The notes below the pieces were generated by a model. It saw only the letters and a program-made list of their open reading frames with translations. It was not told where the DNA came from and searched no databases. Made by a program: the position numbers and the translations under genes. A stretch of DNA of 52,962 bases from an uncultured Sphingomonas sp. (GTDB taxonomy: Bacteria > Pseudomonadota > Alphaproteobacteria > Sphingomonadales > Sphingomonadaceae): NCBI GenBank assembly GCA_913775025.1, contig CAJYJW010000161.1, positions 1 to 52,962 of the forward strand, given 5' to 3'. Shown in pieces: positions 1 through 52,962 of the stretch (its first letter is position 1; each line of letters starts with the position of its first letter).

Positions 1-1415
1 TCAACGTGATGGAGGGCGTGGAAGACATCCCCGGCGTCGTTATGGCGGAAGGGCTTGCATGGGACTGGGAGACCTTCCCCGAATTCCTCGACACGCTGGA
101 GGCGCGCCCGCGCGATATCGATGTCGCCGCTTATCTGCCGCACAGCCCCTTGCGCGTCTTCGCCATGGGCGCGCGGGGCGCGGCGCGCGAGACCGCCACG
201 CCGGACGATCTCCGGCGCATGCGCGCGCTGGCGCGTGAGGCGGTGGAGGCAGGCGCGCTCGGCTTCGCCACGTCGCGCACCTTCATCCACCGCACGGCGG
301 CGGGAACGCCGATACCGAGCTTCGAGGCCGCGCACGAGGAGCTGGCCGAAATCGCGATGGGGCTGGCGGATGCGGGCGGCGGCATCGTGCAGGCGGTGAT
401 GGACGTGCCGCAGCGCGAATGGGCCGAGGAACTGGCCACGCTGCGGGAGGTGATCCGCCGCTCCGGTCGCCCAGCGACCTTCACCTTCGGCGCGCCCAAT
501 AGCGGGCCGCCGATCTGGCGGCCGGTGCTGGACGTGCTGGACGAGGCCCGGGCGAACGGCGAGGACTTGAGCGCACAAATCTTTCCGCGCCCGATCGGCA
601 TGATCGTCGGCTTGGAGATGTCCACCCATCCCTTTGCCCTGTCGCCCAGCTTCCAGCCGATCGCCAAGCTGCCGCTGGCGGAGAAAGTGGCAGCGATGCG
701 CGATCCTGCGCTACGGGGGCGGTTGCTGGCCGAGGGGCCGGCGAAAGGACATCCGCTGGCCGCGATGGGGCGCAGCTGGTCGTTCATGTTCCCACTCGGC
801 GATCCGCCGAATTACGAGCCGGATGCGATGGAAAGCGTGGCCGCACGGGCGGCGCGGGCAGGCACGATACCCGAGGAGATCGCCTACGACCTGCTTCTGG
901 AAGACGAAGGTCGCGCCATGCTCTACGTCGCCTTGGGCAATTTCCATGAGAACCGCCTGGATGCGGTCCGCGAGATCATGGCCCATCCGTCCACGGTGCT
1001 TGGCCTCGGCGATGGCGGCGCGCATTACGGCTCGATCTGCGATGCCAGCTACCCGACATTCATGCTCGCTTATTGGGTGCGGGACCGCAGCGACGGCTTC
1101 ATGCTGGGGCAGGCGATACGTATGCTGGCGCATGATCCCGCACGCGTGGTTGGGCTGGCGGACCGCGGATTGATCGCCCCCGGGTATAAGGCGGATCTGA
1201 ACGTCATCGATCTTGACTGTGTGGCCTTGCGCAAGCCGGTGCTGCGTAGCGATCTGCCGGCGGGTGGACGGCGGCTGGATCAGGACGCGGTCGGATACGA
1301 CATGACTATCGTATCGGGCCGCATCATCGCCGAGCATGGCGTGCCGACGCGTGAACGGCCCGGCAAGCTGGTACGCGGTGCCCAGCCGGCCCCCATCCCG
1401 GCGGGGGCCGCATGA
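1..1415 (+). CDS. Amidohydrolase (N-acyl-D-amino-acid deacylase-like), 5' end outside window
   Basis: The frame is open from the first bases, so the N-terminus, including the expected HxH metal motif, lies upstream of the window. About 470 residues are visible. Family members are usually about 570 residues, so roughly 100 are missing. The visible part has the late metal/catalytic Asp in the motif GDGGAH (around nt 1010-1027) and a C-terminal G-L-I-A-P-G-Y-K-A-D-L strand typical of the amidohydrolase-3 beta-sandwich. Members hydrolyse amide or cyclic amide bonds in the cytoplasm; this one's substrate is unknown. The stop overlaps the next start by 4 nt (ATGA), so it is co-transcribed with the COQ4-like gene. 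A GTG at 6 and an ATG at 9 are unlikely to be the true start because the upstream sequence matches the family. Confidence 0.85.
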   Translation, partial: NVMEGVEDIPGVVMAEGLAWDWETFPEFLDTLEARPRDIDVAAYLPHSPLRVFAMGARGAARETATPDDLRRMRALAREAVEAGALGFATSRTFIHRTAAGTPIPSFEAAHEELAEIAMGLADAGGGIVQAVMDVPQREWAEELATLREVIRRSGRPATFTFGAPNSGPPIWRPVLDVLDEARANGEDLSAQIFPRPIGMIVGLEMSTHPFALSPSFQPIAKLPLAEKVAAMRDPALRGRLLAEGPAKGHPLAAMGRSWSFMFPLGDPPNYEPDAMESVAARAARAGTIPEEIAYDLLLEDEGRAMLYVALGNFHENRLDAVREIMAHPSTVLGLGDGGAHYGSICDASYPTFMLAYWVRDRSDGFMLGQAIRMLAHDPARVVGLADRGLIAPGYKADLNVIDLDCVALRKPVLRSDLPAGGRRLDQDAVGYDMTIVSGRIIAEHGVPTRERPGKLVRGAQPAPIPAGAA

Positions 1416-2245
1416 ACGATATTCCCTATCTGCTGCGTGGTGTCACACGCCTGCAAACCGACAGCTCGATCCTCGTCAGTTCCTCCAAATATCTCAATGA
1501 CGCGAGGCTGCGCGACTGGATCGCCGAGATCGTGCTCAAGCAGAACGGTCCGGATGTCCCGGCCCAGTCCGAAATGCATCCGCTGGTGGACATGATCGAT
1601 TCATTGCGGGACCTTCCGCGCATCGAAGCCCTCTTCACTGAGGAACGTGCCCGCGATCCGGCACTGGACGCCTGGTTCAACGAAGGCTTCGTCTCGGACT
1701 ATGATGCCGCATACTTCCATCGGTTCCAGCGCGGTACGCTTGGTCATATCTTCTATGAAGAGGTGATCGCCAAGAATTTCGAGATCGTGATCTACGAGAA
1801 ACCCGCCCCCAAAAGTCAGCTTGATTATTTCATGCTGCGTGCAGGGCAGACGCATGACCTGGAACACATCATGACCGGGGGAGATTTCGCCTATATGGGC
1901 GAACTGGTGCCGGCATGGTTCCGTATAACCAACCATTTCAAGCATTTCAGCCCCGAGCTCGCGGGCGAACTGTCAATCATGTATCTGTTCGTCACCTTAC
2001 GGTATACGGTCCGCACGATGCTGCATTATCCGGACGTCTGGCGGACCTGCCAGGACGCGGTCGAACGAGGCATGCGTTGCGGCCATGCATCCGGCCCGCT
2101 GTTCATGGCGAAATATGAGGATGTTTTCGATCTAACGCTTGAGGAGGCGCGCGAACGGCTTGGCGTGCGGGAGGCGGTCTACGCCGATACGAGCGTGGCC
2201 TCCGCACGCTGGGCGGATCGCCCGGGGGCGGCTCCGATCCCTTGA
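1412..2245 (+). CDS. COQ4-like protein
   Basis: A 277-residue protein carrying the COQ4 signature HDxxH-x11-E at H148, D149, H152 and E164. In COQ4 this set binds zinc, and the protein takes part in ubiquinone synthesis, where recent work assigns it a C1 decarboxylation/hydroxylation role on the benzoquinone precursor. Here the gene sits inside a catabolic operon, 4 nt overlapped with an amidohydrolase and followed by an NTF2-like and an AhpD-like gene, so a role on a non-quinone ring substrate is plausible (inference). Soluble, with no signal peptide or clear membrane segment. The family assignment is confident; the function is not. Confidence 0.8.
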   Translation: MNDIPYLLRGVTRLQTDSSILVSSSKYLNDARLRDWIAEIVLKQNGPDVPAQSEMHPLVDMIDSLRDLPRIEALFTEERARDPALDAWFNEGFVSDYDAAYFHRFQRGTLGHIFYEEVIAKNFEIVIYEKPAPKSQLDYFMLRAGQTHDLEHIMTGGDFAYMGELVPAWFRITNHFKHFSPELAGELSIMYLFVTLRYTVRTMLHYPDVWRTCQDAVERGMRCGHASGPLFMAKYEDVFDLTLEEARERLGVREAVYADTSVASARWADRPGAAPIP

Positions 2246-2337
2246 AGAAATAATCGGGCTCGGCGGATGACCCGAACATCGACGTGCGATTGGACCACCA
2301 CCGCGCCAGGACCCTATTCGACAGACAGGAGAGAGAA

Positions 2338-2763
2338 ATGCCTCTTAAAGGTCCTGAGGGTTTCTGCCGCAGTTACGGTCAGGCGATGCTGGATAAGGAC
2401 GGCAGCGCGATCGCTGGGCATTATCTGTTTCCGTACATCTCTTTCACGCTCGGACAGATACATAGCTTCGCCGATCGCGCCACGGCGGACGCCGCATGCG
2501 CCGATCAGATCGCCCGCTTCGATCGGGCAGGCGTCGGCACGGACATTCGCCTTATGGCCGCCCGATGCGAACAGGTATCGCAGGGTGCGGCGCTATGCCA
2601 TCTCGACTGGGCGGTATTTCCGAAGAACGGTGTCGCCGGCTGGTCCTGGACGAACGTGTATGGCTATCGCCGCCGGGATGAGGAGGAGGGGTTCGAGTTC
2701 AACGTGTCCGATCAGGAGATCGGCGAACTGCTCAGACGCTATCCGGATTTCTACAGTCTCTGA
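2338..2763 (+). CDS. Small NTF2/SnoaL-like protein
   Basis: A 141-residue protein. I chose ATG 2338 because GGAGAG lies just upstream; the reading frame extends further upstream without an RBS. The pattern of an N-terminal helix (GFCRSYGQAMLDKD), a central strand around residue 20-30 and a Trp/Tyr-rich beta sheet (CHLDWAVF, WSWTNVYGY) suggests the cone-shaped NTF2-like alpha+beta fold. This is weaker than for the other NTF2-like genes in the window. It lies 92 nt after the COQ4-like gene and 62 nt before the AhpD-like gene on the same strand. No catalytic residue can be assigned. Confidence 0.6.
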   Translation: MPLKGPEGFCRSYGQAMLDKDGSAIAGHYLFPYISFTLGQIHSFADRATADAACADQIARFDRAGVGTDIRLMAARCEQVSQGAALCHLDWAVFPKNGVAGWSWTNVYGYRRRDEEEGFEFNVSDQEIGELLRRYPDFYSL

Positions 2764-2825
2764 GGCAGCCCTTTGCGGAAAGCGCAAATATCGCGCCGCT
2801 CTTGCCTAACATAAGGAGAGAAAAG

Positions 2826-3326
2826 GTGAGCGAATCGAACTATGCGCCGGAAGACCCGCTTCAGGCCGCGATGGGAAGATTCGTCGGAACGCTAAAGGCG
2901 GAACGGCGGCTGCCGCAGCGGTTGATCGAACTGGTTCGTTTGCGCATTGCCTTTCACAACCAATGCCGCCCGTGCATGTCGATCCGCTACACGGAAGCGG
3001 TGGAGGATGGCCTGACAGAAGCGCTTGTGTGTTCGCTGGAAAAGCCGGCCGAGGCGGCGGACATGACTCCAGCGGAACGTGCGTGCGTCCTGTTTGCCGA
3101 CCGCTTCGCCAGCAATCATCTGGCAATAGATGCCGATCAGATGGCGGGGCTGGCCACGCATCTGACACCGGGGGAGATAAGGGAACTGGCGATGCATTGC
3201 GCCTTCTTCACGGGCTTCGGCCGCATGGGGGCCGTGCTCGATGGCGGCGAGGCGCTTCCCGTCGGCGATCGACGCCGCGATGGCACGCCTTTGACGCCCT
3301 GGGGGATCGAACCCGCAATCGTCTGA
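2826..3326 (+). CDS. Carboxymuconolactone decarboxylase/AhpD-family protein
   Basis: A 166-residue all-helical protein. GTG 2826 is preferred over the upstream TTG at 2802 because AAGGAGAG sits 5 nt before it. C47 and C50 form the CxxC of AhpD-like peroxidase/reductase members (NQCRPCMS), followed by the expected H-bonding segment. CMD-fold proteins act either as thiol-dependent peroxidase partners or as lactone/decarboxylase enzymes; the CxxC favours the redox type. It is the last gene of the rightward operon and converges with the membrane-protein gene ending at 3373. A second CxxC CMD protein closes the beta-oxidation operon at 29047. Confidence 0.85.
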   Translation: MSESNYAPEDPLQAAMGRFVGTLKAERRLPQRLIELVRLRIAFHNQCRPCMSIRYTEAVEDGLTEALVCSLEKPAEAADMTPAERACVLFADRFASNHLAIDADQMAGLATHLTPGEIRELAMHCAFFTGFGRMGAVLDGGEALPVGDRRRDGTPLTPWGIEPAIV

Positions 3327-3372
3327 CGGACGCCGGGCAGGATATGCCACGACGTCCGCCGCGTCGCGCGGG

Positions 3373-3951
3373 TCAGGTCGCCGCAAGCCGTTTTCTGCGG
3401 ATGGCCAGTGCGCGCGTGGTCAAGCCGAGGCCGGCGAAGAGCGCGGCGGCCAATATGGCCGACGCCGCCATGCCCGGAAAATCGCCGCTTTCGGCGACCG
3501 CGGGGATCGTACCGATCGTCAGGAACAACATGGTGCCGTTGTGAATGACGAATGAGGCACGGCCCATCAGCAAGAGATAGACTGCGGCCACCACGATCGC
3601 GAGGGCGATCGCTAGGCCGGCGCCACCATATAAGATCGGTAGGAAGTGCAGCGCTGCGGCGATGGCAATCCCGAGAAGCGAGCCGGCCAAAGCGGACGGC
3701 ATCTCCGGCAAATCGCCATGCAATATGCCACCCCAATAGAGCGCGAAGGCGAAGCCCGCCCATATCGAGACGATGCCGAGCGCGCTGCTGGCACCGATAT
3801 AGACGGCGATACCGACGATCACGGCGAAAAGCACGATCAGCCCGGTCATCCAGCCCATGCTTCCGCGTCCGGCGTGAGATGCCGTCTGCGCGCCGCCGCT
3901 GCTTCCGGCCAGCGACAGGTCCGGCATTGGCTGCCTATGTCCTTCTTCCAT
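3373..3951 (-). CDS. Predicted inner-membrane protein, unknown function
   Basis: A 192-residue protein whose ATG at 3951 has a good upstream GGAGA. A polar N-terminus of about 30 residues (Ser/Gly-rich) precedes five to six hydrophobic segments (for example WMTGLIVLFAVIVGIAVYIG, LAIALAIVVAAVYLLL), and the C-terminus is basic (RRKRLAAT). This predicts an integral cytoplasmic-membrane protein with six or so helices. I do not recognise a family with certainty; the overall pattern is reminiscent of small DUF-type permeases. It is the last gene of the leftward group with the ABM and NTF2-like genes, 55 nt after the ABM stop. Confidence 0.75.
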   Translation of the reverse strand: MEEGHRQPMPDLSLAGSSGGAQTASHAGRGSMGWMTGLIVLFAVIVGIAVYIGASSALGIVSIWAGFAFALYWGGILHGDLPEMPSALAGSLLGIAIAAALHFLPILYGGAGLAIALAIVVAAVYLLLMGRASFVIHNGTMLFLTIGTIPAVAESGDFPGMAASAILAAALFAGLGLTTRALAIRRKRLAAT

Positions 3952-4006
3952 CGCGCTCTCCTGTCTTTGGTTGTTCGGTGCTCCGGCAAGCGGGTGATTG
4001 GTAAAA

Positions 4007-4303
4007 TTAGCCGATAGCCCCAGCATCGACGAGATCGGTAACTTCGGGCGCGGCGACGAGCAGTCGCTTCAACGACGCCATCACGGCGGATGGAAGACGG
4101 CGACCGGCCGCTTCATGATCAGCCTTGCTGGCCCAATGTTCGATGAAAAACAATCGCTGCGGCACATCGCTCGCATACAAGAGATCGACACGAACGCTGC
4201 CGGGGCATTCGACGACGAAGTCGCGCAGTTGCGTCAGCGTATGTCGCAACGCCTCCGCATTCTCTGCGCTGGTCTCCATCGTATAATGGCGAACGAACGC
4301 CAT
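4007..4303 (-). CDS. Antibiotic-biosynthesis-monooxygenase (ABM) domain protein
   Basis: A 98-residue protein; ATG 4303 is chosen because GGAGG lies just upstream. It has the dimeric alpha/beta ferredoxin-like pattern of ABM/YgiN proteins: an N-terminal strand, the helix AENAEALRHTLTQLRDFV, the strand GSVRVDLLYASDVPQRLFFIEHW and the final segment HEAAGRRLPSAVMASLKRLL. The conserved FIEHW (usually F-x-E-x-W) supports the family. Members include cofactor-free quinol monooxygenases and heme-degrading enzymes; which applies here cannot be told. It lies between the NTF2-like gene and the membrane protein on the same strand. Confidence 0.8.
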   Translation of the reverse strand: MAFVRHYTMETSAENAEALRHTLTQLRDFVVECPGSVRVDLLYASDVPQRLFFIEHWASKADHEAAGRRLPSAVMASLKRLLVAAPEVTDLVDAGAIG

Positions 4304-4369
4304 GATATCCTCCAGGTCTAATATCATTTTTGCGCAGTGCGGTTATCGCCGCCAGCGATCACATGTCCT

Positions 4370-4741
4370 TCAGCCGTTCCAAAAGGAGCGCAGCGATTGC
4401 ACGCGTCCGTCTTCCGCCTGCTTGTAAATGTTGATCGCCCGCGTGGTCTGTGTCGTGCCGTCGCTCATCGTGATGTGCATATTCACCAACACGGCCACCT
4501 CGTCTCCACAGACGAACTTGTCATGAACCTCGAAATCGAAGCCTTTTTGAAAGCTTGAGAACAGGTCGAAGAAAGCGCCGATTTCCTGCTTGCCGCGGCG
4601 TCCGCGCCCCTCCGGATCCCATTCATACGGGCCGACCGGATCCTCGACGGTGGCATCGTCGGCGAAAAGCGCCAGCCAGCCATCCCTGTCACCCGCCTTG
4701 ACCCGGCCGAGGGATCTTTCCGGTAAATCAGCGACACTCAT
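4370..4741 (-). CDS. NTF2-like (SnoaL/ketosteroid-isomerase-like) protein
   Basis: A 123-residue protein starting at ATG 4741, with a GAGAGGA ribosome site upstream. It has the classic small NTF2 arrangement: N-terminal helix, W-L-A-L-F-A-D-D-A-T-V-E-D-P-V-G (the D-D-A-x-x-x-D-P segment common in SnoaL proteins), a helix (EIGAFFDLFSSF), then strands FEVHDKFVCGDEVAVLVNMHI and TRAINIYKQAEDGRVQSLRSFW. Such proteins may be isomerases, dehydratases, hydrolases or binding proteins. It is the first gene of a leftward group, preceded by a 189-nt spacer. It is one of eight NTF2-like proteins in this window. Confidence 0.8.
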   Translation of the reverse strand: MSVADLPERSLGRVKAGDRDGWLALFADDATVEDPVGPYEWDPEGRGRRGKQEIGAFFDLFSSFQKGFDFEVHDKFVCGDEVAVLVNMHITMSDGTTQTTRAINIYKQAEDGRVQSLRSFWNG

Positions 4742-4930
4742 CCTAAATCCTCTCGATCCCGCGCCGCTTGCAAGAGCAGCTGTGTGAGGTCCGGCTTCTA
4801 TCAAGCCATGACTTTATCGCGTACTTTGGCCCAAAATCGCAATAAAGCGCATCCTATGCGATATACTAAACCGTGTAAGATCATCGATCGCGCACACAAA
4901 TGAAGTCTGTAGCGCCGCATCGTCTTGCGA

Positions 4931-5368
4931 TCAGGCGTTCAACCGCATCAGCTCGACCCGAATGCCGTCCGGGTCCGTGCAATATATGAACTCGCCGCCC
5001 GGACCGGCATCGACATAGGTGTGGCGGTGTACCGTGCCGCCGTGGGCCAATACGCGTTCTATCGCCGGCTCGATGGCTCCGACGCGGACCGACAGATGCG
5101 TGAGGCCGAGCTGATTCATCGGCCTCCGCTCCGCCGGGCCGGTCGTTTCCGGCGCGGCATACTCGAGCAGTTCCAGCTGAACACCGTCTTTCTGAATGAA
5201 CTGCGACTTGAGTTGGATCGTGTCGGGCAATTCCATGACGATATGAAAGGGTGCGCCGACCTCGAATTTCTGGCCGAGTTCAAAACCCAGTCCGCCAACA
5301 TAGAAATCAAGGCTCTGCGTGATGTCCGTCACGCACAGGCCGACGTGGGAAAAGGTGGGCGTGGTCAT
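4931..5368 (-). CDS. VOC-family (glyoxalase/dioxygenase fold) protein
   Basis: A 145-residue protein of two beta-alpha-beta-beta-beta modules. The candidate metal ligands are all present: His in FSHVGLCVTD, Glu in VQLELLEY, His in GLTHLSVRV and Glu in IRVELMRLN. Members are glyoxalase I, epimerases and extradiol dioxygenases; length and residues fit a single-domain metal-dependent lyase, isomerase or dioxygenase. ATG 5368 overlaps the SRPBCC stop by 4 nt (ATGA), so translation is coupled. It is the third gene of an operon starting with the aldo/keto reductase. Confidence 0.85.
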   Translation of the reverse strand: MTTPTFSHVGLCVTDITQSLDFYVGGLGFELGQKFEVGAPFHIVMELPDTIQLKSQFIQKDGVQLELLEYAAPETTGPAERRPMNQLGLTHLSVRVGAIEPAIERVLAHGGTVHRHTYVDAGPGGEFIYCTDPDGIRVELMRLNA

Positions 5369-5886
5369 GCCGCCATCCCCTGTTGGCCGATGCGCTCGGC
5401 GTGAATCGCCTCGGCACGCTTTTTCAGCGCTTTCGCCGTATCGTCGAATGCGCGCTTCACCCAGGCGCCGCAGAAATGCATCACGTGAATACCGTTCGGC
5501 CCCAGAAACGCGTCGGTGGAGAGATAACGGCAGCGTTCGGGCCCGAGCGCTTCGATTACCTGATCGCGGCGGGCGGGGTAGGGCCACGCCGGATCGTCCC
5601 GGAGCTCCCAGGAAAGCAGGCGTTCGGGCTCGAATGCGCAGACGTACTCGATGTTGGGGGCAAGCTGCCCGCCACCCGTGTAATCGACGAGCGACATGGT
5701 GACCGGGGCACCTATTTCCAGCGTGGATTCGGCACGGACGCAAAAGGGGTTCCAGGCGCCGTAGCGGGGCATGTCCGTCAATATCTCCCATACCACGGAG
5801 GCGGGCGCATCGATCTCAACCGGCTCCGATGCCACAAGCGTGGCATTGTCATATACGGCGAAGGGATCGAACGGGGCGTCGGTCAT
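5365..5886 (-). CDS. SRPBCC (START/Bet v 1-like) domain protein
   Basis: A 173-residue protein with start ATG 5886 after AGAGGAGAGG. The N-terminal strand VASEPVEIDAPASVVWEILTD followed by MPRYGAWNPFCVRAES is the standard opening of polyketide-cyclase/SRPBCC proteins, and a long C-terminal helix (VKRAFDDTAKALKKRAEAIH) closes the fold. The cavity binds hydrophobic ligands; some members are cyclases or dehydratases, others only carriers. It sits between the aldo/keto reductase gene (68 nt upstream) and the VOC gene (4 nt overlap), suggesting action on the same small hydrophobic intermediate. Confidence 0.8.
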   Translation of the reverse strand: MTDAPFDPFAVYDNATLVASEPVEIDAPASVVWEILTDMPRYGAWNPFCVRAESTLEIGAPVTMSLVDYTGGGQLAPNIEYVCAFEPERLLSWELRDDPAWPYPARRDQVIEALGPERCRYLSTDAFLGPNGIHVMHFCGAWVKRAFDDTAKALKKRAEAIHAERIGQQGMAA

Positions 5887-5954
5887 CTGCCTCTCCTCTG
5901 GCGATAGCCAATATGTCTGGCCGTATCTAGCTTCACCGCTGCCGGCCTCCGCTC

Positions 5955-6926
5955 TCAATCGTCGCCGCGCAGCCGCGCGAGCTCTGCGGGTGTCAGCTTC
6001 ACGTCCACCGCTTTCACGCTTTCCGCAATCTGTTCCGGCCTGGTCGCGCCGATGATCGGAATCGTCTGATGCGGTTGGTTGACGAGATAAGCGAGCGCTA
6101 TCTCATTGACGGAAAACCCCTTCTCCTCGGCGAGCGCCCGCACCGCTGCCAGCCGCGCGACATTCACCGGATTGTCGTAGCGGGCTTTCAATGCGTCGCC
6201 GAGACTGTCAGGGTTCTCGTCCAGCTTGGCGAAATAGCCCCCGCTTTGCCCGGCGTAGGGAATGATCGGCATCCCGCCGGCATGGAGCGCCTCGAAATTG
6301 CCCTCATAGTGCAGCTGGTAGCCTTGCGCCTCGGCGTTCGCCTTGTTTGGCACGGCAAGGCCCCAAAAGGGCTGCACCGCCACGAACCCCTGCCTGCCGA
6401 TGGACGATGCATAGGCATTTGCGGCGCGGACCCGATCCGCCGTCCAGTTGGACGCGCCGAAATAGCGGATGCGGCCAGCCGCCTGATGATCGATCAAGGC
6501 ATCGATCAGCGATTCAACCGGCGCTTCGGGATTATCGGCATGCAGCCAATAAAGGTCGATCGTCGCGACACCCAGATGCGCAAGGCTTTCGCCGATATCC
6601 GTCGCGATATCTTCCGGCGTGACGCGGTTGCGCCAATCACCCGCCCGCATGTCGACCCCGCCCCCTTTGGTGGCAATCACGATGCCTTCGCGTGAACGGG
6701 TCTTGAGCCATGCGCCGATGGCACGCTCGCTGGCGCCGGCCGGTATGTCCGGCACCCAGTCGCCATACATGCGCGCGCTGTCGATGAAATTACCGCCAGC
6801 CTCGGCGAACGTGTCGAGAATGGCGTTGGCCCGATCCTGATCGACGGCCGTGCCGAGCATGTTGGTACCATAGCAGAGTTGGCTGACGGAAAGGTCGGTA
6901 TTTGCAATCGTTACCTTTGACAGCAT
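5955..6926 (-). CDS. Aldo/keto reductase
   Basis: A 323-residue (beta/alpha)8 protein. The catalytic tetrad can be seen: Asp and Tyr in DSARMYGDW, Lys in GIVIATKGG and His in LYWLHADNP. The NADPH site is suggested by the C-terminal segment IPIIGATRPEQIAESV. It belongs to the AKR family that reduces aldehydes or ketones, or oxidises sugars and sterol-like alcohols. ATG 6926 follows GGAGAGG. It is the first gene of a leftward operon with the SRPBCC and VOC genes, and is divergent from the luciferase-like gene at 7150 across a 223-nt spacer that probably holds both promoters. Confidence 0.9.
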   Translation of the reverse strand: MLSKVTIANTDLSVSQLCYGTNMLGTAVDQDRANAILDTFAEAGGNFIDSARMYGDWVPDIPAGASERAIGAWLKTRSREGIVIATKGGGVDMRAGDWRNRVTPEDIATDIGESLAHLGVATIDLYWLHADNPEAPVESLIDALIDHQAAGRIRYFGASNWTADRVRAANAYASSIGRQGFVAVQPFWGLAVPNKANAEAQGYQLHYEGNFEALHAGGMPIIPYAGQSGGYFAKLDENPDSLGDALKARYDNPVNVARLAAVRALAEEKGFSVNEIALAYLVNQPHQTIPIIGATRPEQIAESVKAVDVKLTPAELARLRGDD

Positions 6927-7149
6927 TTAACATCCTCTCCGACCAGCGGTCGTCCCGCTTTAGCTTCTAGGGATAACGTGGGTTCGTTGCTACGACAAGC
7001 TATTGGAACGCACCTGACGGATGGAATGCCCCAATCGCTCGAGAAACGCGGAGATTAGATGCGTTTGTGTCTAGTCCGAACGGACGATGTGGCGTATCGC
7101 AAATTTTCATAAGCAGGCGACATCAGCCGGGTAACGGCGAGCCTAACGG

Positions 7150-8313
7150 ATGAGGATCGGCATGAAATTCTCGATCATTTATGAAGCGCAGATGGCGGAT
7201 CCCTCGCGTGAATCCGAAATCGAGTGCTTCAACGAAATCGTCGAGCAGGTGATGCTGGCGGAAGAGCAGGGTTTCGATACCGTCTGGTGCGTGGAGCATA
7301 CCGCGCTGACGCAATATGCCCACATGTCCGCACCGGAAACCATGCTAGCCTTCCTGGCGGGCAAGACCAGCCGGATCGGCATCGGCCACGGCGTGGTTTG
7401 CCTGCCCCCCGCGATGAACCACCCGGTGAAGGTAGCCGAGCGTATCGCCACGCTCGATATCCTGTCTGGCGGCCGGGTCCACTTCGGTATGGGCAAGGGC
7501 GGCACGCAACAGGAATCCGGCACCTTCGGCTACGATCTGGCCGAACTGCAGCCGATGATAGACGAGTCCATGTATCTGATCCCCAAGATCATGACGCAGG
7601 ACGAGATCGAGCATGACGGGAAATACGTGCAGATCCCCCGCCGTCCGATCCATCCGAAGCCGCTGCAGGTGCCGCATCCGCCGCTCTATATGGCGTGCAC
7701 CAAGGAAGCCTCGCTCGAAATGGCGGGCAAGCGTGGCATCGGTGCGCTGGTGCTGGGCTTCTCCGGACCGGATGAGATCGCGCGCAAGAACGTCGTCTAT
7801 CGCGAAAGCTTCCGCAACCGCAATGTCGAGGATCAGGTCGGTGCCGTGCCCACCGAGCATCTCGCCGCCTTCTGCGCCGCCTGCGTGCTCGATGATCGGG
7901 AAGAGGCGCGTCGTATCGGCCTGCGCGGGCAGCGCTTCTTCGCCGAGGCGATAGCGCACTGGTATCAGGGCGGGCCGAAGCCGACCGTCGACGTCGACTC
8001 CGCCGAGGATAACGCCGCGGCGCTGGCGCAGACCCGCGAGCAGGTGGTGGCCTATATCTCCGACGAGAAGATCGGCGATGGTGCGGATGCCATGACAAGC
8101 AACTACACCGTCGCACAGGATGCCTACGGCAATCCCGAAGACTGTATCCGCTACGTCACGCGTTTGCAGGAAGCGGGGGCGGACGAGATCCTGTTCCTCT
8201 TCCAGATGGGCACTATCCCGCACGAGTCGATCCTGCGCACGATCCGCAACATCGGCGAGAAGGTGATCCCGCACTTCCGCAACCAGACGCCGACCGCGCT
8301 GGCGGCCGAGTGA
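7150..8313 (+). CDS. LLM-class (luciferase-like) flavin-dependent oxidoreductase
   Basis: A 387-residue TIM-barrel protein of the bacterial luciferase superfamily. The N-terminus MRIGMKFSIIYEAQ and the segments EEQGFDTVWCVEH, SRIGIGHGVVCLPP and LDILSGGRVHFGMGKGG are typical of FMNH2-using monooxygenases or F420-type oxidoreductases of this class. Substrates of the class range from alkanes and terpenoid ketones (type II Baeyer-Villiger enzymes) to sulfonates. No flavin reductase is visible nearby, so reduced flavin would come from elsewhere. The stop overlaps the SDR start by 4 nt if GTG 8310 is used, so the pair is an operon. Confidence 0.88.
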   Translation: MRIGMKFSIIYEAQMADPSRESEIECFNEIVEQVMLAEEQGFDTVWCVEHTALTQYAHMSAPETMLAFLAGKTSRIGIGHGVVCLPPAMNHPVKVAERIATLDILSGGRVHFGMGKGGTQQESGTFGYDLAELQPMIDESMYLIPKIMTQDEIEHDGKYVQIPRRPIHPKPLQVPHPPLYMACTKEASLEMAGKRGIGALVLGFSGPDEIARKNVVYRESFRNRNVEDQVGAVPTEHLAAFCAACVLDDREEARRIGLRGQRFFAEAIAHWYQGGPKPTVDVDSAEDNAAALAQTREQVVAYISDEKIGDGADAMTSNYTVAQDAYGNPEDCIRYVTRLQEAGADEILFLFQMGTIPHESILRTIRNIGEKVIPHFRNQTPTALAAE

Positions 8314-9077
8314 ATATGCGCCGTTTCGAGAACAAGGTTGCCATCGTCACCGGTGGCGGCTCCGGCATCGGCCGGGCCGCCTGCCGGCGGTTGGCGGGCG
8401 AGGGCGCGCATGTCCTCGTCGCCGACCTCGACGGCGAACGTGCCAAGGCGACGGCGGCCCTCATCGGCGCGGACGGCGGCAGCGGGAAGGCGATCACCGC
8501 GGATATCGCATCCGAAGCGGACAATGCCGCGATGTTCGACATGGCGGAGGCGAATTGGGGCGGCGTGGATCTGGCCTTCCTCAACGCGGGAATGCTTCAG
8601 CGCTACGGGCCGTTCGAGGATATCACGACCGAGATTTTCGATCGCATCATCGGCGTGAACCTGCGTGGCACCTTTTTTGGGATCAAGCAGGCGCAGGCCC
8701 GATTACGGCCGGAGGGTGCGTGCGTCGTCACCGCATCGGCGGCGGCGTTGACGGGCTTTTCCGAGGCGGCGGCCTATGCGACCTCCAAGCATGGCGTGCT
8801 GGGACTCGTCCGATCCACCGCGCGGGCGTTCGCCACCCGTAATTTGCGCGTGAATGCGATCTGTCCGGGAAACGTGCTGACCCCGATGAACGGCGTGGCG
8901 CAGGACGATCATATCCGCGAGGCACTGACCGATCCGGATTATCGCGGTGGTCTCTCCGCCCAGCAAGTGGCCGAGGTCGCGCTGTTTCTGCTCTCGCGTC
9001 AGGCGGTTGCGATCAATGGCCACGCGCAGGTGGTGGATGCGGCCGCCAGCGCCGCCTTTGTCCCCCTGGATCTCTAG
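8310..9077 (+). CDS. SDR-family oxidoreductase
   Basis: A 255-residue classical SDR with TGGGSGIG for NAD(P), LNAG in place of NNAG, and the active-site YATSK. The Asp after the second strand (VADLDGE) points to NAD rather than NADP. Catalytic Ser is in TASAAAL. Start is GTG 8310 (4-nt overlap with the flavin enzyme) or ATG 8316. It probably oxidises or reduces a hydroxyl/keto group next to the flavin enzyme's product. Its end is only 4 nt from the end of the convergent LuxR gene, leaving no room for a separate terminator. Confidence 0.9.
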   Translation: MNMRRFENKVAIVTGGGSGIGRAACRRLAGEGAHVLVADLDGERAKATAALIGADGGSGKAITADIASEADNAAMFDMAEANWGGVDLAFLNAGMLQRYGPFEDITTEIFDRIIGVNLRGTFFGIKQAQARLRPEGACVVTASAAALTGFSEAAAYATSKHGVLGLVRSTARAFATRNLRVNAICPGNVLTPMNGVAQDDHIREALTDPDYRGGLSAQQVAEVALFLLSRQAVAINGHAQVVDAAASAAFVPLDL

Positions 9078-9081
9078 CCCC

Positions 9082-10194
9082 TCAGGTGGATGGGCGGCCA
9101 AGCCCGGGCAGACTGTGATGCACCAGCTGCACCAGCTGGCCCTGCCGCCTCACCCCGGTCTTGGAGAAGATCGAGCGAAGGTGCGCCCGCACCGTGTTTA
9201 GCGATATCCCCAGCCGGGCCGCGATCTCCACCGTCGCCAGCCCCTCCGCCAGTTCGGCGGTAACCGCGGCCTCGCCTTGCGTGAGCCCGAGCCGTTCGCG
9301 CACGGCGGCCGCCGTGATGCGCGGGCTGTGCGTCGGATCGGTCAGGAACAGCACCGCCGCCGGACCGCCGAGGGCGGGATCGGCGGCAGGCGCCCTGCCC
9401 ACCACCATCAGCAGATCGCCAGCGCCGGAGGGGCGGGGGACGCGCAGCGTAAGCGCATCCCCCGGCGTGTCCGCCGTCAGCCGGACATGGAGCTGATGGG
9501 CAAGATCGCTGTCGTCGAGGGTGACGGCGCCGTGGCGCAGGGCGATGCCGTCATGTTCCGCCAGGATGGCGGCGGCGCGCGGGTTGACGCGCAGTGCCTT
9601 GCCCTCCCGATCGAGCGTCACGACGCCGATCGCCATCTGTGCCACGGCGCCGGCATAGATCAGCTGGTCCGCCTCCACCGTTGCAAGCCTGTCGAACAGC
9701 GCCAGCGCGATGCGGACGTGCGGCACCAGCTTCTGCAGGCGATCGGCATCGTCTCGTGCAAAGGGGTGCTGACCGGTCGCACGGGTCAGCCGCAGCCGCA
9801 ATTCGATGCGGCCGGCGATGTGCAGGTCCACACCAAGCACCTCGAGGTTGCTCATGAAAGCGCGAAACTCCGGTGCGCGCCGCAACGCCTCCTCGCTTAC
9901 GAAATCGCGGAAATGGACGACCTTGCCTTCGGGCAACCCGACGAAGGGGTCGCTGGCGAACAGGTTTCGGGCATATTCGGCATCGATGCCCGGGTCGGCC
10001 CCGGGGGTGAGGATCAAGCCCGGCGGCGCGCCCGTGCGCGGGCCGAGGATCAGGGTGGCGTATGTCGCCTGTGCGGCATGACGCAGATGATCGAGGAAGG
10101 CGGCCCAAGGCTCGGCATCGAGCAGGCTGGAAAACAGGGTCGCCAAGACACCCGGCAGATCGGCATAGTCGGATTGGATTTGCGGTGCTGGCAT
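9082..10194 (-). CDS. LuxR-family transcriptional regulator
   Basis: A 370-residue protein. A long PAS/GAF-like sensory part occupies about residues 1-300, and a C-terminal LuxR helix-turn-helix (LAEGLATVEIAARLGISLNT, then VRAHLRSIFSKTG) fills roughly residues 310-365. This layout is common in sphingomonads, where such proteins control neighbouring catabolic genes. ATG 10194 has no good Shine-Dalgarno upstream (CTCCCCTCACC), and the frame stays open into the esterase gene, so the true start is uncertain. It is divergent from the esterase with only 17 nt between the two starts, which suggests mutual control. Confidence 0.85.
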   Translation of the reverse strand: MPAPQIQSDYADLPGVLATLFSSLLDAEPWAAFLDHLRHAAQATYATLILGPRTGAPPGLILTPGADPGIDAEYARNLFASDPFVGLPEGKVVHFRDFVSEEALRRAPEFRAFMSNLEVLGVDLHIAGRIELRLRLTRATGQHPFARDDADRLQKLVPHVRIALALFDRLATVEADQLIYAGAVAQMAIGVVTLDREGKALRVNPRAAAILAEHDGIALRHGAVTLDDSDLAHQLHVRLTADTPGDALTLRVPRPSGAGDLLMVVGRAPAADPALGGPAAVLFLTDPTHSPRITAAAVRERLGLTQGEAAVTAELAEGLATVEIAARLGISLNTVRAHLRSIFSKTGVRRQGQLVQLVHHSLPGLGRPST

Positions 10195-10211
10195 GGTGAG
10201 GGGAGAATAGA

Positions 10212-11126
10212 ATGATCGATCCAATTTTACAGCAGGTGCTGGCAGGGATGGCGGCCAGCGGCTTCGTTTCGCCCGATCCGCTGACCGCCCCGGCGCTGCG
10301 GGCGGTGATGGATATCCCGATGCCGAAGCCCCCGATCGACGTGGCCGAGATACGGGACGTGACGGTGGCAGGGGCGGACGGCCCAATCCAAGCACGCCTG
10401 TACCACCCCCGGCCAGGTACCGTGCTGCCGCTGGTGGTGATGATGCATGGTGGTGGGTGGGTGATCGGCACGCTCGACACCCATGACGGACTGTCGCGTG
10501 TGCTGGCGCGGGATTCGGGCTGCGCGGTGCTGTCGCTCGACTACCGACTGGCGCCGGAACATCCCTTTCCCGCGCCGCTGGACGATTGCCTCACGGCCAT
10601 CGCAGACTTGCCGTCACGCGCGGACGAATTTGGGGTGAGGGCGGAACGCTACGGCGTGGTCGGCGACAGCGCGGGCGGCAATCTGGCTGCGGCGGTGGCC
10701 CTCGCGCTGAACGGCAAGGTCGACGCGCCGGCCGTGCAGGTCCTGTTCTATCCGGTCGTGGACGCCGACTTCGAAACCGGCTCCTATCGCACCCTCGGCA
10801 CCGCCGGCGCGATGCTGAGCACCGACATGATGCGGTTCTTCTGGAATGCCTATGTCGGCGAACGGGATCCGCATCATCTCGCCGCGCCGCTACGCGCGAC
10901 CGATCTGGCCGGGGTGGCGCCCGCCACGGTCATCCTGGCCGGGAACGATCCGCTGCATGACGAAGGCTTCGCCTATGCGGTGCGCCTGCGCGAGGCGGGC
11001 GTGCCGACCGACCTGCATGATTTCGCCGGCGGCATCCATGGTTTCGCCAGCTTCTTCGGCGTCGCGCCGATCGCGGATCAGGCCATCGCGATCGCCGCCG
11101 GCGCGTTGAAGCGATTGCATGATTGA
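10212..11126 (+). CDS. Alpha/beta-hydrolase, hormone-sensitive-lipase-type esterase
   Basis: A 304-residue carboxylesterase. The oxyanion motif HGGGW is at about residue 77, the nucleophile Ser in GDSAGG, the acid Asp in GNDPLHDEG and the base His in GGIHGFASF. These place it in family IV (HSL-like), which cleaves esters of short acyl chains or bulky alcohols. AGGGGAG lies 7 nt before ATG 10212. It is transcribed away from the LuxR gene and converges with the HxlR gene at 11144. In context it may open esters made by a Baeyer-Villiger step elsewhere in the cluster (inference). Confidence 0.92.
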   Translation: MIDPILQQVLAGMAASGFVSPDPLTAPALRAVMDIPMPKPPIDVAEIRDVTVAGADGPIQARLYHPRPGTVLPLVVMMHGGGWVIGTLDTHDGLSRVLARDSGCAVLSLDYRLAPEHPFPAPLDDCLTAIADLPSRADEFGVRAERYGVVGDSAGGNLAAAVALALNGKVDAPAVQVLFYPVVDADFETGSYRTLGTAGAMLSTDMMRFFWNAYVGERDPHHLAAPLRATDLAGVAPATVILAGNDPLHDEGFAYAVRLREAGVPTDLHDFAGGIHGFASFFGVAPIADQAIAIAAGALKRLHD

Positions 11127-11143
11127 AGGGCGGGCGGCGGGGT

Positions 11144-11470
11144 CTACGCCTCGCCTGCCACCGCGGCATCCGATCGGGCCCGCGCGGCGTCCAGCGCATC
11201 GATATTATCTCGTGTCCAGGCACATACGACGCTGGCGGCAGCAAGGAAGCTGCGGCCAAGCTCGGCCAGCGCATATTCCACCTGCGGCGGCGTGGTAGGC
11301 AGCACGGTGCGCGTCACCATGCCGTGCCGTTCGAGCTGGCGAAGCGTGCGCGTCAGCATTTTTTGGCTAATCGGCGCGGTACGGCGCCGCAGTTCGGAGA
11401 AACGCAGCGCGCCTTCCCCCAGCACGTACACGACGAGCAACGTCCATTTGTCGCCCACGAGATCCATCAC
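11144..11470 (-). CDS. HxlR-family winged-helix regulator
   Basis: A 108-residue protein with the HxlR core: LVGDKWTLLVVYVL, then LRFSELRRRTAPISQKMLTR, LRQLERHGMVTR and PQVEYALAELGRSF. Members are small DNA-binding repressors or activators that often sense aldehydes, quinones or redox state. The start is unclear: GTG 11470 and ATG 11467 lack a strong ribosome site, and family-like residues (LADYRALTLEV) continue upstream in frame without a standard start codon, so a CTG start or a slightly damaged 5' end is possible. It is divergent from the SDR at 11593 and probably controls it. Confidence 0.85.
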   Translation of the reverse strand: MMDLVGDKWTLLVVYVLGEGALRFSELRRRTAPISQKMLTRTLRQLERHGMVTRTVLPTTPPQVEYALAELGRSFLAAASVVCAWTRDNIDALDAARARSDAAVAGEA

Positions 11471-11592
11471 CTCGAGCGTCAGCGCGCGATAGTCAGCCAG
11501 GGTTTGTCTCCATCGGTAACCATGTCTCTAAAAAGTGCCTTGTTGCCATAGGGTACCGGCGACCTTAACCGCAAGAATAAAGGAGAAGGGTG

Positions 11593-12420
11593 ATGTTCGA
11601 CTTCAAGGACAAGGTCGTGCTGATTACCGGCGGCGGCGTCGGCATCGGCCGGGCGGCGGCGGAAGCTTTCGCCGCCGCAGGCGCCCGCCTGGCGATCGTC
11701 GAGATCGATGAGGCGCGGGCCGCGGAGGCGCAGTCGGCGCTGGGCGAGGACACGCTTATGATTGTCGGCGACGTGACCGATCCGGCAGTGGTGGCGGAGG
11801 CGGCGCGCAGGCTGGACGAGAGCTTCGGCGGGCTTGATATCCTCGTCAACAACGTCGGTGATTTCCTGAACCTCGCCAAGCCGTTCGCGCGCCAGACGAT
11901 GGATGAGGTCGGCCGCCTTTACGCCACCAATCTCGGGCAGGTCTTCAGCGTCACGCATGCCATGTTGCCGCTTTTGAAAAAGCGTGGGCCGGGCGGCAGC
12001 ATCGTCTCCGTCTCGTCGATCGAGGGGTTTCGTGGCATTCCCAACTGCGTGGTCTATTCGGCCTGCAAGGCGGGGCTGCTGGGCTTCACCAAAAGCCTTG
12101 CCCTGGAACTTGCGGCGGACGGCATCCGCGTAAACCTGATCGCGCCGGAGACGACCGATACGCCGCAGGTGCCGGTGTCGGCTCTCGTGCCGGAAGATAA
12201 TAAGCAGCATATCAAAAGCTGGATCCCGCTCGGTCGGTTCGGCCAGCCGCAGGATATGGCGGATGGTATCCTCTTCCTCGCCAGCGACAGGGCGGCGTGG
12301 ATCACAGGGACCGCACTTCACATCGACGGCGGCGCTTTGGCCGCGGCGGGTTGGTATCGCGATGCGCGGGGCGTTTGGACCAATATGCCGATCATCGCCG
12401 GCAACGGCATGGGTTTTTAA
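11593..12420 (+). CDS. SDR-family oxidoreductase with altered NNVG motif
   Basis: A 275-residue SDR. ATG 11593 is favoured over GTG 11590 because AAGGAG lies 7 nt upstream. It has TGGGVGIG, Asp-like acceptor IVEIDEA (NAD type), catalytic Ser in SVSSIEG and YSACK. The structural NNAG is NNVG here. The region after the active site (PETTDTPQVPVSALVPEDNK) is longer than in most SDRs. It is followed 22 nt later by an epimerase-type gene and is divergent from the HxlR regulator, forming a two-gene unit under likely HxlR control. Confidence 0.88.
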   Translation: MFDFKDKVVLITGGGVGIGRAAAEAFAAAGARLAIVEIDEARAAEAQSALGEDTLMIVGDVTDPAVVAEAARRLDESFGGLDILVNNVGDFLNLAKPFARQTMDEVGRLYATNLGQVFSVTHAMLPLLKKRGPGGSIVSVSSIEGFRGIPNCVVYSACKAGLLGFTKSLALELAADGIRVNLIAPETTDTPQVPVSALVPEDNKQHIKSWIPLGRFGQPQDMADGILFLASDRAAWITGTALHIDGGALAAAGWYRDARGVWTNMPIIAGNGMGF

Positions 12421-12442
12421 GACATATATCGGGAGAGCGACA

Positions 12443-13339
12443 ATGAAGATTCTCGTCGTCGGCGGTGCCGGCATGATCGGCGGCCGGACCGCCCTGCATC
12501 TCAAGGCCAAGGGCCATGACGTGACCATCGCCGGGCGCAACCCGCCGCTCCCGGATACGCCGCTGGGCGATCTGCCGTTCGTGCGGATCGATTATATGGA
12601 TGTCGATCCGGCCGTGTTCGCCGGTTTCGATGCGCTGGTATTCTCCGCCGGCAATGACGTGCGCCACATTCCGAAGGGCGAGGACGACGGCTACTGGCAT
12701 CGGGTGAACTCGGTGGGTATTCCCCGCTTCTTCGCGGCCGCCAAGGCCGCCGGCATCAAGCGCGCGGTCAACATCGGCAGCTATTATCCGCAGGCGGCGC
12801 CGGAACTGGTGGACGGCAACGCCTATATACGCTCCCGCAAGGAGTCGGCGGATGGCGTCGCGGCGCTGGCGGACGACGGCTTCATCGCGTGCAGCGTGAA
12901 TGCGCCGTTCGTGGTGGGCACCGTTCCGGGCCTGCCTCTGCCGATGTTCATCGCCTACACGCAATATGCGCAGGGTAAATTCGCGCCGATGCCGGAAGCC
13001 GTGCCGCCGGGCGGCGTCAACTTCATCTCCACCCAATCGCTGGCCGAGGCGGTGGAAGGCGCGCTGGAGCGCGGCGCCCCCGGCGCATCCTATCTGGTGG
13101 GCGATGAAAATCTGACGTGGCAGGAGTATTTCGGCGCGTTCTTCGAGGAAGTAGGCCGGGAAAAGCCACCGATCGTCGATCAGGAACATCCGATGCTGCC
13201 GGATAGCGCGATGCCGTTCGGACGCGGCAATACGCTTTACTATGAGCCGGATGCGGAAGAACAGGCCTTGCTTGGCTATCGCCGCAACGACATACGCCCC
13301 GCGATCGCGGAAATCGTGGCGCAATTCAGAAGCGTCTGA
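12443..13339 (+). CDS. NAD(P)-dependent epimerase/reductase-type extended SDR
   Basis: A 298-residue extended SDR with N-terminal Rossmann motif GGAGMIGG and an AGRNP loop suited to NADP. The expected YxxxK reads Y-I-R-S-R-K, so the Lys is displaced by one position or replaced by Arg; this makes the exact chemistry uncertain. Family members are sugar epimerases, flavonoid-type reductases and 3-beta-hydroxysteroid dehydrogenase-like enzymes. ATG 12443 follows GGGAGAG. It ends just before a strong hairpin at 13347-13375. Confidence 0.8.
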   Translation: MKILVVGGAGMIGGRTALHLKAKGHDVTIAGRNPPLPDTPLGDLPFVRIDYMDVDPAVFAGFDALVFSAGNDVRHIPKGEDDGYWHRVNSVGIPRFFAAAKAAGIKRAVNIGSYYPQAAPELVDGNAYIRSRKESADGVAALADDGFIACSVNAPFVVGTVPGLPLPMFIAYTQYAQGKFAPMPEAVPPGGVNFISTQSLAEAVEGALERGAPGASYLVGDENLTWQEYFGAFFEEVGREKPPIVDQEHPMLPDSAMPFGRGNTLYYEPDAEEQALLGYRRNDIRPAIAEIVAQFRSV

Positions 13340-13346
13340 GAAAGCG

Positions 13347-13375
13347 CCGCCCCCGCCCGTGATCGGCGGGGGCGG
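13347..13375. terminator. Bidirectional hairpin terminator between convergent genes
   Basis: A perfect 11-bp inverted repeat, CCGCCCCCGCC (13347-13357) and GGCGGGGGCGG (13365-13375), with a 7-nt loop. It lies 7 nt after the stop of the epimerase-type gene and 15 nt beyond the stop of the convergent SDR, exactly where a shared terminator is expected. No long U-tract follows in either direction, though CTTTC follows on the minus strand. Confidence 0.75.
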
Positions 13376-13390
13376 ATCGCGCGGGCAGGC

Positions 13391-14161
13391 CTATACGCCG
13401 AAGCCGCCCGCCACCGAAATCGTCTGCCCGGTAATATAATTTCCGGCATCGGAGGCAAGGAAGACGGCGGCGCGGCCTATATCCTCCGCCTTGCCCCACC
13501 GCTTGATCGGCAGCATCGCCTTCACCGCCGTTTCCCACGCCTCATCGAAATAACCGGCCTCCTGGCCGACCTTGAACTGGCCTGCGTCAATCACCCCGAC
13601 GAGGATGGAGTTGGCGCGGATTTCATGCACGCCCTCCTCCTTGGCGATACCCTTGATGAGCGCTTCGTTGCTGGCCTTGGGCGCAACCGAAAGGCCGTCG
13701 AGATGCGGCCACCAGTCATGCCCGGCTGATCCGAGATGGACGAACGAACCGCCGCCCCGCGCGCGAAAATGGGGGATCGCTGCCTTTACCGCGTTGAAGA
13801 AGCCGAATACCTCGATCTCCATCGACGTGCGGAACTGCTCGCTGCTCCAGTCAGCGATCGGCACCTGCGCCACGATCGGCCCGGCACCCCAGATGACGCT
13901 GTGGACACGCCCGTGCGCCGCGATCGCCTCGGCGAAGGCGGCGTCGACCGCCTCGCGCTCGCGGACGTCGGCTTGATGAATGCTCGCCGGCACGCCGTGC
14001 GCGCGCACGGCCTCCGCCGCGGCTTCCGCCACCTCCCGCTTGGAGCGATAGCAGATGGCGACCCCGGTTCCGGCTTTCGCGAATTCGGCCGCCACGCCCT
14101 TGCCGATGCCGCCGCTGCCGCCGAACACGATCGCCGCGCCGGCAGGAAAGTTGCTGCTCAT
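13391..14161 (-). CDS. Atypical SDR lacking the catalytic Tyr
   Basis: A 256-residue SDR with the coenzyme motif GGSGGIG, Arg/Ser/Lys after strand 2 (YRSKRE, NADP type) and Ser145 (LGSAG). The catalytic Tyr position is Ser158 (SVAPK, where K162 is the usual Lys), and NNAG is replaced by WGAG. An SVAPK variant seems to be shared by a subfamily of SDRs, so this is probably a real variant and not a mutation; it implies non-standard chemistry or a non-enzymatic role. ATG 14161 follows AGGAG. It is the last of five genes in the TonB-receptor operon. Confidence 0.85.
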   Translation of the reverse strand: MSSNFPAGAAIVFGGSGGIGKGVAAEFAKAGTGVAICYRSKREVAEAAAEAVRAHGVPASIHQADVREREAVDAAFAEAIAAHGRVHSVIWGAGPIVAQVPIADWSSEQFRTSMEIEVFGFFNAVKAAIPHFRARGGGSFVHLGSAGHDWWPHLDGLSVAPKASNEALIKGIAKEEGVHEIRANSILVGVIDAGQFKVGQEAGYFDEAWETAVKAMLPIKRWGKAEDIGRAAVFLASDAGNYITGQTISVAGGFGV

Positions 14162-14204
14162 TTCCAATCTCCTAGTCGCAGCCGGGCGTGCCGGCACGGA
14201 TCGC

Positions 14205-14654
14205 TCAACTATATTCCAGTTTGATACGCGTCAGCCGGGAGGCCGCGATCCGCCAGCGATCGCCCTCCTTCGCATAGCTGTCGGCATAATGGCCCCAACC
14301 GTGCATCCGGCCCGGCGGCAGGATGGCATGGCCTTCGGGGACCCACAGCCAGTCCTCCATCGACCAGACGGCCTCGGCCTCGGTCGCGGAGAGGATATCG
14401 ATGCGCGGCATATAGCCGAAGTGAGCGGTGGTGACGCCTGTCAGTACATGCGCCACGCCGGCGACGAACTCGGCTGCATCATGGTGCAACAGCGACGGAT
14501 TATGCGGTTGGACGGACTCCCGCATGTCCACGACCGGCGTGGGGATAAAGACGGCGGTGAGGTCTTCCCAATGCTGCCCGTCGACGCACCGGAAATATTC
14601 GGCCTTGCACCGTTTCACCCCTTCGATCGCAAGCAGGCGCTCAAGCGCATCCAT
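14205..14654 (-). CDS. NTF2-like (SnoaL-type) protein
   Basis: A 149-residue protein; ATG 14654 is preceded by AAGGAG. It has an N-terminal helix LLAIEGVKRCKAEYFRCVDG, then WEDLTAVFIPTPVVDMRES, then HDAAEFVAGVAHVL, a His-containing strand (TTAHFGYMPRIDIL) and a sheet ending DRWRIAASRLTRIKLEY. This length and the W-Y-x-E-D-x-x-R-like closing fit the SnoaL_4 group. Candidate polar pocket residues are the Asp of the VDMRES segment and the His of TAHFG. It lies between two SDR genes in the TonB-receptor operon, so a dehydration or isomerisation between two redox steps is a reasonable guess. Confidence 0.85.
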   Translation of the reverse strand: MDALERLLAIEGVKRCKAEYFRCVDGQHWEDLTAVFIPTPVVDMRESVQPHNPSLLHHDAAEFVAGVAHVLTGVTTAHFGYMPRIDILSATEAEAVWSMEDWLWVPEGHAILPPGRMHGWGHYADSYAKEGDRWRIAASRLTRIKLEYS

Positions 14655-14692
14655 ATCATTCTCCTTTTCTTGTATGTGTGTGGGCGGACAGA

Positions 14693-15439
14693 TCATCCGG
14701 CGGTCTGTCCGCCATCCACCGGAAAGGCTACGCCCGTGATCATGCGCGCTTCGGCCGATGCGAGAAAGGCGACGGCATCGGCGATGTCGTCTGGCTCCGC
14801 GTTCGCGCCGTCATCGAGCCAGCCTGTCGAGCGCATGACCTGCGTCCAATCCACGCCGGGCGCCGAGGGGGCGGAGATCAGCGGCGTGTTGACCCCGCCC
14901 GGGCACAGCGCGTTGATCCGTACGCCCTGCCTGGCGAATTCCAGGGCAAGTGCCTTCGTCAGGCCGACCACGCCATGCTTGGAGGCGACATAACCCGCGT
15001 TATAGGGCACGCCGACGAGCCCCGCCGCCGATGCCATGTTGACGATGCAGCCACGCGTGGCGACGAGATGCGGCATCGCCGCCTGGCTCATGAAGAAGAC
15101 GCCGCCCAGATTGATCGCGATCATCCGGCTCCAGCGATCTACCGTGATGTCGGCAAGCGGCGCCATATCGAGAACGCCTGCGATGTTGCAGAGGATATCC
15201 AGGCCGCCGTTCCGCCGCACCGCTTCCGCGACGATCGTGGCGCAGGCGGCGGGATCGGCGACATCCAGCGGCACGGCATAAGCAGACGCGCCGATCATGG
15301 CGGCGGTCTCGGCGAGACCGGCCATATTACGATCGCCGATGATGACATGCGCACCATCGCGGGCGAAGCGCTCGGCGACGGCTCTACCGATGCCGGAGGC
15401 GGCGCCGGTCACAATCACGCTCTTGCCCTCGAACCGCAT
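14693..15439 (-). CDS. SDR-family oxidoreductase
   Basis: A 248-residue classical SDR: TGAASGIG, D-R in IIGDRNM (NAD type), NIAG in place of NNAG, Ser in MASAAGL and YVASK. Its ATG at 15439 shares a base with the upstream stop codon (TGATG), so translation is coupled to the isomerase gene. A GTG at 15442 is an alternative. It is a probable alcohol dehydrogenase for a ring or side-chain hydroxyl in the TonB-receptor operon. Confidence 0.92.
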   Translation of the reverse strand: MRFEGKSVIVTGAASGIGRAVAERFARDGAHVIIGDRNMAGLAETAAMIGASAYAVPLDVADPAACATIVAEAVRRNGGLDILCNIAGVLDMAPLADITVDRWSRMIAINLGGVFFMSQAAMPHLVATRGCIVNMASAAGLVGVPYNAGYVASKHGVVGLTKALALEFARQGVRINALCPGGVNTPLISAPSAPGVDWTQVMRSTGWLDDGANAEPDDIADAVAFLASAEARMITGVAFPVDGGQTAG

Positions 15440-16269
15440 CACGCTTCTCCCATCATTTCGTCCAGCACCCGCAGCCGGGCGAGAAGGGTGGCTTCGCCGG
15501 CCACGCCCGGTACCATCGCTTCCAGCTCCACCTCGATCAGCCCGTCATATCCGCTCCGGCGAATCGCGATCAGGACGCTGCGCCAATCGATCGTACCGGC
15601 GCCGGGATCGATCCGGCCGGGAGCGTCGGCGATCTGGACGAGGCCGGGGGCGGGGCGGACGGATGCGGCGGGATCGTCCCCCGCGATAGCGATATGGCCG
15701 AGATCATAAGCGACGCGGATCGCGGGATGACCGGCGGCGGCGACGATCTCTTCCGCCTCGGCGATCCGGGTGACAAGCAAGCCGGGAATGAAAGCCTCCG
15801 CGACCGGCTCCACGCACAGGGTAAGCCCGGCGTCGGCCGCCATGCCGCCGAGCCGGGCCAGATTTGCCGCCATCATCGCGCGCTGATCCCGGCGGGAGCG
15901 GTCAGGATCGGCACCGGTCACGCAGGTGACGGTGTGACTGCCCGCCCGGCTGGCCGCGTTTCCTGCGTGCTCGATCAGGCGGGTCTGCGCATCGCGGCTC
16001 TCGCCGTCATCGCGGCTCCAGAGCGGCGTCGCCCAGCCGATCGGGTCGAGCGCGAAGCTGCCAACGTCCATTCCATGATCCGCCGCCAATGCGCCGAACG
16101 CCGCCTGCCGGTCGACATCCCGCAGCCCGAGAAAATTGTCGAACACGCCGGCAAAACCGTGCCGCGCCATCCAGCCGATCTGCTCCGCGAGCGAGTGCCC
16201 TGCCGAGGCCATGAACAGCGGCCTGTCGGGCGCGCGCACGCCCAGATGCCCGGCGAGGCGCAGCCGCAT
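15439..16269 (-). CDS. Sugar-phosphate isomerase/epimerase-type TIM barrel
   Basis: A 276-residue protein of the AP-endonuclease-2/xylose-isomerase-like superfamily, close to the hydroxypyruvate-isomerase type. Likely metal ligands lie in LCVEPV (Glu), VAYDLGHIA (Asp and His), PGRIDPGAG and the C-terminal LIEVELEA (Glu). Such enzymes isomerise or epimerise hydroxy-ketones with a divalent metal; in catabolic operons some act on non-sugar ketones. The start shares a base with the TonB-receptor stop (TGATG), and the stop shares a base with the next SDR start, so the three are tightly coupled. Confidence 0.82.
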   Translation of the reverse strand: MRLRLAGHLGVRAPDRPLFMASAGHSLAEQIGWMARHGFAGVFDNFLGLRDVDRQAAFGALAADHGMDVGSFALDPIGWATPLWSRDDGESRDAQTRLIEHAGNAASRAGSHTVTCVTGADPDRSRRDQRAMMAANLARLGGMAADAGLTLCVEPVAEAFIPGLLVTRIAEAEEIVAAAGHPAIRVAYDLGHIAIAGDDPAASVRPAPGLVQIADAPGRIDPGAGTIDWRSVLIAIRRSGYDGLIEVELEAMVPGVAGEATLLARLRVLDEMMGEA

Positions 16270-18524
16270 CAGCGCCGCACCGCCAGCGTGACGGAATAGC
16301 GGCGAGGCTGCGTATAGTAGCCTTCGACGAAGCCGAAGCTGCTGCGGGCATCATAGCCTGCCGCCAGCACCTGCTTGTCCGTCAGGTTATCGACCGCAAA
16401 GCGCAACGAAAGGCCGTTGGCGGGCAAAGCGAACTCCGCGCTGGCGTTCAGGAGCACATTTTCAGGCGCACGAAGAAAGGGGGAATTTTCGACATCGACG
16501 AAAAGGTCGCTGCGATAGGTGGCATCGATCCTGAAGGTACCGACCACCCGCTCTGTCAGCGACGATTGGTAGATGGCGCTCATGCTGCCGGTGAGGTCGG
16601 GCGATTGCCTGGGCGTGCGGTTGCTGACATCGGTCGGAACACCGTTGATGACCGACGTGTACCGGAGATACTTCGCATCGAGGTAGCCGAATGCGCCGAC
16701 GAGGTGGACGGTGCGGCTGACGCGCATGTCGCCCTCCAGCTCGATGCCCTGGATACGCGACTTGCCGGCATTTTCGTTGCGCACCAGCAACAGCCCGCTG
16801 GTGGGGCTCAAGGTGGAGACCAGAAGTTGCTGGTCCTTATAGTCGTTACGGAAGACGGACAGGTTGATCGTGGCGACACGGCCGAACGCCGTCTTCAGCC
16901 CCGCCTCCCACGCGGTGAGATATTCGGGATCGTAGCTGCCGATCTCCTCCACCGCGGTCGGCCGGCCGTTGAAGCCGCCCGAACGGAAACCGCGGGACCA
17001 GGATGCATAGCCGAGGATCGCGGGCGCGACCTTATAGGACAGCGAGGCGCGGGGCGTGAAGGCGTCCCAGCTCTTTTCCAGCGTGTAGCGCGGTACACCG
17101 GCGAGCAGTGGCTGGTTGCTGTAAATGCGCTGCGCCGCCTGGGAGAAGCGTTTGCGCTCATAGGTATAACGACCGCCCACCTCCAGCGTGAGCGCGTCCG
17201 TAAGATCGTAGGTGGCGTTGCCGAACATGGCGTAATTCGTCGTCGTCTGACGGTTGCGGAAATCGATGTTGAGATCGAGTGCGGTGGCGAGGCCCGGATC
17301 GAAACCCGCGCCGATCAGGGCGGGGTAGAGGCCGTCCGCCACGACGAGGCGGGTATCGTCGCGCGAACGTTCGCGAAAGGCATAGCCGCCGATAAGGATC
17401 TGGCCACGATTCCCGAGGCTGGTCGAAAGCTGCACCTCCTGGCTTAGCTGACGGGCGCCCTCGTCGTGAAAGTCGCCCGCATAGTTGATCCGTGAGGAGG
17501 CATCGCCATCGCGCCCGAAGGCCGCATCGACGTGGCGATAGGCGCTGATCGACTTTACCGTTACCCCGCCCAGATCGGCGGTGAGGGTAAGCGCGGCGTT
17601 GATCGCATCCGTGTCGTCGCGGTTCAGGGCGGGCGTCGTGTCGGTGCGGTCGATCCGCCCTGGCACCGTGCAGCAAGCGCCGAGGAAGGTGGATTGCAGG
17701 CCGGAGAGGAAGCTCGGCTCGAACGCGATCAGGCTATGGGCGGCGCTGTTCTGCCGCCGGCGAAGGCCATCAACCGCCAGCACGGCGTCGAACGTGCCCG
17801 CATCATAGTGCAGGGTCGCGCGTCCTGCGACCACGTTGCGATTGCCGAGGTTCTTGCCCGACGGCACTTTCTGCCAGCCTTCGCCGAATTCGCCGAGTGC
17901 GCTGAGGCCTAGCGAGAGGCTATCGGTAAGCGGGGTTTCGGCAAGCGCGCGGGCGCGCAGCGTGTTGTAGCTGCCGTAGCGTAGATCGCCCTGATACCGC
18001 GCCGTCCGGCCGGGGATCGATGACACGACGCTGATCGCGCCGCCGATCGTGTTTTTGCCGAACAGCGAGCCCTGCGGCCCGCGCAGCACCTCGATCCGGT
18101 CGACGCCGAGCAGTTCGGTGGTCGCGCCGAAGCTGCGTGCGACATAGACGCCGTCGATATAGAGCGCGACCGCCGGATCGGAGGTGATGATGAAGTCATT
18201 CTCGCCGACACCGCGAATGAAGGCGGAAACACCACCCGAGTTGCCGCCCTGGCCGGGGGTGAACTGAAGGTTTGGCGCGATCTGCGAGACCTGCGTCACG
18301 CTGTCGAGCCCGCGGCTGTCCAGCGCGGCGGCGCTAACCGCCGTCACCGCGATCGGCACATCCTGCAGACGTTCCTCGCGCCGGCGCGCGGTGACGACGA
18401 TATCATCGCTGGCCCCGCCGTCCGCCTTGGCGGCAATGGGTGGCGGCACCGTTTGCGCCTCGACCGATGTCGACACCGCCAGCAGCACCATGGCGGATGC
18501 GATCCCTTTGATGTTCCTCCCCAT
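16269..18524 (-). CDS. TonB-dependent outer-membrane receptor
   Basis: A 751-residue outer-membrane receptor. Start ATG 18524 follows AAGGGAGA and gives a clean signal peptide (about 24 residues, ending VEA-Q). The plug begins DDIVVTARRREERLQDVPIAVT and contains RIEVLRGPQGSLFGKNTIGGAI, the usual sphingomonad plug motif. The barrel follows, with repeated amphipathic strands such as LEVGGRYTYERKRF. Unusually it ends SVTLAVRR and not in the C-terminal aromatic residue expected for outer-membrane barrels. It heads an operon with four enzymes, so it probably imports the operon's substrate. Confidence 0.95.
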   Translation of the reverse strand: MGRNIKGIASAMVLLAVSTSVEAQTVPPPIAAKADGGASDDIVVTARRREERLQDVPIAVTAVSAAALDSRGLDSVTQVSQIAPNLQFTPGQGGNSGGVSAFIRGVGENDFIITSDPAVALYIDGVYVARSFGATTELLGVDRIEVLRGPQGSLFGKNTIGGAISVVSSIPGRTARYQGDLRYGSYNTLRARALAETPLTDSLSLGLSALGEFGEGWQKVPSGKNLGNRNVVAGRATLHYDAGTFDAVLAVDGLRRRQNSAAHSLIAFEPSFLSGLQSTFLGACCTVPGRIDRTDTTPALNRDDTDAINAALTLTADLGGVTVKSISAYRHVDAAFGRDGDASSRINYAGDFHDEGARQLSQEVQLSTSLGNRGQILIGGYAFRERSRDDTRLVVADGLYPALIGAGFDPGLATALDLNIDFRNRQTTTNYAMFGNATYDLTDALTLEVGGRYTYERKRFSQAAQRIYSNQPLLAGVPRYTLEKSWDAFTPRASLSYKVAPAILGYASWSRGFRSGGFNGRPTAVEEIGSYDPEYLTAWEAGLKTAFGRVATINLSVFRNDYKDQQLLVSTLSPTSGLLLVRNENAGKSRIQGIELEGDMRVSRTVHLVGAFGYLDAKYLRYTSVINGVPTDVSNRTPRQSPDLTGSMSAIYQSSLTERVVGTFRIDATYRSDLFVDVENSPFLRAPENVLLNASAEFALPANGLSLRFAVDNLTDKQVLAAGYDARSSFGFVEGYYTQPRRYSVTLAVRR

Positions 18525-18609
18525 GATCGTCTCCCTTGCGCCCGTCTCTCTGGACGTTGCAGGGTTGTTGTGTCGTAATGTCGCGCAATTCAAGAAAATA
18601 AGGTCATGA

Positions 18610-18656
18610 TATAGCGATTATGCGTGATTCATAGGCGTATCGTTTGCGGTATAGCG
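18610..18656. promoter_or_regulatory. Direct repeat in the TonB-receptor/NTF2 divergent spacer
   Basis: Two copies of TATAGCG lie at 18610-18616 and 18650-18656, exactly 40 bp apart, that is close to four helical turns. Between them is GGCGTATCG (18634-18642), which also occurs in the divergent spacer at 7091-7099. The spacer separates the TonB receptor (start 18524) from the NTF2-like gene (start 18682). Operator function is inference. Confidence 0.4.
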
Positions 18657-18681
18657 GAAGCTGACCGATCGGAGAGATGCC

Positions 18682-19149
18682 ATGATGTCGTTGCAGGAAA
18701 TGTCGGACCGGCTTGAGATCCAGGATCTTTTTGCCCGCTACACCTATGCGATCGATGATCGCGACTATGATGCGCTGGATGACGTTTTCACGCCGGACGC
18801 GGTGATCGACTATAGCGAAACCGGCGGCGAAAAGGGGGGCGTGGCGGAGATCAAGCGGTGGCTACCGGTGGCGATGGCCAAATTCCCGAAGTTTCAGCAC
18901 ATGGTGGCCACGACGCAGCTAAAGCTGTCCGGCGATACGGCGCGCAGCCGCACGATCCTGTTCAATCCGATGACCCATGCCGATGCCGAGGGCCACGAGC
19001 GGGTGTTCTTCATCGGCCTCTGGTATCGCGACGAATTGGTTCGTACGCCCGATGGCTGGCGCATCGCCTCCCGCTACGAGGAGATGGGCTATGCCTATAA
19101 CGTCCCCGCCGATATGGGGCCGGTCCCTCCGATCCCGCCAGCCGCATAG
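18682..19149 (+). CDS. NTF2-like (SnoaL-type) protein
   Basis: A 155-residue protein with GGAGAG upstream; ATG 18682 or 18685 may be used. N-terminal helices RLEIQDLFARYTYAIDDRDY are followed by DALDDVFTPDAVIDYSETGG, the standard D-x-x-x-x-x-F-x-x-D-A pattern, then the strand FQHMVATTQLKLSGDTARSR and a C-terminal sheet with DGWRIASRYEEMGY. It is a single gene divergent from the TonB-receptor operon, so the two are probably co-regulated. A Tyr/Asp-rich N-terminus (YTYAIDDRDY) is shared with many catabolic SnoaL proteins of this kind. Confidence 0.88.
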   Translation: MMSLQEMSDRLEIQDLFARYTYAIDDRDYDALDDVFTPDAVIDYSETGGEKGGVAEIKRWLPVAMAKFPKFQHMVATTQLKLSGDTARSRTILFNPMTHADAEGHERVFFIGLWYRDELVRTPDGWRIASRYEEMGYAYNVPADMGPVPPIPPAA

Positions 19150-19169
19150 GCCGACGGGATCGGCATGCG

Positions 19170-19706
19170 TCAGGCCGCCTCGTCCCAATGGATGAGGTGG
19201 CTGATGTCGCGGCGCTCATGCGGTTTGCGACCCGCCTTGGCGAGGTGATGCGCGCTGATCTGCTCGTCCGGGCTCAGCGGACGGATCACTTCGATGATGC
19301 GGTCATATTCGGTATGCAGGATCTTCCACTGCCCGCCGTCCCGGCGATAGCGATCGCGGTAGATCGCCGAGCCGCTGGTATGCTTTTTCTCCGCCAGGTT
19401 GATCGCGATATCCTCAAGATACCAGATGCCGTCGGCGGTATCGTCTCCGGTAAAGGTGATCTCCGGCATATGGCCGTGATGCATGGCCACCAGATCGGAA
19501 TGGAAGCTGTTGGCGAGGAACTCGACCATATCGGCCCTGCCGGTCAGTCGCACGCGATAGGTGCCCCCGCGATAGTCCACCGTCAGGTCGTCGGCAAATA
19601 ACGAGTCGAGCAAGGCCACGTCAGCGGTATCGATACCTCTAAAATATCTATGCTTGAGCGTCCGAAGCTCTTCCAGATCAGACAGTTGTTGTAACGTATA
19701 GGCCAT
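19170..19706 (-). CDS. NTF2-like (SnoaL-type) protein
   Basis: A 178-residue protein. ATG 19706 is chosen over 19715 because GGAAGG is 9 nt before it and family starts read M-A-Y-T-L. It has the helix LSDLEELRTLKHRYFRGIDTAD, then LLDSLFADDLTVDYRGGTYR, helix MVEFLANSF, strands HHGHMPEITFTGDDTADGIWYLED and the closing WKILHTEYDRIIEVI. A C-terminal tail of about 30 residues (EQISAHHLAKAG onward) extends past the NTF2 fold. It follows the OYE gene by 33 nt in the same operon, suggesting it acts on the same intermediate. Confidence 0.88.
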   Translation of the reverse strand: MAYTLQQLSDLEELRTLKHRYFRGIDTADVALLDSLFADDLTVDYRGGTYRVRLTGRADMVEFLANSFHSDLVAMHHGHMPEITFTGDDTADGIWYLEDIAINLAEKKHTSGSAIYRDRYRRDGGQWKILHTEYDRIIEVIRPLSPDEQISAHHLAKAGRKPHERRDISHLIHWDEAA

Positions 19707-19739
19707 GAGGGGCATCCTTCCTTATATATATTGTTCGTT

Positions 19740-20819
19740 TCAGGAGGCGGCGTCGGCCGTCCAGCGCGCGTAATCGGTATAACCGCGCGCTTCGCCGGTG
19801 TAGACGGTCGCGCGATCTTCCCGGGCGAGCGGCGCGTCGGCGCGAAAACGCTCGACAAGGTCGGGGTTGGCAATGAAAGGGCGGCCGAACGACACCGCAT
19901 CGACCTGACCGCCGGCGAGCAGCGCCTTGGCGCTTCCCAACTTGAGCGCGTTGTTGGCGATGATCGGGCCGGACCATCGCGGCCTCAGCAGCGCCAGTGC
20001 ATCCAGCGCGGGTGTCGGATAGTGAATGAGGTGGAGATAGGCCAGGCCGAGCGGGTTCGCGGCATCGATCAGCGCGGCGTAGGTTTCGGCCGGATCGTCG
20101 TCCTGCATGTCATTATAGGGGTTGCCCGGAAAGATGCGGAAGCCGACCCGATCCGCGCCGATCGCGCCCGCCAACGCCTCCAGCACTTCCAGGACGAAGC
20201 GCACACGGTTCGTGGTCGTGCCGCCATAGGCATCCGTCCGGTGGTTGCTGCCCGTGGAAAGGAACTGCATCGGCAGATAGCCGCTGGTGCAATGCAGTTC
20301 GACTCCATCCAGCCCTGCGCGCCGCGCTTTGCGCGCAGCCCGGGCGAATTCCTCCACCACGCCGGCGATCTCGCCGGTTTCCAACGCGCGCGGCGTTACC
20401 GTGGTGGCGGGTGTGCCGTCCGGCCCGGGCACCGGCTCGGTCGAGGCGATGGCCGACGGGGCGACCGCCTCGACATCCGCATCCCGGTTGGCGGCGACTG
20501 CGACCCGCCCCACGTGCATCAGCTGCATCACGATCTGCGACCCCGCCCGATGCACCGCGTCCGCCACGGGCCGCCAGCTTTCGACCTGCGCATCGCTGTG
20601 CATGCCCGGCGTGCGCCAATAGCCCTTGCCGGTGCGGCTGGGTTGCGTCCCCTCCGTCACGATCAGGCCCGCGCTTGCCCGCTGCCGGTAATATTCCGCC
20701 ATCAGCGGTGTCGCCACGTCACCCGGCCCGGCACGGTCGCGCGTCATCGGTGCCATGACGATCCGGTTCGAGAGCCGCAAAGCGCCCAAGTTGACCGGCG
20801 AAAAAATGTTTATAGACAT
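19740..20819 (-). CDS. Old Yellow Enzyme-type alkene reductase with H-x-x-S motif
   Basis: A 359-residue FMN-dependent ene-reductase. The barrel start NIFSPVNLGALRLSNRIVMAPMTR is typical, as are QLMHVGR, SNHRTDAYGG and SFGRPFIANPDL. The substrate-binding pair normally H-x-x-N or H-x-x-H reads H176-C-T-S179, with the proton donor Tyr181 kept. The change may alter how the enone carbonyl is held. OYEs reduce alpha,beta-unsaturated ketones with NAD(P)H. ATG 20819 fits the family; ATG 20849 is an alternative. Co-transcribed with the NTF2-like gene at 19170. Confidence 0.92.
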   Translation of the reverse strand: MSINIFSPVNLGALRLSNRIVMAPMTRDRAGPGDVATPLMAEYYRQRASAGLIVTEGTQPSRTGKGYWRTPGMHSDAQVESWRPVADAVHRAGSQIVMQLMHVGRVAVAANRDADVEAVAPSAIASTEPVPGPDGTPATTVTPRALETGEIAGVVEEFARAARKARRAGLDGVELHCTSGYLPMQFLSTGSNHRTDAYGGTTTNRVRFVLEVLEALAGAIGADRVGFRIFPGNPYNDMQDDDPAETYAALIDAANPLGLAYLHLIHYPTPALDALALLRPRWSGPIIANNALKLGSAKALLAGGQVDAVSFGRPFIANPDLVERFRADAPLAREDRATVYTGEARGYTDYARWTADAAS

Positions 20820-21154
20820 GCGGCCCTGCAATCTTCGGAGATTTATCATGTCGCCTTGCGCAACGCGTAGCAAGAGGGGTTAAGGCCGACGCGAAAATGT
20901 ACTTCCATGCTGGCCCGCCTTGCAATTGGAGGCGGTCTGGCGGCATTCGGTGTTTGCATGCGACCGGCTTCGGCAGTGATGAGGAATAGGGGATGCCGCA
21001 ACGCTTGTGGGGGGGGCGATCACCTTGGCCTGCGTTTCCCCGGCCCGGAATATCTTCATCAGGCGTAACGGCCGTCATCAGAGGTGAATAAGGCGTTGAG
21101 AGGCGGCGGACGCCCGGCCGATCTATCCACGCAAAGCGAATAAGGGGTCCTGAA
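20820..21154. other. 335-nt intergenic spacer
   Basis: Divergent spacer between the OYE gene and the SDR gene at 21155. I found no convincing gene. It contains CGCGTAG (20864-20870), one mismatch from the TGCGTAG element described for the 33-46 kb region, and an 8-G run (21009-21016). AAGGGG before 21155 serves the SDR. It must hold promoters for both flanks, but none is clear. Confidence 0.5.
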
Positions 21155-21931
21155 ATGACTGAAATAAGCGACAGGGTAGCGATTGTGACAGGCGGGACGC
21201 GCGGTATCGGCGCCGCGATCGTCACCCGCCTGTTGATGGACGGATATGCCGTAGTGACCTGCGGGCGGCAGGCGCCTGCCCATCTGCCGGAAGTGCAGGG
21301 GCGCACGGCCGGTTTCATCGCGTGCGATGTGCGCGATCCGGAACAGGCGGCGGCATTTGTGGCACAGGTGATCGAGCAGCATGGCCGGTTGGATGTGCTG
21401 GTCAACAACGCGGGCGGCTCTCCGCAAGCGGATGCGGCGACCGCATCGGCGCGCTTCTCCAACGCGATCATCGCCCTGAACCTGATGGCGCCGCTGCACA
21501 TGGCGCAGGCCGCCTACCCGCACCTGAAGGCGACCCAGGGGTCGATCGTGAACATCGCCAGCGTCTCGGCGGTCAGGCCGTCCCCGGGTACGGCCGTTTA
21601 CGGCGCAGCCAAGGCGGGATTGCTCAGCCTGACCAAAAGCCTGGCGCAGGAATGGGGGCCGCACATCCGGTTGAACGCCATAATTGCCGGCCTGATCGAG
21701 ACGGAAAACGCGGAACTGACCTACGGCTCCGATGCCGCGCAGACGCGTATCGCCGCCTCCCTGCCGCTGAGGCGCATGGGCCGGGGCACGGATATCGCGG
21801 AGGCCGTCGCCTTTCTTGCCTCTCCGGCCGCGGCTTACATCAGCGGTACGCAGTTGGATGTTCACGGCGGCGGCGAGCGGCCATTGTTTCTTGAGATCGT
21901 CCAGGAAGAGGCCGCCCGTCTTAAAGGATAA
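21155..21931 (+). CDS. SDR-family oxidoreductase
   Basis: A 258-residue classical SDR with TGGTRGIG, CGRQAP after strand 2 (NADP-leaning), NNAGG, Ser in IASVSAV and YGAAK. It is probably a ketoreductase or alcohol dehydrogenase. AAGGGG is upstream of ATG 21155. It is followed 65 nt later by two Lrp/AsnC-type regulator genes on the same strand, so it may be in one transcript with its own regulators. Confidence 0.9.
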   Translation: MTEISDRVAIVTGGTRGIGAAIVTRLLMDGYAVVTCGRQAPAHLPEVQGRTAGFIACDVRDPEQAAAFVAQVIEQHGRLDVLVNNAGGSPQADAATASARFSNAIIALNLMAPLHMAQAAYPHLKATQGSIVNIASVSAVRPSPGTAVYGAAKAGLLSLTKSLAQEWGPHIRLNAIIAGLIETENAELTYGSDAAQTRIAASLPLRRMGRGTDIAEAVAFLASPAAAYISGTQLDVHGGGERPLFLEIVQEEAARLKG

Positions 21932-21996
21932 AGCGGCTCGTCTCTTGGCGAATGCCGTGAACATCCGCTAAGCGGACGCGGCGTTCGGCGAGGGAG

Positions 21997-22488
21997 GTGC
22001 GTGCAGTGCAGATCAGGTCCGGGAGGACGCTTTCAGCCACTACGCTGGACGCACTCGACAACGGCATCATCGAGATGCTTCGGGTCAACGGCCGTGCCAC
22101 CAATCAGGAGATCGCGGAGCGACTTTCGGTCACTGCCGCGACCGTATCCTCGCGCCTGCGGCGGCTGGAGGAGATGGGGGCATCCCGTGTCGTCGCCGTC
22201 ACAGATTTCGCCGCGCACGGCTATAACGTCCTGATCGCGGTCGGCGTGAAGGTCGCCGGGCGGGAAGTGCAGGATGTCGCGCGCGATCTGGCCCGCCTGC
22301 CCGAGGTTTTCAGCGCCAATATCATGAACGGTGCGCAGGATATCGAAATGCTGGTCGCGCTCCACGATTTCTCGGAGATCAACCTGTTCCTGCTCGATCA
22401 TGTCGCGGGCATAGCGGGGGTTGATACCCTGTCGCCGGGGATCGCGGCCGATATCGTGAAGTTCGAATTCAACGTGGTGCCGCTGTGA
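21997..22488 (+). CDS. Lrp/AsnC-family regulator (first of a tandem pair)
   Basis: A 163-residue protein with a GTG start after GAGGGAG. The N-terminal helix-turn-helix is LDALDNGIIEMLRVNGRATN then QEIAERLSVTAATVSSRLRR; the C-terminal RAM-type alpha/beta ligand domain follows (VVAVTDFAAHGYNVLIAVG). Members bind amino acids or other small ligands and form octamers. Its stop overlaps the start of the next regulator by 4 nt (GTGA). Confidence 0.88.
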   Translation: MRAVQIRSGRTLSATTLDALDNGIIEMLRVNGRATNQEIAERLSVTAATVSSRLRRLEEMGASRVVAVTDFAAHGYNVLIAVGVKVAGREVQDVARDLARLPEVFSANIMNGAQDIEMLVALHDFSEINLFLLDHVAGIAGVDTLSPGIAADIVKFEFNVVPL

Positions 22489-22955
22489 ACGGTCCGCGTT
22501 TGGACGAGCTGGATCGCCGGATCATCGAGAAGCTTGGTCGTGACGCCCGCGTCTCGAACCGCCAGATCGCGGCCGAACTGAAGGTGACGGAGGGTACGAT
22601 CCGCAGCCGGATCAAGCGCCTGCAGGCCGAGCATCTGATCCAGTTCACCGTCGTCACGGACTTTCGCGTGGCGGGCTCGCCCAATCTGGTGATGATGGGC
22701 ATACAGGCCGATCCGAGCCGGGTGGGGGCACTCGCCAAGCAGCTTGCCGATATTCCCGAGATCAACTGCGTGATCGTGCTGCTCGGCCGCTACAGCCTGC
22801 TGGCGATGGGGCTGTTCACCAGCATAGAGCAACTGAACGCGCTGATCTTTGGGCGCATCCGCGTGCTGGAGGGCGTGCGGGACGTGGAAACGTCAATCTC
22901 CGTCCATAATGTGAAATATGAAGTCGGGGTTGCCCGCATTACCGCAAAGGAATGA
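22485..22955 (+). CDS. Lrp/AsnC-family regulator (second of a tandem pair)
   Basis: A 156-residue protein with GTG 22485 overlapping the previous stop by 4 nt. HTH: LDELDRRIIEKLGRDARVSN, RQIAAELKVTEGTIRSRIKR; then a RAM domain (IQFTVVTDFRVAGSPNLVMMG). It is a diverged paralogue of the first, with aligned HTH and domain order. The strict translational coupling suggests a hetero-oligomer. It converges with the TetR gene, 11 nt away. Confidence 0.88.
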   Translation: MNGPRLDELDRRIIEKLGRDARVSNRQIAAELKVTEGTIRSRIKRLQAEHLIQFTVVTDFRVAGSPNLVMMGIQADPSRVGALAKQLADIPEINCVIVLLGRYSLLAMGLFTSIEQLNALIFGRIRVLEGVRDVETSISVHNVKYEVGVARITAKE

Positions 22956-22966
22956 CGCCTGGTCGG

Positions 22967-23629
22967 TCATGAAGCGGCGGCGGGCGGCAGACCGAACCCG
23001 CCGGCGATGAAATCCACCAGCCGGCGCAGGAGCGCGACGCGATCGTCCGGTGCGCACGTGCCGTCCGACAGGATCGAGAGGCGTTCGTAATCGGCGCTCT
23101 GATTGTAGTGCAGCACGCCCAGCGCGAAGTGGAAGCGCCAGAGCAGATCCTCGCGCGGCATCGCCGGTAGCGCCAAGGCAAGGGCATCGACGAAGCGGCG
23201 CAGGTGACGCACGTCGGTACGGATGGTCTCTCGCACTTCCAGCGGGCCTTCGCTGCGGGCGCGGTTGAGGAAGCGCAGCGCGACACGTCGCTCGTCGCTG
23301 ATCCACAGCGTTGCCGGTTCCACCAGCGCGTGCAGAATGGCGCGCGCATCGCCCGGGCGTTCCTCCATCGCCACGCGCAGGAGCTGGCTTCGTTCACGGT
23401 TCAACTCCGTCGCGCGAACGCGGAATATCTCCAGAAGCAGGCGATGCTTGGTGCCGTAGTGATAATTGACCGCAGCGATGTTGACGCCGGCCTTGGCCAC
23501 GATGTCCCGCGTGGAGACGGCATCGAAACCCTGCTCACTCACCAGGGCTTCGGCCGCCTGGAAGATGCGCAGCTTCGCCCCCGCCTCGCTTGCGGGGTGC
23601 GTGTTCGGCTTAGTTGAAGGGTCGGACAT
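22967..23629 (-). CDS. TetR-family transcriptional regulator
   Basis: A 220-residue protein. The N-terminal HTH reads IFQAAEALVSEQGFDAVSTR then DIVAKAGVNIAAVNYHYGTK, the standard TetR pattern; the rest is an all-helical ligand domain with CxxxP-free TetR_C-like helices (RFHFALGVLHYNQSADYERL). ATG 23629 lies 86 nt from the start of the divergent beta-oxidation operon, so it most likely represses that operon until an acyl-CoA or related ligand binds (inference). Confidence 0.9.
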   Translation of the reverse strand: MSDPSTKPNTHPASEAGAKLRIFQAAEALVSEQGFDAVSTRDIVAKAGVNIAAVNYHYGTKHRLLLEIFRVRATELNRERSQLLRVAMEERPGDARAILHALVEPATLWISDERRVALRFLNRARSEGPLEVRETIRTDVRHLRRFVDALALALPAMPREDLLWRFHFALGVLHYNQSADYERLSILSDGTCAPDDRVALLRRLVDFIAGGFGLPPAAAS

Positions 23630-23715
23630 TCGGCGGGCCTCATCCACAGAACGCCATCTTGACACAAGCCCGCATCGCATGAAACAAGCGTTTGATACGG
23701 TAGTTGGGGGTGCTG

Positions 23716-24696
23716 GTGAGGGCGGTGTTTTGTGAGGCGTTCGCGCCCCTCGATGCTTTGACGGTGCAATATGTGCCCCCGCCGGCCCTTTTGCCGGGAT
23801 CGGTGTCGATCGATGTGCATGCAGCCGGGGTCAACTTTCCCGATGGCCTGATGGTACAGGGCAAATATCAGACCAAGCCGCCCCTGCCGTTCGTGCCCGG
23901 CGCAGAACTGGCCGGTATCGTCGCCGCGGTGGGCGAGGGGGTGACGACCCTTGCGCCCGGTGATCGTGTCGCCGCGTTCAGCGGCACCGGGGGGTTTGCG
24001 ACACAGGCGGTCGTGCCCGCCACGCAGGTATTTCGCCTGCCGGAGGGCGTGGACTTCATCACCGCTGCCGGGCTGCTCATCACCTACGGCACCTCCTACC
24101 ATGCACTGAACGATCGCGCGCGCCTGCGGGAAGGCGAGACGCTTCTGGTATTAGGTGCGGCGGGCGGGGTCGGGCTGGCCGCGGTGGAACTGGGTGCGCT
24201 GATGGGCGCGCGCGTCATCGCCGCCGCATCGAGCGACGCCAAGCTTGCCCTGGCGCGGGAGCGCGGCGCAAGCGCGACAATCCGCTATTCCGACGAGGAT
24301 CTGCGCGACCGGATCAAGACGCTGACGGACGGGCGCGGCATCGACGTGGTCTATGATCCGGTAGGCGGTGCCGCCAGCATCGCCGCGATCAAGGCGCTGG
24401 CCTGGGGTGGCCGCCACCTCGTGGTCGGTTTCGCCGGTGGGGAGATACCGAAGATACCAGCCAACCTGCTGCTGCTGAAAAGCGCCGCCTCGCTGGGCGT
24501 GCTGTGGGGCAATGCGTTGCGGGCCGATCCCGAGCATCACGCCGCCAACATCCAGGATCTGCTGGGGCATCTCGAAGCCGGTCGCATCCGTCCGGAGATC
24601 GATCGCGTCTTCCCGCTCGATCAGGCGGTGGCGGCGCTGGAACACGTCATGGAACGACGCGCGCGGGGCAAGGTGATCCTGTCGTTGCGCGACTGA
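23716..24696 (+). CDS. MDR-superfamily NADPH:quinone oxidoreductase-like
   Basis: A 326-residue zinc-free medium-chain reductase. GTG 23716 gives the usual start MRAVFCEAF; in-frame GTG 23710 and TTG 23704 are alternatives. The catalytic domain (FVPGAELAGIVAAVG) precedes the Rossmann motif LGAAGGVGLAAVEL and ends with the HVMERRARGKVIL segment typical of the quinone-reductase/enoyl-reductase branch. It may be an enone or enoyl-CoA reductase. It is the first gene of the beta-oxidation operon, divergent from TetR, 12 nt before the fused hydratase/dehydrogenase. Confidence 0.88.
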   Translation: MRAVFCEAFAPLDALTVQYVPPPALLPGSVSIDVHAAGVNFPDGLMVQGKYQTKPPLPFVPGAELAGIVAAVGEGVTTLAPGDRVAAFSGTGGFATQAVVPATQVFRLPEGVDFITAAGLLITYGTSYHALNDRARLREGETLLVLGAAGGVGLAAVELGALMGARVIAAASSDAKLALARERGASATIRYSDEDLRDRIKTLTDGRGIDVVYDPVGGAASIAAIKALAWGGRHLVVGFAGGEIPKIPANLLLLKSAASLGVLWGNALRADPEHHAANIQDLLGHLEAGRIRPEIDRVFPLDQAVAALEHVMERRARGKVILSLRD

Positions 24697-24708
24697 ACGG
24701 AGACCGCA

Positions 24709-26793
24709 ATGGGCGAGATGGTAAGCTACGGGGTGAGTGGCGGCATCGCCGAAGTCGTGATCGATAACCCGCCGGTGAACGCAGCTTCCCACGGCGTGCG
24801 GGCCGGTCTGGCTTCTGCGCTCGCCCGGTTCGAAGGCGATGCCGAGGCGGGGGCACTCATCATACGTTGCGCGGGGCGCACTTTCGTGGCGGGGGCGGAC
24901 ATCAAGGAATTCGGCAAGCCTATGGCCGATCCGCAACTGCCCGATCTACTGAAGCGCTTCGATGCCGCCATCAAGCCGATCGTCGCCGCCGTGCATGGCA
25001 TGGTGCTGGGCGGCGGGTTCGAACTGGCGTTGGCATGCCATTATCGGATCGCGGATGCCAGGGCGCGCTTCGGCTTTCCGGAAGTAAGGCTGGGCCTGTT
25101 GCCGGGGGCCGGGGGCACGCAGCGCGTACCCCGCCTGGCGGGGCTACAGATCGCGATCGATATGATCACCGGCGGCGGGCAGATCGGCGCTGAGGCGGCG
25201 AAGCAAGCCGGATTGGTCGACATGGTAACGGATGGCGATCTGGCGGACGCCGCACGCGGCTTCGCGCGCGATCTGGTCGCTGCCGGCAAGGGCGCGCGAT
25301 CCGCGGCCGACCTGTCGATGCCGGCCGACGATCCGGCGTTGTTCGATGCGGCACGCAAGTCCGTCGCTCGCAAGATGCGCGGGCAGACAGCGCCGCTCAA
25401 GGCGCTGGAGGCGATCCGCCTCGGCTATGAGGGGGGGCCGTTCGATCAGGCGCTCGATCGCGAATATGCACTCTGTCGCGAGATGGTGACGGGTTCGCAA
25501 AGCCGCGCCCTGCGCCACATCTTCGCCGCCGAGCGGGAGGTGGCGAAGGTGCCGGGCCTGTCCGCCGACACGACCGCGCGTATGGTCGAGACGGCGGGCG
25601 TGATCGGTCTCGGGGTGATGGGGCGGGGCATCGTCATGGCGCTGGCCGCCGCGACCGTGCCGGTGATCGCCGTCGCGCTCGATCAGGCGCACCTTGATGC
25701 GGCGATGAAGGCGATCCGCGATACTTGGGCCGGGCAGGTGGCGAAGGGCAGCCTGACCCAAGCCGAGATGGACGCGCGCCTCGCCCGGATCACCGGCACC
25801 GTGGAGCCCGCTCGGCTGGTCGACGCCGATCTCGTCATCGAGGCGGTGAGCGAGGATATCGAACGCAAGCAGGCGGTCTTCGCAACGCTGGGGTCGGTAA
25901 CGAAGCCCGGTACGATCCTCGCCAGCAATACCTCGTTCCTTGACATTGATACGCTGGCCGATGCGTCCGGCAGGGCCGCCGACGTGTGCGGCATGCATTT
26001 CTTCAACCCAGCGCACATCATGCGGCTTCTGGAGAATGTGCGGACGACGCGCATCGCGCCCGATGCGGTCGCCACCATCATGGCGTTCGGCAAGCGCATC
26101 GGAAAGCTTGCTGTGCTGTCGGGCGTGTGCGATGGCTTCATCGTCAATCGCATGCTGTCCAAGCGCTCACGCGAGGCATTCTTCCTCGTGGAGGAAGGGG
26201 CGAGCCCGTCCGTCATCGACAAGGTGGTGCTGGATTACGGCTTTCCGATGGGGCCGCTGGCGCTCGGCGATCTGGCCGGGCTGGACATTCAGGCGGCGGC
26301 GCGCAAATCCCGCGCGGCAAAGGCCACCCCGCGCGAGCTGCGCGCTGACTTTGTCGAACAGATGGTGGCGGCGGGGCGGCTTGGCCAGAAAAGCGGCTCC
26401 GGCTGGTACGTCTATGACGAGAAGCGCAAGTCCAGTTCCAATCCCGAAACGGATGCCCTCGTTTCCGCCCATGCCAAGCGCCATGGCCTCGCCCTGCGGG
26501 AGATCGGAGCGGACGAGATACGGGAAAGGCTACTTTACGCCATGGTCAACGAAGGGGCTAGGCTGCTCGACGAAGGCGTCGCGCCGCGCCCGCATGACAT
26601 AGACATCGCCATGGTCAACGGACTTGGGTGGCCCGCCTATACCGGGGGGCCGATGTTCTGGGCCGACCAGATCGGGCTTGCGACCGTGCTCGCCACGATC
26701 GAGCGATTTCGGAAGGAGCAGGGGGACGCTTATTGGACGCCCTCGCCGCTGCTGGCTAGGCTGGCCGGGGAAGGCCGGGGATTCTACGCATGA
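24709..26793 (+). CDS. Bifunctional enoyl-CoA hydratase/3-hydroxyacyl-CoA dehydrogenase
   Basis: A 694-residue FadB/FadJ-type fusion. Residues 1-190: crotonase domain with oxyanion loop [10 protein letters not shown] and [15 protein letters not shown], and the two Glu of GFELA and [17 protein letters not shown]. Residues about 297-570: HADH Rossmann start [12 protein letters not shown], catalytic His in [12 protein letters not shown], and GFIVNRML; residues 580-690 form the second HADH C-domain. It would hydrate 2-enoyl-CoA and oxidise the 3-hydroxyacyl-CoA. No thiolase is in the window. Overlaps the acyl-CoA dehydrogenase start by 4 nt. Confidence 0.93.
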
Positions 26794-27995
26794 GCGGCCT
26801 CGATCCGAACCCCCGCACGCAAGATCTTCTGGCACGGCTGCGCGCCTTCATGGCCGAGCATATCTATCCGAACGACGCGCGTTATTATGCACAGGTAGCC
26901 GAAGGCGACCGCTGGGCGCCCGTGCCGCTGCTGGAGGAACTGAAGCCGCTGGCGAGGGCGGCTGGCCTCTGGAACCTTTTCCTGCCGGAGAGTGGCCGCG
27001 GTGCCGGCCTGACCAACCTCGAATATGCGCCCCTTTGCGAGGAAATGGGACGGGTGCACTGGTCGCCCGCGGTATTCAATTGCGCCGCGCCGGATACGGG
27101 CAATATGGAAACGCTGGAGCGTTTCGGCACGCCCGACCATAAGGCGCGCTGGCTGGAGCCGTTGCTTGAGGGCAGGATCCACTCGGCCTTCGCGATGACG
27201 GAGCCTGCGGTCGCCTCTTCGGATGCGACCAATATCGAAACCAGCATCGTCCGCGATGGCGACGATTACGTCATCAACGGGCGCAAATGGTGGATTTCGG
27301 GCATGGGCTCGGCCGATTGCGCGATCATGATCCTGCTGGGCAAGACCGATCCGACGGCGCCGAAGCATCGCCAGCAATCGATGATCCTCGTGCCGCGCGA
27401 TACGCCAGGCGTAACCGTGCTGCGGCCGCTCACGGTGCTGGGATATGATGATGCGCCGCATGGACACATGGAAATAATATTCGAGAATGTCCGCGTTCCC
27501 GTCGGCAATCTGCTGCTGGGGGAGGGGCGCGGGTTCGAGATCGCGCAGGCGCGGCTGGGGCCGGGTCGGATCCACCATTGCATGCGCATGATCGGCATGG
27601 CCGAACGCGCGCTGGAGGCGATGTGCCGGCGGGTGAAGGGCCGGGTCGCCTTCGGCAAGCCACTGGCCGAACAGGGCGTGATCGTGGAGCGCATCGCCAA
27701 CGCACGCATCATGATCGACCAGGCCCGCCTGCTGACGCTGCACGCCGCGCACCGTATGGACACGGTAGGCAACAAGGCCGCCCGCGCGGAAATCGCGATG
27801 ATCAAGGTCGTGGCCCCGTCGATGGCATGTCAGGTGATCGACTGGGCGATGCAGGCTCATGGGGGGCTGGGCATCAGCCAGGATACGTTCCTCGCCAACT
27901 ATTACGCCCATGCCCGCAAGATCCGCTTCGCCGATGGGCCGGATGAGGTGCACCGCCACCAGCTTGGCCGCCTTGAACTGGCGAAGCATGACTAA
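26790..27995 (+). CDS. Acyl-CoA dehydrogenase, ACAD10/11-like
   Basis: A 401-residue acyl-CoA dehydrogenase-fold flavoprotein: N-terminal helices, [15 protein letters not shown] (FAD/substrate loop) and the C-terminal domain with GGLGISQD. The usual catalytic Glu of Y-E-G-T is replaced by the motif ADGPDEVH (residues 381-388), with Asp382 at that position. This motif marks the ACAD10/ACAD11 and LvaC group, which acts on 4-phosphoacyl-CoA rather than doing plain dehydrogenation. It overlaps the kinase gene by 8 nt, so the two are coupled. It starts by ATGA overlap with the fused hydratase gene. Confidence 0.9.
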
Positions 27996-29034
27996 CGGCT
28001 TCGCGCTCGATCTGGCGAGGTTGGGAGCATGGCTGCGCGCGCATGTACCGGACGCATCGGGCATGCTTGCGGCGGAAAAATTTTCCGGCGGGCAATCGAA
28101 CCCGACCTATGCCCTCTCCCTGGATTGCGTGACCCGTTACGTGCTGCGTAAGAAGCCGCCGGGCGTGCTGCTTCCCTCCGCCCATGCCGTGGAGCGCGAA
28201 TATCGCGTGACGCGGGCGCTGCGTGACAGCGCGGTCCCGGTCGCGCGGCCGATCGCCCTGTGCGAGGACGCCGGCGTGATTGGCACGCCCTTCTTCATTA
28301 TGGACTATGCTGCGGGTCGTAATTTCTGGGATCCGCGCCTGCCGGGGCTGATGCCGATCGAGCGGGCGGCGATCTACGACGAGATGAACCGCGTGCTGGC
28401 GGAACTCCATCGGATCGATCCGGCTGCGGTGGGCCTTGCCGACTATGGCCGCCCGGGCGACTATTTCGGCCGTCAGGCCGCGCGGTGGACCAGGCAGTAT
28501 CGCGCGACGGAAACCTCGGTGATCCCGGCCATGGAGCGATTGATCGAGTGGCTGCCGCGCAACAATCCGGGTCGCGAGGAAAGCCGTATCGTCCATGGCG
28601 ACTATCGCAACGACAACCTCATCTTCTCGGCGGGAATGCCAAAAATCCGCGCGGTTTTGGATTGGGAGCTATCGACGCTCGGCGATCCGCTGGCCGATCT
28701 GGCGCAGCATGTGATGGCCTGGCGCCTGCCGCGTGAAGGCTTTCGCGGGCTGGCCGACATCGATCGCGCCACCCTCGGTATTCCCGATGAGGCGTGCTAT
28801 GTCGCCCTTTATTGCGAGCGAACCGGCATAGCCCCGCCCACGCCTGCAATGTGGGCCTATGCGCTGGCGTTCGCCCTGTTCCGCAATGCCGCCATACGCC
28901 AGGGTGTATTGCGGCGGGCGCGGGACGGTAATGCGTCCAGCGCGGCGGCGGCGGAGCACGGTGCGCGCGCTGAAAGAATCGCCGCGCTTGGCTGGCGCAT
29001 TGCGTCGGGGGAGCATGACGCGACACTGGCGTGA
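27988..29034 (+). CDS. APH-family kinase (hydroxyacyl-CoA kinase-like)
   Basis: A 348-residue aminoglycoside-phosphotransferase-fold kinase. ATG 27988 overlaps the previous stop by 8 nt. It has the nucleotide-loop [12 protein letters not shown], the catalytic H203-G-D205-YRNDN and the metal site [12 protein letters not shown]. Fusion partners of ACAD10/11 and the levulinate enzyme LvaA belong to this type and phosphorylate the 4-hydroxyl of 4-hydroxyacyl-CoA. The adjacency to an ADGPDEVH acyl-CoA dehydrogenase supports the same role here. Drug resistance is unlikely given the context. Confidence 0.85.
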
Positions 29035-29046
29035 GAGGAGAGCAGG

Positions 29047-29613
29047 ATGATCCGTATCGACGTTCCGGCCGAGCAGGCACACGATCCCTATCGCTATGCG
29101 GGCACGCACCATGCGCCTGAGATCATGAGAGCCGCAGGGGGCTTTTCGAAGGCGGTCTATACGCACAGCCGCCTGTCGCTGCGGGAGTTCGAAGGTGCGC
29201 GGGCACGAACGGCCGAGATCAACGGCTGCATCATCTGCCAGGCCTTTCGTGCCGCGCGCGATACGCCGGCGATGTTCGCCGCCAGCGGCACCCGCCCGCC
29301 GCATCTCGTCTCGGACAATGGCCCGGTCCCGGATGAGGCCTTTTACGCAGCGGTCGCGGACTGGCGTATCTCGCCGGTGTTCAGCGACCGCGAACGGCTG
29401 GCGATCGAATTCGCGGAACGATTCGCGGAGGAGCCGAAGGTGCTTGCCGCCGATGAAGGTTTCTGGAGCCGCGCCCATGCCGCCTTCGCCGATGGCGAGA
29501 TCGTGGATCTGGCGCACTGCGTTGCCTCATGGGTCGGTCTGGGCCGCGTCGCGCACGTCCTCGGCTTCGATACGGTGTGCCTGCCGTTCAATCAAAAAGC
29601 GGATGCGGCCTGA
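29047..29613 (+). CDS. Carboxymuconolactone decarboxylase/AhpD-family protein
   Basis: A 188-residue helical protein with C61 and C64 (GCIICQAF), the CxxC of AhpD-type redox members. It follows the kinase gene by 12 nt, with AGGAGAGCAGG upstream, and ends the beta-oxidation operon, convergent with an SDR 9 nt away. It may protect the flavin steps from peroxide or serve as a ring-opening lyase. It resembles the protein at 2826 only in fold and motif. Confidence 0.85.
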   Translation: MIRIDVPAEQAHDPYRYAGTHHAPEIMRAAGGFSKAVYTHSRLSLREFEGARARTAEINGCIICQAFRAARDTPAMFAASGTRPPHLVSDNGPVPDEAFYAAVADWRISPVFSDRERLAIEFAERFAEEPKVLAADEGFWSRAHAAFADGEIVDLAHCVASWVGLGRVAHVLGFDTVCLPFNQKADAA

Positions 29614-29622
29614 CGCGCTGGC

Positions 29623-30411
29623 TCAATCATCGACGGCGGGGCGCCATGCCACGCCGTTGATGTGCGTGCCGCCGCTTGCGAAGATCGTGCTGCCTGTCAC
29701 GTAGGCGCTCGCCTCGCTTGCGAGGAACACCGCGGTCGGGCCGATATCCTGCTCCGCATCGCCGAAGCGGCCGATCGGAACCTGTTCCAATATACGGGTC
29801 CTCATCTCCGGGTTCGCCTCGAAATATTCGAGCGCGGCGGGGCTGGTGGCGGACGGACAGATAACATTCACGCCGATGTTGTGCGGCCCCCATTCCACCG
29901 CCGCCGTGCGGCTGAGCGCGCGCATCGCCTCCTTGCTGGCGTTATAGGCAACCGTGAACATGTGTGCGTTGACGCCGTTCAGCGACCCCATATTGACGAT
30001 GCGCCCATAGCCCTGCGCCTTCATGATCGGAAAGGCGGCGCGCATCGCCCAGAACACCGCCCAATAGTTGAGCAGAAACGAGCCCGCCATATCCTCGTCG
30101 CTGTGGTTCTCGATCCGCTTGGGAAAGCTGCCGCCGGCATTGTTGCACAGGATATCGAGCCGGCCGAAGCGATCGTGCGTCGCCGTCACCATGGCCTCCA
30201 CCTGATCCCGCTGCGTCACATCGGTGCGGAGCGCAATCGCCTGCACGCCATGCGTATCGCGCAGATGGGCGGCCTCGGCCTCCGCCTGATCGAGATTGCG
30301 CTGGGCGATCGCGACGTGCGCGCCCGCCGCCGCGAACGCCCGCGCCACGCCCTGCCCCACGCCCTGGCCTCCGCCGGTGACGAGGGCGACGCGGTCGTCC
30401 AATGGCCTCAT
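29623..30411 (-). CDS. SDR-family oxidoreductase
   Basis: A 262-residue classical SDR: TGGGQGVG, QRNL (NADP-leaning), CNNAGG, Ser in MGSLNG and YNASK. ATG 30411 follows GAGGAG by 8 nt; the frame runs on upstream into the NTF2-like gene without coding meaning. The start is 5 nt after the NTF2-like stop (30417), so the two are translationally close. It is the last gene of the sulfotransferase operon. Confidence 0.9.
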   Translation of the reverse strand: MRPLDDRVALVTGGGQGVGQGVARAFAAAGAHVAIAQRNLDQAEAEAAHLRDTHGVQAIALRTDVTQRDQVEAMVTATHDRFGRLDILCNNAGGSFPKRIENHSDEDMAGSFLLNYWAVFWAMRAAFPIMKAQGYGRIVNMGSLNGVNAHMFTVAYNASKEAMRALSRTAAVEWGPHNIGVNVICPSATSPAALEYFEANPEMRTRILEQVPIGRFGDAEQDIGPTAVFLASEASAYVTGSTIFASGGTHINGVAWRPAVDD

Positions 30412-30416
30412 CGCGT

Positions 30417-31043
30417 TCAACTCCTCACCCGTGGGCGCGGCAATGGCGCGCCCGCCCGCATCGTTTCGATGAACTTTTCCAGCGGCGCGGGCGTGGCGAC
30501 CGGCGCATCGTGCGGTTTCCCCTCGCGTGCCCAAAACGCTTTCCAGGATGGGAACAGGTCGTGGAAGCTGCCCTGATAAGGCGGCACGCCCGGCCAGCGC
30601 ATCTTGCGATCGCCGATCGGTGGCTTGTTGATGTCGCTCGCATACCAATAAAGCGGCAGCCGGCGGCGGAAGTACCAGCGGCCATCGTTGCGCTCATATT
30701 GATCGAAATACATCATTTGCATGATGACCCATTCGGGGCCCGTCTCATGCTCGTTCTTGGAATAGACGATGCCCTGGGCATGATCGGGATCATCGAATTC
30801 TATCACATGCCCGCCGATGTGGTGGGAGGTTCCATCGAATTGCATGCCCATCGTTTCGTCGAACCAGTCCCGCAACGCCTTGCGGCCTTGCTTGCCGCCG
30901 CCGACCTTCACGTCCTCCGGGAACAGGCCTACCCACGCATCCGAATCGCGCATGTCGAGCGCCAGCGAGTATTTCGCTACAAGCTGCCGGATCGCATCGA
31001 TCGATTCCAGCCGATCGATCCGCGCGGCAAGATCCATGGTCAT
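30417..31043 (-). CDS. NTF2-like (SnoaL_4-type) protein
   Basis: A 208-residue NTF2-like protein. ATG 31043 has GGAG 8 nt upstream. N-terminal helix LAARIDRLESIDAIRQLVAK, then YSLALDMRDSDAWVGLFPED (the D-x-x-x-W-x-x-L-F pattern), the His-rich strand GTSHHIGGHVIEFDDPDH, then WVIMQMMYFDQYERNDGRWYFRRR. The tail after about residue 140 is long (a Pro-rich part with WPGVPPYQGSF), more than in the smaller NTF2 members here. The residues HHIGGH could line a polar pocket. It sits directly before an SDR in the operon. Confidence 0.86.
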   Translation of the reverse strand: MTMDLAARIDRLESIDAIRQLVAKYSLALDMRDSDAWVGLFPEDVKVGGGKQGRKALRDWFDETMGMQFDGTSHHIGGHVIEFDDPDHAQGIVYSKNEHETGPEWVIMQMMYFDQYERNDGRWYFRRRLPLYWYASDINKPPIGDRKMRWPGVPPYQGSFHDLFPSWKAFWAREGKPHDAPVATPAPLEKFIETMRAGAPLPRPRVRS

Positions 31044-31142
31044 CGTATCTGCTCCGGATGGTCGAATGCCGGCCTGCACAGGGTCGCGGTGGCGATGGCC
31101 GGCATCCGATAGCCACAGTTCGTTGGTGTCATGACGGTCGCT

Positions 31143-32111
31143 TCATGTCCCGGCTCGGGGAGCCGCGGGGGAGCGGGTATCAGCAAGAAAGCGCAGCAGC
31201 GCATCCGCCAGCAGCATGCCCTGCTCCTCCTGCACGAAATGCCCCGCCGCCGGGATCACGGGGTGGGCGCAATCGGCGGCGCCCGGCACACGCCTGCGAA
31301 AGACCGGTGCCCATGCGGCGGTCGCGGGGTCGTTGTCGCTGAAGGCGGTGGCGAAAGGCTTGTTCCAGCGCGCCAGCACGTCCCAGGCGGCGCGATTCGC
31401 CGCCAGCCCTTCGGCTGCTTCGTCAACGGGAATGCCGCAGGTTATCTGCAACAGGCCCGCTTTATAGGCGGCCGTGGGGAAGGGCGCGTCGTAGCCTGCC
31501 AGTACAGCCGCCTCAGGACGGCGCAGCGACGCACCCGCCACAAGTTCACCCGCCGGTAGATCGCTGCTGATGCGGCAGGTTTCGATCCACGTCGCGATTC
31601 CCGTGCCCGGCCACCCTTCGATGCCACGCGGCGGCGGTTCGCAGTTCGGCAAGAGCGTGTTGGTAGCGAGCACAGCCGCGAAACGCTCTGCCCGTTCGGC
31701 CAGAACCCGCAACCCGATCGGACCGCCCCAATCCTGCGCCACGAGCACGATATCCCGCAGGCCGAGCGCGTCCACGAACGCGCCCATCCACGAGACGAAG
31801 CGATCGTAGGAATAGGCACCGCGGGAGGCTGGCTTGTCCGACTTGCCGAAACCGATCATGTCGGGTGCGATCACCCGCCATCCGGCATCGGCGACGGGCT
31901 GGATCATGTGACGGTAAAGGAAGCTCCACGTCGGATTGCCATGCAGCATCAGGACTACCGGCGCACCGCGCGGGCCCTCGTCAAGATAATGCATTTGCAG
32001 ATCGCCAAGCGAACCGCCGGGCACAGCCAGATAATGCGGCGCAAACGGATAGTCTGGCAAGGAGGCGAACCGCGCTTCGGGGGTGCGCAATACACCCGGT
32101 CGGATTTCCAT
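31143..32111 (-). CDS. Haloalkane dehalogenase-like alpha/beta hydrolase
   Basis: A 322-residue alpha/beta hydrolase with every catalytic residue of a subfamily-I haloalkane dehalogenase: nucleophile Asp127 in AQDWGG, halide-binding Trp128 and a cap-domain Trp175, acid Asp259 in AFSDNDP, base His291 in AGHFVQE and the oxyanion segment HGNPTW (Asn59, Trp62). Numbering is close to that of DhlA. Such enzymes swap C-X for C-OH through an ester on Asp. Some relatives are epoxide hydrolases or esterases, so halide use needs a test. It follows the sulfotransferase gene by 8 nt and precedes the NTF2-like gene by 99 nt. Confidence 0.85.
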   Translation of the reverse strand: MEIRPGVLRTPEARFASLPDYPFAPHYLAVPGGSLGDLQMHYLDEGPRGAPVVLMLHGNPTWSFLYRHMIQPVADAGWRVIAPDMIGFGKSDKPASRGAYSYDRFVSWMGAFVDALGLRDIVLVAQDWGGPIGLRVLAERAERFAAVLATNTLLPNCEPPPRGIEGWPGTGIATWIETCRISSDLPAGELVAGASLRRPEAAVLAGYDAPFPTAAYKAGLLQITCGIPVDEAAEGLAANRAAWDVLARWNKPFATAFSDNDPATAAWAPVFRRRVPGAADCAHPVIPAAGHFVQEEQGMLLADALLRFLADTRSPAAPRAGT

Positions 32112-32119
32112 CGCCTCGC

Positions 32120-33295
32120 CTAGCGAATGTAGCGCGCGCGATATTCGGCGAAGGCGGCTTCGATCTCCCCTTGATCCAGGCCGAACCGTTCGAGCGAATA
32201 GTCATGCATCGGCCGCTGTTCGCGCTGGTTGCCGGCAATGAACTCGGCCATGGCGGCATCGCTGCCGGCATCGACCGGCAGGCCCATCTTGCGAAGCACG
32301 CGCTGCGCCTGCTTCAGCGGATCTCGGGCGACATCGCGATAATCGATATCGACGAAGCGATCCTCGCCGATGCGCTCACGCGCCGCTTCGAACCGTTTCA
32401 TCCACGAAACAAGGCGCGGAAACCAGAAAGCGCCCACTTCCTTATCGGTCAACGTAGCGCCCAGCTTGTAGAGCGCGGCCTGCATGCTGACGTAGGACGG
32501 CACGGTCGCCAGCGGATCGCGATGCGTCATGATCAGCAACGCATCCGGAAACGCCTTGGCCGCCACCTCCGTGTAGGGCAGGTTGGAGGGGCTTTTCAGC
32601 ACCCATTTGGAGCCGCGCCGCGCCGGCTCCTGCCATTGCAGATAGGCGAGGATCGTTTTGAGATCCTCATGCCCCTTCGACTGGTCGTAACCGTCCAGCC
32701 AATAGGCGAAACCGGGCACGAACGTCATGCCTTCCACCATCGTGGAGACGAACATCTGGCCGAGGATCAATATCTCCTCGTCCGGCCCCTCGCGATCCAG
32801 CGGATGGATAGAGGTCAGTTCGGGCGCGGCCTCCAGCCAGCCTGCGATCATCGCATCTGCATAAGCCCGCCGTTCAGCCGGGTTGCCCGGCGTCTCGCCG
32901 GGGAAGGGCGCGTAATTCTGCGCCTCGAACCAGCGGATCGCGGTCATGCCCGGCGCGCTTGCCAGCAGGCGATGAAAGATGGTGCTGCCGGTCCGTGGCA
33001 GGCCCAGGATGATGCCGGCCACCTCTACCTTCTCGTCGAGGATCTCCGGATGACGCTTTATGTCATCGATCATGCGAAGGCGGCTGACGAGGCCCTTGAC
33101 GATCACCTCGGTCTGCGCGGCGATGCCGGCGGGCGTTAGCTTCGCCTCCCGGTTGGCGGACGCGATAAAGGCGTCCATCGGTTCGATGAACCAGGTATCG
33201 CCGAAGTCGCTAAGGCCGGCGCGATCGCGCGCCAGTTGCAGCAAAAGGTCACGATCGAAGGCGGGATTGTCGGTGGTCGCGGCGACGCTGGCCAT
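32120..33295 (-). CDS. Sulfotransferase-family protein
   Basis: A 391-residue PAPS-dependent sulfotransferase-fold protein. The 5' phosphosulfate loop is LGLPRTGST (about residue 98) and the 3'-phosphate segment is THRDPLATVPSYVS. The C-terminus has the long helix pattern DAAMAEFIAGNQREQR. Sphingomonads keep many such genes in degradation clusters; they may sulfate a hydroxyl or, less likely, act as hydrolases. AGGAGA precedes ATG 33295. It is the first gene of a leftward operon with the dehalogenase-like, NTF2-like and SDR genes. Confidence 0.9.
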   Translation of the reverse strand: MASVAATTDNPAFDRDLLLQLARDRAGLSDFGDTWFIEPMDAFIASANREAKLTPAGIAAQTEVIVKGLVSRLRMIDDIKRHPEILDEKVEVAGIILGLPRTGSTIFHRLLASAPGMTAIRWFEAQNYAPFPGETPGNPAERRAYADAMIAGWLEAAPELTSIHPLDREGPDEEILILGQMFVSTMVEGMTFVPGFAYWLDGYDQSKGHEDLKTILAYLQWQEPARRGSKWVLKSPSNLPYTEVAAKAFPDALLIMTHRDPLATVPSYVSMQAALYKLGATLTDKEVGAFWFPRLVSWMKRFEAARERIGEDRFVDIDYRDVARDPLKQAQRVLRKMGLPVDAGSDAAMAEFIAGNQREQRPMHDYSLERFGLDQGEIEAAFAEYRARYIR

Positions 33296-33386
33296 GTTTG
33301 CCTCTCCTGTTGGACCATCGTCTACGTAGCCAGAGCGTGCCTTGCAATACGCCGATGACTATATTCATACCAATCGTAACGTCATA

Positions 33387-33393
33387 TGCGTAG
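33387..33393 (+). promoter_or_regulatory. TGCGTAG element, divergent spacer 33296-33441
   Basis: Copy 1 of a 7-nt motif recurring in the spacers of the 33-46 kb region. It lies between the sulfotransferase start (33295) and the NTF2-like gene start (33442). Function as an operator is inferred. Confidence 0.4.
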
Positions 33394-33441
33394 ACGAGTA
33401 AGGTTGATGAGCCTATTTTGAGGGCGAGCAGGGAGACGGCC

Positions 33442-33960
33442 ATGACGGATCGGACCATCGAGCAGCGACTGGCCACGCTTGAGGACGTGCGCGCGGTGGA
33501 GGCGTTGAAGTGGCGCTATCTGCGCGCCTGCGATCGCAAGCAGCCGGACGCGGTGCGCGCCTGCTTCACCGATGATGCGGTGATCGACTTCGAAGGCTTT
33601 CCGCTATTCACCGATGCCGACAGTTTCGTGGCGATATACCGGCAATATGGGTGCGTCCCCAACATCGTCGATATGCATCACGGCCAGAACCCGATCGTCG
33701 AGATCGATGGCGACACCGCCAAGGGTTGGTTCGATCTGTATTTTTTCCAGATGGACACGCAATCGAAGCGGCTGACCCAACTCGCCGTCAGCTATGACGA
33801 CGATTTCGTCCGCCGCGATGGCCGCTGGCTGATCGCCCGCACGGTCAGCCGGCGCCTTTCCATGTTGGTCAGCGAGATCGGCGAGGATGCGGTAGCGCGC
33901 GTCCTCATGGCCGCCCGCTCCGATATCGAAGGCCCCGCAGCGCCGCCACGCCAGGCCTGA
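33442..33960 (+). CDS. NTF2-like (SnoaL-type) protein
   Basis: A 172-residue protein; ATG 33442 follows GGGAG, while the longer frame begins with TTG and lacks an RBS. The helix RLATLEDVRAVEALKWRYLR, then ACDRKQPDAVRACFTDDAVI (D-A-V-x-x-x-F-x-x-D-A), a pocket segment VDMHHGQNPIVEIDGD and the sheet KGWFDLYFFQMD, ending DGRWLIARTVSRRLSM. The VDMHHGQ His pair recalls other catabolic SnoaL proteins (HHGHMPEI at 19170). It is convergent with the KstD-like flavoprotein and divergent from the sulfotransferase operon. Confidence 0.88.
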   Translation: MTDRTIEQRLATLEDVRAVEALKWRYLRACDRKQPDAVRACFTDDAVIDFEGFPLFTDADSFVAIYRQYGCVPNIVDMHHGQNPIVEIDGDTAKGWFDLYFFQMDTQSKRLTQLAVSYDDDFVRRDGRWLIARTVSRRLSMLVSEIGEDAVARVLMAARSDIEGPAAPPRQA

Positions 33961-33976
33961 CGGACCGGGTCGCCGC

Positions 33977-35668
33977 CTAGCCGTTGACCCCCATGGCATG
34001 GCGACCGGCCACATAGCCGAACGCCATCGCCGGCCCGAGCGTGACGCCCGCCCCCGGATAACTTTCGCCCATCACGGACGCGGCATTGTTGCCGACGGCG
34101 TAGAGGCCGCCAATCGCCCGATCCTGCTCGTCGAGCACCCGCGCGTCCTCATCCGTGACAATGCCGCCGTTCGTGCCGATATCCCCGCCATAAATGGGGA
34201 AGGCATAAAAAGGCGGCTTGGCGATGGGCGCCAGCGTCGGGTTCGGCTGCACGCGCGCATCGCCATACATCCGGTCATAGGCCGGCCCGCCGCGATCGAA
34301 TTCGCTGTCCACGCCGCGTTCGGCATCGGCATTGAAGCGGGTGAGGGTGGCGGCGAGCGCATTCGCCGGCACGCCGATCGCTTCCGCCAGCGCCTCGGCG
34401 GTATCGGCCTTGCGCATCAGCTTGCGCACGCCCTTCGCCTGCAACGCATCGGGGACGAGCGGCAGCAGCGGACCCATCGGATATTTGTGGCGAAAGACGG
34501 AATCGAAGATCACCCATGAAGGCTGGGTGCTTGCGCCCGACCTGTCGTTTTCCACGATCTTGCGGCCGACGACATGGTAGGATGCCGCCTCGTTCATATA
34601 TCGTTTGCCGGCCTGATTGACGATGATGCAACCCGGCAGGGCGCGATCGATCGTGGAGAGACGCGCGCGTTCCTCGCCCGGCACGCGAAACACGGGGGCG
34701 GACCATGTCGACTGCATGTTGCGAAGGCCGGCCCCGATCTTCTGCGCCGCCACGATCGTATCGCCGGTATTGTTGATCTGCGATCCGCTCATCGTCGGAT
34801 CGGAGGAGCCGGGCAGGTGCTTCTCGCGCAACGCGCTGTTCCGCTCGAAACCACCGGCGGCCAGTATGAGCCCGCGCCGCACCTGAATGCGCTTCCGGCG
34901 GCCCTTATATTCGATCACAGCGCCGGTTACACGATCGCCCTCGCGCACCAGTTCGACAAGCCCCGTCTCCAGCCAGATCGGCACCTTTCGCTCTTTCAAC
35001 GCCAGCCGCAGGCCACCGATCAATGCGTTGCCAAGCGTCAGATGCCGGTCCTTGATCGAGCGGAAACGATGCGGCACGTCCGATCCGTAGCGCCAGAGCA
35101 TCTTTGCCAGCGCCTTTGGCCAGCCCTTTGGGCGAAAAAGCAGGGTATAGGTTTCGTCGAAACGCCAGTTGATGATGCCGAACAGGCTTGCCGCCGGCGA
35201 CGGCGCGCGGAGGCCCAATATCTCCTTGCCCAATCGCCGCCCGTCGAACGGCATCGGCAAATGGGTGCGGTAGCCGAGCTTTCCGCCCGGATATTCCACA
35301 TGATAATCCGGATAGGCGACGCTCGTGTAGCGGACCGGCGTTTTTTCATGCAGCCAGGCCAGCATTTCGGGCGCGCGACGGATATAGGCGCGGATAAGGC
35401 TGTCGGGCACGTTCGGCGCGCTTTGCGGGCGGATATAGGAGAAGGCGTCCTCCTCGCTGTCTTCCAGCCCCTCGATCTTGCCGAGCGGGCTGTTCGGGAT
35501 CCAGATGCCGCCGCCCGAGGTGGCGGACGTGCCGCCATATTCGTTGCTCTTCTCGATCACCAGAACGCGGCCATGCGCATCGGCCGCCGCAATCGCGGCC
35601 GTCATTCCACCGGCGCCGGAGCCGACGACCAGTACGTCGACCTCCTCGTCCCAACCCGCTTCCGCCAC
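33977..35668 (-). CDS. KstD-like FAD-dependent dehydrogenase
   Basis: A 563-residue flavoprotein of the 3-ketosteroid-delta1-dehydrogenase/fumarate-reductase group. FAD motif VLVVGSGAGGMTAAIAAAD; the Gly-rich GGTSATSGGGIWIP; and the C-terminal GESYPGAGVTLGPAMAFG, which in KstD carries the catalytic Tyr (here in SYPGAG). Length matches KstD (about 510-570). KstD oxidises a saturated C1-C2 bond next to a ketone in steroid ring A. Substrate here may be a related 3-keto ring compound. Start ATG 35668 is 208 nt from the divergent GMC gene. Confidence 0.88.
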   Translation of the reverse strand: MAEAGWDEEVDVLVVGSGAGGMTAAIAAADAHGRVLVIEKSNEYGGTSATSGGGIWIPNSPLGKIEGLEDSEEDAFSYIRPQSAPNVPDSLIRAYIRRAPEMLAWLHEKTPVRYTSVAYPDYHVEYPGGKLGYRTHLPMPFDGRRLGKEILGLRAPSPAASLFGIINWRFDETYTLLFRPKGWPKALAKMLWRYGSDVPHRFRSIKDRHLTLGNALIGGLRLALKERKVPIWLETGLVELVREGDRVTGAVIEYKGRRKRIQVRRGLILAAGGFERNSALREKHLPGSSDPTMSGSQINNTGDTIVAAQKIGAGLRNMQSTWSAPVFRVPGEERARLSTIDRALPGCIIVNQAGKRYMNEAASYHVVGRKIVENDRSGASTQPSWVIFDSVFRHKYPMGPLLPLVPDALQAKGVRKLMRKADTAEALAEAIGVPANALAATLTRFNADAERGVDSEFDRGGPAYDRMYGDARVQPNPTLAPIAKPPFYAFPIYGGDIGTNGGIVTDEDARVLDEQDRAIGGLYAVGNNAASVMGESYPGAGVTLGPAMAFGYVAGRHAMGVNG

Positions 35669-35691
35669 TCCACTCCGCCTTTCGATGCCTG

Positions 35692-35698
35692 CTACGCA
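35692..35698 (-). promoter_or_regulatory. TGCGTAG element, divergent spacer 35669-35876
   Basis: Copy 2, on the minus strand (CTACGCA), 24 nt before the KstD-like start. The spacer also serves the GMC gene at 35877. Operator function is inferred. Confidence 0.4.
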
Positions 35699-35876
35699 GT
35701 ATTGCCGTGATTGGACCGTCAGCCTTTCATATGCAAGGTCGGATAGGCGTTGCGCTGCGCAGACCAGTCTCGTATCATCCTGACGGGCCGACCTCGTGTG
35801 GCGGGAGCCCTATCACGGAAACGTCGCCTGCGCGACGGTGGCGTCTGCACATCGTCGAGAGACTATCAGGATCAGG

Positions 35877-37469
35877 ATGCCGGTGCCTTCGAGCCACGAC
35901 TTCGTCATCATCGGTGCCGGTTCGGCAGGCTCCGTGCTCGCCAATCGGCTTTCGGCCGATCCGGCTAGTCGGGTCCTGCTGATCGAGGCCGGCGGACGGG
36001 ATCGCAGCGTCTTCATCCATGCGCCCGGCGGCCTGTTGCCGATTATGCATCAGGGGTGGTTCCAGTGGATGCACGTCAGCATTCCGCAGCGCCATGCCGG
36101 GGGCCGGCAGATGTTCACGCCGCGCGGCAAGGTCTTGGGCGGCTCCTCCTCGATCAACGGCATGGTCTATGATCGCGGTACGCGGGGGGATTATGACGGC
36201 TGGCGGCAGCTCGGCAACGAAGGGTGGAGCTATCGGGACGTACTGCCCTATTTTCGCAAGCTCGAGGATTATCAGCCGAGTGCCGACGATTATCACGGCA
36301 AAGGCGGCCCGGTGCATGTCAGCCGCCCTGGCATCCATCACCCCATGGCCGTCGCCTTTGAACAGGCGGCGCGGGCGGCAGGGCTGCCCTATAATGCGGA
36401 TGTGAACGGTGGAACGCGCGAGGGCGTCGGCCCGGCGGACGTCACCGCCTCCGCCGGCCGCCGTTTCAGCGCCGCACGGGCCTATCTCCACCCCATCCGC
36501 AAGCGTCGCAATCTGACCGTCGTGACCGGCGCCCACGTCCGTCGCATCGTCGTCGAGGGGGGGCGTGCGGTGGCGGTGGAATATAGCCACGGCGGCAGGG
36601 TGGTACGGGCGGAGGCGGTGCGTGAGGTGATCCTCTCCGCCGGGGCAATCCATTCACCGCACATACTGATGCTATCCGGCATAGGGGAGGCGGCGCAGCT
36701 TAAGGCACAGGGCATCGCCGTCATGCGCGATCTGCCAGGCGTCGGGCAAAATTATCGCGATCATGTCGCGGTGACCGTGAAGCAGGAGTCGACGCAGCCG
36801 ATCTCCATGTGGAATTTCTTCCATCCTTTCGCCGCTGCGCGGGCGGTGGTGGATTTCACCCTGTTCCGCAAAGGGCCGCTGGCGCGCCCGCCGGCGGAAG
36901 TTACCGCTTATATGCGGCTGCTTCCCGGATCGGATGCGCCGGACATCAAGATCCATTTTGTCATGGCGCTGTACGAGGCGATGGGCCGAAAGCTCACCAA
37001 TCGCCACGGCTGGTTCGCGCATATCGACCTGCTGCGACCGGAAAGCGTCGGCGAGATCCGCCTCGTCTCGCCGGATCCGATGACGCCGCCGGCGATCGAT
37101 CCGAATATCCTCGCCACGCCGGGGGACATGGCGTTGGGTCGGGAAGCGATCCGCGCGGTGCGCCGCATATTCGCGCAAGCCCCGTTCGATTCGATGCGCG
37201 GCGTGGAACTGGCGCCCGGTGCGGACCGGCAGGACGATACGGCACTGGATGCCTATCTTCGCGAGACCGCCGTATCGGATATCCACTCGGTCGGCACGTG
37301 CCGCATGGGGCATGACCCGCTCGCGGTGGTCGATCCGCGATTGCGTGTGCATGGTATCGACGGGCTCAGGGTGGTCGACGCCTCGGTGATGCCGCGCGTG
37401 CCAGGCGGCAATACGAACGTGCCGGTGATGATGGTGGCGGAAAAGGCTTCCGACATGATCCTTGCCTGA
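35877..37469 (+). CDS. GMC-family FAD oxidoreductase (choline dehydrogenase-like)
   Basis: A 530-residue GMC oxidoreductase. FAD motif DFVIIGAGSAGSVLANRLSA; GMC signature 1 KVLGGSSSINGMVYDRG; signature 2 ILSAGAIHSPHILMLSGIG. The catalytic His is in DIHSVGTCRMG, with the second catalytic Asn in GGNTNVPV. It oxidises alcohols to aldehydes or ketones, with an electron acceptor or oxygen. In sphingomonads GMC members oxidise lignin-derived alcohols, so a hydrophobic alcohol is likely. ATG 35877 was chosen by an upstream AGGATCAGG and the FAD start. The next flavoprotein gene follows 109 nt downstream. Confidence 0.92.
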   Translation: MPVPSSHDFVIIGAGSAGSVLANRLSADPASRVLLIEAGGRDRSVFIHAPGGLLPIMHQGWFQWMHVSIPQRHAGGRQMFTPRGKVLGGSSSINGMVYDRGTRGDYDGWRQLGNEGWSYRDVLPYFRKLEDYQPSADDYHGKGGPVHVSRPGIHHPMAVAFEQAARAAGLPYNADVNGGTREGVGPADVTASAGRRFSAARAYLHPIRKRRNLTVVTGAHVRRIVVEGGRAVAVEYSHGGRVVRAEAVREVILSAGAIHSPHILMLSGIGEAAQLKAQGIAVMRDLPGVGQNYRDHVAVTVKQESTQPISMWNFFHPFAAARAVVDFTLFRKGPLARPPAEVTAYMRLLPGSDAPDIKIHFVMALYEAMGRKLTNRHGWFAHIDLLRPESVGEIRLVSPDPMTPPAIDPNILATPGDMALGREAIRAVRRIFAQAPFDSMRGVELAPGADRQDDTALDAYLRETAVSDIHSVGTCRMGHDPLAVVDPRLRVHGIDGLRVVDASVMPRVPGGNTNVPVMMVAEKASDMILA

Positions 37470-37490
37470 AGGTGGCATCAGCCCACGTTC

Positions 37491-37497
37491 TGCGTAG
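37491..37497 (+). promoter_or_regulatory. TGCGTAG element, spacer 37470-37578
   Basis: Copy 3 lies in the 109-nt gap between the GMC gene and the next flavoprotein gene, so the second gene may have its own promoter. Operator function is inferred. Confidence 0.4.
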
Positions 37498-37578
37498 GGA
37501 TGGGCATGCCGGGTTGTGCAAACGTCCATAAGTTTTCAGGAAGCCGACAGAAGACTTCGGCGTAATCGGGAGGATCAG

Positions 37579-39039
37579 GTGGCACGTGGAACCCTGCATA
37601 GGCCGCTGCAGGCCGAGGATGTGGCGGCTTGGGACTATGAAACCGACGTCGCGGTCGTCGGTTTCGGCGCGTCCGGCGCATGTGCGGCCTTAGAGGCGGC
37701 ACGGGCAGGTGCCCGCGTGATGTTGTTCGAGGCTGGGTCCGGCAGCGGCGGCGCCTCCGCCCTGTCCGGCGGTGAGATCTATATCGGCGGCGGCACGGAT
37801 GTGCAGAAGGCGGCCGGCTTCGACGACGATGTCGATGCGCTCGCGACGTATCTCAAGATGGCTGGCGGCGCGGATGCCGATGTCGCGAAGTGCGATCTCT
37901 ATGCCCGCAACAGCCTTGCCCACTTCGATTGGCTGAAGGCGCAGGGCGTGCCGTACAAGGGGACGTTCGTGCCCGGCAAAATCATCGAGCCGGCGACCGA
38001 TGATACGCTTATCTGGTCCGGCAGCGAGGAGGCCTGGCCGTACAGCGCCTCCGCCCGGCCCGCACCGCGTGGCCACGTCATCCAGTTCGAGGGATGGGGC
38101 GGCGGGCGCAAGCTGGTCGACATATTGGAGGCGCGCACGCGTGAGGCGGGCGTCGATGTCCACGTCGATGCCAAGGCACAAAGCCTCGTCATGGACGGAG
38201 AGCGTGTCGTTGGTCTCGTCGTGCGGATCGACAATCGGGCAGTTCATGTCCGCGCGCGGCGCGGCGTGGTTCTGGCGACCGGCGGCTTCTGCATGAACCC
38301 CGACATGCTGCGCCGCTATGCGCCGGGGACGTTGAAGCTGAGCGATCCGATCGGCGAGAACGACAATGGCTCGGGCATCTTGATGGGGATCAGCGCGGGC
38401 GGCGATGCGATCCATATGGACGAATTCTTCACGACCTGCCCGTGGATCATGCCGCCCGATTTCGTGAAGGGCATCTTCGTCAACGAGGCGGGCGACCGCT
38501 TTATCAACGAGGATTGCTACCACGGCCGCGTCAGCCGCACGATGGTGGACCAGCGCGGTGACAAGGTGTGGCTGCTTGTGGACAATGCGATCTTCAGCCA
38601 GCCGCTCGATCTGGCCCGGATCACGATCGCCGCCGTCGGCGATACGTGGGAGGAAGTGGAGCGCGAACTTGGCCTGCCCGAGCAGACGCTCGCCGCCACC
38701 GTCAATACCTTCAACCGTTATGCGCAGGCAGGCCACGATCCGGTATTCCATAAGGCAGCGCAATGGCTGAAACCGCTGACGGAGGGGCCCTTTGCAGCGC
38801 TGGAGCTCAATTTCCGGGAAAGCTACTTCTCTTTCTTCACGCTTGGCGGCCTTTCCACCTTGCCCAGCGGCCACGTGCTCGATCGTGGTGGCGAACCTGT
38901 GGCGGGGCTGTTCGCCGCCGGGCGCGCCACATCGGGCCTGCCGCGTTCGGGCCACGGCTACAGTTCCGGAATGAGCCTGGCCGACTGCACCTTTTTTGGC
39001 CGGCAGGCCGGGCGGAGCGCGGCGATCGCCAACGCCTGA
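37579..39039 (+). CDS. FAD-binding fumarate-reductase/KstD-superfamily flavoprotein
   Basis: About 486 residues if GTG 37579 is used; GGGAGG lies 5 nt upstream, while the longer frame from 37516 lacks an RBS. FAD motif DVAVVGFGASGACAALEAA, then GGASALSGGEIYIGGGT, and C-terminal LFAAGRATSGLPRSGHGYSSG then MSLADCTFFGR. It lacks the SYPGAG Tyr motif of KstD, so it is a different clade. It is a paralogue of the gene at 45961 (shared GGGTxxQKxAG segment and GYxSGxSxAD C-terminus). Substrate unknown; a ring or side-chain C-C dehydrogenation is likely. Confidence 0.86.
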   Translation: MARGTLHRPLQAEDVAAWDYETDVAVVGFGASGACAALEAARAGARVMLFEAGSGSGGASALSGGEIYIGGGTDVQKAAGFDDDVDALATYLKMAGGADADVAKCDLYARNSLAHFDWLKAQGVPYKGTFVPGKIIEPATDDTLIWSGSEEAWPYSASARPAPRGHVIQFEGWGGGRKLVDILEARTREAGVDVHVDAKAQSLVMDGERVVGLVVRIDNRAVHVRARRGVVLATGGFCMNPDMLRRYAPGTLKLSDPIGENDNGSGILMGISAGGDAIHMDEFFTTCPWIMPPDFVKGIFVNEAGDRFINEDCYHGRVSRTMVDQRGDKVWLLVDNAIFSQPLDLARITIAAVGDTWEEVERELGLPEQTLAATVNTFNRYAQAGHDPVFHKAAQWLKPLTEGPFAALELNFRESYFSFFTLGGLSTLPSGHVLDRGGEPVAGLFAAGRATSGLPRSGHGYSSGMSLADCTFFGRQAGRSAAIANA

Positions 39040-39043
39040 TCGA

Positions 39044-40279
39044 TCAGGCGGCGGTCTCCAGCCGCCGCCCGCGCGTTTCCGGCAGCAGCATCCACACGAC
39101 TGGGATCGCCAGCCACGCCACCGCCCCCAAGGCCGTGGCGGCCGGGCCGATCGCGCCCATGCGGGCAGTCAGCGCGCCGAGCAGGATCGGCGCGACCACG
39201 ACGCCCCAACGCGCTAGCAGATTATGGCACCAGCCGTTGGCTGCGGCGCGCAAATGGGTCGGGAAAAGCTCGGAATTCAGCGTGTACGCCACCACCCATA
39301 CGCCGATCACGGCCTGCATGCCCAGGAAGGCGCCCGCCACGATCCACCAGCCGTGGGAAGCGTAGCAGAGCATCGTCAGCCCGCCGAGGCCAGCCATGTA
39401 GAGGGTGATCGTCCAGCGCCGGCCGATCCGGTCCATCAGCCATCCAGCACCCGCATAGCCGAGAAAGGCGGCAACGAGCCCGCCGGGCGCGATCAGCGCG
39501 AGATCGCCCGCCGCCCACTCCCTTTCCTGTACGACATAGAGCGTGAAGAAGAGGGCGGAGACCGAACTGGCGAAGTTCACGATCAACCACAGCAGCGTCA
39601 TGCCGAGTGCGTTGCGCCGGAGCGCGGGGGCGGTCAATTGGCGCATCTCGTTCAGCGCGGACAGGCGGCGGGCGCCGTCCGCGCAGGCGGTCAGCCACAC
39701 CGGCGTTTCCCGCAACCACCGCCACAGCAGAGGCAGGGTGAGCAGCGGCATCGCGCCGACGATGAACAGCGTCCGCCAGCCAAGCGGGGTCGCAAGCGCG
39801 GGGGCCAGCAGTAGATAGGGCAGCGCGGCGCCGAAGCTGCCGAACGCCCCGAGCAGACCGTTCGCTCGTCCACGCGCCGCAGCCGGCAACGTTTCACTGA
39901 CGATTACGTAAGCCGTCGCGATCTGGGTGACGAGAAAGATGCGCGTGATGAATTGCACCGCGACATAGCCCGACACGCTCGTCACCAATACCGTCGCGAG
40001 CGAACCCAGCGAGAAAGCGGTGGCGCTGAGAAGCATCACCGGCCGCCGGCCGAAGCGATCGCCAAGCCGCACCGTCGCCCAGGCCGCGATCGAGCCCAGC
40101 GCGATGACGCCTAGCGCTCGCCCCAGTTCCGGCGGAGCCGCGCCGAATTCGCGACCGAGATAGGGAAGCACCACACTCGTCGCGCTGACGTCAAATCCTT
40201 CGAACATCACCACGACGGTCAACAGCGCGACGAGGCCGACATGGCTGCGCGTGATCTGGTTCGCTCGTTCGTCAATCAA
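39044..40279 (-). CDS. MFS transporter, aromatic-acid/metabolite symporter-like
   Basis: A 411-residue, 12-helix major facilitator. The MFS motif between TM2 and TM3 reads GDRFGRRP, and a second copy in the C half is DRIGRRW. An acidic residue in TM1 (FEGFDVS) is typical of the aromatic acid:H+ symporter group. It probably brings a carboxylated substrate across the inner membrane. The start is TTG 40279 with only a weak GGGGA upstream; there is no ATG nearby, so the start is uncertain. It is 84 nt downstream of the IclR gene and converges with the flavoprotein at 37579. Confidence 0.88.
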   Translation of the reverse strand: MIDERANQITRSHVGLVALLTVVVMFEGFDVSATSVVLPYLGREFGAAPPELGRALGVIALGSIAAWATVRLGDRFGRRPVMLLSATAFSLGSLATVLVTSVSGYVAVQFITRIFLVTQIATAYVIVSETLPAAARGRANGLLGAFGSFGAALPYLLLAPALATPLGWRTLFIVGAMPLLTLPLLWRWLRETPVWLTACADGARRLSALNEMRQLTAPALRRNALGMTLLWLIVNFASSVSALFFTLYVVQEREWAAGDLALIAPGGLVAAFLGYAGAGWLMDRIGRRWTITLYMAGLGGLTMLCYASHGWWIVAGAFLGMQAVIGVWVVAYTLNSELFPTHLRAAANGWCHNLLARWGVVVAPILLGALTARMGAIGPAATALGAVAWLAIPVVWMLLPETRGRRLETAA

Positions 40280-40363
40280 TGCAGCGTCCCCAGCGACAGG
40301 AGGGCATCGCCGAGCGGTCGGCCAGCGGATAGCCTATGCGGTGCGATAGCGATGAAGCCGTGG

Positions 40364-41224
40364 TCAGTGGATCCCGACCGCCGCCGGCGCGGTATTCATG
40401 CGGTATAACGCCTCGCTATGGCGCGCGATCACGCCCCGCATCGCGGCCGCCATGCGCTTGCCATCCCCTTCGGAGGCGAACAGGGCGTCGCCCACGACGC
40501 CTACGGCATAGGGCGTCACCGACTGTGGTATGTAAAGGGGAACCGCGACGGAATCGACGGGCGCGTGTTCGCCACGCCGGCACATCGCGAAACCCTGCGC
40601 CCGTGTGCGGGCGACACGATCGACGAGGCTCTTCATCAACGCCGGCCCTTTCGGGCCAAGCCCGATCTGTTGCGCCCGCTTCGCAAGCTCGATGATCTCG
40701 ATATTGGACTTTTGGGCGAGCATCGCGGCAGCGAAGTTGGTGCCCGGCCGCCAGCGATCGTGATCGTAGCGGATCACCTCGGTCGGATAGTCGGGCTTTG
40801 CCAGCGAGACGAGCCATGAACCCCGGATCTCCGCCACGCTCTGCACCCAACAGTCATTCTGAAGCGTCAGAAAGACGGTGGCGCCGGTTTCGCGGCGCAA
40901 GTCGTTCAACAGATCATGGATGCATTCGCCGCCGAAAAAGCCGCGCTCGATACCGCGAGCGGTGGCGACGAGACGGTAGGATGGCGCATACCGCTTACTT
41001 ACATGGTTATAACTGAGATAACCGGACGCGGCGAGCGTGCGCAATATCTCGTCCGCGCTGCTGTTGGGGATCTGCAGCGCCTCGCTGATGTCGATCGTGC
41101 GCAGGGGCTGGCTCGCATCGGTAAAATATTCGATCACGTCGAGCGCGCGCAGGCAGGACTTGACCGCGTTCCGCTTGCCGCTACGCGCCGCCACGTCAGC
41201 ATCCGAAGATTTTCGGTAGGGCAT
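40364..41224 (-). CDS. IclR-family transcriptional regulator
   Basis: A 286-residue regulator; ATG 41224 follows AGGAAGAGGA. An ATG at 41296 would add 24 residues. The N-terminal winged helix is LRALDVIEYFTDASQPLRTI then DISEALQIPNSSADEILRTL, and the C-terminal effector domain contains GWLVSLAKP-like and VAVPLYIPQ segments. Such proteins bind aromatic acids or similar ligands and control catabolic genes, often by activating or repressing a divergent promoter. TGCGTAT (41266-41272) lies 42 nt before its start, and TGCGTAG occurs in five other spacers nearby, so it is the best candidate for that element's regulator. Confidence 0.9.
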   Translation of the reverse strand: MPYRKSSDADVAARSGKRNAVKSCLRALDVIEYFTDASQPLRTIDISEALQIPNSSADEILRTLAASGYLSYNHVSKRYAPSYRLVATARGIERGFFGGECIHDLLNDLRRETGATVFLTLQNDCWVQSVAEIRGSWLVSLAKPDYPTEVIRYDHDRWRPGTNFAAAMLAQKSNIEIIELAKRAQQIGLGPKGPALMKSLVDRVARTRAQGFAMCRRGEHAPVDSVAVPLYIPQSVTPYAVGVVGDALFASEGDGKRMAAAMRGVIARHSEALYRMNTAPAAVGIH

Positions 41225-41461
41225 GCGATCGGATCCTCTTCCTGCCGTATCGGTCGAACGCCGTTTGCGTATCTGTTCTATCCCTTGCCTCCGCATCCGG
41301 CAATGGTCCACACCGATTTCACACTGATTTGGGGGCATGCCGAAGCAAGGCAGATCGCATGATCGACCAAGAGGACACTCTCAGCCTGATCCATCGGATC
41401 CTGAAAACGATGCGACTATTTCGGTCGCACCTACCACAAGCTCAACTATCTCGACCGGCAG

Positions 41462-42670
41462 GTGGTGGTGATCCTGCAGGAGCCGATCAAAAGGGACTTT
41501 CAGCTCCTCGACTGGCAGCTCGGCCTGCTCACCGGCGCATCGATAAGTCTCCTCTATACCGCCATGACGATTCCGATCGCGCGATCCGTCGACAGGGGGC
41601 TGAACCGGGTGCGGCTGATCGCATCGGTCACCCTACTCTGGAGCGTGCTGACGGCGGCCTGCGGCCTGACGCGGGGTTTCGGCCAGTTCGTCGTGGCGCG
41701 GATGGGCGTGGGCATGGCGGAAGCGGGTTTCACGCCCGCCGCGCATTCCCTCCTCTCCGATCTCTATCCCTTGCGCGGGCGGCCGGTCGCGATGGGCATC
41801 TTCTCGCTCGGCGTGCCGATCGGGATCATGACGGGGATGGCGGTTGGCGGCGTCGTGGCACAGCATTATGATTGGCGCACCGCCCTGATGGTGGTGGGCC
41901 TGCCGGGCGTTCTCGTGGCGCTCGGTTTCGCCCTCGTCGCACGCGAACCGGCACGTGGCGCTTCCGAGGCAGCGGGCGATAGTGGCCTCGCGCTGCCGAT
42001 CGCGCCAATGCGCTTCGGCGCGGCGATCGGGACACTGTGGCATTGCCGCGCCTATGTCCACGTCGTCATGGGCAGCGCGGCCGCCAGCTTCGCGGCGAGC
42101 GGCATTTTCAGCTGGATGCCGCCCCTGCTGATACGCGTGCATGGCATGTCGCTGTCGCAGGTGGGGCTTGGGCTTGGGCTGCTTTCCGGCGTATCCGGGC
42201 TGATCGGCATGTGGCTTGGCGGATGGCAGGCGGCTCGGCTGGGCGCACGCGGGTTGCACGCCATGCTGTGGGCGCCGGTGATCGGCCTGACGATCAGCAT
42301 CCCGATCTTCATCGCCGCCTTCCATGCCGCGAGTGGTAGCGCGACCCTGCTAATCCTGTTCGTGCCGCTGGTGCTGTCGGGGCTATGGACCGCGCCCTCG
42401 ATCGCGCTGACGCAAAGCCTTGCGCCGCTGGCCGCCCGCGCGACCGCGAGCGCCGTTTACATCGTAACGGCCAATCTGATCGGGGTCGCCATGGGCCCCC
42501 TCGTGATCGGCGGCCTGAGCGACGTCCTCACGCGCAACATGGGCGATGCCGGGGCGGCGCTTCGTTGGGCGTTGACCATTGCTGCGCTGACGTTGATCTG
42601 GTCGATCACGCACTGGAGCCTCGCGCTGCGTCGATTGATGAAGGATCGAGCAGGCGTGGGCGCCGCATGA
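41462..42670 (+). CDS. MFS transporter, probable damaged 5' end
   Basis: A 402-residue MFS of the spinster-like/phthalate type. Sequence upstream in the same frame reads LNYLDRQVVVILQEPIKRDF, and the L-N-Y-L-D-R-Q is the conserved end of TM1. It lies upstream of every possible start codon in that frame (first is GTG 41462), and a TGA closes the frame at about 41402. So TM1 is lost or out of frame, leaving about 11 helices. A +1 frameshift from the upstream frame (ATG 41360) is one explanation. Otherwise the body is intact, with RLGARG, GGLSDVL and 11 hydrophobic spans. Sequencing error, programmed frameshift or pseudogene are all possible. Confidence 0.75.
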   Translation: MVVILQEPIKRDFQLLDWQLGLLTGASISLLYTAMTIPIARSVDRGLNRVRLIASVTLLWSVLTAACGLTRGFGQFVVARMGVGMAEAGFTPAAHSLLSDLYPLRGRPVAMGIFSLGVPIGIMTGMAVGGVVAQHYDWRTALMVVGLPGVLVALGFALVAREPARGASEAAGDSGLALPIAPMRFGAAIGTLWHCRAYVHVVMGSAAASFAASGIFSWMPPLLIRVHGMSLSQVGLGLGLLSGVSGLIGMWLGGWQAARLGARGLHAMLWAPVIGLTISIPIFIAAFHAASGSATLLILFVPLVLSGLWTAPSIALTQSLAPLAARATASAVYIVTANLIGVAMGPLVIGGLSDVLTRNMGDAGAALRWALTIAALTLIWSITHWSLALRRLMKDRAGVGAA

Positions 42671-42700
42671 CCGGCACGTGCCGGTGCAGCATTGCGCAAA

Positions 42701-42707
42701 TGCGTAG
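42701..42707 (+). promoter_or_regulatory. TGCGTAG element, spacer 42671-42814
   Basis: Copy 4, 108 nt before the BVMO start. The nearby TATGCC follows it. Operator function is inferred. Confidence 0.4.
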
Positions 42708-42814
42708 AGATATGCCAATGGGGACGCCGTAATCGAAAAGTTGCGCGGTTCGCCGGCCACGATCGATCACGGGCGGATGCAGCCGGTATCATATCTTCAA
42801 GGGCAAGGATCATC

Positions 42815-44407
42815 GTGGCCGAGACTACGGACATCGTCATCATCGGAGCAGGTTTCTCCGGCCTCTACGCCATCCACCGGCTCGGCCGCGAGCATGACGT
42901 GATATGCCTGGAGGCGGGCGAAGGCGTCGGCGGCACTTGGTACTGGAACCGCTATCCGGGCGCGCGGGTCGATATCGAAAGCGTCGAATATTCCTATGGC
43001 TTTGATGAGGCGTTGCAGCAGGAGTGGACCTGGCCGGAGTTCTTCTCCGCCCAGCCGGATCTGGAGCGCTATGCCAATCATGTGGCGGATCGTTTCGATC
43101 TGCGGCGGCGGATCCGCTTTTCCACCACCGTCACGCAGATGACCTTCGATGCCTCCACCGATCGGTGGCACGTTCATACCGCGCGCGGGGATCATATCGT
43201 CTGCCGCCATGTCGTCGCGGCGACGGGTGCTTTGTCCGCCCCCAATACGCCCCCTTGGCCCGATCGCGACAAATTTCGCGGCGAGATCTACCACACCACC
43301 GAATGGCCGCGCGAGGGGATCGACTTCACGGGCAAGCGCGTCGGCCAGATCGGTACCGGATCGACCGGCATTCAGGCCGCGCCGATCATCGCCGCCCAGG
43401 CCGGCCATCTCACCATATTCCAGCGGACGCCCGCCTTCAGCATGCCCTCCGGCAACCGCCCCATGGAGCAGGAGCATGAGCGCGATTGGAAAGCGAACTA
43501 CGCCGATCGCCGTAAACAGATGCTCACGATGTACGGCGCCTCGCTGATGACGCGACCCGAACGGTCGATCCACGATTGCACGCCGGAGGAGCGACACGAG
43601 ACGCTGGAGAAGGCGTGGAATTCAAAAAGCGCGTTCAAGCTGATGCTGGCATTCAACGACATCATGATCGACAGGGCCGCGAACGATCTCGTCGCCGAAT
43701 TCGCGCGTGAGAAGATTCGCAGCATCGTGAAGGATCCGCAGGTCGCGGAGACGCTGTGCCCGAAGACATACCCTATCGGGGGCAAGCGGCTATGCATCGA
43801 TAACGGCTATTACGACATGTACAACCGCGACAATGTGACGCTGGTGGACGTCGCGGCGGCGCCGATCGTGGCGTTCACCGAAAACGGCCTGCGCACGACG
43901 GACGCGGAATATCCGCTCGACATCATTATCACCGCGACGGGCTTCGATGCGGTCACCGGCGCGCTGGCACGCATCCGGATCGAGGGGGTCGACGGCATCG
44001 TCATGGCCGACAAATGGGCGGACGGGCCGACGACCTATCTCGGCGTGATGACGGCCGGCTTCCCCAACCTCTTCATGGTGCACGGGCCGCAAACGCCCGC
44101 CGCGCAGGCGCAGATGATTACCACCGGCGAATGGCAGGTGAACTATATCGCCAACATCATCGAGGGGCTGGAGCGCGATGGCCTGACCCGCATCGATACT
44201 ACCCCGACGGCCGAGCAGTCCTGGGCGGCGGAAGTGGATGCGGTCTCGCAATACACCGTCCACCGTTTCGCCGACTCCTGGTACAACGCCCGGAATATCG
44301 AGGGAAAGAAGGGGGGCTTCATGATCTATGTCGGCGGCTTCCCGCGCTTCGCCGAACTCTGCGAAGCCGCCGTGGAGCAGGACTATGCGGGCTTCGTCCG
44401 CGCCTGA
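42815..44407 (+). CDS. Type I Baeyer-Villiger monooxygenase
   Basis: A 530-residue flavoprotein; GTG 42815 follows AAGGA. It has the type I fingerprint F-x-G-x-x-x-H-x-x-x-W-P at F154 to P165, FAD motif IVIIGAGFSGL and NADP motif QIGTGSTGIQ, plus the C-terminal IITATGFDA. It is close to cyclohexanone/steroid monooxygenases in length and layout. The reaction turns a ketone into an ester or lactone using NADPH, FAD and oxygen. Here the product would feed the esterase/hydrolase and acyl-CoA genes. The start of the NTF2-like gene lies inside its end by 23 nt. Confidence 0.95.
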   Translation: MAETTDIVIIGAGFSGLYAIHRLGREHDVICLEAGEGVGGTWYWNRYPGARVDIESVEYSYGFDEALQQEWTWPEFFSAQPDLERYANHVADRFDLRRRIRFSTTVTQMTFDASTDRWHVHTARGDHIVCRHVVAATGALSAPNTPPWPDRDKFRGEIYHTTEWPREGIDFTGKRVGQIGTGSTGIQAAPIIAAQAGHLTIFQRTPAFSMPSGNRPMEQEHERDWKANYADRRKQMLTMYGASLMTRPERSIHDCTPEERHETLEKAWNSKSAFKLMLAFNDIMIDRAANDLVAEFAREKIRSIVKDPQVAETLCPKTYPIGGKRLCIDNGYYDMYNRDNVTLVDVAAAPIVAFTENGLRTTDAEYPLDIIITATGFDAVTGALARIRIEGVDGIVMADKWADGPTTYLGVMTAGFPNLFMVHGPQTPAAQAQMITTGEWQVNYIANIIEGLERDGLTRIDTTPTAEQSWAAEVDAVSQYTVHRFADSWYNARNIEGKKGGFMIYVGGFPRFAELCEAAVEQDYAGFVRA

Positions 44408-44921
44408 GCGGCTTGGGGACGAGGCGGCGCTGTCCCGCCTCGTCGATCTCTATGCCCGCGCCGTGGATCGTGGCGACATGGCTTTGCTCGCCTCGCTGTT
44501 CACGCCGGACGCGACCCTTGATTTTGGTGCGATGTTTTCCGGCGGTCGCGACGATTTCGTCGCGATGATCGGCGCGAGCATGGCCGGCATGCGCACGCAT
44601 CATTTCATGGGCAACCGACTCTATGCGGTGAACGGCGACGAAGGCGAGGGCGAAATCTATTCGATCAATACCCATGTCCTTGGCACCAAGGATGGCGGGC
44701 GGGATTATATCGGCGCGGGCCGGTATCTCGATCGGTATCGCCGTACGCCGGGCGGCTGGCGTTTCGCCCACCGTACCCGCGTGATCGATTGGACGAACGC
44801 AGGCTTGCCGGGCGCGGGCATGATCGTCGGCGGGAAGGGCGGTGACGATCCATCCGCCTCCAGTTTTCCCTTGCTGGCCGCGCTCCTTGGCGCATCGGCT
44901 GTAACCGAAAACGCTCGCTAG
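44385..44921 (+). CDS. NTF2-like (SnoaL-type) protein
   Basis: A 178-residue protein starting at ATG 44385, preceded by GGAGCAGG, inside the last 23 nt of the BVMO gene in another frame. The helix LSRLVDLYARAVDRGDMALLAS, then LFTPDATLDFGAMFSGGRDD, helix FVAMIGASMAGMRTHHFMGN, then DYIGAGRYLDRYRRTPGGWRF and RTRVIDWTNAG. The His pair (RTHHF) again recalls HHGH/HHIGGH of other members. Tight coupling with the BVMO suggests a role on its substrate or product. Confidence 0.87.
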   Translation: MRASSAPERLGDEAALSRLVDLYARAVDRGDMALLASLFTPDATLDFGAMFSGGRDDFVAMIGASMAGMRTHHFMGNRLYAVNGDEGEGEIYSINTHVLGTKDGGRDYIGAGRYLDRYRRTPGGWRFAHRTRVIDWTNAGLPGAGMIVGGKGGDDPSASSFPLLAALLGASAVTENAR

Positions 44922-45757
44922 GCCAGCGGTTCGCCGCGGCGGACGGCGTCGATCGCCGCATCCCCGAAGATATGACGTGCGAGCGGGGTGACATCGGGGT
45001 TGCGCCGCAATTCGTGCCCGCCGTCGATCGCGAAGCTTTGCCCCGTCATCCACCCCGATTCCGGTCCGGCTAGGAAGCGTACGCCGCGCGCGATATCCTC
45101 CGGCACGCCGGCCCGGCCGAGTGGCATCTGCTCGATGAAGGGACCGATGACGTCATCCGTCTCGAACATTGTATCGGTGGCATTGGTGCGGGTCATGCCC
45201 GGGCGTACGGCGTTGACCCGCACGTTGGCGGATGCCAGTTCGTCCGCTGCGGTGCGGACGAACTGCTCGACGGCGCCCTTCGCCGCGCAATAGGCCCCCA
45301 GCCACGGAAACGGCATGATTGCAGCGGTGGAGGAGATGCAGACGATCGACCCGCCCGACCGCATCAGCGGCACGCCGTAGCGGACCACGAGGAAGCAGCT
45401 GATCACGTTGAGATCCAGCTGTTCGCGGAAGCTTTCCGCCGTGTGCATCAGGATCGGCATGAAGCCGCCGCCGCCGACGGTGGGCACCAGAATGTCGAGC
45501 CCGCCCTGCAGGTCCGCCGCTCGTGAGAGGCCGTCCTGCACATGTGGGGCGGAAAGAGCGTCGCCGGCGAAGGTGCCGATCAGGGCATCGGGCACATCGG
45601 CTAGGATCGCCGCGCGCGCCTGATCCAGCGTATCCTGATTGCGCCCCATCAGCATTACGGCGGCGCCATCCTCCGCGAGCAGGCGCGCGGAGGCGCTGCC
45701 GATCCCGCCGCCGCCGCCGGTGATGAAGGCGGTCTTCCCGGCCAGCAATTTCGTCAC
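44918..45757 (-). CDS. SDR-family oxidoreductase with PTVG in place of NNAG
   Basis: A 279-residue SDR. GTG 45757 follows GGGAGAA; the longer frame from 46006 lacks meaning. It has TGGGGGIG, MGRNQD (NADP-leaning), Ser in ISSTAAI and YCAAK, but the structural NNAG is VPTVGG. The C-terminal tail is longer than usual (GGHELRRNPDVTPLARHIFG). Its stop and that of the NTF2-like gene overlap by 4 nt (CTAG), a fully overlapped convergent end. It is divergent from the flavoprotein at 45961. Confidence 0.88.
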   Translation of the reverse strand: MTKLLAGKTAFITGGGGGIGSASARLLAEDGAAVMLMGRNQDTLDQARAAILADVPDALIGTFAGDALSAPHVQDGLSRAADLQGGLDILVPTVGGGGFMPILMHTAESFREQLDLNVISCFLVVRYGVPLMRSGGSIVCISSTAAIMPFPWLGAYCAAKGAVEQFVRTAADELASANVRVNAVRPGMTRTNATDTMFETDDVIGPFIEQMPLGRAGVPEDIARGVRFLAGPESGWMTGQSFAIDGGHELRRNPDVTPLARHIFGDAAIDAVRRGEPLA

Positions 45758-45829
45758 GCCTGTTCTCCCCAATTCCAAAGCGTGACGATCCACGCGAAAA
45801 TTGGCTACCAAAGTAGTACGACACTTTCT

Positions 45830-45836
45830 TGCGTAG
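45830..45836 (+). promoter_or_regulatory. TGCGTAG element, divergent spacer 45758-45960
   Basis: Copy 5, in the spacer between the SDR (start 45757) and the flavoprotein (start 45961). TGCGTGTGATATG lies 16 nt downstream. Operator function is inferred. Confidence 0.4.
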
Positions 45837-45960
45837 AAAATACCAGAAATTGTTGCGTGTGATATGTTATGAGCGCGCGCACCGACAGCATCATCGCGTG
45901 ATGTGGTGCATGCCGCCTGTCTGCCGGACGCGGTATCTCGATCTAACGCAGGAGGAAGCC

Positions 45961-47688
45961 GTGTCGAATCGTCGTCCCGGGGGCATCGCCGAAAAAGCCC
46001 GCGCACTGGGACTGGAGATCGACGATCCGCTGGTGGTCGAGGATGTGGACGCGCACCCCTGGAGCGAGGAGGCGGATCTCGTGGTGGTGGGGCTTGGCGG
46101 CGCGGGCGTCGCGGCCGCGCTCGAGGCGGTCGAACGGGGCGTCAGCGTGATCGCGGTGGATCGGTACGAGGGCGGCGGCTCCACCTCGGCCAATGGCGGC
46201 ATCTTCTATGCCGGCGGCGGCACCGCTATCCAGAAGGAAGCCGGCGAGGAGGATACGCCGGAGGAGATGTACAAATATCTCAAGATCGAGGCGGGCGATG
46301 TCGTATCCGATGCGACGCTGCGTCGCTTCGTCGATGAAAGCGTGGAGACGGTCGACTGGATCATGGCCCATGGCGGACCGTTTAGCGGCACGGCATGGCG
46401 GAAGAAGGCATCCTACCCTCCGCTCGACTATTTTCTCTACCATCCCGACAATACGCTGGTCGGCGATTATGCGCGCCGGGCCAAACCGGCGGCGCGCGGG
46501 CATCGTGCCTTCGTACGCAACGGCAAGAAGGCGTGGGGGCTAGGCTTCGCCATCTACGAGCCGCTGCGACAGGCCGCGCTGCGGCTGGGTCTGCGCTTTC
46601 ACCGCCATACCGAGGCACGTCAGCTGGCGATGGACCCCACTGGCCGTGTAATCGGCGTACGGGTGCTTTCTATTCCGTCGGATAGTCGCGCGGCGCGCCT
46701 CTTTTCCAAATATATCGCGAAGGCGGATCGCTATCTGGCGATGCTGCCGCCGGCGCTGCCCTTTGCCGCGATCACGATCGGCATCGGCAATCGCTATTTG
46801 CGCAAGGCGATGGCGATCGAGGCGCATGGCCGTACCGAGCGATGGATCCGCGCGCGGCAAGGCGTGCTGCTGAGCGCGGGCGGGTATATCATGAACCCCA
46901 GGATGGTGGCCGAACATGCGCCGGATTATCGCGACGGCATGCCCAACGGCACGCTGGGCGATCAGGGCGCGGGCATCTATCTTGGCCTTTCCGCCGGCGG
47001 ATCGACCGCGCTGATGAGCAAGATCAGCGCCTGGCGCTTCATCAACCCGCCAAAGGCATGGGCGGACGCGATCGTAGTGAATGCGCGCGGCGAGCGCTTC
47101 GTCGACGAAACCGTCTATGGCGCGACGCTGGGCGAGCATATCGGCGACCGGCAGGGGGGGCGTGCGTGGATCGTCTACGATGCGAAGGCGCGCAAGGCGG
47201 CGTTCGCCCAGGCACGAGACCCGATCCTCGTACCGTTCCAGCGCGATGTGACGCGGCTGAACCTGCTGTTCAATTACCGGAAAGCGCCTACCATTGATGC
47301 GCTTTCGGCCAAGATGGGTTTCGATCCCGCGATCCTGGCCAGTACGATTGCCGATTATAACCGCGCCGCGCGCGGGGATGTGCCGGACATGTTCGGCAAA
47401 GGCCCCGAGGATATGCAGCCGATCGTCCAGGGTCCGTTCTACGCCATGGACATTTCCGTCGCGAGCCGGTTTCTTCCCTTGCCCGTGATCAGCTTCGGCG
47501 GTTTGCGGGTGGAGGAGGAAACCGGTCTCGTTCTCGATGACGAGCGCAGGGTTATTCCGGGCCTGTATGCGGCGGGGCGATGTGCCGTGGGCATCGCCTC
47601 CCAAACCTATGTCAGCGGCCTTTCCTACGCGGATTGCGTGTTTTCCGGCCGGCGGGCCGCCCGGCACGTCGCCGGGGCGAACGTGTAG
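45961..47688 (+). CDS. FAD-binding fumarate-reductase/KstD-superfamily flavoprotein with hydrophobic insert
   Basis: A 575-residue flavoprotein; GTG 45961 follows AGGAGGA. FAD motif DLVVVGLGGAGVAAALEAVE, GGSTSANGGIFYAGGGTAIQ, and C-terminal LYAAGRCAVGIASQTYVSG, LSYADCVFSGR. It is a paralogue of the flavoprotein at 37579, but longer. About residues 235-293 (nt 46665-46840) include an extra segment with RLFSKYIAKADRYLAMLPPA and the hydrophobic FAAITIGIG, not present in the paralogue. This may be an amphipathic membrane anchor or extended substrate lid. Substrate is unknown. Confidence 0.86.
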   Translation: MSNRRPGGIAEKARALGLEIDDPLVVEDVDAHPWSEEADLVVVGLGGAGVAAALEAVERGVSVIAVDRYEGGGSTSANGGIFYAGGGTAIQKEAGEEDTPEEMYKYLKIEAGDVVSDATLRRFVDESVETVDWIMAHGGPFSGTAWRKKASYPPLDYFLYHPDNTLVGDYARRAKPAARGHRAFVRNGKKAWGLGFAIYEPLRQAALRLGLRFHRHTEARQLAMDPTGRVIGVRVLSIPSDSRAARLFSKYIAKADRYLAMLPPALPFAAITIGIGNRYLRKAMAIEAHGRTERWIRARQGVLLSAGGYIMNPRMVAEHAPDYRDGMPNGTLGDQGAGIYLGLSAGGSTALMSKISAWRFINPPKAWADAIVVNARGERFVDETVYGATLGEHIGDRQGGRAWIVYDAKARKAAFAQARDPILVPFQRDVTRLNLLFNYRKAPTIDALSAKMGFDPAILASTIADYNRAARGDVPDMFGKGPEDMQPIVQGPFYAMDISVASRFLPLPVISFGGLRVEEETGLVLDDERRVIPGLYAAGRCAVGIASQTYVSGLSYADCVFSGRRAARHVAGANV

Positions 47689-47692
47689 GCCG

Positions 47693-47712
47693 GCGGGGAT
47701 AAGCGCCCCCGC
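47693..47712. terminator. Hairpin between convergent genes
   Basis: GCGGGG (47693-47698) and CCCCGC (47707-47712) can pair around an 8-nt loop, between the flavoprotein stop at 47688 and the convergent EthD-type gene ending at 47713. The stem is short (6 bp) with no U-tract, so terminator function is only likely. Confidence 0.45.
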
Positions 47713-48711
47713 TCAGTTGCGGGCCGTCGCGACCTCGGGCGCCAGTCGGTTGATGACCGAATAGTTCACGGCGCTCCACCATTCCGATCCCTCGCCGGCC
47801 AGCGCATCCTCCGAGCCCTGGATCGCGGCATGATCGGGATGGACGAGATAATCCTCAACATCGTTCATGCAGGCGAACGACAGGATCGACACCGCATCGA
47901 TCTTGGACCCTTCCGGATCGGCCTGTGTGGAGCCGATGTTGTGCAACTGGGCATAGCGGCGGACGCATTCCCGGGTCGCCCCCTGCGCCAGCACGACATC
48001 CAAATGCTCGCCGAGCAGCCGCTGCTGGAACGCCTCGCGCGTCAGCTCTGGCCGGCGCATGTGGATCTTGACCAGGCTGATCGGGTCGCGATGCCGTTCG
48101 CTGGGGATCAATATATGCTCGCGGGTGATCTCGCGCGTCACCATGCGGAACGCGGTCTGCTCGTCGGCGATGATCCGCTTGGTGAACTTCTCCTGGCCGA
48201 GCGTCGCCTCGATATCCTCCTCCTCGGCGTAGGCGATATAGGCGAGGCCATCCCAGCGCGGCCGCCTGAATTCCGGCACGCGTTTCCACGGATCGGAGGG
48301 GAGGCGGCCGCCCTCGTCGACCATCGCGCGATAGGGCGGAGGAAAAGCCGAGGAAGGACCAGACGATATCCGGTGCACCTGATCGTATCGCAGCACCTTG
48401 GCGGATGAGCTGCCCGGCTCGTCCCAGGCGAACTTGGGGCCGTGCACCTTGCGCCAATATTCGTCCCAATGCTCGAAGGCGATATTAGGATCGCCCTCCA
48501 GCGCAAGCGCGCCCGCGCGCCAGTTCGGAAAATGCACTTCGTGCCCGTGGCGGCTTTTGGCCGATCCGCTGTCCTGCGGGCGTTCGCCGCGCGGCGTATC
48601 ATCGACGCGGCTGACGAAGGTTGGGGTCACGATCAGCGGCTTGCCAGTCGGCGGATGCGTCGCACCCAACGGAGGCCGGTGCTGATTGTCGGCGCGGTCG
48701 AAATCGGTCAT
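47713..48711 (-). CDS. EthD-domain protein with two dimeric alpha/beta-barrel modules
   Basis: A 332-residue protein. Two segments look like EthD/dimeric alpha-beta-barrel units: residues about 75-200 (EHWDEYWRKVHGPKFAWDEP, with the W-R-x-x-H-G-P typical of EthD) and about 215-320 (ELTREAFQQRLLGEHLDVVL with a matching L-x-x-E-x-F-x-x-x-L-L-x-x-H). EthD proteins are usually about 100-130 residues and work as accessory or decarboxylase/dehydratase-type proteins in ether and polyketide pathways. A double-length form suggests a monomeric pseudo-dimer. Start ATG 48711 is 10 nt after the PRISE stop, so they form a two-gene operon. Confidence 0.78.
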   Translation of the reverse strand: MTDFDRADNQHRPPLGATHPPTGKPLIVTPTFVSRVDDTPRGERPQDSGSAKSRHGHEVHFPNWRAGALALEGDPNIAFEHWDEYWRKVHGPKFAWDEPGSSSAKVLRYDQVHRISSGPSSAFPPPYRAMVDEGGRLPSDPWKRVPEFRRPRWDGLAYIAYAEEEDIEATLGQEKFTKRIIADEQTAFRMVTREITREHILIPSERHRDPISLVKIHMRRPELTREAFQQRLLGEHLDVVLAQGATRECVRRYAQLHNIGSTQADPEGSKIDAVSILSFACMNDVEDYLVHPDHAAIQGSEDALAGEGSEWWSAVNYSVINRLAPEVATARN

Positions 48712-48721
48712 CTCTTACGCC

Positions 48722-49783
48722 TCACGGGATCAGTCGGTTGGCACGCAGCCGCTCGAAGAGGGCGAAGAAAGCATCGTCGGTCGGCTGATATCCGGTAAAC
48801 CCCAGCCGCCGGCTCTTGCTCATGTCGGTCACCACCTCGATCGGCCGGCCGAGGTCGGCATCGGTGTGCCAGGGGGAGGCCAGACGGTCGAGATCCGGCT
48901 CCGCCAGCCCCTCGCGCGTCGCGATCTCGCGCCACAGTCTGGCATCCCCCGCCATCTGTTGCTCCAGTGGCCGGATCGTGCCGTCGAACGGTACGGTCTT
49001 CACGCCGAACCACTTGGCGATGCGGCCCCACATCCACTGCCAGCGAAAGATGTCGCCGTTGACGACGTTGAACGCCTCGTCGTGCGCCGCGTCCGTCTCC
49101 GCCGCCCATAGCAGATGGCGGGCAAGCTGGCCCGCGTCGGTCATGTCGGTCAGGCCGGACCATTGCGCGGCCGATCCGGGGAAGGCGAACGGCCGCCCCG
49201 TCTCCCGGCACAGCGTCGCATAGACGGCGAGCGTGGTGCCCATGTTCATCGCATTGCCGACCGCGAGGCCGATCACCGTATGCGGGCGATGCACGCTCCA
49301 GCTGAAACCATCGCGTGCGGCGGCGGCGAACAGTTCATCCTCCTGCGCATAATAGAAATTCTCGACGTCGAGCCGGCCCTGCTCCTCGCGGAACGGCGTC
49401 TGCGGTAGCGTGCCTTTGCCATAGGCCTCGAACGGCCCGAGATAATGTTTGAGGCCGGTCACCAGCGCGACATGCCGGGGGCCGGCGGGCTTGGGCAGGC
49501 CGGCGAGAAGGTTGCGCACCATGGCCGCGTTGACGCGGATGTTCTCCGCCTCGCTCGCCTGCCGCAGCCATGTCGTGATGAACACCGCGTCGGGGTTCAG
49601 CCCGCGCAGTGCCTCTGCGGTGGCTGCGGCGTCCTGCAGATCCGCCGCGACCGGCGTCACGCCGTCCTGCGCGGCGGGACGGCGGGCAAGACCGTGCACG
49701 TCCCATCCCTGCCGCACGAGCAGGTCCGCCGTCGCGCCGCCGACGATACCGCTTGCGCCTACTACCAATGCCGTCTTGGTCAT
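48722..49783 (-). CDS. PRISE-family enone reductase (progesterone 5-beta-reductase/iridoid synthase-like)
   Basis: A 353-residue extended SDR with the PRISE hallmarks: Rossmann motif VVGASGIVGG, catalytic Lys112 in TGLKHYLGPFE, catalytic Tyr144/145 in ENFYYAQED and RPHTVIGLAVGNAMNMG. Plant members reduce the C4-C5 double bond of progesterone and other enones with NADPH; bacterial homologues also reduce enones. A strong ribosome site (AAGGAGG) precedes ATG 49783. It is divergent from an HxlR regulator and co-transcribed with an EthD-domain protein, so it is likely to reduce a conjugated ketone intermediate. Confidence 0.9.
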   Translation of the reverse strand: MTKTALVVGASGIVGGATADLLVRQGWDVHGLARRPAAQDGVTPVAADLQDAAATAEALRGLNPDAVFITTWLRQASEAENIRVNAAMVRNLLAGLPKPAGPRHVALVTGLKHYLGPFEAYGKGTLPQTPFREEQGRLDVENFYYAQEDELFAAAARDGFSWSVHRPHTVIGLAVGNAMNMGTTLAVYATLCRETGRPFAFPGSAAQWSGLTDMTDAGQLARHLLWAAETDAAHDEAFNVVNGDIFRWQWMWGRIAKWFGVKTVPFDGTIRPLEQQMAGDARLWREIATREGLAEPDLDRLASPWHTDADLGRPIEVVTDMSKSRRLGFTGYQPTDDAFFALFERLRANRLIP

Positions 49784-49875
49784 GCCTGCCTCCTTGTCGC
49801 CGCATCAGCTAGGCATGGAGGCGCGGTGCTTCCAGACGGCACCATATCCGCCCCCAGGCACCGAAAGGTAACCAT

Positions 49876-50256
49876 ATGCGACCAGGCACGCCCGACGAGG
49901 AATGGCGGGAGGATTGCGCGCCGCGCCGCGTGCTGGAGCTATTCGCGACCAAATGGACCAGCATGGTGCTCCACACCCTGCACGCCCGCCATGGCGGGGT
50001 CGCGCGCACCGGGGTGCTCCAGCGAAGCCTGCCGGGTATCTCGAAAAAGATGCTGACGCAGACCGTACGCGACATGGAGGCGAGCGGCCTGCTCGACCGG
50101 CACGTGGAAAGCGCCATGCCCCCCATCGTCGAATATCGGCTCACCGATCTGGGCCGACGATTCTTGGAGCCGGTGGAATTGCTCTACGGCTGGGGGCGGG
50201 ACAACGCCGATGCGCTCGACCGCCTGATCCCCCGCCCAAGCGCCCGACGCACCTAG
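49876..50256 (+). CDS. HxlR-family winged-helix regulator
   Basis: A 126-residue protein: CAPRRVLELFATKWTSMVLH, then GVARTGVLQRSLPGISKKML, TQTVRDMEASGLLDR and PIVEYRLTDLGRRF. ATG 49876 has AAGG upstream. An N-terminal Cys15 sits where redox- or aldehyde-sensing members carry their active Cys. The 92-nt spacer separates it from the PRISE gene, so it is likely to control that operon. Its stop overlaps that of the DUF805 gene by 4 nt (CTAG). Confidence 0.9.
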   Translation: MRPGTPDEEWREDCAPRRVLELFATKWTSMVLHTLHARHGGVARTGVLQRSLPGISKKMLTQTVRDMEASGLLDRHVESAMPPIVEYRLTDLGRRFLEPVELLYGWGRDNADALDRLIPRPSARRT

Positions 50257-50699
50257 AGGGGGCGGTGTGCCTCGAGGCCGGGTCCGACCTCCACCGGATC
50301 GGAGCCGAAGCGGTTCGGCCCGCGCGTCCCGCCCATCACCATGAAGACGAACAGGATCAGCCCGCCGAGGAACGGAAGCAGGACGAGCAGCATCCACCAG
50401 CCCGAACGGTCCGTATCATGCAGCCGGCGCACCCCCACCGCGATCGAGGGGATCAGCATCGCCAGCGCGAACAGCCCGGACAGCCAGCCCATGCTGTGAT
50501 CGGTCATGTACGAAAAGCCATAGGCATCGGCCGGCATCGACATGGTGGTGACGGTGGTGCCGATGCCCAGCATCGTCTCCACGATCGCCAGCAGGATGCT
50601 CACGATGACGACGAACAGGAAGAACATCCAATATTCGCGCGGCCTGGCGCGGCCGGTGAATACCGCGTAGCGTTTCAGCGGCAGCAGCATCCAATCCAT
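50253..50699 (-). CDS. DUF805 membrane protein
   Basis: A 148-residue inner-membrane protein: ATG 50699 follows GGGAGA. Pattern MDWMLLPLKRYAVFTGRARP, REYWMFFLFVVIVSILLAIV, IAVGVRRLHDTDRSGWWML and a third helix pair (LLPFLGGLILFVFMVMGGTRG) match DUF805 members (R-x-S-R-x-x-Y-W and R-R-L-H-D-T). The role of this family is unknown; it is not catabolic. It marks the edge between the catabolic island and general genome content. Confidence 0.92.
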   Translation of the reverse strand: MDWMLLPLKRYAVFTGRARPREYWMFFLFVVIVSILLAIVETMLGIGTTVTTMSMPADAYGFSYMTDHSMGWLSGLFALAMLIPSIAVGVRRLHDTDRSGWWMLLVLLPFLGGLILFVFMVMGGTRGPNRFGSDPVEVGPGLEAHRPL

Positions 50700-50745
50700 C
50701 GCGCTATCTCCCCATCCATCGATACGCGGGCATAACGAGCGAACG

Positions 50746-51504
50746 TCATCCACGTTTCCGGCCGAACGCGGCGCCCGCCGCCCAGCCGAGCAGCACCGAC
50801 AGCGCGACCGCGCCCAGTCCGTAGGCCAGCGCATGGTCCTGCGCGTAGCCGGCGACGAGCCGCTCGAAGCCGCGCCGCTCCACCACAACGTCGCGCACCT
50901 GCGCGGCGATCACGCGGCCATCCTGCACGAGAAAGGTCTCCGCGGTATATGTACCCACCGGCACGCGGGCCGGCAGCCGCATCCGCGCGCGATACAGCAC
51001 GCCCTGTCGCACCCGCACACGCCCCGGCTCCTCGACGTACAGGCCCATCTTGCGCTTCAAGCCGACCAGCCCCGCCTCGAACCTGCGCTGCGCCTCCGGC
51101 GTGGCGCTGCTGGCGGGGGAGAGCTGAATGTTGTCGACGCCGAATTCGTAGATCGCGGCCGTCCGCTGATCGACGATGCGGGAAAGCGGCGCGGACGAGG
51201 CGACCGCGTAGAAGGAGGGGACCGAGCGGAAGCGCCCGCTATCGGCGTTGAGCCAGATGCCCGCCACCTTCTGCTTCTCGCGCAGCAGCATCGATTCGGC
51301 GGGGCCTTTCAGCACCACCACCACATCCGCCGGATGTGCGGGCGTCCGCCCACCCGGATAGACGATCGCGCCGAACAGCAGCAGTTCCGCGCCGGTGAAG
51401 CTATAGACGATGTCGACGCGATCCTGCGACACATCCGGCACCAGTTGAGGCTTGGCCGCGCCGCCCAGCAGCAGCGCGGCCAGCGGCAGCAGCATCCGCC
51501 TCAC
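50746..51504 (-). CDS. TIGR02186-family membrane-anchored protein
   Basis: A 252-residue protein. GTG 51504 overlaps the permease stop by 4 nt (GTGA). It has an N-terminal signal-like segment (MLLPLAALLLGGAAKPQ), a beta-rich extracytoplasmic part (VDIVYSFTGAELLLFGAIVYP, VPVGTYTAETFLVQDGRV) and one C-terminal helix (YGLGAVALSVLLGWAAGAAF) with basic end. This family is typically found beside TauE/SafE-type permeases; a role with the transporter is likely, though undefined. Confidence 0.88.
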   Translation of the reverse strand: MRRMLLPLAALLLGGAAKPQLVPDVSQDRVDIVYSFTGAELLLFGAIVYPGGRTPAHPADVVVVLKGPAESMLLREKQKVAGIWLNADSGRFRSVPSFYAVASSAPLSRIVDQRTAAIYEFGVDNIQLSPASSATPEAQRRFEAGLVGLKRKMGLYVEEPGRVRVRQGVLYRARMRLPARVPVGTYTAETFLVQDGRVIAAQVRDVVVERRGFERLVAGYAQDHALAYGLGAVALSVLLGWAAGAAFGRKRG

Positions 51505-52415
51505 AGCGGCTGCACCGTATAGATGTCGTCGGGCCGCCAGCCGAGACCGAGCGCCATCCGCACCGCCACCGCCAGCACGATGAGGGCGAGCGCGAGGCGC
51601 AGCCACTCCGGACGTACTCTTTGCGCGAAACGCGCGCCCACCTGTGCGCCGGTCACGCTGCCGATCAGCAGCAGCCCCGCCAGCACGATATCCACCGCTT
51701 TCGTAGTCGTCGCGTGGATCAGGGTGGTGGCGGCCGTCACGAACAGGGTCTGGAACAGAGAGGTGCCGACCACCACCCGCGTCGACATGCCGAGGAGGTA
51801 GATCATCGCCGGCACCAGCAGGAAGCCGCCGCCGACCCCCAGCAGCACGGTGAGAACCCCCGCGACGAAACCCAGCAGCAGCGGGGCCAGGGGCGATACG
51901 TACAGGCCGGAGCGATAGAAGCGCCAGCGCAGCGGTAGCGCCGTTATCAGCGGATGGTGCCGGCGCGCGGCCGCCGGGGGGGCGGCCCGGCCGCGCATCA
52001 CCGCGATGCTCTGCACCGCCTCCTTTGTCATCAAAGTGCCGATCGAGCCGAGCAGCACGACATAGAGGATCGCGACCACCGTATCGATCTGGCCGGTCCG
52101 TTGCAGCCAGCGGAACACATAGCCGCCCGCGACCGATCCGATTGCGCCGCCTGCCGCCAGCACCGCCCCCATGTGAAAGTCGACGCCCTGCCGCCTGCGA
52201 TGCGCGAGCACGCCCGAGACGCTCGCCCCGGTGATCTGGGTGGACGATGAGGCGACGGCCACGGCGGGCGGGATACCGTAGAAGATCAGCAGCGGCGTGG
52301 TGAGGAAGCCGCCGCCCACCCCGAACATGCCCGAGAGAATGCCGACGATGCCGCCAAGCCCCACGATCACCAGAACGTTCACCGAAAGGCCGGCGATGGG
52401 CAGGTAGAGGTCCAT
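51501..52415 (-). CDS. TauE/SafE (TSUP) family permease
   Basis: A 304-residue inner-membrane permease with about eight helices in two related halves. Each half has the Gly-rich repeat (GILSGMFGVGGGFLTTPLLI and GVLTVLLGVGGGFLLVPAMI), the family signature. TSUP permeases move sulfite, sulfonates or other small anions. ATG 52415 is the start, without a strong RBS. Translationally coupled with the TIGR02186 gene, the usual pairing in alphaproteobacteria. Confidence 0.93.
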   Translation of the reverse strand: MDLYLPIAGLSVNVLVIVGLGGIVGILSGMFGVGGGFLTTPLLIFYGIPPAVAVASSSTQITGASVSGVLAHRRRQGVDFHMGAVLAAGGAIGSVAGGYVFRWLQRTGQIDTVVAILYVVLLGSIGTLMTKEAVQSIAVMRGRAAPPAAARRHHPLITALPLRWRFYRSGLYVSPLAPLLLGFVAGVLTVLLGVGGGFLLVPAMIYLLGMSTRVVVGTSLFQTLFVTAATTLIHATTTKAVDIVLAGLLLIGSVTGAQVGARFAQRVRPEWLRLALALIVLAVAVRMALGLGWRPDDIYTVQPL

Positions 52416-52458
52416 GCGCCTCGGCTAGACCATTTCGCGCCCGCCGTCAGCGGCGCGA

Positions 52459-52962
52459 TCAGAAATCGGCGGCGAGTGTCACGGCGAGACCCAATCCGGG
52501 GCGGGCATCCCCCGCCACGCGCACCCGCCATTCGGCGGCGGCGGTCATGGCGGTGCGGCCGACCGGCAGCGAGAATGCGGCGCGCGGGCCGACATCCAGC
52601 CGGGCGACGCGGGGTTGCGCCGCACCCCACGCGCCGCCGCCCACCGTTAGCGCGCGGCCGCCCCCAAGCTCGCGTCGCGCGCCGAGACGGAGCGCACCGT
52701 CCGCGAAGAGATCGCGCCGTCGCGCACCGACGACGCCGGCCTGCGCATAGCCGTCCGCCACCAGCCCACCGCCCAGCGGTTTCCAGAAACCGCCCGCGGC
52801 ATAGGCGCTCCAGCCATCGCGCCCCTCGCCGCCGAGATCGATCCGCCGCTCCACCGAAATCCGCAAAGGCCGGCCGGGCAGGGGATGGACATCCATCCCC
52901 GCCGCCGCCTCCGCGCCACGTGCGCGCTCCAGGGGGGTGGAGAGCCGGGCGGCCAGCGCCAC
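52459..52962 (-). CDS. Outer-membrane-type beta-rich protein, 5' end outside window
   Basis: At least 167 residues; the frame is open to the window edge, so the start lies beyond it. The visible part is Gly- and Arg-rich, with alternating strands (LRISVERRIDLGG, WSAYAAGGFWKPLGGGLVADG, LGLAVTLAADF). It ends in Phe, as outer-membrane barrels do. It resembles the C-terminal portion of a large TPR or adsorption-type outer-membrane protein, but I could not identify a family. It shares orientation with the permease gene. Confidence 0.6.
   Translation of the reverse strand: MALAARLSTPLERARGAEAAAGMDVHPLPGRPLRISVERRIDLGGEGRDGWSAYAAGGFWKPLGGGLVADGYAQAGVVGARRRDLFADGALRLGARRELGGGRALTVGGGAWGAAQPRVARLDVGPRAAFSLPVGRTAMTAAAEWRVRVAGDARPGLGLAVTLAADF

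Follow-up and report, generated by a model that had tools for sequence, protein, structure and literature searches.

An operon of an uncultured Sphingomonas sp. in all likelihood provides a two-enzyme entry of 4-hydroxyacyl-CoAs into beta-oxidation. It lies in the window analysed here, a stretch of 52,962 nucleotides (contig CAJYJW010000161.1), and two of its genes, judging from their sequences, very probably specify the bacterial equivalent of human ACAD10/ACAD11, which are reported to phosphorylate 4-hydroxy fatty acids for energy use. The enzyme type itself is already known, and the addition made here is the conserved four-gene unit around the pair.

The operon starts earlier than the fusion gene, with a forward-strand gene for an NAD(P)H:quinone-oxidoreductase-type MDR enzyme (QOR, 23,704–24,696; Pfam ADH_N/ADH_zinc_N; exact start uncertain). 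After a gap of 12 nt follow, head to tail on the same strand and with consecutive overlaps, genes for an enoyl-CoA hydratase/3-hydroxyacyl-CoA dehydrogenase fusion resembling the FadB/FadJ alpha subunit (24,709–26,793; Pfam ECH_1, 3HCDH_N and 3HCDH), an acyl-CoA dehydrogenase (ACAD, 26,790–27,995) and an APH-fold kinase (27,988–29,034). The three open reading frames of the preliminary description were all located where it had placed them. A small forward-strand gene for a peroxidase-related-like protein (29,047–29,613), without a Pfam match and with weak NCBIfam matches, begins 12 nt past the kinase end and is an optional last gene. A TetR-family gene (22,967–23,680, reverse strand; Pfam TetR_N/TetR_C_30) diverges from the cassette and is likely its regulator. 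The longest kinase frame opens at 27,859; a start at the ATG at 27,988 reproduces the described overlap of 8 nt with the ACAD gene, which ends at 27,995, and the protein translated from there aligns to its relatives from residue 3–8 onward. In the annotated genes of Sphingobium herbicidovorans the overlaps are alike, with 8 nt shared by ACAD and kinase and 4 nt by fusion and ACAD. The G+C content by codon position has the typical coding pattern and the ACAD is 69–92% identical to those of 80 kept loci, indicating that these frames did not arise by chance.

Ordinary ACADs carry a catalytic Glu where the ACAD10/11 type has an Asp. The motif ADGPDEVH, previously noted as a replacement of the Glu motif, was confirmed in the window ACAD, and its Asp is residue 382 (codon at 27,933–27,935, forward strand), aligned to the catalytic D753 of mouse ACAD11, a position that reads Asn in PDB 8v3v. 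The best PDB matches of the protein were mouse ACAD11 (E 1.2e-142; 57% identity), human ACAD11 (1e-137) and 4hr3 (7e-135), with the next-best acyl-CoA dehydrogenase at 3.1e-46. Besides Asp382, R255 matches mouse R626, a proposed phosphate-stabilizing Arg, and H263, C264, M265 and R266 (27,576–27,587, forward strand) match the mouse HCMR motif (H634–R637), which is reported as essential (PMC12440821). The full set of R626, H634, C, M, R637 and D753 was complete in 58 of the 59 rows with ≥70% identity and in 68 of the 69 with 50–70%, counts in which some genes appear twice under two locus ids. The upstream Arg with the HCMR motif was missing from the four ordinary ACADs of the same genome that were inspected, and in two of these a Glu aligns at the catalytic position.

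In the ACAD tree, the window protein joined mouse ACAD11 and 4hr3, apart from the ordinary ACADs of its own genome, with an SH-aLRT of 99 on the separating branch. The tree held 101 rows (96 different) after keeping every third of the loci L085–L129, partly leaving out duplicate loci, and dropping rows shorter than 340 aa and rows from other genomes below 50% identity; like the kinase tree, it was a quick tree without bootstrap, in which long branches were flagged. The phylogenetic comparison proposed in the preliminary description thus came out in favor of ACAD11 over ordinary ACADs, in trees from which LvaC, LvaA and ACAD10 are absent. Taken together, PDB matches, the Asp/HCMR active site and tree position rule out an ordinary acyl-CoA dehydrogenase, and by sequence the window ACAD is assigned to the ACAD10/11-LvaC type, as a putative 4-phosphoacyl-CoA phosphate-eliminating isomerase. 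Elsewhere, the same genome holds a further, divergent ACAD; genome-wide scoring covered at most 12 candidates per genome.

The kinase matched Pfam APH (E 6.6e-53); in the PDB it matched 3dxp (E 6e-113) and the kinase domain of mouse ACAD11 (1e-70), with 45% identity to the mouse protein. The described motif HGDYRNDN is present, and R70, R162, D205 and N210 (catalytic loop D205 to N210 at 28,600–28,617, forward strand) correspond to mouse R86, R176, D220 and N225, the two Arg being CoA-contacting residues whose equivalences were read by eye from the alignment. The set R86/E87/R176/D220/N225 was kept in all 85 kinase rows at ≥45% identity, again with some genes counted under two locus ids. Several related plasmid genes are annotated as aminoglycoside phosphotransferases and weak NCBIfam APH matches exist, which might suggest that an ordinary acyl-CoA dehydrogenase simply neighbors an unrelated, for example antibiotic-modifying, APH kinase; however, the APH(3′) match reached 32.3 bits against a cut-off of 205, the closest structures were 3dxp and the ACAD11 kinase domain, the adjoining ACAD has the Asp/HCMR site and groups with ACAD11, and both genes are co-inherited in a cassette. 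An antibiotic-type kinase was ruled out on these scores and matches, and the wider reading, to which we give almost no credence, is refuted as far as sequence allows. Sequence similarity to solved structures fixes the fold. Fold, catalytic residues and linkage to the ACAD place the protein in the LvaA/ACAD10-11 (APH3-like) family as a predicted 4-hydroxyacyl-CoA kinase, and the ACAD10/11-type identity of the pair, as first suggested, is upheld by PDB matches, aligned residues and trees.

The order QOR, fusion, ACAD and kinase is a conserved cassette in sphingomonads and their plasmids. The cassette ACADs form a clade in their tree and the cassette kinases likewise in theirs (9 rows, support 99; 67 rows, 62 different, thinned like the ACAD tree and with rows shorter than 300 aa dropped). 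A kinase at ≥40% identity, on the same strand and within 1 kb of the ACAD, was found at 52 of the 80 named loci, and no kinase was found in the locus at 25 of the 80, 10 of the 80 being short on one side. Across the order, 96 of 147 genomes gave 104 kinase matches, 55 of them on the same strand and within 2 kb of an ACAD match, 19 further away or otherwise oriented, and 30 without an ACAD match on the contig. ACAD and kinase are therefore not always linked. The QOR gene lies immediately 5′ of the fusion gene in the loci of eight other organisms (L050–L054, L057, L130 and L131), and its product scored 245.5 bits against TIGR02824, under the cut-off of 296.8. The TetR gene is kept divergent to the QOR gene in S. 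jatrophae (78%), C. estronivorus (63%) and S. formosensis (53%), and a divergent TetR was not seen in the remaining cassette loci. The small gene is kept 3′ of the kinase in S. jatrophae (87%) and is found at another position of the C. estronivorus stretch (73%).

All of GGGFELA, FPEVRLG, HFFNP and LLENV were found in the fusion protein, which we take to be the usual catalytic motifs of the hydratase and dehydrogenase, and the suggested coupling of the pair to these activities is supported. Both ACAD10/11 and a Burkholderia pair have been reported to perform the phosphorylation and rearrangement chemistry, and the reactions proposed here are modelled on these tested homologues, while gene order, family, residues, phylogeny and conservation as a unit come from the present data. 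The kinase would use ATP to place a phosphate on the 4-hydroxyl of a CoA thioester. The ACAD, with Asp382 as base and FAD as temporary hydride holder, would then expel the phosphate, held during expulsion by Arg255, His263 and Arg266, and yield 2-enoyl-CoA with no net oxidation, which the fusion protein could convert to 3-hydroxyacyl-CoA and on to 3-ketoacyl-CoA. Thiolysis and CoA activation would be supplied from other genome loci. A likely task of the QOR-type enzyme is to reduce a double bond, enone or enoyl, in the same substrate. The original proposal of a 4-hydroxyacyl-CoA to 3-hydroxyacyl-CoA conversion thus fits the type of pair and needs amendment as to the product, since the main product published for such pairs is 2-enoyl-CoA, part of which is hydrated to 3-hydroxyacyl-CoA.

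The preliminary description further envisaged that one locus covers the whole way from lactone to beta-oxidation: the Baeyer–Villiger monooxygenase (BVMO) of the window would make a lactone, whose opening gives a 4-hydroxy acid for the operon. A true type I BVMO is indeed encoded at 42,692–44,407, with the fingerprint FRGEIYHTTEW and matches to phenylacetone monooxygenase (E 2.6e-165) and steroid monooxygenase (1.8e-154), and two alpha/beta hydrolases in the window could open a lactone. However, the BVMO gene lies 13.7 kb downstream of the kinase with opposite-strand genes between, its orthologue is missing between its two kept neighbors in S. jatrophae, and in seven other organisms the 33–45 kb surrounding the cassette contained no BVMO match at E ≤ 1e-5, so that BVMO was ruled out as a cassette member on conservation. 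A Pfam scan of 50 window proteins, which left out a few small frames, yielded neither an acyl-CoA ligase nor a thiolase. The chemistry also argues against this source of 4-hydroxy acids: Baeyer–Villiger oxidation of an n-carbon ring ketone puts the hydroxyl at position n, so that only cyclobutanones would directly give a 4-hydroxyl, and a 6-hydroxy acid would carry one after a single round of beta-oxidation. Some observations are more favorable. In S. jatrophae a different BVMO-type gene that carries the fingerprint is present in the same broad region, although 31% identical (tblastn) and ~52 kb away from the kinase; in one genome (G144) a differently arranged kinase–ACAD pair has an FMO-like gene ~2.5 kb off. 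A luciferase-like monooxygenase gene (7,150–8,313) is conserved in S. jatrophae (88%) and TomTYG73 (71%), and the literature describes Baeyer–Villiger oxidation of progesterone by both a BVMO and a luciferase-like enzyme of Caenibius tardaugens. On balance, the full route in one locus is improbable and not supported, although the first two of these observations slightly raise its odds.

Genes for ketosteroid-dehydrogenase (KSTD)-like, GMC, OYE, SDR, SnoaL and monooxygenase proteins surround the cassette, pointing to a substrate that resembles a cyclic terpenoid or a steroid and in which the hydroxyl ends up at C4 directly or after shortening. Cassette ACADs are set apart by A254 (10/11 versus 1/110 non-cassette rows), K377 (11/11 versus 2/110), F112 (11/11 versus 1/110) and R322 (10/11 versus 6/110), counts that include some genes twice, and the kinases by ten cassette-specific positions. 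Position 254, beside the phosphate Arg (codons for A254 and R255 at 27,549–27,554, forward strand, computed from residue numbers), is Gly in 109 of the 110 non-cassette rows, and its replacement by Ala suggests that the cassette substrate may differ. It is possible, though we favor it less, that the alcohol on which the pair works is placed differently or is hindered, for instance in a tertiary or ring gamma-hydroxyacyl-CoA derived from a terpenoid or steroid fragment, with the same logic of kinase and phosphate elimination; these residues, the abundance of KSTD-like, GMC, OYE, SDR and SnoaL genes nearby and the presence of cassettes in two species with estrone-use names speak for it, whereas the tested catalytic and phosphate-binding residues are unchanged, and the substitutions may reflect shared descent and by themselves are no proof of a new substrate. 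The main text of the estrogen cluster (edc) paper (PMC7793797) contains neither "phosphotransferase" nor "kinase"; the published edc cluster was therefore set aside as home of the pair, and estrogen use is indicated by strain names alone. In the accessible text of the tomatine paper (PMC10653915), "phosphotransferase" and "acyl-CoA" do not occur, and from this paper and the strain names the "Tom" strains would be tomato-root isolates. More doubtfully, the cassette might represent a specialized ACAD10/11 branch, marked by A254 beside the phosphate Arg and K377 near the catalytic Asp, that takes the gamma-hydroxyl off CoA esters of cyclic fragments of terpenoids or steroids; if so, phosphorylate-and-eliminate chemistry would be a step in sphingomonad degradation of polycyclic natural products, beyond the use of fatty or levulinic acid.

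The mammalian ACAD10/11 chemistry was described in papers of 2024 and 2025, and the natural uses of this chemistry in bacteria are largely unmapped. The locus offers a compact version, found also on plasmids, in which separate kinase and ACAD genes share one operon with the next two beta-oxidation activities; this layout allows direct tests of how broad the substrate range is, of the flavin "rebound" mechanism and of what the residue next to the phosphate Arg does, and annotations naming such kinases aminoglycoside phosphotransferases are corrected.

Among known systems, Pseudomonas LvaA/LvaC (PP_2791 and PP_2793), compared through papers only (PMC6692424, PMC11342911 and PMC12440821), likewise have separate kinase and ACAD genes in one operon and the same proposed chemistry. 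The lva operon, as described there, adds LvaB, the SDR LvaD, the CoA ligase LvaE and the sigma-54-type regulator LvaR, whereas the cassette has QOR, the fusion and a TetR regulator instead; with no CoA ligase among the 50 scanned window proteins and the nearby SDR genes on other transcripts, its predicted make-up differs from that of lva. The closest bacterial solved structures are 4hr3 (a putative acyl-CoA dehydrogenase) and 3dxp, whose entry names give no function; 3dxp was deposited as a putative acyl-CoA dehydrogenase and is by sequence an APH-type kinase. The Burkholderia pseudomallei LvaA/LvaC orthologues are a bacterial pair reported to convert 4-hydroxyhexanoyl-CoA (PMC11342911), and at 19 Burkholderia/Paraburkholderia loci the kinase is 55–57% and the ACAD 70–71% identical to those of the window; unlike the window, the example L076 has its kinase 5′ of the ACAD and no hydratase/dehydrogenase at ≥40% directly upstream. 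Mammalian ACAD10/ACAD11 (8v3u, 8v3v and 2wbi being ACAD11) share the catalytic Asp, HCMR, the upstream Arg and kinase D220, N225, R86 and R176, but form one polypeptide with the kinase first, whereas the window has separate genes, ACAD first, in an operon with the next beta-oxidation enzymes.

A close-set series of genes runs along the plus strand, made up of a quinone-oxidoreductase-type gene (QOR, 23704-24696), an enoyl-CoA hydratase/3-hydroxyacyl-CoA dehydrogenase (ECH/HAD) fusion gene (24709-26793), an acyl-CoA dehydrogenase gene (ACAD, 26790-27995), an APH-fold kinase gene (27988-29034) and a small gene (29047-29613), with overlaps of 4 nt between fusion gene and ACAD and 8 nt between ACAD and kinase, and spacings of 12 nt elsewhere in the run. 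Re-reading of the open reading frames confirmed the coordinates, motifs and ACAD/kinase overlap of the preliminary description. The first four genes form the cassette, from which a TetR gene (22967-23680) is divergent. Two tandem, overlapping Lrp/AsnC-type regulators (21997-22955) are each 94% identical to those of Sphingomonas jatrophae, above most enzymes nearby.

Among solved structures, the window ACAD matched mouse ACAD11 (8v3u, E 1.2e-142), with further matches to the other mouse ACAD11 mutant (8v3v), human ACAD11 (2wbi) and 4hr3 (7e-135), and the entry after these, another ACAD, reached only 3.1e-46. The special residues named for mouse ACAD11 in the available text of PMC12440821, namely R626, HCMR (H634, R637) and catalytic D753, align with R255, H263-C264-M265-R266 and D382 of the window ACAD. 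Of the rows with 70% identity or more, 58 of 59 kept this R/HCMR/D set, as did 68 of 69 between 50 and 70%, and the two rows without the full set differed solely in the Cys of HCMR; below 50% identity the set occurred in 3 of 34 rows, all three being one own-genome gene under three locus ids, and it was absent from all four ordinary own-genome ACADs examined. A quick maximum-likelihood tree placed the window ACAD, mouse ACAD11 and 4hr3 in one group, with the ordinary own-genome ACADs apart (SH-aLRT 99). Clear grouping with ordinary acyl-CoA dehydrogenases, named in the preliminary description as an outcome that would refute the proposed ACAD10/11-type identity, was looked for in this tree and did not occur. 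The sequence comparisons strongly support this identity for the enzyme pair. The window kinase matched 3dxp (E 6e-113), the mouse ACAD11 kinase domain (E 1e-70) and 9o56 (1.6e-43), its D205, N210, R70 and R162 aligning with mouse D220, N225, R86 and R176. Calling related plasmid genes "aminoglycoside phosphotransferase" is misleading, since the window kinase scored 32.3 bits against an NCBIfam APH(3') cut-off of 205.

For tested relatives, the available parts of PMC11342911 and PMC12440821 describe a kinase domain placing phosphate onto the 4-hydroxyl of 4-hydroxyacyl-CoA and an ACAD domain converting 4-phosphoacyl-CoA to 2-enoyl-CoA and some 3-hydroxyacyl-CoA without an outside electron acceptor; FAD is suggested to accept, then give back, a hydride (PMC12440821), and the same conversion is reported for a bacterial (Burkholderia) pair (PMC11342911). 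By analogy, the window kinase and ACAD would turn 4-hydroxyacyl-CoA via 4-phosphoacyl-CoA into 2-enoyl-CoA. Because both domains of the fusion protein retain their usual catalytic motifs, it could carry the enoyl-CoA on to 3-ketoacyl-CoA.

The ECH/HAD fusion lay directly upstream of the ACAD, with the kinase at most 100 bp downstream, in 8 of 80 named loci; these were the most similar of the kept loci (ACAD 76-92% identity) and came from S. jatrophae, Sphingobium estronivorans, S. quisquiliarum, Croceicoccus estronivorus, S. formosensis and three metagenome bins. QOR stood directly upstream in six of the eight (L050-L054, L057), the contigs of L055 and L056 ending too early to show it, and likewise in the two plasmids examined. 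A 5.3-kb query was covered to at least 80% by 12 plasmid records (of 333 with any match), from S. herbicidovorans pMSHV and eleven Sphingobium "Tom" strains. Cassette members grouped together with support 99 in both the ACAD tree (10 sphingomonad rows, the window gene counted twice) and the kinase tree (9 rows), indicating that the cassette ACAD and kinase genes move together. One step out in the ACAD tree, a group of 13 rows (support 96) also takes in L063, a locus with QOR and ECH/HAD and no kinase. Outside the cassette group the pair is common in another arrangement: in 40 of the 80 named loci the kinase precedes the ACAD, at a distance of up to 100 bp in 28, up to 1 kb in 11 and up to 3 kb in 1. 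Across the order-level set of 147 genomes, 55 of 104 kinase matches had a same-strand ACAD match within 2 kb; 41 of these pairs were separated by 1-2 kb, and a zinc-type alcohol dehydrogenase, named from sequence, lay in both such gaps read (n=2). Other counts speak against tight ACAD-kinase linkage in general: the kinase was absent from 25 of the 80 named loci (10 of the 80 being short on one side), and in the order-level set 30 of the 104 kinase matches lay on contigs without any ACAD match and 19 were further from an ACAD match or oppositely oriented.

Immediately N-terminal to the Arg proposed to stabilise the departing phosphate, 10 of 11 cassette ACAD rows have Ala (Ala254) and 109 of 110 other rows Gly; five positions ahead of the catalytic Asp, Lys (Lys377) occurs in 11/11 cassette rows versus 2/110 others, and two further ACAD and ten kinase positions differ. 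These differences may reflect a different substrate, or they may reflect shared descent only. Elsewhere in the own genome, a second kinase, 52% identical to the window kinase, adjoins a divergent ACAD (G000:C122:995-3276, equal to L134 995-3276) that shows 35-37% identity to the window ACAD, retains the R/HCMR/D signature and has ACAD11 as best solved relative (E 1.6e-53). This type was matched in 16 of the 147 genomes, own genome counted, some matches adjoining a kinase match by coordinates (e.g. genomes G119 and G146), and may represent a second branch within the ACAD10/11 type. The own genome has a third gene of the ACAD10/11 type (G000:C266:12393-13496, 59-60% identity), truncated at the end of its contig, and the 10.5 kb read of that contig contain no kinase match.

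The type I BVMO (42692-44407), which has the fingerprint and is close to phenylacetone and steroid monooxygenases, lies 13.7 kb from the kinase. S. jatrophae retains most window genes, their order unchanged but interrupted by insertions, and lacks the BVMO between its conserved flanking genes mfs41462 and sdr44921, a region adjoined there by a second luciferase-like monooxygenase; by this comparison the difference is a gain or loss. In seven further organisms (S. estronivorans, C. estronivorus, S. quisquiliarum, bin AER3_10, S. formosensis, S. herbicidovorans and TomTYG73), the sequence read near the cassette gave no BVMO match at E <= 1e-5. On the contrary side, S. jatrophae carries, about 52 kb away from its kinase, another BVMO-type gene (702 aa, fingerprint FRGRIVHPSKW, 31% identical to the window BVMO by tblastn), and in genome G144 an FMO-like gene lacking the BVMO fingerprint sits about 2.5 kb away from a kinase-ACAD pair that belongs to another subgroup. 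Neither CoA ligase nor thiolase was found among the 50 window proteins scanned with Pfam, a few small ORFs lying outside the scan. With the BVMO not kept with the cassette and these enzymes not found, the suggested complete route from lactone to beta-oxidation within one locus is not supported; the pathway claim finds support only in part, in the coupling of the pair to the motif-bearing fusion protein. Ring Baeyer-Villiger oxidation yields 4-hydroxy acids directly from cyclobutanones only, while cyclohexanone gives a 6-hydroxy acid and, after one beta-oxidation round, a 4-hydroxy acid. Such shortening agrees with a remark on hydroxyls at even carbons in the available text of PMC12440821. Oxidation by a BVMO or a luciferase-like enzyme may supply the cassette; the accessible part of PMC12239570 assigns Baeyer-Villiger oxidation of progesterone to both types in Caenibius tardaugens. 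For a conserved oxygenation step, the window's luciferase-like monooxygenase (7150-8313) is a stronger candidate than the BVMO: it is retained in S. jatrophae (88%) and TomTYG73 (71%), and enzymes of its type can catalyse Baeyer-Villiger oxidation.

The cassette neighbours retained in S. jatrophae include GMC, KSTD-like, sulfotransferase-family, haloalkane-dehalogenase-like, OYE, SDR, SnoaL, TonB-receptor and sugar-phosphate-isomerase-like genes, and parts of this neighbourhood recur in S. herbicidovorans and TomTYG73 with a P450, a small ferredoxin-like gene and a methylmalonyl-CoA-mutase set. The neighbourhood fits the breakdown of a cyclic isoprenoid or steroid, without naming the compound. 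Methylmalonyl-CoA-mutase-like large and small subunits and MeaB lie 3' of the cassette, after the P450 gene, in two plasmids (pMSHV, L130 30502-33616; the second plasmid read, L131 28704-31818), possibly forming a mutase for branched acyl-CoA in the same pathway. The window encodes five SnoaL_4 proteins (14208-14696, 18682-19146, 19173-19715, 30420-31079 and 33418-33957), a number that struck us as high; they may act as isomerases or hydratases in a polycyclic pathway. The sugar-phosphate-isomerase-like TIM-barrel protein (15442-16269) recurs near the cassette in several organisms, with 74% identity in S. jatrophae and 41-45% elsewhere, its gene lying downstream of the kinase in L051, L052, L053, L056, L130 and L131. 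The available portions of the estrogen (PMC7793797) and tomatine (PMC10653915) papers make no mention of a phosphotransferase, and no study of this cassette was found in the literature, as judged on titles and abstracts with most subscription journals outside coverage. The enzyme pair is of a known kind, placed here in a conserved operon setting that the preliminary description had partly seen.
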